Positions 1 through 33,621 of a stretch of DNA of 33,621 nt are shown here, piece by piece. Each line of letters opens with the position of its first letter. Positions within the stretch are counted from its first letter, which is position 1. The translations under genes were made by a program, and so were the position numbers. Source of the stretch: Verrucomicrobiota bacterium (GTDB taxonomy: Bacteria; Verrucomicrobiota; Verrucomicrobiia; Limisphaerales; JACDHS01). The DNA lies in contig JACDHS010000053.1 of the NCBI GenBank assembly GCA_013820875.1, positions 1 through 33,621 on the forward strand, written 5' to 3'. The notes beneath the pieces are model-generated. The model searched no databases. It worked only from the letters and a program-made list of their open reading frames with translations, and had not been told where the DNA came from.

Positions 1-160
1 CTGTAAGAGCGACATACTTGTCCTATACTCTCAGGGGATCAAGAGGGGGCACAAACAGTGTCGCCCCTACAGGGCTCAGAAAAATTGTCGCCGTAAACCC
101 AGGCCTTGCTCGTCGGACTCGCTGCAGCCTGGGCTATCACATGGCGGGCCTTCAGCCCTT
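1..160. repeat. Intergenic dispersed-repeat-like DNA at the window start
   Basis: No credible gene is visible here. The stretch contains a 7-bp inverted repeat, CCCAGGC at 98-104 and GCCTGGG at 127-133, which can form a stem with a 22-nt loop, followed by GC-rich text. The style resembles non-coding repeats scattered through Verrucomicrobia and Planctomycetes genomes; that is recollection rather than something a single window can prove. No second copy lies inside this window. Confidence 0.35.
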
Positions 161-162
161 AA

Positions 163-691
163 CTAAACGGCAGTGGGGAGAAGGTTAGGATGAGGGCGAT
201 CCAATAATTTCTCTGAATCCATTCTTTTCGGAAATTACTTTTGGTAATCGTTCTAAGATCATCCGGACGTGGGCTGGAGACCATCCAGACGGTTTCAGGA
301 TGATCCGGACGTGGGCTGGAGACCATCCAGACGGTTTCAGGATGATCCGGAAGTGGGCTGGAGACCATCCAGGCCATTTCCGGATGATCCGAAAGTGGGC
401 TGGAGACCGTCCAGACGGTTTTCGGATGATCCGGAAGTGGGCTTGAGACCATCCAGACGGTTTCAGGATGATCCGGAAGTGGGCTTGAGACCATCCAGAC
501 GGTTTCCGGATGATCCGAAAGTGGGCTGGAGACCATCCAGACGGTTTTCGGATGATCCTGAAATGGGCTGGAGACCATCCAGCCCACGTTCCGGGCGTCT
601 CTAAGCAGAAAACCCCTTATTTTTCGATAGTGTAGTTTTTTGACCACCTGCGATTGGCGGTTTATATAACCTTCTCCCGACTGCCATTTAG
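163..691. repeat. Possible MITE-like element bounded by 25-bp imperfect inverted repeats
   Basis: The left end (163-187) and the reverse complement of the right end (667-691) match at 23 of 25 positions; both contain the core GGGAGAAGGTTA. Between them lies the 42-bp tandem array at 261-584 and no credible gene. I see no clear target-site duplication and no transposase, so an IS relative is not demonstrated. The element could be a non-autonomous mobile unit that has captured or grown a tandem repeat, or two ordinary repeats that happen to face each other. Confidence 0.45.
261..584. repeat. 42-bp tandem repeat array, about 7.7 units
   Basis: Units begin at 261, 303, 345, 387, 429, 471, 513 and 555 (last one partial), each with a few substitutions. 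Every unit carries two palindromic pieces: CTGGA-gacca-TCCAG, and around each unit boundary CCGGAT-g-ATCCGG or close variants. The final unit extends its palindrome to GGGCTGGA...TCCAGCCC. Because 42 is a multiple of three and the unit lacks stops, both strands are open across the array and give 14-residue peptide repeats (for example VGWRPSRRFQDDPE on plus). That openness follows from the repeat and is not evidence of coding. Confidence 0.97.
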
Positions 692-740
692 ATAGTGGCA
701 GTAAAACTTTGATATCGCGGTTCCAACCGGCGGCGCGCAC

Positions 741-831
741 GGAGTGACGCGCCCTACCTCCTATTCCAAAGTCGTGGCCTGCAACAGCAATATTCATAGT
801 TCCATGCTGCTAAGGTAGGGCGCGGCACTCC
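741..831. repeat. 19-bp inverted repeat in the non-coding stretch 692-1009
   Basis: The sequence GGAGTGACGCGCCCTACCT at 741-759 is the reverse complement of 813-831 with one mismatch, leaving a loop of about 53 nt. The adjoining text (GC-rich GCGCGCCG on both sides) also looks repeat-derived. The rest of 692-1009 contains no gene I can support. It ends at the start codon of the metalloprotease gene and shows no clear Shine-Dalgarno sequence there. The phrase TAGTTCTGAcTTGCGCG near 858 recurs with one change near 3012, beside another repeat. Confidence 0.6.
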
Positions 832-1009
832 CAGTCCGCAGGCGGACAGTAACTCTCTAGTTCTGACTTGCGCGCCGCTCGTTAGCTACGTTGATGCGAA
901 AGAAAATGGCTCCGCGCTCACCGGCATCCGCATCTTTAAACAGCGAAGAATCTATTCTGCCTGCTATTTTGCTTGGAGCATCTCGGCAGCCCCACATACT
1001 AAATACACA

Positions 1010-2923
1010 ATGATCTTATCGCTCCTTAACCCCGTGCGGGTAGGTCCTGCCCTGTTCGCTGCCTTCCTGATTTTTTGCGTTCAATGCTCCGCGCAGGTTC
1101 TGCCGGAGTTCGAATATCGCGATGTCACCGTCATCGTAAAACAGGCCGATGGAAAACCGGTGGCGAGCGCTTCGATCTATGGTTTTTCGCCAGACCTGAA
1201 CCTGCTCTGGCCCAGGATAGACAAATATCCGGGCAGCGATGTTCTGTGGCACCAATCCTCTCTCGGGAAGACCGGGGTGGATGGAAGCTTTAAAGCAAAG
1301 TTGCCGGCTGGTAAATGGGGGTTCTTCGCTGGAAGCCGTTTGCCCGATGGTGCGGTGCTCGCGGTCTGGTCGGAGTTTGCGCCAATTTCTCCGGGAAAGG
1401 TTATCCTCCTTGCGCCTGCGGCGAGGAAGCAATGGGCCTTGTCTTCCTTCGAGCATGAAGCGCTCGCCGCCAGGCAGATGTTTTTTCGGGCAAGTGGTTT
1501 TCCGGCGTTTGTTCCCATTCCAGGCCCGGCTGCGAGCGAATTAATCCGCGCGCAGCTTAGCAAGGGACGCTTCGAACTTTGGGCCTCGGGAGAGGCAAAA
1601 GACAAGCAACCGGCTTTCGTTCTGTCATGGGGCACGCTCAGCGATCAAACCCCCGATGGTCCGATTGCCGTTCCCACGAAACCTTCCGTGGTGGAATCCA
1701 GTAGTGGCACAGCGACGCTTTCCTGGTTTCACCTTGGCGATCACGGGGTCGAAGGAACGATGTCCCTGGCAAGTCGGCAGAAAGCCTGGTTTTCACCCGG
1801 ACAGTTCATCCTGTCATACCAACGGTCTATCGCTGCCGGGTACACTGCGGATTTTGTGGGGCAACTCTATCGGCTGGATCAAACACAGCATCTGACCCTC
1901 ACGTTTGACGGGCCCCTCGCCACTGGAGTCGACCAGCATTTTCTGGAGCCGGACCAAAAGGGCCGCATCAAACTGAACGCCCGACTTTATTTCGTGGATC
2001 GCAACGGCCACGTCATGAAGAACCTGCTCACGCCCGCAGGCAAGCCCGCGCCGCTTGCTGCTGCCGTGTGGGTCGATGGAAAGCGCGTGGCCGCGCGACC
2101 GCACAAAAGAGGTGATGTGGGGCAGACTTCGTTTTACACCGACATTGGAACTAATCAGCCGACGACACGCCCAGTTTGGGAGTTGGCGGCGGTGGTGGGC
2201 GTCTTTCCGCAGATCAGGTTTTTGGACTCTCCTGATCGCCGCACGACGGTAAGCAGCGCCACGTTCAAAGTCGAACTGCCAAAAGTGCTGGAAAGCCGGG
2301 CAGAAGATTTTCTGTCACAGATGGAATATCTCGCCCGCTATATGAATACAGTGGCGGGAAGACCGCGTCGGACGACGCCTACTTTGCTGCGAGTGGAGGC
2401 CGGGAAAGGAGGCGCATCGGCCACTCACAGCGGCAAGTATATTCGGTTTGGAGCAGGTATGTGGTATTTCGAGCAACCGACTCTTCGTCATAGTGTCGCG
2501 CATGAACTCGGCCATAATTACGGTTTTTACCATGGCGGTTTGCACGAAACCATCGTCGAACTCTCCCGCGCCGGTTCCGGTCCGCAAATTGGGCAGCAGG
2601 ATGTGAAGTGGCTGTTCTTCGATCGGATGAACGGTATGCGGCAGAATGAGAAAGTGGGTTACGAGGGATCATACCCGAACATCGGTCTTTACCTCTATTG
2701 CTACTCGCAAAAAGGCGAGGCATTCACCCGGTATTTGATTGCCAACGAGTACGCCGTGCAAAAGAAGCTTAAAGCTGCCGGCTATTCGGACGCCGAAATC
2801 ACCACGGCGCTATGCACCATCGCAATGAAACAGGACATCGGCGCCATCTGCCGTGCATACGGGTTGGCCGCCGACCCGGCAAAGGTCGCAGCAGCGGTGC
2901 GAATGGCACCTGCGATCAAGTAA
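1010..2923 (+). CDS. Secreted zinc metalloprotease with metzincin-type motif
   Basis: A 637-residue protein with an N-terminal export signal (hydrophobic residues about 13-27, likely cleaved after CSA). The decisive motif is HELGHNYGFYH at residues 498-508, a full HExxHxxGxxH signature: H498, H502 and H508 would bind zinc and E499 would be the general base. This is known for metzincin-clan proteases. The N-terminal 450 residues look like beta-rich domains; residues about 33-70 (DVTVIVKQADGKPVASASIYGF) resemble a carboxypeptidase-regulatory-like fold. After the motif a helical C-terminal part follows (about 560-637). I cannot assign a MEROPS family; an M60-like relationship is an alternative because the sequence around HELGHNYG is similar in style. 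No operon partner is evident, and a palindromic repeat element separates it from the next gene. The start is the only good Met ahead of the signal peptide; no Shine-Dalgarno is apparent. Confidence 0.7.
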   Translation: MILSLLNPVRVGPALFAAFLIFCVQCSAQVLPEFEYRDVTVIVKQADGKPVASASIYGFSPDLNLLWPRIDKYPGSDVLWHQSSLGKTGVDGSFKAKLPAGKWGFFAGSRLPDGAVLAVWSEFAPISPGKVILLAPAARKQWALSSFEHEALAARQMFFRASGFPAFVPIPGPAASELIRAQLSKGRFELWASGEAKDKQPAFVLSWGTLSDQTPDGPIAVPTKPSVVESSSGTATLSWFHLGDHGVEGTMSLASRQKAWFSPGQFILSYQRSIAAGYTADFVGQLYRLDQTQHLTLTFDGPLATGVDQHFLEPDQKGRIKLNARLYFVDRNGHVMKNLLTPAGKPAPLAAAVWVDGKRVAARPHKRGDVGQTSFYTDIGTNQPTTRPVWELAAVVGVFPQIRFLDSPDRRTTVSSATFKVELPKVLESRAEDFLSQMEYLARYMNTVAGRPRRTTPTLLRVEAGKGGASATHSGKYIRFGAGMWYFEQPTLRHSVAHELGHNYGFYHGGLHETIVELSRAGSGPQIGQQDVKWLFFDRMNGMRQNEKVGYEGSYPNIGLYLYCYSQKGEAFTRYLIANEYAVQKKLKAAGYSDAEITTALCTIAMKQDIGAICRAYGLAADPAKVAAAVRMAPAIK

Positions 2924-2963
2924 AGCTAATCCGCACTACATACAGAGCCGGTGTGCGCATCCT

Positions 2964-3148
2964 GACGTTGCTACGGAGCGCGGCGTAATCGCAAAGCGGT
3001 TCGTTGTTTCTATAGTTCTGATTTGCGCGAAGCATCAGCCGCAGCGCTCAAGGCTGGAACGTTGCGCTGCTGGGCCTTCTATGACGCTCGAACAATCTCA
3101 CGCGCTGCGGCTGATCCTTCGGACACAGCCGCGCTCCGTAGCAACGTC
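2964..3148. repeat. 185-bp nested-palindrome dispersed element, copy 1
   Basis: The outer arms are a perfect 21-bp inverted repeat (2964-2984 and 3128-3148, core CTACGGAGCGCGGC). The inner arms are a 19-bp inverted repeat with one mismatch (3029-3047, GAAGCATCAGCCGCAGCGC, and 3102-3120). A second copy lies at the right end of the window (33511-33621). Relative to that copy, this one carries about 37 extra bases on the left side, between outer and inner arm (2985-3028). The remaining gap 2924-3223 holds nothing else I can support. The downstream protease reading frame runs open back through the element to 3023, but this is not real coding. Confidence 0.9.
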
Positions 3149-3223
3149 AAGCACACCCTAGCCGTAAACGCTTTTACATTTTGGCTCGCATTTTTAATCA
3201 AATTTCTGATAGAAACTCAGGCA

Positions 3224-6200
3224 ATGCGCCGTCTTTTCCCCCTCTTCATCTGTGTGCTGCTCGTTTGCACAAATGCCTCTGCCCAAAACCAAACCAGGTT
3301 TGATTTTCGCGACGGGCATTCTAAATCGTTCATTGTAGAATCTGACCCCGCTCAGAATCCCGCCGCAAGAAACGAAAAGAAAAAATGGCTGCGCGTTCGT
3401 TCGGAACAACACCCCGACCAGGAATTTGAGAGCAGCGATCGGATTGCCGTACAACTAAAGCCAGGCGCCGATTTGAAAGCTGTCATGGGAAAAAACGCCC
3501 TGGAGATTCTCCAACAGGTGAACGACACAACATTCGTTCTACAAGCCAGCGATGCGGAAAGTGCCGCACACGAATCTGAACGCCTGGCGAAACATCCCAA
3601 CGTGCTAAACGCCACTCCAGTAATGCGCTCCCTGACCCTAGGATTGCAAACACTCCTCGCACCGCAACCGAACGATCCCCTTTACCCAAGTCTTTGGCAT
3701 CTTGAAAACACAACCTATCCCGGAATTGATTTGAATATCCGCGGAGCATGGCCGTTGACTCTTGGAGACTCGGTGACCCTCGCGATCGCCGATCAGGCGG
3801 TCAACATCTCGCATCCGGAATTGATTTCGCGCGCACAGGCTTCCCTGCATTTTAATTTCATCAACGACAGCACCGACCTGAAGCTGACCGACAAAGACAC
3901 TCACGCAACCGCCGTCGCAGGACTCGCGTTGGCAACGAGGAACAACTCACTCGGCCTGGCGGGCGTTGCACCGGAATCGAGTTTTGCCAGTTGGCGCATT
4001 TTCACAACCAACGGCGCGATCACCGATGACCAGCACTTGATGAACATGTTTCAGTACAGCTCAAACAGTGTCGCTGTGCAGAATCATAGTTGGGCCAGCA
4101 CAACTCGAAGCCCTTATTCCACTGGTTTCCTGACGCGAACAGGTATCGAACAAGCCATTGCAAATGGTCGTGATGGAAAGGGCATCGTAATGGTGCGCAG
4201 CGGCGGCAACCGCCGACTCGGCGGTTTCGAAGGCGGCGCTTACGTCAACCTTCATGGCAACGCCAATGATGATGGTTTTAGCGCTGATCCCAATGTGATC
4301 GTGGTGGCAGCCGCTCGGGCCGACGGTCGCGTGACGCGCTATAGCAGTCCGGGGGCGAATGTATTAGTGGCGGGGCTCAGCAATGAGTCTCTCGTGGACG
4401 ACACGACTGCCAGCGACCCGGGTTATCCCACGCTCGTGACCACCGCTGTCGGCGGCAGTTACACGAACTTCACCGGAACCTCTGGCGCGGTCCCCCAAAT
4501 CGCCGGGATTGCCTCGCTCATTCTTTCCGCCAATCCGAATCTCAGCTATCGCGATGTGCAACAGATACTTTTGCTGTCATCACGACATTTTGATCTCGCG
4601 GATCCGGATGTCCGCACCAATGGCGCCGGACTGCGCGTCAGCCACAACCTCGGCTTCGGTATTCCGGATGCGCGCACGGCGGTTTACTTCGCCAAAGCGT
4701 GGAATAATCGTCCAGCCCGCGTCCAGGTGAATTTCGCCAGTGAGCAGGTCAAAACCATTCCCGATCCTGGATTTTTAGTTGAAGCTGAAGGGAGCGGCGT
4801 CCCGCTCGATTTGTCTTCCATTCCCGCTCAAGTGCCGCGCCAGTCTCAACACCCCGACGTTGCACCCGGTGAGCTTCGACCAGCGGCGCCCGTCTCCAGC
4901 TTGCCAGTGGTTTACGTTGGGCAGGCCACAACGAACATAACGGCAAATTTAACGGGCAAATGCGCACTGATCCAACGCGGCGGCGGAGTCAATTTCACGG
5001 TGAAGGTCCAACGCGCCGAAGCAGCAGGAGCGAGCATGGTGATCATCTATAATAACGATGATGATGATTCTCTCTTGAGCATGAATCTTACAAATTTCGC
5101 GTCCATCCCTTCGGCATTCATTGCTTATACCGCTGGCAATGCACTTGCGCAACAGAGCCAGACCAACGCGAATCTCCTTATCCGGCTTGGTTCGCAATTG
5201 GCCACCTACACTTTCAACGTCACCAACCAATTGTCTCTCGAACATGTCGGAATGAAAATCCGCACCGACAATCTTCGCCGCTCCGACATTCGCATCACGC
5301 TCACCTCGCCGCAGGGCACGCAAAGCATTCTGCAACGGGTAAATAATGATCCGAGCACCAATGCGCCGATTGATTGGACCTACATCTCGAACCAACACTT
5401 TTACGAAAGCAGCGTCGGAACCTGGACTCTTAGTATGAGCGATGAATTCGTTGGCGCGACAGGCATCGTGCATTCTGTCGAACTTCAACTTTTCGGCGTG
5501 CCGATTACCGACAGTGATGCCGATGGTCTGGATGATGGCCTGGAGATGGCGCATTTTGGCAATCTCAACCAAACCACCAGCGATGATCCCGATGGCGACG
5601 GCTTCACGCATCTGCATGAATTGCTAATCGGCTCCGATCCGAACGTGCATAGCGGTCCAGTCATTACCGAACAACCCGCGCACCGCGTCAGTAATCTCGG
5701 TGGATCCGCTTCGTTCGAAGTTGAGGCCGGTGGAATGCAGCCGGTCGTTTATCAGTGGAGGTTCAATGGAGCGAACCTGGCCGGTGCCACGGAATCGCAG
5801 TTGACCCTCAACAACATTCAAAGCTCACAGCAAGGCAATTACTCCGTGGAAGTCAGCAATTTGGCGGGATCAATAGTCAGCTCAACTGCGCAACTGGGAT
5901 TGTTCACCTGCTCCTTTGCGACACTTGCGTCAGAATCCAATTTTCCATTCGCAGGAGGGACCGGCTCCATTTCTGTGACGACCAGCAATGGCTGCTCCTG
6001 GAATGTCATCAACACGAATGACTGGATTACACTTACCTCTGCCACCAATGGTTCAGGAAATGGCACGGTTGATTTTTCTGTATCGGCAAACTACAGCGCG
6101 ACCCGAACCGGCAGGATCGTAATCGCCGGGAACCTGGTCACCATTTCGCAGACAGGAGCTTTTCTACCTGAAACAATTGCCGGACAAAGCTTCACGTTTG

Positions 6201-7237
6201 TCCCTGTTCCCGCGAGCAGCAACAGTTTCATGGTGGTGATCTCTCATGATGGAACAAGTTTCAGATTCATTCCACTGAACGGCGCAGATCCGAGCGAAAC
6301 CGGCAGCCTGACTTACAGCATCAATCCGGATGGAACTGCCACGCTTATGGTGGATGAAGGCCAGGTTGACCTCACCTTCACCGATGCTTCCACCGGAACG
6401 TTCACTGTCACTGATTCGGAAGGTTCATTTTCCGGCACATTTTCGATGTTGGAGACAGGTCCGGATTTCAACGGAGACGGTTACGTGGATTTTCTTTTCC
6501 AGAACACCAACCGGGTGTTGTTCACCTGGTTCATGGAGAGGTCAGTGTTCCAGCAAGCCAGCCTGCTTCGAGATGGAAAATCCTTCGCCAATATCTGGAG
6601 AACGGCTGGCACCGCTGATTTCAATCACGACGGCAAACCCGATATTCTCTTCCAGGACACTAGTAATCGTCTCGCCATCTGGCTCATGGACGGCACACAG
6701 CTTACCAGTTCTGTCCTGGTCAGAAATGGCACGCCTATCGGGCAGGGTTGGAGGAGTTTAGGCATTGGCGATTTCAATGGCGATGGCAACAAAGACATTC
6801 TGTTTCAGCGCGATACCGGCGCATTGGCTGTGTGGTTGTTGGATTCAACCGATTATGTCGGCACCGTGTCCTTGCGAAACGGTCACCCGGCTGGGAATGG
6901 CTGGCGCGTTTTTGCGGCTGGCGACATGAACGGCGATCGCAAATCTGACGTGCTCTTTCACAACACAGTTAACGGTAAGCTGGCGGTTTGGTATTTCGAT
7001 GGCCTCACCTACATCAGCGCAGACTTTCTGCGCAACGGCTTTGCTATTGGCCTGCAATGGCGGGCCGCAGGTGTCGCCGATCTAAACAATGACGGCAAGC
7101 TGGACATCATTTTTCAAAACAAGAACACCGGCGCTCTGGCAGCCTGGTTGATGAATGGAAAAGATTTTCTCGGAGCGATCTCAATCAGAAACGGCAAAGC
7201 CGTCGGCCAGGGCGGAAAACTAGTGGGACCGAAGTAG
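3224..7237 (+). CDS. Secreted kexin-like subtilisin (S8) protease with PA, P, Ig, BACON-like and FG-GAP modules
   Basis: 1337 residues from the Met of MRRLFPLFICVLLVCTNASA, a clear signal peptide; the longer open frame to 3023 only translates the upstream repeat. After a propeptide (about 24-150) comes an S8 domain (about 160-470) with D190, H227, oxyanion N329 and S420 in GTSGAVP. The style is proprotein-convertase-like (GTSGAVPQIAG, NLSYRDVQQIL). The Asp motif reads IADQAVN rather than the usual DTG/DSG. A PA domain follows (about 562-645), then a P/homo-B domain (about 660-760), a calcium-loop segment (DSDADGLDDG, about 763-806), an Ig-like domain (811-894), a BACON-like domain (896-980), another beta-rich segment, and five FG-GAP/VCBS-type repeats with DFNGDG-like calcium loops (1080-1337). 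Probably it degrades extracellular or surface protein; the C-terminal modules suggest adhesion or substrate binding (inference). No sorting signal is seen. Confidence 0.88.
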   Translation: MRRLFPLFICVLLVCTNASAQNQTRFDFRDGHSKSFIVESDPAQNPAARNEKKKWLRVRSEQHPDQEFESSDRIAVQLKPGADLKAVMGKNALEILQQVNDTTFVLQASDAESAAHESERLAKHPNVLNATPVMRSLTLGLQTLLAPQPNDPLYPSLWHLENTTYPGIDLNIRGAWPLTLGDSVTLAIADQAVNISHPELISRAQASLHFNFINDSTDLKLTDKDTHATAVAGLALATRNNSLGLAGVAPESSFASWRIFTTNGAITDDQHLMNMFQYSSNSVAVQNHSWASTTRSPYSTGFLTRTGIEQAIANGRDGKGIVMVRSGGNRRLGGFEGGAYVNLHGNANDDGFSADPNVIVVAAARADGRVTRYSSPGANVLVAGLSNESLVDDTTASDPGYPTLVTTAVGGSYTNFTGTSGAVPQIAGIASLILSANPNLSYRDVQQILLLSSRHFDLADPDVRTNGAGLRVSHNLGFGIPDARTAVYFAKAWNNRPARVQVNFASEQVKTIPDPGFLVEAEGSGVPLDLSSIPAQVPRQSQHPDVAPGELRPAAPVSSLPVVYVGQATTNITANLTGKCALIQRGGGVNFTVKVQRAEAAGASMVIIYNNDDDDSLLSMNLTNFASIPSAFIAYTAGNALAQQSQTNANLLIRLGSQLATYTFNVTNQLSLEHVGMKIRTDNLRRSDIRITLTSPQGTQSILQRVNNDPSTNAPIDWTYISNQHFYESSVGTWTLSMSDEFVGATGIVHSVELQLFGVPITDSDADGLDDGLEMAHFGNLNQTTSDDPDGDGFTHLHELLIGSDPNVHSGPVITEQPAHRVSNLGGSASFEVEAGGMQPVVYQWRFNGANLAGATESQLTLNNIQSSQQGNYSVEVSNLAGSIVSSTAQLGLFTCSFATLASESNFPFAGGTGSISVTTSNGCSWNVINTNDWITLTSATNGSGNGTVDFSVSANYSATRTGRIVIAGNLVTISQTGAFLPETIAGQSFTFVPVPASSNSFMVVISHDGTSFRFIPLNGADPSETGSLTYSINPDGTATLMVDEGQVDLTFTDASTGTFTVTDSEGSFSGTFSMLETGPDFNGDGYVDFLFQNTNRVLFTWFMERSVFQQASLLRDGKSFANIWRTAGTADFNHDGKPDILFQDTSNRLAIWLMDGTQLTSSVLVRNGTPIGQGWRSLGIGDFNGDGNKDILFQRDTGALAVWLLDSTDYVGTVSLRNGHPAGNGWRVFAAGDMNGDRKSDVLFHNTVNGKLAVWYFDGLTYISADFLRNGFAIGLQWRAAGVADLNNDGKLDIIFQNKNTGALAAWLMNGKDFLGAISIRNGKAVGQGGKLVGPK

Positions 7238-7247
7238 GAGCCGCGGC

Positions 7248-7309
7248 GGTGGGGAAGTGGAGTGATGGAGTGTTGGAGTATTGACGCCCCATCACTCCAT
7301 CACCCCACC
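7248..7309. repeat. Hairpin repeat with TGGAGTGATGG arms
   Basis: TGGAGTGATGG (7258-7268) and CCATCACTCCA (7289-7299) are perfect 11-bp complements, extended outside by GGTGGGG (7248-7254) and CCCCACC (7303-7309). The element sits between two convergent genes, just after the subtilase stop codon. It lacks a T-tract, so an intrinsic terminator is not supported, though it could limit read-through. It belongs to the same TGGAGTGTTGGAG-rich family as the hairpin at 26897-26971. Confidence 0.75.
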
Positions 7310-7320
7310 TTCGGCTGCCT

Positions 7321-8208
7321 CTACTCCCAATTCTTCCCCATACCGTAACCACGCACAAAGCCGATGCACTGGGCAACTTCAGGAACAGAATGTTCCCAGT
7401 TGTATTCGTATTCCACGGAAATGTTTCCATCGAAAGCCATATCTTTCAGCTCATTCAAAATGGCTGGAATGTCGGAAACACCCGTCCCAAACGGGACATC
7501 ATGCGAGCTTACCTTCCCAAATTCTTTCAGGTCTTTCATATGAGTACTGATCACCCGACCGCGCAGAATCTGCAGGCATTCGACTGGATTCAAACCTGAA
7601 CGAACCCAGTGCCCCGTATCGGCACAAGCTCCAATACGGATGTCACGATTTTCGATCAGTTTCAGAACGTAATTCGGATCCCACAGTTTGTAGTCCGGCT
7701 TTTTAGGATTCTTGGCATGTTCATGGATGCCCACTCGAATGTCATATTCCTTCACCATCTTCTCGATGATATCCAGCGTCTCCTCAGATTCGGTGGTGAT
7801 CGCGTAAAGATTCATCTTTTTCGCAAACTCAAACACCTTGCGCCACTCTTCTTCGGTTGGAGTGCTTTCCGGGCCGAACACGACACCGTAATTCACCGCT
7901 CGAACCTTGTATTCGTCGAGCTTGGCTTTGATCTTGGCGATCATTTCATCGCTCGCCGTGTGATCCCATTTCAGGGTCGGCTCTTCTTTGCTGAACTTCT
8001 GGCCGGGATAAAACTCGATGACTCTGCCACCCGCCTCGGCTGTTTTTTGAATGGCCTCCATCGCGCTAAAAAAGCGAAAGGTGTAAGCCTGGCAACCAAT
8101 GAAAAACCCGCCTTGTTTGTATTCAGCGGGAATCGGATTCTCAGCTCGGGAACTGAGCGCAACCGCGAGCAACGCGACAGATACAATAATATTTTTTAGG
8201 ATACGCAT
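7321..8208 (-). CDS. Exported sugar-phosphate-isomerase/epimerase-like TIM-barrel protein
   Basis: 295 residues with a signal peptide (about 1-22, cleaved near SSRA) and an AP-endonuclease-2/xylose-isomerase-like TIM barrel. Candidate metal ligands, as expected for the fold, are E140 (AITTE), H162/H164 (GIHEHA), D197 and H200 (ADTGHW), H223 (STHMKD) and E266 (ISVEYE). Family members isomerise or epimerise sugars or keto-sugars; secreted versions in Bacteroidetes and Verrucomicrobia are often tied to 3-keto-glycoside breakdown, which is an inference here since no oxidoreductase or DUF1080 partner is present. The start lies 30 nt after the stop of the MFS transporter gene on the same strand, which suggests one transcript and a joint role in taking up and processing a sugar or nucleoside derivative. 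The exact substrate cannot be told from sequence. Confidence 0.82.
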   Translation of the reverse strand: MRILKNIIVSVALLAVALSSRAENPIPAEYKQGGFFIGCQAYTFRFFSAMEAIQKTAEAGGRVIEFYPGQKFSKEEPTLKWDHTASDEMIAKIKAKLDEYKVRAVNYGVVFGPESTPTEEEWRKVFEFAKKMNLYAITTESEETLDIIEKMVKEYDIRVGIHEHAKNPKKPDYKLWDPNYVLKLIENRDIRIGACADTGHWVRSGLNPVECLQILRGRVISTHMKDLKEFGKVSSHDVPFGTGVSDIPAILNELKDMAFDGNISVEYEYNWEHSVPEVAQCIGFVRGYGMGKNWE

Positions 8209-8238
8209 ATTGATTTTAAGGGTTTTTGATTTAGCTGA

Positions 8239-9552
8239 TTACTTCTTTTCCTCATTGGCACTCTTGTCCCAGAACGCCACGGCGAACAGGATCGTAATAG
8301 CAGCAGCCATGAGACATGGGAAAAGCCAGAATTCTTTCCATTGCGCCATCGTTTCGGAAAGCAGGGTTCCGGGAGCAGTGACTGTCTCTGCAGAAAACAT
8401 TTTGCCGAATGATTGCCAAAACGTGAACGGCTCCGCGGCGGGCAGGGCCTGGGTCAGCTCATCTGACTTAGTCACCGTTTCGCCGAACCTCGCCCCGGCA
8501 ATTCTAAATCCGAAAAACATCCCGACACCCTGGGTGAAGAACACGAGCATGGATTGAGCCTGCCCACGCGCTTCAGGGCCCGCCTGTTTGTCCGTGTAAA
8601 TGAATCCCGTCACAAAGAAGAAGTCGTAGCAGATACCGTGGAGAATGACACCGAGCATAATCATCCAGACCACCGATTCAGGAGCACCGTAAGCAAATAA
8701 CGCGTAGCGCACCACCCAGGCCAGCATCCCGATAATAATCATCCACTTCACACCGAGGCGGCGGAAAAAGAAGGGCACCAGCAACATAAAAAAGATTTCA
8801 GAGACTTGCCCCAGCACCATGGTGGAAGCAGGCGCCTTGAATCCAACGTGCGAAAGGAAGTTCGACGTGAATGCGTAGTAGTAAGCCAGCGGAATGCAGA
8901 TGAGCGTCGAGCAAAGGATAAAGACGAAGAATGCCGGTTTGCCGAGCATCTTGAACGCATCGAACATCAAGAGCGCCTTCATGTTCACCGGTTTTCCACG
9001 GGCCGGTGGAGGCGTTGCGGGCAGGAAGAACGACATCACCCCGAGCAACACGGACGACACTGCCGCCAAAATGAAAATGTTCGTGCTGGCCGACCAGTTC
9101 AAACCGCCGACAATCAATCCAGCCGCGATCCAGCCGATTGTGCCCCAGACGCGCAGCGCCGGGAACTTGTTGCGATCGTCAATATTGGTGAACGCCACCG
9201 TGTTGCTTAAGCCAAGGGTCGGCATGTAGCAAAGCATGTAACCAATGAACAGCCAGACCAACGTTCCCCCCTGCCCTTTGGCGATCAGCGCGGGTGCTGC
9301 AAATAAAAGCCCTCCCCCGACCAGGTGCAAAATGCCCATGGCTTTTTCCGAATTTAAGAAACGATCCGCGACCAACCCAAGAAACAGTGGTGCGATGATC
9401 GCTGCAATTGGCGCGCTGCCATAAGCATCACCGATGATGTTGGTAAGATTGTTGGTGGCAAGGCAAACGCCCAGCGTGGCAAACCAGCTTCCCCAGATAA
9501 AAAACTGAAGAAACATCATGATGGAGAGTTTGATGCGGATAGAAGAATTCAT
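8239..9552 (-). CDS. MFS transporter, nucleoside:H+ symporter (NupG/XapB) type
   Basis: 437 residues with about twelve hydrophobic segments, beginning MNSSIRIKLSIMMFLQFF directly before TM1 (FLQFFIWGSWFATLG). The pattern WGSWFATLG, the TM2-TM3 loop GLVADRFLNSEKAMG and the segment RVWGTIGWIAAG match the nucleoside:H+ symporter family of the major facilitator superfamily, inner-membrane proteins that import nucleosides by proton symport. The frame is open 22 codons further upstream (to 9618), but those residues are not family-like and the Met at 9552 abuts TM1, so I use 9552. In Verrucomicrobia this family is often annotated simply as MFS transporter and its substrate may be a sugar derivative, especially given the isomerase-like gene 30 nt downstream. 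Confidence 0.85.
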   Translation of the reverse strand: MNSSIRIKLSIMMFLQFFIWGSWFATLGVCLATNNLTNIIGDAYGSAPIAAIIAPLFLGLVADRFLNSEKAMGILHLVGGGLLFAAPALIAKGQGGTLVWLFIGYMLCYMPTLGLSNTVAFTNIDDRNKFPALRVWGTIGWIAAGLIVGGLNWSASTNIFILAAVSSVLLGVMSFFLPATPPPARGKPVNMKALLMFDAFKMLGKPAFFVFILCSTLICIPLAYYYAFTSNFLSHVGFKAPASTMVLGQVSEIFFMLLVPFFFRRLGVKWMIIIGMLAWVVRYALFAYGAPESVVWMIMLGVILHGICYDFFFVTGFIYTDKQAGPEARGQAQSMLVFFTQGVGMFFGFRIAGARFGETVTKSDELTQALPAAEPFTFWQSFGKMFSAETVTAPGTLLSETMAQWKEFWLFPCLMAAAITILFAVAFWDKSANEEKK

Positions 9553-9565
9553 AAACGGTAGCGCG

Positions 9566-9594
9566 AAAATAGGAAAACCCCTTCCAAGTGGCAA
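9566..9594 (-). promoter_or_regulatory. Candidate sigma70-type promoter for the MFS/isomerase pair
   Basis: On the minus strand TTGCCA (9594-9589) is followed after 17 nt by TATTTT (9571-9566), 5/6 and 4/6 matches to the -35 and -10 consensus. The predicted transcript would start about 7 nt ahead of the ATG at 9552, that is nearly leaderless, and would exclude the longer 9618 start. It is a consensus match only. Confidence 0.3.
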
Positions 9595-9640
9595 GCGCGG
9601 AGAGTTTGAGATATGCAATTACCAGAATCCGGCACTGGGG

Positions 9641-9856
9641 TTATTTTTCATCATCAGCCTGGTCGGGATCTGTGCCGGGGGGAAGGTCTTCGAATTGCAG
9701 GAAGTGTTCGGGCCGCAGCGGTTCTGAAACTTTGTTCTCTTCACTGAACCATTTACCAAGATCCAACAGTTTGCAGCGGTGCGAACAGAATGGTCCATAT
9801 TTTCCCTCGAACCAATTCCCCGCTTTCTTGCAAGTTGGACACTTCGCCGGTTTCAT
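9641..9856 (-). CDS. yacG: DNA gyrase inhibitor YacG (zinc-finger protein)
   Basis: A 71-residue protein with the YacG zinc knuckle: C6-P-T-C9 and C24-S-H-R-C28 in the setting KAGNWFEGKYGPFCSHRCK, then LDLGKWFSEE, the conserved segment of the family. Length fits (usually about 60-70). In E. coli YacG binds GyrB and blocks DNA binding by gyrase. The acidic tail (DPDQADDEK) is typical. It lies alone between the MFS transporter (88 nt downstream) and the siroheme-decarboxylase-like gene, with the TTTACCG array about 100-180 nt ahead of its start. coaE, its frequent neighbour in proteobacteria, is absent. No good Shine-Dalgarno is visible. Confidence 0.92.
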   Translation of the reverse strand: MKPAKCPTCKKAGNWFEGKYGPFCSHRCKLLDLGKWFSEENKVSEPLRPEHFLQFEDLPPGTDPDQADDEK

Positions 9857-9951
9857 GAGTCAAGACCGCCCAAGTGCAGCACGGGTACCGCTCCATCGTG
9901 TAAATGACTCGTTTTGCGCATGTTTCAAAGCGGGTCAAAATTGTTCAAAAC

Positions 9952-10037
9952 TTTACCGTTTTTTACCGTTTTTTACCGCTCTTTGTTCTTTACCGTTTGT
10001 TTACCATTTCTTTACCGGTTTTTACCGATCTTTACCG
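9952..10037. repeat. Helically spaced array of eight TTTACCG heptamers
   Basis: TTTACCG (one copy TTTACCA) begins at 9952, 9962, 9972, 9989, 10000, 10011, 10021 and 10031. The steps are 10, 10, 17, 11, 11, 10 and 10 bp, so most copies lie on one face of the helix. The rest of 9857-10080 holds no gene I can support. The array sits between the 3' end of the Lrp/AsnC-like gene and the start of yacG, both on the minus strand, and reads CGGTAAA in that direction. It could be a repeated protein-binding site, phased T-tracts bending the DNA, or simply an expanded satellite. Confidence 0.9.
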
Positions 10038-10080
10038 GCAACCCAACGGGTGTCTGCGGTAAGCGATTCATTCTGCTTTA

Positions 10081-11211
10081 CTATTCGCGCATGTCATCAG
10101 GATTCAAACCCGCGCTCGCACACCATTCGCGATAGGCAAAGGGTGAGATTTCGGATGGCTTGATTTCGCTGCGCCCGCCCCAGAAAACATTCGTGTAGCT
10201 GACCGGAATTCCGCAGTTCTTCAAATGCTCGTCAATGGCGGCTTTGTGAGCGAGCACCATCGGTTTCTCCATTCCATGAGCAACACCCATGACATTGACG
10301 TCATGAAACTCCGGCCCCCCTTCGCGCCAGTAAGCATGGGTCATGATGTAATGACGTCCGACTTCCCTGCCCGCTTCGATTTCCCGCCCCGGCGGCACGG
10401 CCCAATGAAACAAGGCATTGAACCGCGTGACGCGATCCCCGTCTTTCAAGGTTTTAACATGTTCCAGGAAGGTGGAAAAGCGGCCGACGATATTTCGGCG
10501 ATTCAGGTCTTCAGCAACTTCGATGAATGTTTCCAATGGAACATCGGCTTCCGCTGCGCGAGCGCGCCAGATATCCGGCACGATTTCTTCCGACTTAAAC
10601 TCGCGTTTCAATACCGTCAGGATACGCCATTCGAGTTCATTCAAAGTGGCAATGGAAACCTCGGTAACATTCGCCGGCACTTCAGCCTTCGCTCCCGGTT
10701 CCATGCCGCGACGACGAATATGGCCCACGCCAAGCGCAAACAAACGCTTAGCCGGCATGAGACGGTAATGCACAGCACCGGTTTGTTGCATCAGGAACTC
10801 GCAATGTTTCCGCAATGAATAGCCCTGTGGAACCTTGAGCGTTGTCCAGAGTTTATAATTCGAACCGGGGGTTACTGCATCCGTTGAACGAGTGACCACA
10901 TGTCCGGAAAAAGGATCCTGCTGGAACATGTAATCGAACGCAGCATCCAACTTCTCCTGCGGCACTTCCCACGCGACCAGGGAACCTTGAGCGAGATTGG
11001 TAGCCAGCAACGTCTGGCGCACCCGGCGGATCGTTCCCCCTTCCAGCATGGCCCGAATGCGCTCGATGACTACCGGGAGTTCAACTCCCGATTGCCGTGA
11101 AATCTCCCCCAACGGATCGCGTTGGAATCCCTGGATCTTATCTTCGGAGACAGCGAGAATTTTCTGATTGATCGGGTCACTTATTTCAAACGGCACACTG
11201 ATCGAATTCAT
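10081..11211 (-). CDS. Two-domain Lrp/AsnC-fold protein, siroheme decarboxylase-like (AhbA/B, NirDL type)
   Basis: 376 residues made of two tandem Lrp/AsnC-type halves, each with a helix-turn-helix-like region followed by an alpha/beta domain. In the first half VVTRSTDAV...NYKLWTTLKVP matches the position of the EYNLWFTL segment in siroheme decarboxylases. In the second, MTHAYWRE around H292 and DVNVMGVAHG resemble the THxYxR...HG motif of AhbB/NirL. Those enzymes remove two acetate side chains from siroheme on the way to heme or heme d1. A fused NirDL-like arrangement fits the length. No other heme or denitrification gene is nearby, so it may instead be a haem-sensing regulator or a repurposed homologue. 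The start at 11209-11211 follows the stop of the giant protease by 56 nt, with a weak AGGT ahead of the ATG. Confidence 0.65.
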   Translation of the reverse strand: MNSISVPFEISDPINQKILAVSEDKIQGFQRDPLGEISRQSGVELPVVIERIRAMLEGGTIRRVRQTLLATNLAQGSLVAWEVPQEKLDAAFDYMFQQDPFSGHVVTRSTDAVTPGSNYKLWTTLKVPQGYSLRKHCEFLMQQTGAVHYRLMPAKRLFALGVGHIRRRGMEPGAKAEVPANVTEVSIATLNELEWRILTVLKREFKSEEIVPDIWRARAAEADVPLETFIEVAEDLNRRNIVGRFSTFLEHVKTLKDGDRVTRFNALFHWAVPPGREIEAGREVGRHYIMTHAYWREGGPEFHDVNVMGVAHGMEKPMVLAHKAAIDEHLKNCGIPVSYTNVFWGGRSEIKPSEISPFAYREWCASAGLNPDDMRE

Positions 11212-11267
11212 TCGGACCTATTTAACTACGGTTACCTGGGGTTGACGATTTATTAAACAATCCGGCC

Positions 11268-14200
11268 TTACGGCTCTGAAGGTGGCGGCACCTGAATCAC
11301 ACGATAGAACTGCATTGATGCACCTTCTATTGGTGGTGAAACATAGTCAGATACTGAGCCAACAGCAGTGATTACTTCCTCAGTGACCCAAGTAATCAGA
11401 TCAGTTGAAACCTGAATCTCATAAGTTTGACCAGGCACACTGTTCCACTGGAACTTGACGGAACCATCCTCAATCACTGGTCCGCTGATGATCTGCAACG
11501 GCTGACCACTCAGGAGAACACCGTTGGGCGATGAAACGACGGCGTGGATCGTGAAATCCAGATCAAATGCTTCATTGTTCGGAACGGCCAAATACCAGGT
11601 TCCATTGAGCTCAGGCAAGCTGCCGTTGGTGTTAATGACAATCTGTTCCGGACTGATTCCAGCATTGCTGCTGATCCAGTCGTAATTATCGAGTGTCGGT
11701 AAATCGCCAAACCGCACAAGGAGATCCCCGTCGCCCGAGAGGTTGAATAGTTCAAACAACACTGAAGAATTCGTCTGATCAATCACGAAACTATAGAAGT
11801 TGGTGATCGCTGTTCCAGTTCCAGCGATGCCATTGGTTGGCGCCCCGGAGATTAACGGAATGATGTTTATTGGAGGCTGCTGTATTTCGGGCGAAACAGA
11901 GGCCTGGATCGTGAAATCCACATCGAACGCTTCGTTGTTCACCACCACGAGATACCAGGTCCCATTCAAGTCGGGCGGGAACATGCCACCATCCACAAGA
12001 ATTTCTTCCGGAAAAGTCCCCTCATCAGGGTTGGCGATATCGTGGTTCGCACGAGTGGGGAAAGATCCCCGACTTACGAGCAAATCAACGTCTCCGGTGA
12101 GATCAAAGATTTCGAACAATGCCGATGAATTGGTCTGATCAATGACAAAACGGTAATAGTTGGTCAGCAACGTTCCTGTATATGAAATACCATTCACCGG
12201 AACACCTGGTGTAAGGTCAATGATATTGAAATCGCTTTCGAAGTACTCGGTAGCCTTCACTGAGTAATCCACAGGCACGGGTTCAAGGTTGAGAACACCA
12301 ATGTACCAGGTTCCCGGCCCCAGATTGACCGGCGTTGAACTTGATGAGACGACAATCAATTCATCCGAGTTCCCAATGTTCTGACTACCATAATGGTAAC
12401 TACTGTAACTGGGCACCGGCGCTCCATATCTAATGTAGAGATCCGCGTTTCCAGTCAGGTTCAGCAATTCAAACGTAGCCATGAGGGCTCCGGGTGAAAC
12501 GTTAAACTGGAAGTACTGCATCGCATTTCCAGAAGGAGCGTTCGTGTTAAATGCGATCGCATTCGTCAGTGCTGGAATACCGGCAACAAAGTTGTCCACA
12601 AAATCGAATTTAACGAGCACCGTGAAGTTATTGCTGTCGGTAGGATTTACGTTTCGAACTCCTAAATAATAGCGCTGCCCCGGCTGCAGTAATGGGGCAC
12701 TCGTTGTATCGAGAGTTCGACTGGGGGTCGGAGTTTGCAGAAGACTGAAATCTCCGAACCCAAGGCCGGTTGGTGGGGTGCTTTGGTTAAACAGCAACTC
12801 AAGTTGCCCACCCGTCAGACTGGTCAAAAAGTTAGTGGCGTGGGCTGCCGAAACCGGAACATCTACGACGAAATAACGGATCTCATTTGAAACTACAGTG
12901 CCCGTGGCTGTAACACCGTTCAGCAACAACTGTGGCGTTGGCGCTGTGGTCGTATCGCCCAGAATGGTTAACTGCAACTGCCAACTAATGATGTTAGCGT
13001 TGATCTCGGCACCGAGGCGATTATCCCAAACTTCGAGGATCCAGTCGCCTTTGGCAGGTTCTCCCGTCAACAGGCGAAGAGATTCTTCAGGGTAGAAATA
13101 ATTACCTGAAACCCTCTGTATGAGAGTCATCCCATCAATCCAAACACCATTCGTGAGCGCCGCAATATCTATGGTAAAATCTGTGCCTTCCGGTTGGAAG
13201 AAAGTCCTGAAGGTATTCCAATTCGGTTCCGGCGTCAGAGTAGTAAGCACCCCATCTATGATGATTGTTGCCCGTGCAGGTGCATCGGTGGGATCGCTTG
13301 AGTCCGCAGGTGTTCTGTAACTAAATTTTAGTTCATAGGAGGTTCCTGGTCCATTCGTATAAGAACGGGTAATCGCGCCCAACGGTTCATTCGCCCCACC
13401 AAGCAAGTTATTCAGGGATAGAACGTTTGCCCCATCCACGGCCAAAGGCGTTGTCACCACGCTGGCGTTAGGCGAAGTGACAGTCCAGTCTTCAACGACA
13501 CTTCCCGGAGGGACCTCCCCTGGGGGAATACCTTCAAAGCTGTTTTCAGATCGGGTAGTGACAAAAGCTCCCAAATTGGTTGCACCAAAAGGAGGTAGAG
13601 CAAATTTGATCAATTCGGGGAATAGATTCGTGTTTTCAGTAAACACAATATGACTCACCGGTGAAAAAATCGCCTCCTCGAGCAAGAAGAAGTTGTCGAT
13701 GAGCATGTTGGCAGTCAATCCGTCTATTTTCAACGAGGTGCCCACTCCAGCACCAACAAATGGAATGCTGTTCATTTGCCAACCGGCTGTTCCGGAATGC
13801 ACTACCGGAGCCAAGCTCCCTACCTGAACTCGAGCGGTGGGAGGAAACGTATTTGTTGGGCTCGCACGATAGATATAATTCAAGGTGTATTGCCGGCCTG
13901 GTTGAGTCGGCAAAGTCCTTGAGATTGAACCGCTCCTAAGTTCGAGGTATTTATCTCCTTGCTGCGCAATTGCGTTGTCACTGGTGACGGTAACCTGGTT
14001 GCTAACAACACTCCATCCTTGAAATGTATTGGGGGCGGAGACGTTACCCGTAAAGCTTCCTTCGAACTTACTTATATTCAGATTAACATCCTGATCGAAG
14101 GTCGTTGAATCGCCTCCCAATCCTGTTGTGCTTAAACCACCTCGATTTTCGAAGAGCAAAATACGTGTTCCACTTGGGCTCACGAGATGCAAAGACAGAT

Positions 14201-17200
14201 CTGACACGCGCGGATGGTCTATCCGAACGCCGACCTGGACATCGCCGACCAGGCCAGTATTGGTCACAGTAATTACCGAGTTGGTGTAGGCATCATCAAT
14301 GAGGGGTGCTCCATTTGTCATGCCATAGGTCTTGTAGGTTACGTCCGACAGGTCCAATCCAATTCGAGTGAACCAGCATACCGGATCAATCACGTTCGCC
14401 CCGGGATTTCGATACATGATGTAATAAACACCCGGGGTGAGAGGTGGCAGGTCTCCAGTTCCAATGCGTAAAGCTCCGCCTGGCGCGTTAAAGATCGCTT
14501 TGTAATCGTAGTCCGCAATCGTGGGCAACGCTTCTCTGCGCACGTAAACTTCAATCGTCCCTCCGCCAGTGAAAGAGACATTAACGGTCAGGTTCGTGGC
14601 AAAGTTTGGAACAGTGACGGCATCGTACCTTTGATTATTAGCAAAAATCGGTTTACAAACGGGTTTGCGAATAATTTCAGACCCACCATTGCTTGAGTCA
14701 TCCTCCGGCTGAGGTTCAATGTAGAAACTGAAGTTCAAGACCTGACCAGTGTGAGTGAGTGCATTGTCAGAAACCGTAAAAAACCACAAACCACGAGTCT
14801 TTTCGCCAACGAAATCTGCCAGACTACCCGGCCCATCAGATGGATGCGCATAAGGGGTATCTCCTTCGTTCAAATCATTATAAATATTCTCGATAATGCC
14901 GCTCGATTGCCCACCAGGAAACCCATGATTATTCAAGATAACGGATTTGCCGATTCCCTGTTTGTAAAGCACTCCGACAAGATCTCCAAATAGTTGATGG
15001 TCAAATTCGTTGGTAACAATAATTCTGCGAATTGTGCGATCAAACGGCACAATGCCAAAAACATCGGTATGGCCTGGAGCATCGGGCGAACCGTCTTTGA
15101 TTTCTGCTGGTATGGGAAAGAAAAGGGGAACTACGTTTCCATTCTCATCGCTGGCAAAAGGTAGTTCGCTTGATATCGCGAGAATACTAAACTCTGACGC
15201 CCGCTGGTCTTCAGATTTCACCCCGATGTAATAAACCTGCCCAGGCGTCTGCGGCTCGTCTGTAAGGATGATTAATTCGTTTCCGCCACGTTCCACCGAT
15301 TTGTGTGCCAAATCAATAGCTTCAATATCTAAATTCAACAACGCCGGATCTGTTGAAACATATAGATCAATATCAGATTCCAAATTGCGCAGGCTCGGAA
15401 CCTGGTAATCCCTGACATTAATACCAGACAAATTGATTCCTCCAAAGACTGCAAATGCAACGTTCGAATAACCGAAAGTGTTGGTGAAGGCATAAAATAA
15501 CCACTGATTCAAAGTTCCGTTTGTTTGCACCTCATACGGGTTGTTGGCCCCCACGCGCTGCTCCATCATTATAGAGAATGAATATCCTTCACCTGCTGCG
15601 CCGCCGTTCAGGTTGGTCATTGACGTTACGTTCGCCTGAATATCGGCGGTGATAACCAGATTACTGAGAGTAATCGCATTTGTAATGGTGAGATCCCCGA
15701 TGGAAACAACGAGAGCGTAGTCTTGCTTGATTCCGTTTGTTTGCGCCGTCACAGCGTTCACATTGACTCGTCGTCCGATGATACTCACCGCATAGCGCGC
15801 ATTCAGAGGACCATTCAGGTAAACGTTTTCGACATTGTTAACAATGTCCCTCTCTGAATTAATGACAACAGGAGCGTTCGTGCCGTCGACAAAGAAATTA
15901 ATATCTGAATAATCCCCCCCGCCCGGAAAATTGTTACCGAAATACACGTCGCCCGTGTCCAGATTCGTCACTACCAGATCCAGATCATTGACCAACTTAA
16001 TACCGACGGCCGGGTTGCCTGGAGGATCGGTCCAAACAAGCGAAAAACGGAGGGCAGACTCTTGCGCGTCCTCAGAGAGCAGAATTTCCCGGGTGTGTTG
16101 CTCATCGGTAGCCAATGCATTTGTCTCCGATTGATCAAAAAACATGATCCCCGCTGTATTCGTTCCGCCACCGGGAAGCATCCTTCCGAGATTCGGTAAC
16201 CCCCAGCCCTGATAGTTGATATTGTTTTTGATATCCAGATCGTAGAATGGCCCTGCTGATCGAGCGCTGTTGATCAGCAAAGCTTTCATTAGTGCCGGGC
16301 TTGCGTTGCTCACTGCCGGAGATATGCGCGTCTCGAGATATTCCTGCAATAAAGCCAACATGCCGGATACCACTGGTGCGGCCATACTGGTGCCCGTTTC
16401 ATACCGGTAGTGAGGCGGCGGGCCGTTAGGGCCGATGAGATCATTATTCATCCCCTCCAGCACCTGCATTGAATCGCCCAGATTATTGGTCGTAAATAAA
16501 ACCGTTCGAATATCGAACCTAACGGTCGAAGAACTTGTATTTACGAAATCATAAAACCATTCAACGCCACTGCTGAAACCTGCATCACTGTCCTGCAGAT
16601 ACAGCGCATTCGTTCCAGAAAAATTAGCGGCATCGGTTGAAGGATTAAGAGTGAAATTGGTGTAGAGTTGTAAGGATGGGAATGGCACAGCCGAGTGTCC
16701 ATTTGGCAATGCTTCTATCCAGAATTCCACCGTATTGTTCGGAACGAAGAGTGCATAGCTGTTTGTCTGACCGGCACCAATTACCAGATTTGTAAATACG
16801 CGCCCGGAAATGTTTGTGGGATTGTAATATGAATTGGTATCCCACTGCCCCGAACGGGTGGAGACAACGAATGTTCCTGGCGCGACCACATCCGGTTTAA
16901 ATCGCCCAAAGTCTCCCTCGATGCCGATACCGACGTTGCCACGACCAGAAAACCGGGCCACCTGATTCGATGAATCAGTTAGCGGGAGGTATTCAGAATT
17001 GGTCGTCACCGTGCCAAACGAATTCGTCCGAGTAATCCGGTTGGTAATTCCTCGTGGAGATTCTATCGCCCCAACTGTTATTACGTTTTTTGCCGTCGCA
17101 GGCGAGGCAACTCTGCCGGGAAAGCCACCTGAGCCTCCACTATTACCGCCGCCACCATTCCCTGCTGCGAACACGAACAAAACAGGTTGCGATCCCGTCA

Positions 17201-18542
17201 CGCCAGGGATTGCGTCACGAACTGCGGCATCAAAACTCGCCGATGCCGAGTTGTATCCAAATGCCCCGATATAGTGCCAACTATTATTGGAGATAAGCGC
17301 GTTAGTCCTTCCGAATAGAAATAGATTAGTACGTGCAGCAAACTCCTGCATTTCCCAATCGAAAAACTCGAACAGATCCTGCGACAGAATGCTCGCTCCA
17401 TCGGCCATTCCGCGGAATTGAGCACCCACTTCTGAACCAATTGCATTGGTAGCTGGAAAAGGTCCATTTGCACCGCTGCTGGCAATGATTCCAGCCACAT
17501 GAGTTCCATGTCCATCCACATCTGTGGCCAGAGTGCGCGCACTAACATGCACACGATTCGTCAAATCCGGATGGCTCACGTCCACGCCGGTATCATTAAC
17601 GTTCACTAAGACATTCGTTCCCGTAAGCCCGAAGGTATTGAACAGATTGCTGGAGTTAGCCGAAACGCCAACACGCACGCGCGCCAAGTCGTTCGCCGTG
17701 ACCCGGTCCGTATGAAACTCAATATTCTGTACCAAAGGGAGTTGGGCCAGTGCAACCAACGCCTCACTGGGAACTTGAATGATCAACTCCGGACCGAAAG
17801 GAGAACGTTCTTTTCCAATGATTCGAGCATTCACAGCCTGCAACGCTTCCATTACAAGTTGTTCTCCTCCGGGAAAAAGGGTGACCCGCAAAGCAGCTCC
17901 AGCTTCAAATGGCTTATTCTCAATCGCCCGTTCCAGTACTGCTGTATCCAGTTTAAAATAGGGTTCGTAAGGCAACACCGATTGCGTCTGAGGCAGAGAT
18001 GCCAATTTCCGCGCGCCGGCGGCTGCAACTCGCACCAGATAGGCATTATTTGGAACGTAAGAAATAATCTCCGCATCGGCCGCCCGCAGTTGAGCGCGAA
18101 ATGCATCGTTTAGTTTCTGACGAGACTGGATAACGTAGCTGCCTGGATCTTCTGTGGCGCGAAGTTCTCGCGGAATGGCAAGTGGCTGGTCGGAACTTGT
18201 GTCAATCAACGCATTGCGAAGCAGCAATCCTTTCTCGTTTCTGCCGAGTTGGCTGGCAGTCTGTTCAGTATTGTTGAGGCGATAACGCAAGGGGTTCTCG
18301 ACATCAACAGCTTTGGCTCGAAATTCTTCCAGTGAAGTCGATGCAAGGAGCAATACAGGCGCAATCACCGGCAGCGCCGAGGATTGGTCCCTCGGAACAT
18401 CAACGTTGTTGGTTGAGGTGCTTCCCTCTTCCCCTGAGGCTCGTTGGCGTCCAGTCTGGCGATCGCCCAATTTCCAAAAGGCTATCGCCCCGATAAAACA
18501 AACCGCGCTGATTAATGCCCAGGTTTTAAATTTTAGCCGCAT
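11268..18542 (-). CDS. Giant secreted subtilisin-like (S8) protease with P domains and PPC repeats
   Basis: 2424 residues. An N-terminal hydrophobic segment (about 8-24) directs export, then a propeptide (about 60-290). The S8 catalytic domain (about 300-760) has D317 in VNDTGVD, H345 in GHGTHVAG, N462 in AAGNGG and S719 in GTSMAAP, so it should be active. A beta-sandwich typical of KP-43-like subtilases follows (about 800-960, TDPPGNPA...NDLDLVV). A first P-like domain lies at about 1145-1277, a second P domain begins near 1395, is interrupted by about 320 residues of galactose-binding-like beta modules (about 1491-1811) and resumes at YFYPEESLRLLTGE. Four bacterial pre-peptidase C-terminal-like domains come next (about 1875-2337) and a final fibronectin-like module ends in FYRV. 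The gene follows the cassette A gene by 62 nt on the same strand, with AGGA 7 nt before the ATG, so co-expression with the pseudopilus genes is plausible. Confidence 0.9.
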   Translation of the reverse strand: MRLKFKTWALISAVCFIGAIAFWKLGDRQTGRQRASGEEGSTSTNNVDVPRDQSSALPVIAPVLLLASTSLEEFRAKAVDVENPLRYRLNNTEQTASQLGRNEKGLLLRNALIDTSSDQPLAIPRELRATEDPGSYVIQSRQKLNDAFRAQLRAADAEIISYVPNNAYLVRVAAAGARKLASLPQTQSVLPYEPYFKLDTAVLERAIENKPFEAGAALRVTLFPGGEQLVMEALQAVNARIIGKERSPFGPELIIQVPSEALVALAQLPLVQNIEFHTDRVTANDLARVRVGVSANSSNLFNTFGLTGTNVLVNVNDTGVDVSHPDLTNRVHVSARTLATDVDGHGTHVAGIIASSGANGPFPATNAIGSEVGAQFRGMADGASILSQDLFEFFDWEMQEFAARTNLFLFGRTNALISNNSWHYIGAFGYNSASASFDAAVRDAIPGVTGSQPVLFVFAAGNGGGGNSGGSGGFPGRVASPATAKNVITVGAIESPRGITNRITRTNSFGTVTTNSEYLPLTDSSNQVARFSGRGNVGIGIEGDFGRFKPDVVAPGTFVVSTRSGQWDTNSYYNPTNISGRVFTNLVIGAGQTNSYALFVPNNTVEFWIEALPNGHSAVPFPSLQLYTNFTLNPSTDAANFSGTNALYLQDSDAGFSSGVEWFYDFVNTSSSTVRFDIRTVLFTTNNLGDSMQVLEGMNNDLIGPNGPPPHYRYETGTSMAAPVVSGMLALLQEYLETRISPAVSNASPALMKALLINSARSAGPFYDLDIKNNINYQGWGLPNLGRMLPGGGTNTAGIMFFDQSETNALATDEQHTREILLSEDAQESALRFSLVWTDPPGNPAVGIKLVNDLDLVVTNLDTGDVYFGNNFPGGGDYSDINFFVDGTNAPVVINSERDIVNNVENVYLNGPLNARYAVSIIGRRVNVNAVTAQTNGIKQDYALVVSIGDLTITNAITLSNLVITADIQANVTSMTNLNGGAAGEGYSFSIMMEQRVGANNPYEVQTNGTLNQWLFYAFTNTFGYSNVAFAVFGGINLSGINVRDYQVPSLRNLESDIDLYVSTDPALLNLDIEAIDLAHKSVERGGNELIILTDEPQTPGQVYYIGVKSEDQRASEFSILAISSELPFASDENGNVVPLFFPIPAEIKDGSPDAPGHTDVFGIVPFDRTIRRIIVTNEFDHQLFGDLVGVLYKQGIGKSVILNNHGFPGGQSSGIIENIYNDLNEGDTPYAHPSDGPGSLADFVGEKTRGLWFFTVSDNALTHTGQVLNFSFYIEPQPEDDSSNGGSEIIRKPVCKPIFANNQRYDAVTVPNFATNLTVNVSFTGGGTIEVYVRREALPTIADYDYKAIFNAPGGALRIGTGDLPPLTPGVYYIMYRNPGANVIDPVCWFTRIGLDLSDVTYKTYGMTNGAPLIDDAYTNSVITVTNTGLVGDVQVGVRIDHPRVSDLSLHLVSPSGTRILLFENRGGLSTTGLGGDSTTFDQDVNLNISKFEGSFTGNVSAPNTFQGWSVVSNQVTVTSDNAIAQQGDKYLELRSGSISRTLPTQPGRQYTLNYIYRASPTNTFPPTARVQVGSLAPVVHSGTAGWQMNSIPFVGAGVGTSLKIDGLTANMLIDNFFLLEEAIFSPVSHIVFTENTNLFPELIKFALPPFGATNLGAFVTTRSENSFEGIPPGEVPPGSVVEDWTVTSPNASVVTTPLAVDGANVLSLNNLLGGANEPLGAITRSYTNGPGTSYELKFSYRTPADSSDPTDAPARATIIIDGVLTTLTPEPNWNTFRTFFQPEGTDFTIDIAALTNGVWIDGMTLIQRVSGNYFYPEESLRLLTGEPAKGDWILEVWDNRLGAEINANIISWQLQLTILGDTTTAPTPQLLLNGVTATGTVVSNEIRYFVVDVPVSAAHATNFLTSLTGGQLELLFNQSTPPTGLGFGDFSLLQTPTPSRTLDTTSAPLLQPGQRYYLGVRNVNPTDSNNFTVLVKFDFVDNFVAGIPALTNAIAFNTNAPSGNAMQYFQFNVSPGALMATFELLNLTGNADLYIRYGAPVPSYSSYHYGSQNIGNSDELIVVSSSSTPVNLGPGTWYIGVLNLEPVPVDYSVKATEYFESDFNIIDLTPGVPVNGISYTGTLLTNYYRFVIDQTNSSALFEIFDLTGDVDLLVSRGSFPTRANHDIANPDEGTFPEEILVDGGMFPPDLNGTWYLVVVNNEAFDVDFTIQASVSPEIQQPPINIIPLISGAPTNGIAGTGTAITNFYSFVIDQTNSSVLFELFNLSGDGDLLVRFGDLPTLDNYDWISSNAGISPEQIVINTNGSLPELNGTWYLAVPNNEAFDLDFTIHAVVSSPNGVLLSGQPLQIISGPVIEDGSVKFQWNSVPGQTYEIQVSTDLITWVTEEVITAVGSVSDYVSPPIEGASMQFYRVIQVPPPSEP

Positions 18543-18604
18543 AAAAGTATCCTATTCTATCAGTGTTTCGCCACCTGCCCAGTCATTAACAGCATATCGC
18601 CTGC

Positions 18605-21600
18605 CTATTCCTCCGAAATAATCTGGAAGCTTTCGACGACTGCTTTCGGATTCTGGGGCGTGCCTTCCACGCGTAAAACGGTTTTGGTCACTACTTCACC
18701 TGCAATCTGGTAATTAGTGCAAATGTTCTGTAAGTAGCGACTGCCCAGAGGCGGGCTGATCACAATAGAATTCTGGGCGGGCCTTAATGCCTGGCCATAA
18801 GAGTAAACAACGTAACGCGGTTGTCCGACTTTCAACAACGAGAGAATCTGCTGCGGGATGCGTTCTACTGCGGCGTCATTCAATCCGTGCATTAACTGTT
18901 GCGAACCAGGTTGATCCCCCAGGAAAAGAAATGGTGATCCATTGGTTCCTGTTCCAATCGTCAGTTCAGGCGCGGATAAAATATCTCCGATGGATTCAAA
19001 AACTTGATTGGGCCGGGCGGCGCGTGCCGCGTTGATTGCATCTACGATGCTACTTAACTGCCGTGACGCCGGGTCAATCTGCAACGGTGCGAATGCAGGA
19101 TATTTCGTGGGGCTGAAAGTTGTTGCACTATTACTCAACACCTGAACACCACTCAGAACTGCCGACCATGATGCGATCTCACTCTGATTGACGGACAGCA
19201 ATCCACGCGCGGCATTGTCATTCGGCGCCGCCGAAAAAACGTCCAATAATGCCCAATCATTCGTTGGATGTGTATCGCGACTGCCGGACCACTTGCGCCA
19301 AAGATTCGTTTCCGCCACTCGGGACTTCAGGTAGATCGTCTGCCATGGAGTCCCTCGATGAACCCGTCCCATCCAACCGACATTCGGAAATTTGTTGGTG
19401 GGGAAATCCCAGTCGTCGGACCAACGAACCATCGGATCTTTCAATGCCAACTCGTAGTTCGTTTCTGGATCCACGGATTCCTCCGCGTCGGGGTTTTTAG
19501 TGGGAACTCGCTTACCACCCCACGGATTATAGCGGTTGTTGATTTTGCCCAGGTTATTCTTGGAATACTGTGAATAGGACTTGATCGGAGGCGAAAGCAA
19601 CTCCGGTTCAGACGGCCTGCGAAAATCCTGCAAGTCAGCTATCATGTAATGCACCAATGGATCATTCGCCTGCAAGGCATGACGGAAGTACAACGTTCGG
19701 GTTGGATTAAATGGAGATTCCATTTGGTTTGTCGGCGTCAAATTTTTCGACCCATAAATAGGAGTGCGACCAAGAAAATGTAAGAATTCGTCGATCTGCT
19801 TTTTCTTATCCCCTCCCCCGCTCTTGGGGCTGAAATTTTTCCATAAATCGTCAACTTCCGCTTCGGTAATCGGACCTCCACCCTGGGAGATTTGGAGTTG
19901 CCAGTACACACCCTCGGTAGGCTTATCAAGCTGATTACCGCCAAAACGATTTGTAAGCCAAAGGCTGTTTGGATTGAAAATTGATCCACCTCCTAAAGGA
20001 TAAGAATCTTCCTCCTCCGACGTAATTAGATATTTAGATAGGTCAATATGCGTCACCACATTCCCAAGGTTCACAAAATCTAAAACCCGGCCGGATTGCA
20101 AATGCTCTACGATGGCAGCAACCTGATTTGTGATCGTCAATCCCCAATGCGGAACATAAAATCCCTTCCCTCTTTCAAACGCGGCATTTGTTTTGGCGGA
20201 AGTAAACGCGGGAATACCAGATGGATAGTTGATATATTGGGACTCCGGCAGAAAGATGATCCCTTCATTTGTTGTTAGAAAAGAGTTTGGATTCAGCGCT
20301 GTTCGGAACAGCGCCCCAGGAATGAAGGCAGGATTCCGTGAAAATGAAGGACGCACACTATTCGTTCTCGAAATCTCAACCCCAAACTCATTTGTAAGCA
20401 CCGCTACATAGCTATTTGTGAATCGTATCCGGATATCTGCCGTAAAAGCAGAGGTATACGAATTCCAAAACTCTGCGCCGATGTAATTGGTAATCCCGAC
20501 AACATACATCTGGTTGGTTTCATTGGGTTTAGTTTTTGGATCTGAGTCCGGTTTGCGCAGCTCCAATTTCCGAGTCAACTGCACCACGGTTTCAATTGAT
20601 AACTCGTTGAAATTAGGCAACCCCTTTTTAGCACTCACCACCCATGGCACACCGACTACATTTAAGTCCGACGTCGCCGGATAATCAGCGATCGCATCAC
20701 GACCTGCTGAAAGATTCAGATTTGTGAAACCCTGCTCAAACAGAGTTAAACCATCCGTGGTCACTTCCTCATAGCCGGTGATAAAAATATCTGTCCCCTT
20801 CCTACTGAACTGCGGGCGAAATACAACTGGATAGTTCGTCACGGTGCCATTCGAAAAATCATTCGTGCCAGCCGAATAGATGTTCGCCGCCAACTGCAAC
20901 AAGCGGTGCACCGTGGGCGTATATTGGTTTGTCGGATAAACCATGATGTTGGTGAGATTGAAATTCGTGCCCACCGGTAAGCCGCCAATGTAATGATTCA
21001 CAGCGTCTGCGCGAATCAGGCTTTTTTGGATGAGAGCCTCAGCCGCATTGGTAAAAAAGCTAAGGGGCTTCCACGGAATAAAGTTCGTTTGGCTTGCCAA
21101 CAGATTGGGAGGATTGTTGGTGAAATTATCATAGTTCAGATGAATCTTGGGGTATGCTTTTCCCGCTATGACATACGTGTTGTTCGTGTCTGAAGTGGTT
21201 CCCAACTGGCTCAACAAACGGGCGAACGTTTGGTTATCGAAACTGTTCGATCGTGCTGCCATAGTCGAAAGACGTTGAACGAAATCCGGAGAAGTTTTGT
21301 TGGCATCGAACAACTCCTGGACGTCGCGATACGAATTGGTGCTTTTGCTGCCGGACCAGGGTCGTGAAACCGGATCTCTCGGATAAAACATCCCAGATGT
21401 CTCGTTTGTAAGAGCCAAATGACTGCTCATCAACGGGCCATCAGAATAGGTGTCAATATCGTCATTCTCAAGTTGCAGGTAATTGTTGGATTGCGGAAAA
21501 ATTTGAGCCGCTGATAAAAGGGTTCCAGCGTGCGCTGAGTTGGGGTTGGACGGATCTCTTCGATATCGGAATTTCAAAATATCAAAGGCATCATCAAACG

Positions 21601-22462
21601 AACCACCGCTGTTGTTGTCATTGATGTCTGTTCGATAGACATATGCAGCAGCGTTTTCATAGAGATTCGGATTCAAATCCTCTAAAAACGCTGCGAGATT
21701 CAATTCCCAGGAACCGACGCCCTGATTTCGCATGAACCCGTCCCCTTCCTGCATGTCCTGGCGCATGGGACCGGCGGTCCCTTTCACGTAATTATGCATG
21801 AAATTAATATCGAGAGTCCTGCCTTCAGGCAGAGCGACAAAGAGATAACGACCAATGAAACGGTTGGTGGGGGAATGACGATATTGCGGTTTCTCCAGAA
21901 CGCCGATCCACTCCGGATCACCCCACATAAAGACGTTGGTACCAATCTTGTTTCCATCGACATCAAAAACAAACTGTGGGCCATTTGTGTCAAACCGCCC
22001 GTTGCGGTTGAAATCGAGATAAAAGCGAAAATCTAATGGTCCGGTTTCATTCGTTTTGATGTAAACCGGCGGACGCGGGTCGTAGAACAGGTTGTAGATA
22101 TTGAGAATCTTGTCTTCCTCATTTGCCCATTTGGTATCGCCGTTATCCTGAAGTTCATAATTCACATTCAACAAGTCAGTTTCACCGGAAGAAAACCCCT
22201 CTGCCTTGATGTAATTCCGCGTCATCAAAAGGTCATAATTCAGCATGTTTGTCGTCGCGATCATGCGACTGACAATTTCAGCTTCAGCGCGCGCCATGGC
22301 GGTGTCGGCCATGAACCTGGAATCGGTCTGCGTCAGCGAAACGTTTACCGCAGCTTTGTCGCGCCGGGTCAAAACAAGGAATGCCACGGCCAGGAACGTG
22401 ATCACGGAAAGCATGATCAACGTGATGACAAGGGCTACACCGCGTTGTTGGTTAAATTTCAT
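18605..22462 (-). CDS. Verru_Chthon cassette protein A, giant GspK/PilX-like minor pseudopilin
   Basis: 1285 residues. The N-terminus QQRGVALVITLIMLSVITF is a prepilin-like segment without the Glu5 found in other pilins, the hallmark of GspK/PilX tip proteins. It is followed by a very large extracytoplasmic part, about four times the length of a normal GspK. A loop DFNRNGRFD (150-158) followed by DVDGNKIG looks calcium-binding, recalling the calcium sites of GspK. Near the C-terminus, INAARAARPNQVFESIGDIL (about 1143-1162) resembles the SAM-like helical repeat of GspK. The family is known as the largest member of a four-gene Verrucomicrobia cassette with B, C and D, all present directly upstream. 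ATG overlaps the stop of gene C by 4 nt (ATGA). It probably caps a pseudopilus tip and may recruit substrate (inference). Confidence 0.88.
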   Translation of the reverse strand: MKFNQQRGVALVITLIMLSVITFLAVAFLVLTRRDKAAVNVSLTQTDSRFMADTAMARAEAEIVSRMIATTNMLNYDLLMTRNYIKAEGFSSGETDLLNVNYELQDNGDTKWANEEDKILNIYNLFYDPRPPVYIKTNETGPLDFRFYLDFNRNGRFDTNGPQFVFDVDGNKIGTNVFMWGDPEWIGVLEKPQYRHSPTNRFIGRYLFVALPEGRTLDINFMHNYVKGTAGPMRQDMQEGDGFMRNQGVGSWELNLAAFLEDLNPNLYENAAAYVYRTDINDNNSGGSFDDAFDILKFRYRRDPSNPNSAHAGTLLSAAQIFPQSNNYLQLENDDIDTYSDGPLMSSHLALTNETSGMFYPRDPVSRPWSGSKSTNSYRDVQELFDANKTSPDFVQRLSTMAARSNSFDNQTFARLLSQLGTTSDTNNTYVIAGKAYPKIHLNYDNFTNNPPNLLASQTNFIPWKPLSFFTNAAEALIQKSLIRADAVNHYIGGLPVGTNFNLTNIMVYPTNQYTPTVHRLLQLAANIYSAGTNDFSNGTVTNYPVVFRPQFSRKGTDIFITGYEEVTTDGLTLFEQGFTNLNLSAGRDAIADYPATSDLNVVGVPWVVSAKKGLPNFNELSIETVVQLTRKLELRKPDSDPKTKPNETNQMYVVGITNYIGAEFWNSYTSAFTADIRIRFTNSYVAVLTNEFGVEISRTNSVRPSFSRNPAFIPGALFRTALNPNSFLTTNEGIIFLPESQYINYPSGIPAFTSAKTNAAFERGKGFYVPHWGLTITNQVAAIVEHLQSGRVLDFVNLGNVVTHIDLSKYLITSEEEDSYPLGGGSIFNPNSLWLTNRFGGNQLDKPTEGVYWQLQISQGGGPITEAEVDDLWKNFSPKSGGGDKKKQIDEFLHFLGRTPIYGSKNLTPTNQMESPFNPTRTLYFRHALQANDPLVHYMIADLQDFRRPSEPELLSPPIKSYSQYSKNNLGKINNRYNPWGGKRVPTKNPDAEESVDPETNYELALKDPMVRWSDDWDFPTNKFPNVGWMGRVHRGTPWQTIYLKSRVAETNLWRKWSGSRDTHPTNDWALLDVFSAAPNDNAARGLLSVNQSEIASWSAVLSGVQVLSNSATTFSPTKYPAFAPLQIDPASRQLSSIVDAINAARAARPNQVFESIGDILSAPELTIGTGTNGSPFLFLGDQPGSQQLMHGLNDAAVERIPQQILSLLKVGQPRYVVYSYGQALRPAQNSIVISPPLGSRYLQNICTNYQIAGEVVTKTVLRVEGTPQNPKAVVESFQIISEE

Positions 22463-23340
22463 CGGACAGCAGTACGAATTGGAATTTGGCGGCGGAAAAT
22501 GTGAATTTTACCCGCGTTATTGGTTAAAAAGCGCCGAATAGCGTCTTCATTGCGACCAGGAAGCAAAGAATCAGCAATCAAAGGACGAAGCTGGTCAAGC
22601 GCGCGGGGATCAAGTATCCCCAATTCAAGATCGATACTGGCCGGCACCGAAGCACCAGACAGATTCATCCGGTGCAAGCCCTTGAATAAATCATTAAGAT
22701 AAACTTCAGGCGGCATATCGTTTGTAAATGGACGCCCGTTCTTGTCATACATGGTGACCTTGAAATGAACCACTCCATCGGCCAGTCGCCGCATGGTTCC
22801 ACTCGTCACCATTGTTAACGTCGGACCATGGAACGTGCGCATGTGCTGAGAACTTAAATTGGAAGAATTGGTGCGAAAGCTGTAAAGAGCGCCGACGATA
22901 ATATTATTGGTGACGTCCAAACCATCGGTATGAACAGAAGAATTCAATACGCGGTAGCCCATCGCTTCCCAATCCCGTTGATTCCTAAGAAAGAAAAATG
23001 TCTGAAGAAAAAGGGTCTGATCCTCCCCGCCCGGCGGCGTGTATATTACCGGATCAACTTTCGAATGCAGTTGCACCTGCGCATTGGTAATATCCCAACG
23101 ATAAGCCGCAGCCATCTGCTCAACATCGCGGGCGATGAAATCCATGGCTGCCCGCCCGGTTTCCATAATGTCATTTTGGCCCAACCCGGTTCGGAACGCC
23201 CGTTGAGTTTGATTAAACATCAGCATCAAGCTGAGCAGGATCAAAAGCAGCAGTGTGCTGGCGACCAACATTTCGATCAGCGTCAACCCGCTTTGCTGGC
23301 GCCTTCGAATTTGAACATGGAGCGATCGGGTTTTCATCAC
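22459..23340 (-). CDS. Verru_Chthon cassette protein C, GspJ-like minor pseudopilin
   Basis: 293 residues. A basic leader ends in QQSG, followed by LTLIEMLVASTLLLLILLSL, a type IV prepilin class-3 signal with Glu at mature position 5. The continuation FNQTQRAFRTGLGQNDIMETGRAAMDFIARDVEQ is the conserved part of cassette C and resembles GspJ-type minor pseudopilins. The start shown is GTG at 23340, which overlaps the stop of gene B as GTGA; the ATG at 23337 (TGATG junction) is an equally good choice. AGGA lies 7 nt before the GTG and 10 nt before the ATG. The stop overlaps the start of gene A. By analogy with T2SS it would form the tip complex with the other cassette proteins. Confidence 0.87.
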   Translation of the reverse strand: MMKTRSLHVQIRRRQQSGLTLIEMLVASTLLLLILLSLMLMFNQTQRAFRTGLGQNDIMETGRAAMDFIARDVEQMAAAYRWDITNAQVQLHSKVDPVIYTPPGGEDQTLFLQTFFFLRNQRDWEAMGYRVLNSSVHTDGLDVTNNIIVGALYSFRTNSSNLSSQHMRTFHGPTLTMVTSGTMRRLADGVVHFKVTMYDKNGRPFTNDMPPEVYLNDLFKGLHRMNLSGASVPASIDLELGILDPRALDQLRPLIADSLLPGRNEDAIRRFLTNNAGKIHIFRRQIPIRTAVR

Positions 23341-24104
23341 TTTCTATCCTGAAAATATCGAGGTGTAAAAAAGCTCAGCGGGGCGTGATCGTGATTCATC
23401 TTTCCGCTCACCATGGCGCGAAAGACTTTGCGGTTCGGGCCTGGGGCTCCACTGGGGAGCAATGGCCACTGGCAAATCACCCGCACTTCATACAAGTTGA
23501 CCGACAACGCATTCGTGTAAGGTTCAAAATGATCTGTCCCAATCAGAGGGGCGACTACCGCTGCCACTTCGGTTGCGTTCGTTCCCCAATCGAGCGGAAT
23601 CACTTCAGTGGTAATTTGATACGCGAAAGCAAAGTCCTTGGATGCGCCACCTGTTTCAACCGCGGCACCACTCAAAGCACGGACACGCGCGATGACACTA
23701 GTCACAGGAGCGCCACCCGAAGGTCCAAAAGCCTTCCCATAGGGCAAACTTAACAACCCCACGATGTTGCTTCCAGCAGGGTTCAGAAGATTTGCATAGT
23801 AATCGAAATTGGTGTCGAAGGTCGGAGTATCATTTACTAGTGTGACCACCCCAATGGCATCCACGTTATTGAGAAGGTCATCCATTCCTTGAGAGCCATT
23901 CCGAATCAACTCTAAAAAGTAAGGTCCATCCTGGTTGATGATCGTTTCCTCACGGTTCTCTTTCTGTGCCGTTAAACCGGTGGGAAGGACACCAATGATG
24001 GCAACGAGAGCGAACCCGATGATCGCCAGCGAGATGGCGATCTCGATCATGGTAAAGGCGCGTTCCCGCCTCACCGTGAACTGTTTCAGATGCGTGGTTC
24101 TCAT
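23337..24104 (-). CDS. Verru_Chthon cassette protein B, GspI-like minor pseudopilin
   Basis: 255 residues. After a basic leader comes AFTMIEIAISLAIIGFALVA with Glu5 and Ala rather than Gly at the -1 cleavage position. The segment VLPTGLTAQKENREETIINQ is characteristic of cassette B proteins. The placement after D and before C, with 4-nt overlaps at both ends (ATGA with gene D, GTGA with gene C), mirrors gspI between gspH and gspJ. A role in priming or capping the pseudopilus is inferred from T2SS. Confidence 0.87.
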   Translation of the reverse strand: MRTTHLKQFTVRRERAFTMIEIAISLAIIGFALVAIIGVLPTGLTAQKENREETIINQDGPYFLELIRNGSQGMDDLLNNVDAIGVVTLVNDTPTFDTNFDYYANLLNPAGSNIVGLLSLPYGKAFGPSGGAPVTSVIARVRALSGAAVETGGASKDFAFAYQITTEVIPLDWGTNATEVAAVVAPLIGTDHFEPYTNALSVNLYEVRVICQWPLLPSGAPGPNRKVFRAMVSGKMNHDHAPLSFFTPRYFQDRK

Positions 24105-24967
24105 TGTATTTCCATCCTCTCCAGCTTTGCCCGACCGGTCAGCGAATCAACGCGGATCAGCGTGAAATTGGTTCTTGTTGCCTCACGGTACCCGGTTTGA
24201 ACGACATCAGGCGCCAACGGTCCACCGGCACTGTTGGTCAGATAAAAAATGCTGCCGGGCGATAGTGTAATAAACTCATCTTGCAGACTCACCAATCCTC
24301 CTTGTGGATTGAAGGCGATGTAAGGCAATTCGAATTTTCTTGGAACAACGTTGGTTATCTCGGTAGAAGGGAATACAAAGGACCGGCGCTGAAACGGGCG
24401 CACTTCGAATTGCCGAGTCTTGTCATAAGGATCAACGATGGTTTCAAACAGATTGGTAAGCAAACTGAACTTGTTCGTCTCAATCAAAACTCCCTCCGGC
24501 AAACTTCGCCATGCTGTCAGGTAATTGGTAGCATTCCGTCCAATTTGATCGCCCAGGGTACGTTCAACATAAAGGGCGTAGGAAGTGTATTGCCCGTTCA
24601 ACAAGGTGTTCGCTTGTTTTTTACTTACTGGGTTTAACGCGTTGAAGGGCACAGCGTTGACGCCACTCCAAAATTCCGGCGGAACGAAAACCATATACAC
24701 AGTTGTTCTACCGCTGATGGCTTTCTGTCGGGCGTATGCAACATCATCCAGCAACTGCCGGGTCGCGGTGGACATGGTGTTCGATTTGGTTAAACCATTG
24801 ATGGCGGGAATTGCGATCGAAGAAATGATGGCGATGATGATGATCACCACCAACATTTCGATAAGGGTAAACGCCAGCACGCTTCGCACTCGAGCAGAAC
24901 TTCTTCCGAAAACGGACGTGGCAGCTCCGCTTTGGCTGAGATTCGGTTGAGACAAGTTCAAGCGCAT
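24101..24967 (-). CDS. Verru_Chthon cassette protein D, GspH-like minor pseudopilin
   Basis: 288 residues. A leader of about 32 residues with several Arg ends in LA, then FTLIEMLVVIIIIAIISSIA with Glu5, and MSTATRQLLDDVAYARQKAI, the helix seen in GspH/FimT-type pilins and in cassette D proteins. The mature part is beta-rich. The gene starts 12 nt after the GspG-like gene and its stop overlaps the ATG of gene B (ATGA). It is the first gene of the four-gene cassette, placed where gspH follows gspG in T2SS operons. Confidence 0.86.
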   Translation of the reverse strand: MRLNLSQPNLSQSGAATSVFGRSSARVRSVLAFTLIEMLVVIIIIAIISSIAIPAINGLTKSNTMSTATRQLLDDVAYARQKAISGRTTVYMVFVPPEFWSGVNAVPFNALNPVSKKQANTLLNGQYTSYALYVERTLGDQIGRNATNYLTAWRSLPEGVLIETNKFSLLTNLFETIVDPYDKTRQFEVRPFQRRSFVFPSTEITNVVPRKFELPYIAFNPQGGLVSLQDEFITLSPGSIFYLTNSAGGPLAPDVVQTGYREATRTNFTLIRVDSLTGRAKLERMEIQ

Positions 24968-24979
24968 GACATCAAATTC

Positions 24980-25957
<978 letters not shown>

Positions 25958-25959
25958 CG

Positions 25960-26583
25960 TTATTCCTTCCAGTTAGCGATTCTATTTGTTTTGGAACCCA
26001 CAATAATATCTGCCCACAAATCAAAAGAGGCTGGGTTGTTGGTCGCTCCTTTTGAAACGTAGCGCCAGGTGTTCACGCGTCTGCCGAAATCGTTCATGAC
26101 CTCCGGTTCGGCAGGACCTTCCACAGGAACAATCAATACATTTACTCCACGAACCCGGCTATACTGGTTTGTTTTCAGATTCGAAAAATAGTTTTTTGCC
26201 GTTTCGGGGTTGGAATTGGCAAAACCGGTTACACCAAAAACATCTTTGATTTCTGAATCTGAAATGGGTGCGTCCCCCTGGATAGTGCGGTATTGAGTCC
26301 CATCATAGCGGGTTCCGGACAATTCATAAAACAGGGGAGGCAATTCCGCTTTTATATCCCCATTCGCCTTTAAACCGCCGGGAGGATAAAAATGCTGATC
26401 GTTCTGGTATCGTTCAATGACCGATTCCAGGTTGGCCAATTCCGCCTTCACCCGGCCCAACTTCTGTCCCTCCGCAGCCCTTCGCGCTCCAGCGGTGACC
26501 AATGCGGCAAGAATGGCGATGATCGCGATCACCACGAGCATTTCCACCAAGGTAAATGCTGCTTTATTTGAATTATGCGTCAT
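25960..26583 (-). CDS. Pseudopilin (type II secretion / type IV pilin-like)
   Basis: 207 residues from MTHNSNKAAFTLVEMLVVIA. The class-3 prepilin signal has Ala at -1 and Glu5, followed by LAALVTAGARRAAEGQKLGRVKAELANLESVIERYQNDQHFYPPGG, the long N-terminal helix and the periplasmic start seen in GspG-like pilins. The open frame continues to 26652, but the ATG at 26583 is one nucleotide after the stop of the antitoxin gene (TGATATG) and gives a normal short leader, so I prefer it. Its stop lies within the ribosome-binding site of the next pseudopilin gene, so the two are likely translated together. It could be a second shaft subunit or a minor subunit. Confidence 0.84.
   Translation of the reverse strand: MTHNSNKAAFTLVEMLVVIAIIAILAALVTAGARRAAEGQKLGRVKAELANLESVIERYQNDQHFYPPGGLKANGDIKAELPPLFYELSGTRYDGTQYRTIQGDAPISDSEIKDVFGVTGFANSNPETAKNYFSNLKTNQYSRVRGVNVLIVPVEGPAEPEVMNDFGRRVNTWRYVSKGATNNPASFDLWADIIVGSKTNRIANWKE
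25963..25970 (-). promoter_or_regulatory. Ribosome-binding site deciding the GspG-like start
   Basis: On the minus strand GGAAGGAA (25970-25963) precedes the ATG at 25957 by 5 nt and overlaps the stop codon of the upstream pseudopilin. It supports translation from 25957 rather than the internal Met at 25846, which has no such site, and indicates translational coupling. Confidence 0.7.
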
Positions 26584-26584
26584 A

Positions 26585-26893
26585 TCATTGACCAATATGG
26601 TTGCGAACGACGGTGACACGTTGATCCCGCATCTCTTGTTCCATCCGTTCACTGAGCCATTGTTTTATCATGCTTTGATAGTTTAGATAACGTGACTTGG
26701 CTAAACGTTTGATCCTGGATAACATTCGTGGATCAATTCGCAGGGTAATCGTGATCGAATCAGACGATTCACTGCTCGCTGTAGCCGCTTCTTCCATCAG
26801 GCGCAGATCCACTTTCGTTTCCGCCCAATAAGCCGCTTCCGCCTCTTCCCGGTCGAAGATCGGCACTTCATCCCAATTTGAGATACTGTTCAT
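26585..26893 (-). CDS. CopG/BrnA-like ribbon-helix-helix antitoxin
   Basis: 102 residues from MNSISNWDEVPIFDREEAEA. The N-terminal WDEVPIF...EAAYWAET segment is typical of the CopG-family antitoxins that pair with BrnT toxins. The C-terminal half ITITLRIDPRMLSRIKRLAK plus YLNYQSMIKQWLSERMEQEM is a ribbon-helix-helix DNA-binding domain. Such antitoxins neutralise the toxin and repress their own promoter. The frame is open to 26968, but the extra 25 residues only translate the hairpin repeat at 26897-26971; neither start has a well-spaced Shine-Dalgarno (GGAG lies 2 nt before the upstream ATG). The partner toxin is directly upstream, and the stop codon is one nucleotide from the pseudopilin ATG, which ties this gene to the pseudopilin operon. 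Confidence 0.82.
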   Translation of the reverse strand: MNSISNWDEVPIFDREEAEAAYWAETKVDLRLMEEAATASSESSDSITITLRIDPRMLSRIKRLAKSRYLNYQSMIKQWLSERMEQEMRDQRVTVVRNHIGQ

Positions 26894-26896
26894 AGG

Positions 26897-26971
26897 GAAA
26901 TGGGGTGTTGGAGTGGTGGAGTAATGGAGTGGTGCAAATGCCAACACTCCAACACTCCAACACTCCATTTC
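26897..26971. repeat. 75-bp hairpin repeat between toxin and antitoxin genes
   Basis: The arms at 26897-26921 and 26947-26971 (from GAAATGGGGTGTTGGAGTG and its near complement, with CAACACTCCA repeated at 10-bp period) form a long imperfect stem with a 25-nt loop. It belongs to the same TGGAGTGTTGGAG family as 7248-7309. On the minus strand it ends only 3 nt before the antitoxin ATG at 26893. Confidence 0.85.
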
Positions 26972-26990
26972 TCCGTTTTTGGTTCCATCT

Positions 26991-27278
26991 TCATTGCGCC
27001 AATGCTGCGTTTAGTTTCCGTTGATAAAGAAATTGTTCCTCCGATTCAAATCGCCGCGAGTAAATCACCCGCACCTGTTTGCCATTCGTTTTGTAGATTG
27101 AAAAAATGCCAGTCCCATCGAGCGACGTGCCTAAATTGAAGAAACGGGCCTGGAGCGAGAATCGGGGTGAGTCCGGCAGCAAACGGACCGCGAACGGATC
27201 CTCAAACGACTCTTCAATAGATTGAAGTTTCATTGTGCTTTCTAAATTAAACGGCGGATTGCTCCAGTTAAAATCCAT
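26991..27278 (-). CDS. BrnT-like toxin of a type II toxin-antitoxin pair
   Basis: 95 residues aligning in outline with BrnT: MDFNWSNPPFNLEST, then IEESFEDPFAVRLLPD, a central strand-rich part with GTGIFSIYKTNGKQVRVIYSRRFESEEQFLY, corresponding to the RiIsAR..... ExxxY C-terminal pattern of the family. BrnT toxins adopt an RNase-like fold and inhibit translation. The usual His near FEEA is not obvious (KLQSIEESF replaces KHGVSFEEA), so activity is uncertain. It is followed by the antitoxin gene in the standard toxin-first order and preceded by a palindromic operator candidate. The upstream neighbour, gspF, ends in an intrinsic terminator, so this gene opens a new transcription unit. Confidence 0.72.
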   Translation of the reverse strand: MDFNWSNPPFNLESTMKLQSIEESFEDPFAVRLLPDSPRFSLQARFFNLGTSLDGTGIFSIYKTNGKQVRVIYSRRFESEEQFLYQRKLNAALAQ

Positions 27279-27302
27279 ACTTTGTAAATTGAATGGCTGT
27301 GC

Positions 27303-27316
27303 AATGTATTTACATT
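27303..27316. promoter_or_regulatory. Candidate operator of the toxin-antitoxin unit
   Basis: AATGTA-tt-TACATT is a perfect 6-bp palindrome with a 2-bp spacer, 25 nt ahead of the toxin start, in an AT-rich stretch with a TTGACG (minus strand, about 27340) that could be a -35 element. Such short palindromes are typical ribbon-helix-helix binding sites. The functional link is inferred. Confidence 0.4.
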
Positions 27317-27362
27317 GTATTTACCGCTTTTATTTCAGTCCCGTCAAGTAAACTTCTCCACG

Positions 27363-27390
27363 AAAAAAGCCTCCGAGCGTTCTCGGAGGC
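27363..27390 (-). terminator. Intrinsic terminator after gspF/pilC
   Basis: On the minus strand GCCTCCGAG-aacg-CTCGGAGGC forms a perfect 9-bp GC-rich stem with a 4-nt loop (27390-27369), followed by six T (27368-27363). It lies 23 nt after the stop of the GspF gene and separates the ATPase/platform genes from the toxin-antitoxin/pseudopilin unit. Confidence 0.92.
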
Positions 27391-27413
27391 TTATTGAAGC
27401 ATTTTCCTACCGG

Positions 27414-28703
27414 TTATTCTTTCTGTGGCGCATCGAAACCGCCGTCCATCAACTGAATCAGGGGCAGGAACAGTGCGATCACGATACTACCGACGATCAC
27501 GGCAAGAAACACGATCATGATCGGTTCCAGCAACGAGGTCATGGCGGCAACTGCGTTGTCCACTTCCTCATCATAGTTGTCGGCGATCTTCATTAACATT
27601 TCCGGCAAGGCACCGGTCTGTTCACCGACGTCCACCATACTGATCACCATCGGCGGAAATACTTTGGAGGCTTCCAGCGGAGCGGTAATCGTTTCGCCTT
27701 CTTTCACACTCTCATGAACCGCGGCCACTGCGTCCCCGACAATAATATTTCCAGAAGTTTCTTTGACAATCGTCAGCGATTGGAGAATTGGCACACCGCT
27801 GCTGACCAGCGTGCCGAAGGTCCTGGTAAAACGTGAGATAGCGACTTTTGAGATCACCGGACCTAACAAAGGCATTTTTAATTTAAACCGGTCGAACAGC
27901 TTTCGGCCGAATCGCGTGCTGATGAACACTTTGAAAACAATAAAAATGCCGACCAAACTAAGAAACGTCAGCAAAGAGTGATCCTTGATGATTTCGCTGG
28001 TGCGAAGGACGAACAGTGTAAACGGATGCAACGGCATGCCGAGGCCATCGAAGATTTCCCGGAACTTTGGCACCACGAAGATCATGAGGATGGCCATGAT
28101 ACCCACGGCAACTGTGATAACCGCCGCCGGGTAGAACATGGCTGCAATGACTTTGCCTTTGATCTTCTGGGCTTTTTCCATGAACTCGGACAGACGCTTG
28201 AGCACGACTTCAAGCACACCGCCCATTTCGCCGGCTTTTACCATGTTCACGTAGAGCCGGTTGAAAACTTTCGGATGCTGCGCCAGACCTTCAGAAAAAG
28301 TGGAACCACCTTCGATCGAAACGCCGAGATCATTGATAATCTTCTTGAGGGTGGGGCTGCGCTCCTGCTTTTCGAGCACACGCAGGCCGCGCAAAAGAGG
28401 CAGACCAGCTTCCACCAATGTAGCCAACTGACGCGTAAAAACAGTGAGAACCTTTGATTTCACCCTGCCGCTGAGGCCAGGGATACTGATGTTAAGGTTC
28501 ATGTTCATCCCGCCCTTTTTGCCCCCCTTCCCTTTGGGCGCAGATTTCCCGCCAGCGGGTTTGCCCTTTTCCTCAACGACTTTGGTCGGGAAATAACCCA
28601 TCTCCTTGATGCGCCCGATCGCCTCGTTCTGGTTGGCGACTTCGAGTATCCCCTTGGTTTCTTTGCCACGGGAATCCATGGCGACATAAGAGAATTTTGG
28701 CAT
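27414..28703 (-). CDS. Type II secretion / type IV pilus inner-membrane platform protein GspF/PilC
   Basis: 429 residues. MPKFSYVAMDSRGKETKGILE is the usual N-terminus of GspF/PilC. Two GspF domains follow: one from VFTRQLATLVEAGLPLLRGL, the other from FTRTFGTLVSSGVPILQSL. There are three transmembrane segments (about residues 200-225, 250-270 and 395-415) and the terminal ALFLPLIQLMDG. A Gly/Lys-rich insert (GKPAGGKSAPKGKGGKKGG) lies at about 47-66. The protein anchors the assembly ATPase and acts in pilin extraction. The start lies 5 nt after the stop of the second GspE gene, in one operon with it, and a strong terminator follows. Confidence 0.95.
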   Translation of the reverse strand: MPKFSYVAMDSRGKETKGILEVANQNEAIGRIKEMGYFPTKVVEEKGKPAGGKSAPKGKGGKKGGMNMNLNISIPGLSGRVKSKVLTVFTRQLATLVEAGLPLLRGLRVLEKQERSPTLKKIINDLGVSIEGGSTFSEGLAQHPKVFNRLYVNMVKAGEMGGVLEVVLKRLSEFMEKAQKIKGKVIAAMFYPAAVITVAVGIMAILMIFVVPKFREIFDGLGMPLHPFTLFVLRTSEIIKDHSLLTFLSLVGIFIVFKVFISTRFGRKLFDRFKLKMPLLGPVISKVAISRFTRTFGTLVSSGVPILQSLTIVKETSGNIIVGDAVAAVHESVKEGETITAPLEASKVFPPMVISMVDVGEQTGALPEMLMKIADNYDEEVDNAVAAMTSLLEPIMIVFLAVIVGSIVIALFLPLIQLMDGGFDAPQKE

Positions 28704-28708
28704 AAGAA

Positions 28709-30403
28709 TCAGGTATATTTAACGACTTCTTCGATGGTTGTTTCTCCGTCAAAGATGCCTCGCAAACCATCTTCGCGAAGTGTCACCATCCCGAGTTCAA
28801 CCGCTTTCTGACGAATCACAATGGTAGGCGCCCGTTCGTTGATAAGAGCACGAATCGGTTCATTGACCACGAGCAATTCGAAAATGCCCTTCCGGCCTTT
28901 GTAACCGCTGTCATTGCAATTGGCGCAACCGCGTCCGTAGTAAAAGGATTTGTCCCCAATGTCATGCGGAGACAGATTCAACATCGATAATTGATTTTCC
29001 GTTGGCTCGAACGGGGTGCGGCATTTTTTGCAAACCGTACGAACCAGACGTTGCGCGAGAACCCCCATCAACGTGGAAGAAATCAGGAATGGCTCCACGC
29101 CCATGTCCACCAGACGCGTCACAGCGCCAGGCGCATCGTTCGTGTGCAACGTGCTCAATACCAAATGGCCGGTGAGAGAGGCCTGGATCGCAATTTGCGA
29201 TGTCTCCAGATCGCGCATTTCTCCCAGCATGATCACGTCGGGATCCTGACGCAGAAATGATTTGAGCGCTTTACCGAAAGTCATTCCCACGGCTTCATTC
29301 ACCGCCACCTGCATGATGCCGTCGATGTCGAATTCGACCGGGTCTTCGGCGGTCAACAGTTTTGAATCGATCGTGTTTACTTTGCGAAGACAGGAATAAA
29401 GCGTTGTTGTTTTACCGGAACCGGTCGGGCCGGTTACCACGAAAATGCCGTTTGGCTGCTGGATCGCTTCACAGACATATTCGTAAATCGGTTTGGGAAG
29501 CCCGGTATTTTCCAGTTCGAGACTGACGGAGGAACGATCCAGAACACGAAGCACCACTGATTCACCGAATTGCGTCGGCAGCGTGGACATACGCAGATCG
29601 ATCTGCTTGCCAGCGAGCTTCATGCTGATTCGACCATCCTGGGGCAGGCGGCGTTCAGAAATATTCAGATCCGCCATGATCTTGAGGCGCGACACCACCG
29701 GCAAAGCCAGGTTCTTCGGCGGAGGCGACATCTCGTAAAGCGCGCCGTCCACACGATAGCGGATTTTAAATTCGTCTTCGAACGGTTCGAAATGAATATC
29801 ACTCGCGCGATCCTGAACTGCCTGGGCAATCACCAGGTTAACGAACCGGACGATAGGCGTTTCGTTCGCAACCTCCTGAACATCGCCGCCGGCCGCGGCT
29901 TCAGCCGCTTCCCTGGCGATATCGTCGCTGCCGAGCTCTGCCAACATATCGGAGACACTCGTTCCGGTGTCGGGATAATGCTGGTTGATCGCCTTTTCGA
30001 TTTCAGCGGGATCAGCAACAACAATCTGAATGTCACGCTTGGTAATGAAGCCCAGTTCATCCACCAGGGAGGGATTCAACGGATCCGCGAGGGCGATTTG
30101 CACTGTTGCACCATAAATGGCGATTGGAAGCGCCTGGTACATACGAGCCGTTTCAGGGGGAACAGAGCCGAGCACCTCAGGGGTTAACTCGAAATCCCCG
30201 ATGTTAACAACCATTGTTCCCATGTGCTCAGCCTTGATCTGAAGCTGGGTATCAACGTCCATCAACCCGAAGTCCACCAGCAACTGGTCAATGGACTTCC
30301 CGCTGCGCAAATGTTCCTGCACAACTTCTTCGACCTGCAGATCGTCGAGCAAAGCTCGCTCTTTGATCAACTCCAGCAGCGGATTGGAAACGTAATCGGC
30401 CAT
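28709..30403 (-). CDS. Assembly ATPase GspE/PilB, second paralogue
   Basis: 564 residues. An N-terminal GspE_N-like domain (about 1-150) is followed by the AAA-like ATPase: Walker [10 protein letters not shown] with K331, Asp box [10 protein letters not shown], Walker [10 protein letters not shown], His box [18 protein letters not shown], and a zinc tetracysteine (CKKC...CANC). All catalytic elements are present. It powers pseudopilin or pilin polymerisation at the cytoplasmic face, working with GspF encoded 5 nt downstream. It starts 3 nt after the PilT stop. A differing N-terminal domain from the first paralogue suggests a separate platform partner (inference). Confidence 0.95.
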
Positions 30404-30406
30404 AGG

Positions 30407-31549
30407 TTAGGAAGCCTCTTCAGGTGGTGGTGGTGGTGGAGCCTGGGGAGCATTCCGCTGTTGCTGCGCTTGCTCAACTTCCAATTCCTGCAACTTCTGC
30501 AGGATGGTCTGCGGATCCTGTGACTTGTTAATGACGTCATCGCGGGAAATGACCCCCTGCTGATATTTATCGAGCAGGTAACCGTCCAATGTCACCATCC
30601 CATATTTAGCGCCGGTCTGAATGTCAGATTGGATACGGAAACTTTTGTTATCACGAATCAACGCCGCGATGGCCGGCGTATTGATCATGATTTCATAAAC
30701 GGCCACACGACCCGGCTTGTCCGCGCGGGGCAACAACAATTGTGAAATCACCGCTTGCAACACCGTCGAAATCTGGATGCGAATGGTTTCCTGCTGGTTC
30801 GTCGGAAACGCGTTCACGATACGATCAATCGTCTTGGCCGCACCTGTGGTGTGCAGTGTGCCGAAGACCAAGTGACCCGTTTCAGCAGCCGTAATGGCCG
30901 CTTCCATCGTTTCCAGATCGCGCAACTCACCGACCAGGATCACATCCGGATCCTGACGCAACGCGCGGCGCAAGGCTTCTGCAAAACTTGGAACATCCAC
31001 GTTCACTTCGCGCTGGGTTACCACCCCCTTCTTATGCGTATGATAATATTCGATCGGATCTTCAATCGTGATGATGTGGGCATCGTTCCGCTCTTCGTTG
31101 ATGATATTGATCATCGACGCAAGCGTTGTCGTTTTGCCCGATCCGGTGGGACCGGTCACCAGAACCAGACCACGCGGCTTATAAATCAGGTTTCGAATCG
31201 TCCCCTCAGGAAGACCGATCTGTTCCAGCGTCAAAAGTCGGGTCGGAATTTGCCGCAGCACCATCGCAAAATTCCCTTTTTCCTTGAAAACACTGACACG
31301 AAAACGCGCCCGGTCACCGAAAGCAAAACCAAAATCCGCGCCGCCACGTTCGCGCACTTGCTGAATGTGATCTTCGGAGGTGATGCTCCGCATCAGTTCT
31401 TCTGTATCCTCTTGTTTGAGTGGCGGGCCTTCCACGCGATGCAAATCACCGTGCAACCGAATAACCGGCGGAACATCCACACGCAAATGCAAGTCAGCGG
31501 CGCCTTCATCCACCACTAACTGCAAGAGATCAGACATCGAATAAGACAT
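30407..31549 (-). CDS. pilT: Twitching motility / retraction ATPase PilT
   Basis: 380 residues, the normal PilT size. The N-terminal PAS-like domain begins [18 protein letters not shown]; Walker [10 protein letters not shown] includes K139; the Asp box is [10 protein letters not shown], Walker [10 protein letters not shown], His box [15 protein letters not shown]. The PilT-typical segment [20 protein letters not shown] follows. The C-terminus has a Gln-rich stretch and a run of Pro ([11 protein letters not shown]), an unusual tail. PilT disassembles the fibre, so its presence between two GspE/PilB genes argues that this locus makes, or shares parts with, a retractile type IV pilus rather than only a secretion pseudopilus. 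Start at 31549; the Met at 31537 is possible. Confidence 0.93.
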
Positions 31550-31611
31550 ATGTAAAACAGCTCTCTATTTATTTAGACCACTGGAAGTTTATTTCGTCAC
31601 GCAACGAGCGA

Positions 31612-33315
<1,704 letters not shown>

Positions 33316-33335
33316 CTGTTCAAAATACGTCCGCC

Positions 33336-33365
33336 ATCTTAGGGGTTGCTACAATCGAAAGTCAA
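33336..33365 (-). promoter_or_regulatory. Candidate promoter of the gspE-pilT-gspE-gspF operon
   Basis: On the minus strand TTGACT (33365-33360) and TAAGAT (33341-33336) are separated by 18 nt, 5/6 and 4/6 matches to the sigma70 consensus. The -10 box ends 20 nt ahead of the ATG at 33315, giving a short leader. Prediction from consensus only. Confidence 0.4.
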
Positions 33366-33510
33366 ATAAGGACACGGACTGTTCCACCACTCTAAAGGCT
33401 GTGTATGCACTTCTGACAACGCGGGTGGGTAAACGTTCAGGAAAGTTCGGGGATGGAAGGTTTTCTGGATTCTGGATTCTGGGGGCGTGATTAAAAGTGG
33501 GTGCTGGCAG

Positions 33511-33621
33511 ACGGAGCGCGGCTGTGTGCGAAGCATCAGCCGCAGCGCTCAAGGGTGGAACGTCGCGCGGCAGGGTTTTCTATGACGCTCGAACAATCTC
33601 ACGCGCTGCGGCTGATGCTTC
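33511..33621. repeat. Nested-palindrome dispersed element, copy 2 (cut by the window end)
   Basis: GAAGCATCAGCCGCAGCGC at 33530-33548 and its exact complement at 33603-33621 form a perfect 19-bp inverted repeat; the preceding CGGAGCGCGGC matches the outer arm of copy 1 (2964-3148). The middle parts also match (TATGACGCTCGAACAATCTC in both). The window stops exactly at the end of the inner arm, so the outer right arm is missing. Open frames here and upstream (33339-33552) reflect the repeat; nothing else in 33366-33510 can be supported as a gene. Confidence 0.9.

Follow-up and report, generated by a model that had tools for sequence, protein, structure and literature searches.

The repeat array that precedes yacG in the window, the whole 33,621-nucleotide stretch of Limisphaerales DNA analyzed here, is best explained, with moderate confidence, as a stand-alone (orphan) instance of a candidate recognition site that comprises several units and belongs to this order's family of small helix-turn-helix (HTH) cassettes. 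Judging from sequence comparisons, the HTH proteins encoded by these cassettes probably recognize the arrays adjacent to their genes. A previously unexplained repeat is now tied to an undescribed, multi-copy family of putative DNA-binding proteins of ∼136 aa that lie beside their own candidate site, and literature searches on GGTAAA, Verrucomicrobia repeats, and the small terminase found no account of such arrays or cassettes.

The array upstream of yacG

The array occupies positions 9952–10037 on the minus strand and comprises eight units that read CGGTAAA along the flanking genes, and TTTACCG on the plus strand. Exact TTTACCG units start at 9952, 9962, 9972, 9989, 10011, 10021, and 10031, while the unit starting at 10000 is a TTTACCA variant (TGGTAAA at 10000–10006), so the array consists of seven copies plus one rather than the eight identical heptamers described in an initial sequence-only reading, which had its position and spacing exactly right. 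The unit-to-unit steps of 10, 10, 17, 11, 11, 10, and 10 bp divide the array into a three-unit block with exact 10-bp steps (9952–9978, minus strand) and, 17 bp from it, a five-unit block with steps of 11, 11, 10, and 10 bp (9989–10037, minus strand). The expectation that such an arrangement is unlikely to arise by chance is borne out by the 12 occurrences of TTTACCG in the window, seven of them within 86 bp, against 3.3 expected and a maximum of 8 among 100 shuffles. TRF picks up the array with a period of 10 and a score of 84. No other array of its kind exists in the 5.7-Mb genome, where TTTACC-N3..6-TTTACC matches at seven places, six of which are inside the array described here. RNA folding of the sense strand is modestly favorable (z of −2.6), promoter and terminator scans returned one weak site and no terminator, an Rfam search gave no match near the gathering score, and the array DNA had zero matches to phage.

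Two minus-strand genes flank the array, with yacG (9641–9856; PF03884, E 4e-17) downstream and a gene encoding a 376-aa AsnC_trans_reg2 protein (10081–11211; PF17805, E 9e-17) upstream. Read in the sense direction, the array begins ∼44 bp past the stop of the latter gene and ends 95 bp ahead of the yacG start. This interval had been thought to contain no other feature, which is nearly right, except that 26 bp ahead of the first direct unit there is a unit in partly inverted form, which reads CTTACCG in the sense direction (plus-strand coordinates 10057–10063). It resembles the inverted copy present in several HTH cassettes, a likeness that may be due to chance.

The suggestion that the array is relevant to yacG as the gene for a gyrase inhibitor did not survive comparison with relatives, and a yacG or gyrase link is rejected. 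yacG was located in 24 further genomes of the order, and at none of these loci (0/24) are two units in register; arrays elsewhere in the order neighbor unrelated genes, and by this sequence comparison the proximity to yacG is not conserved. Any effect on yacG would stem from the immediately upstream location of the array, and would be confined to the lineage of the window.

Elsewhere in the window, positions 257–582 hold a tandem repeat with a 42-bp unit, 7.8 copies, and 91% matches, while the minus strand at 11268–18542 encodes a predicted 2424-aa protein whose N-terminal part, by eye, is subtilisin-type protease-like and whose C-terminal part contains repeated stretches. A further 87-bp stretch at 175–261 is 87.5% identical to positions 957–1043 of contig C176 of the same genome, just past its HTH gene, and constitutes a dispersed repeat.

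Arrays and helix-turn-helix cassettes in the Limisphaerales

Among 320 genomes of the order Limisphaerales (Verrucomicrobia subdivision 3), 19 have three copies of TTTACC at 10–11 bp, at 83 places in all, against 3 for a reversed-pattern control. Elsewhere in the phylum, 2 of 386 genomes have the pattern, which is not above the control there. Individual genomes contain up to 31 array places, the multi-place genomes having 31, 8, 7, and 7. Many arrays consist of a three-unit block, often with AAAAC or AAC just before it on the TTTACC strand, and the window array shares this type of edge and, like them, contains three or more GGTAAA-type units spaced by 10/11 bp. The core hexamer and the 10/11-bp step are constant across genomes of different families while the spacers vary, and the conserved part is GGTAAA including the GG, extending beyond the A run alone.

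A simple satellite expansion, which the sequence-only reading would have accepted had the arrays of relatives been placed at random and lacked a conserved spacing, is rejected because spacing and design are conserved across many genomes even though the places differ. The same recurrence of helical-turn spacing with changing spacers fits the proposal of cooperative binding by a protein along one helix face. Stand-alone arrays occur between co-directional genes above chance, and in 21 of 27 cases (21:6) GGTAAA points the same way as the upstream gene, and in 29 of 40 (29:11) the same way as the downstream gene, counts that are approximate because the gene calls use a simple codon-composition rule. 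Many of these stand-alone arrays are located in repeat-rich intergenic DNA, some of them close to contig ends. In one genome (G039; loci L133, L033, and L038), a second repeated motif like CTAGGACAAAACTATGACATTTCTAGGCCAC is present near the TTTACC arrays.

Many arrays directly follow a gene encoding a ∼136-aa HTH protein, with the array starting at most ∼100 bp past the HTH stop in many cassettes of different genomes. This protein contains an N-terminal HTH and a conserved C-terminal IPxxE...W motif, and its Pfam matches, HTH_23 and HTH_Tnp_1, are both sub-threshold. It was found in 35 of the 320 genomes, in up to 13 copies, several of which are fragmentary. Among array genomes, 14 of 19 have it, compared with 21 of 301 among the others (p=2e-11, with kinship ignored), or, when counted by genus, 8 of 12 array genera and 16 of 106 other genera; the five array genomes with no HTH match each have a single array. 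A second small open reading frame (ORF) often follows the array, and in at least one cassette (L077) it begins within the last array unit (ATG GTA AAG). Two stand-alone arrays are still preceded by the C-terminal tail of an HTH protein, making cassette decay one likely source of orphans.

Wherever the surroundings of a cassette were read, they held ordinary host genes. A phage origin is rejected, as the HTH protein had zero matches among 50,697 phage records, the array DNA has no phage match, and a viral relative of the second ORF was searched for and not found. The HTH protein matches one distant viral contig and gives two partial plasmid hits, which cover its N-terminal part only. An alternative second ORF (ORF3) matches the PHROG terminase-small-subunit family phrog_6299 (4e-12), and for small-terminase homology the HTH protein itself gives a weak match to phrog_4102 (E 0.0046). 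An AlphaFold model of the HTH protein, built with five sequences in the input (pLDDT 79), predicts a three-helix HTH, a long helix, a further helix, and a disordered tail. A sequence search of solved structures returned nothing and Foldseek gave no significant match to the model, while VIA-align yielded weak matches to several phage small terminases at Z 5.0–6.4, mixed with unrelated helical proteins. The predicted likeness of the HTH protein to small terminases is thus a hint rather than membership.

Paralogues of the HTH protein with other recognition helices carry arrays with other cores at 11-bp steps, including GGTGCA, GGTGTA, GGTCAA, GACCGG, and GCACAA, and several of the 11-bp cassettes have an inverted copy 23–28 bp ahead of the first direct unit. 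A KPTL[IV] helix accompanies GGTAAA in 25 of 32 cassettes, compared with 2 of 23 for other helices (p=3e-7, among related cassettes). On a tree built with the helix columns excluded, there are ∼4 supported independent pairs, of which ∼2 agree and almost none oppose, a covariation that is not significant. Because the cassettes are related and independent pairs on the tree are few, the pairing of helix and core seen in these sequences is suggestive only. Some of the HTH cassettes examined showed no clear array. More direct-repeat arrays at 10–11 bp, with cores TAGTGGGAGGG, TGTCATCTCC, and GTTAGCGCCA, are located upstream of several HTH genes (e.g., L253 in G246, L258 in G242, and L255 in G248).

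Interpretations of the window array

No HTH gene is present directly upstream of the window array, as is also the case for most dispersed copies, and a scan of the window found no remnant of an HTH gene or of the second ORF. The window genome encodes a single HTH protein of the family, on another contig and with the helix CKRTLITW, and has no protein of the GGTAAA-associated KPT type. The cassette of this sole HTH protein carries a GGTGCA array with 11-bp steps (C176:1351–1377), and the array at yacG is therefore an orphan. It is probably either a leftover or read by another protein.

The main rivals to the HTH reading are an MraZ-type box and a decayed dispersed repeat, both of which we regard as unlikely, and to a similar degree. 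Under the first, the array would be a site of MraZ, a ring-shaped cell-division regulator that binds 7-nt units repeating every 10 bp, and mraZ would not be the only gene to carry such a site. Published MraZ sites comprise four repeats of 7 nt separated by 3-nt spacers (PMC7761207), a form with which the arrays found at mraZ in Bacteroidota agree: a pattern scan of named genomes returned many loci of these bacteria (among L063–L175) where mraZ is immediately preceded by three copies of GTGGTAAA at 10 bp, in clear MraZ-box form, from which it follows that GGTAAA arrays can occupy operator positions. The window genome, moreover, has mraZ yet lacks the KPT-type HTH protein. However, its mraZ is on contig C136, with a promoter bearing five GTGG units at 10–11 bp, and GTGG appears in none of the window-array units; the array is not upstream of mraZ/dcw, and arrays elsewhere in the order go with the HTH gene and not with mraZ.

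Were the array instead a decayed intergenic repeat, enlarged through slippage from three units to eight and devoid of present function, its single occurrence in the genome, its non-conserved place, and the many stand-alone copies in repeat-rich intergenic DNA would be readily understood, but such a relic accords poorly with a core hexamer and step kept across families despite variable spacers, and with the biased orientation of arrays relative to adjacent genes. Curved DNA, in which a bend produced by phased A/T runs would affect transcription or topology independently of a specific protein, is very improbable. The curvature prediction, run with a wedge model, only partly upholds this earlier idea: predicted curvature is modestly raised, with an end-to-contour ratio of 0.87 that ranks in the lowest 0.6% of window segments and is reached by 1.7% of shuffles, but the bend angle is matched or exceeded by 13% of shuffles, and the conservation of GGTAAA with its GG is not that of an A run alone.

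If the array is, as we favor, an orphan copy of the HTH-cassette site, several HTH protein molecules would be expected to sit side by side on successive units along one helix face, with three or more units permitting cooperative binding. In its home cassette, the site may control the following small ORF or mark the DNA for the HTH protein, and stand-alone copies could derive from decayed or partial cassettes or have spread in trans. A bolder version, which we hold to be less likely still than either main rival, is that the very small two-gene cassettes of the order are kin to phage small terminases and that their helix and array change together to new specificities; the scattered stand-alone arrays would then mark places in the chromosome that serve packaging, segregation, or regulation, and the array at yacG would be one that has lost its protein. 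Paralogues differing in recognition helix and array core offer a natural set from which to work out a recognition code, and a single purified protein with a handful of short DNA fragments would suffice to test the matter.

Comparison with known repeat-binding systems

PhoB/OmpR-type Pho boxes are tandem head-to-tail direct repeats of 11 bp. The arrays share with them head-to-tail units at 11 bp, a comparison made on spacing only, and no Pho-regulon context or response regulator was noticed at the array sites. The pac sites of phage small terminases (e.g., SPP1/SF6) likewise consist of direct repeats beside a gene encoding an HTH protein that contains long helices, and the cassettes further resemble these systems through the phrog_6299 match of ORF3 and the weak fold similarity of the HTH protein. 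In contrast to pac sites, the cassettes are located amid host genes, the regions read contain neither a large terminase nor prophage genes, and the HTH protein of the cassettes is absent from the phage records searched. The repeats bound by MraZ at mraZ/dcw are also short and direct, with 10-bp steps and, in Bacteroidota, a core almost identical to that of the window array; the window array, however, is away from mraZ, whose own site in this genome has a GTGG core, and the arrays of the order are dispersed, many of them following an HTH gene.

Follow-up and report, generated by a model that had tools for sequence, protein, structure and literature searches.

The locus analyzed here raises the question of why a pair of small genes resembling a toxin-antitoxin module stands directly ahead of a run of pseudopilin genes, and whether the antitoxin of the pair controls them. 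It lies on the minus strand of a 33,621-nucleotide stretch of Verrucomicrobiota DNA (contig JACDHS010000053.1, assembly GCA_013820875.1, order Limisphaerales), which is called the window below. The features required for the argument are as follows, with the proteins of the pair designated T and A and the pseudopilins P1 to P5.

27367..27392, minus strand: intrinsic terminator, 11-bp stem, 4-nt loop, T tail
27342..27347, minus strand: putative −35 box of the pair's promoter, TTGACG, 16 nt upstream of the operator, read from the sequence
27302..27325, minus strand: candidate operator GGTAAATACAATGTAAATACATTG, a pair of GTAAWTAC units, each nearly palindromic, at a spacing of 11 bp, at the expected −10 place
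26991..27278, minus strand: T ("toxin"), 95 aa, BrnT-fold protein without the Lys-His pair, by profile match and predicted structure
26585..26893, minus strand: A, CopG/ribbon-helix-helix (RHH) antitoxin-like protein, PF12441 at 40.7 bits
25960..26583, minus strand: P1, first pseudopilin, one base after A, N_methyl PF07963 at 33.7 bits
24980..25957, minus strand: P2, second pseudopilin, GspG-like, PF07963 and T2SSG PF08334 above cut-off
24101..24967, minus strand: P3, third pseudopilin, GspH-like, PF07963 and PF12019 above cut-off
23337..24104, minus strand: P4, fourth pseudopilin, PF07963 at 21.9 bits (cut-off 21.2)
22459..23340, minus strand: P5, fifth pseudopilin, GspJ-like, PF07963 at 25 bits, TIGR01711 below cut-off
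18605..22462, minus strand: large cassette protein, 1285 aa, TIGR02600 at only 14.6 bits
11268..18542, minus strand: S8 protease, 2424 aa, PF00082, possible last gene of the operon

A reading made from the sequence alone had placed a strong terminator at the end of the preceding ATPase operon, and one was located on the minus strand at 27392–27367, after a GspF/PilC-like gene (27414–28703) and with seven GC pairs in its stem. The operon that it closes consists of PilB-, PilT-, PilB- and PilC-like genes. The stem is the longest among 11 terminator-like sites in 22000–28800; the number of sites itself carries no meaning, because 9.1 are expected by chance. The stretch from 27414 to 33315 is a single operon for two ATPases of PilB type, one PilT and one PilC-like protein; on this gene content the machine is possibly a pilus that retracts and not a type II secretion system. 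The same sequence-only reading had noted that the antitoxin stop lies one nucleotide from the pseudopilin ATG and that all genes down to 18605 are contiguous or overlapping, and both descriptions are accurate: the stop of A is at 26585 and the ATG of P1 at 26583, and the junctions after P1 consist of gaps of 2 and 12 nt followed by three 4-nt overlaps.

The cassette protein (18605–22462) bears a weak likeness to Verru_Chthon cassette protein A, with a TIGR02600 score far below the 332.3-bit cut-off for membership, and its gene follows those of the pilins in most loci of sufficient length. The S8 protease gene begins 62 nt beyond the end of the cassette gene and is possibly the last gene of the pilin operon. 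The window encodes two very large S8 proteases with P-domains, at 3023–7237 and 11268–18542, one of them behind the pilin operon. Repeats of 8 nt (ACTCCAAC-like) occur in inverted arms at 26897–26971, between T and A, and at 7259–7306, and the genome holds 240 matches to them (overlapping matches included, up to 3 mismatches), while the reversed control gave 0.

A belongs by score to the CopG_antitoxin family (cut-off 28 bits), so that the earlier assignment of a CopG-like antitoxin holds, and 43 of 43 relatives match PF12441 at E ≤1. Its start was taken as 26893, where homology begins, rather than as the first ATG at 26968. In an alignment of 43 sequences, 24 columns are invariant, most of them in the RHH half; the structure model of A was too poor for use (pLDDT 57). 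For T, an AlphaFold model with pLDDT 83 was obtained, which matches 7vd7_A with a Z score of 10.3 over 84 residues and BrnT (3u97) with a Z score of 6.4 over 71 residues, RelE-type toxins coming next at 4.7; Foldseek on the same model returned no E-value under 0.001. As judged from this model, T is a BrnT-fold protein. By profile score, T reaches 18.7 bits against BrnT PF04365 (E 0.0022), below the 34.5-bit cut-off, and 39 of the 44 members of its family match PF04365 at E ≤1, one of which, in G019, passes at 34.9 bits. No match to T was found in NCBIfam or PADLOC, and searches of the sequences of solved structures with the T and A alignments gave chance matches or none. The proposal of a BrnT-like toxin is thus borne out as to fold and not as to a standard BrnT, since T scores below the cut-off and has lost the Lys-His pair considered below. 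Two small, adjacent, co-oriented genes with one putative promoter and a predicted operator conform to the architecture of a type II toxin-antitoxin locus.

The conservation of the pair was surveyed in 58 genomes of Limisphaerales representing 57 families, with the genome of the window as G000. A was found in 44 of the 58, and T, by family profile, in the same 44, which come from 43 families. Restricting the survey to genomes with a completeness of 90% or more and a contamination of 5% or less leaves 39, of which 35 have the pair. Each of the 44 carries one pair only. Because the locus of G014 falls on two contigs, the 43 relatives gave 44 stretches. In 42 of these, T, A and P1 follow one another on one strand as in the window; in the other two the contig ends within 82 bases after A. 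P1 is next after the pair in all 42 genomes whose contig reaches it. Identities to the proteins of the window are 52–77% for T, 57–81% for A, 29–45% for P1 and, where present, 60–78% for GspF. Of the 38 loci whose sequence extends 5 kb or more beyond T on the upstream side, 26 have GspF directly ahead of it.

A wider scan of the genomes of 84,980 species yielded 368 stretches encoding a relative, of which the best 80, overlapping in part with the 44 order loci, were kept. Most of these 80 are named as Verrucomicrobia or a subgroup, including Limisphaera and Pedosphaera, and the few titled Akkermansia, Omnitrophota or plain "bacterium" are ill-fitting or uninformative and may be misnamed. Within the best 80 of 368, the toxins match over at least residues 1–93 with no stop, A follows T in 79 (the contig ends in the other), P1 follows in 74 of 74 loci with room, and of the 68 loci long enough to show GspF upstream, 49 do so; L207 is counted among those lacking GspF upstream, yet has a nearer GspF match. 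Because adjacency to P1 is constant and adjacency to GspF is not (26/38 and 49/68), the pair tracks the pilin operon and not the ATPase operon. The survey of relatives that had been proposed as a check therefore finds the pair directly ahead of pseudopilin genes.

Toxin-antitoxin modules are often mobile, as a chance insertion of an ordinary module at this site would presuppose. Absence of the pair from this position in all relatives had been named as the sign of such an event, and it plainly does not apply, P1 following the pair in all 42 genomes whose contig reaches it and in 74 of 74 named loci with room. With the same site in 43 families, one operator and a single pair per genome, chance insertion has next to no probability, and it was rejected on the fixed place ahead of P1 in the survey of relatives.

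No pair was found in 14 of the 58 genomes. In G003, G032 and G020 the junction from GspF to P1 is intact, and profile searches gave neither T nor A. In eight further genomes without a match to the pair (L273–L280) the pilin or cassette genes lie on contigs that end inside the pilin genes or past them but short of the expected site, so that the position of the pair is not part of the assembly. No match to the cassette protein was found in G009, G016 and G023, which are 57–83% complete.

The palindrome pointed out in the sequence-only reading as an operator candidate has 7-bp arms around a central TT (27302–27317) and turned out to be part of a 24-bp candidate operator kept in all relatives checked that carry the pair. 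When as many as 150 bases ahead of each of the 44 toxins were searched for a motif without a seed, TGTAAATACAATGTAATTACATTG emerged at 28.0 bits, compared with 8.2–8.4 bits in three shuffles; it was found in 42 of the 44, and in the remaining two loci (L094 and L128) the operator lies further upstream, giving 44 of 44 pair loci. In a leave-one-out analysis the operator was the best place of the whole locus in 38 of 42 cases; each of the remaining four has a higher-scoring place that overlaps the operator, at offsets of −14, −3, 11 and −3. The best TTGACA-like hexamer ahead of the operator in the 42 loci, mostly at a distance of 15 bases, is perfect in 26, agrees at 5 of 6 positions in 12 and is worse in 4. 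In every one of the 80 named loci (best 80 of 368) the operator likewise came out as the top-scoring place, also in the 62 of 62 held out from training. It is missing from all three pilin loci without the pair (L134–L136), where the best scores were 0.8–7.3 against a median of 36.6.

Across the 58 genomes, the operator pattern with up to 2 mismatches occurs at 27 places in 25 genomes (G014 being counted on both strands) and at one place only in the genome of the window; a single place, in G050, lies outside the pair's promoter. A model built from 29 promoters identified 46 of 58 genomes at E ≤0.1, namely the 44 with the pair and, weakly, G016 and G032. Other operator-like places are in G050:C38 (E 1.6e-9) and G048:C21 (E 6.2e-5), with weak repeats in G021, and none beyond the pair's promoter was found in the window's own genome. 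The place in G050 (G050:C38:20031–20099, near 5056 of L239) is a second operator-like site with a TTGACA, ahead of a gene for a 666-aa protein, and is possibly an extra target in that one genome.

A sigma-70 scan gave three promoter-like sites where 6.7 were expected and missed the pair's own promoter because its TAAATA violates the −10 rule of the scan. A stricter promoter scan of the 42 loci, with one match, before P1 in L091, shares this −10 weakness, and counts of TTGAC were therefore relied on. TTGAC lies inside the gap between T and A in 2 of 42 loci and inside the gap between A and the pilin in 1 of 42. The median gaps are 25 and 24 nt, respectively, and the latter is at most 70 nt in 37 of 42 loci and 140–490 nt in the other 5. 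Because these gaps are short and TTGAC sites few, we infer a transcript shared with the pilin genes.

These data bear on the alternative that the pair regulates itself alone, with the pilins expressed from another promoter and the linkage reflecting vertical inheritance of a stable gene order. The evolutionary distances of T and A do agree with those of P1 and P2 (Spearman 0.46–0.59) and of GspF (0.56–0.58), 0 of 500 permutations being as high, as vertical descent predicts, and related pairs elsewhere are mostly not ahead of pilins. Against such an account stand the small distances between the genes, the near absence of TTGAC ahead of the pilin, and adjacency to P1 in every one of the 74 named loci with room when 19 of 68 are not scored as having GspF upstream (best 80 of 368), and we regard it as unlikely.

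The second question is whether T still acts as a toxin. A lysine and a histidine of the N-terminal part are reported to be important for toxicity in BrnT, RelS and Aave_1720, according to the available text of PMC13284704 and PMC10714953. This Lys-His pair is absent from 44 of 44 T sequences, as judged by alignment rather than superposition. The stretch from W5 to the DP motif is 3 residues shorter than in BrnT and contains no mostly basic column except position 19 (23/44); K17 is present in five of the 44, the T of the window among them, histidines are scattered in eight, and a K-H dipeptide occurs in three, elsewhere in the chain. Among other BrnT proteins of the order, of which 11 matches were reduced to nine by leaving out a fragment and a weak one, the pair is present in six of nine, and it is present in 11 of 12 weak BrnT matches examined elsewhere in the phylum. 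T is nonetheless under purifying selection as estimated from coding sequences, with median dN/dS values in close pairs, which are not independent of each other, of 0.15 for T (150 pairs), 0.14 for A (136), 0.39 for P1 (138) and 0.14 for GspF (83).

The sequence-only reading had also offered a working toxin as a guard for the machine. In this case T would remain an RNase toxin with altered catalytic residues, freed upon loss of the pilin operon or of A, so that the cell would be addicted to the machine or would arrest growth upon its failure. T is never found without A in the 58 genomes and is selected for; R70, R75, E81 and Y85, which form part of the BrnT site, are retained, so that part of an RNA-binding or catalytic surface may be left and another RNase chemistry is possible; and the G019 member passes the BrnT cut-off. 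Against the guard as stated, Lys-His is absent from all 44 sequences and position 19 alone is mostly basic in that stretch; addiction, moreover, should resist the kind of loss seen in three genomes (L134–L136) that kept the pilin operon without the pair and operator. A working guard toxin is accordingly given a low probability and is less likely than an exapted autorepressor.

Pairs outside the order were examined for the origin of the module. The T profile matched 61 of 383 genomes across the phylum, 36 at E <1e-17, of which three are in the order; 20 of the 33 strong matches outside it were examined (L241–L260). In all 20 loci A adjoins T and the Lys-His pair is absent, and in two of 20 (L243 and L246) the pair lies among pilins, with a partial operator in L246 and none in L243. 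The gene order in L243 (G364) is GspF, pilin, T, A, pilin, which places the pair inside a pilin cluster without an operator. A gene for a VanZ-like membrane protein is next in 7 of the 15 outside-order loci listed, and both of the two checked match PF04892. No shared operator was seen before outside-order pairs, the best motif in 13 loci reaching 11.9 bits against 11.2–11.6 in shuffles; in five of the loci a motif reached 16.2 bits against 13.2–14.1 shuffled, and three of its sites resemble the terminal part of a coding gene that lies upstream. Because outside-order pairs mostly precede other genes and show no common operator, T and A have a use that needs neither pilins nor the operator.

In a tree of 77 toxins, the family without Lys-His stands apart from canonical BrnT (support 100/97), and 46 of 46 pilin-linked toxins fall in one group (97/87); the sequences are short, many forks are open and the root is at the midpoint. 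The simplest reading is that Lys-His was lost first and that the pair joined the pilin operon once, later, a direction that the tree does not prove.

We propose, with a probability of roughly two in three, that a BrnT/BrnA-type module was exapted as a dedicated autorepressor switch of the pseudopilus operon, with T as a non-toxic partner. The module would most simply have been taken over in an ancestor of the order. In line with what is established for RHH antitoxins, A, probably with T bound, would sit on the tandem GTAAWTAC sites at the promoter, where its dimers would cover the −10 region, so that T, A, the five pseudopilins and the cassette protein would be repressed as one transcript. T would owe its retention not to toxicity but to tuning, as a partner, the hold of A on the operator, through co-repression and release at a high T:A ratio, and loss or turnover of A would turn the pilin genes on. 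We infer both the complex of T with A and the non-toxicity of T. Antitoxin control of the pilin operon, as proposed in the sequence-only reading, is the best-supported interpretation, because the pair did not arrive at this site by chance and its promoter carries a conserved operator of RHH type; the analysis itself shows the gene order and co-occurrence, their conservation, the operator, the lack of Lys-His and the purifying selection. Several points count against the switch. It is dispensable, because three genomes keep the pilin operon without the pair and operator; related pairs outside the order mostly lie ahead of other genes, and L243 has pilins but no operator; 5 of 42 loci have gaps of 140–490 nt between A and the pilin; part of the BrnT site is retained in T; and the BrnA-like antitoxin Aave_1719 is reported, in the available text of PMC10714953, not to bind DNA upstream of its own operon.

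A variant in which T is an assembly sensor, binding unassembled pilin, a pilus part or the operon mRNA and thereby removing A from the operator, seems quite improbable; if true, pilin transcription would be tied to how far the machine is assembled, in the manner of a secretion checkpoint.

The function of chromosomal toxin-antitoxin pairs has long been debated. Here such a pair has kept the same address and the same operator throughout 43 families of an order, and its toxin lacks the toxicity residues of its relatives; because address and operator are fixed while those residues are gone, the case for exaptation as a regulator is strong. The observation is far more general than a single window, and the proposed autorepressor switch yields a prediction, accessible to experiment, for the regulation of a pilus-like machine in a large group of bacteria most of which are uncultured. 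In the open-licence PMC papers searched, no description of this arrangement was found, no paper combined BrnT with a pilin or Limisphaerales with a toxin-antitoxin system, and none dealt with the "Verru Chthon cassette".

Among known systems, the pair shares with BrnT/BrnA of Brucella abortus (PF04365/PF14384; 3u97) the toxin-first order, the predicted BrnT fold and an RHH partner, and the closest structural match, 7vd7_A, is a toxin from Salmonella that carries the Lys-His motif of BrnT in its sequence. BrnA and the BrnT-BrnA complex are reported to bind their own promoter in the available text of PMC10714953. The pair of the window differs from BrnT/BrnA in that T falls below the Pfam cut-off, without Lys-His and with 3 residues fewer in that stretch, that A is PF12441 rather than BrnA by score, and that it is fixed ahead of a pilin operon. 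A is a member of CopG_antitoxin PF12441 by score, and the pair is distinguished from that family at large by its order-wide operator and its Lys-His-less partner. RelS-RelI of Mycobacterium tuberculosis has in common with T the BrnT-like fold of RelS, in which K9 and H10 correspond to BrnT K16 and H17 (PMC13284704, available text); as described there, RelS keeps K-H and cleaves 16S rRNA, and its antitoxin is of another family. In Pseudomonas aeruginosa, the integrative element ICE PAPI-1 encodes TprA, an RHH protein that regulates expression driven by the pil2 promoter (PMC8565334, available text), much as is proposed for A; TprA differs in acting with NdpA2, and the available part of that source mentions no toxin partner for it. 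The Verru_Chthon cassette (TIGR02596, 02598, 02599 and 02600) consists of pseudopilins followed by a protein of ~1300 aa, the same arrangement as in the window, where the matches to these models all lie below their cut-offs.
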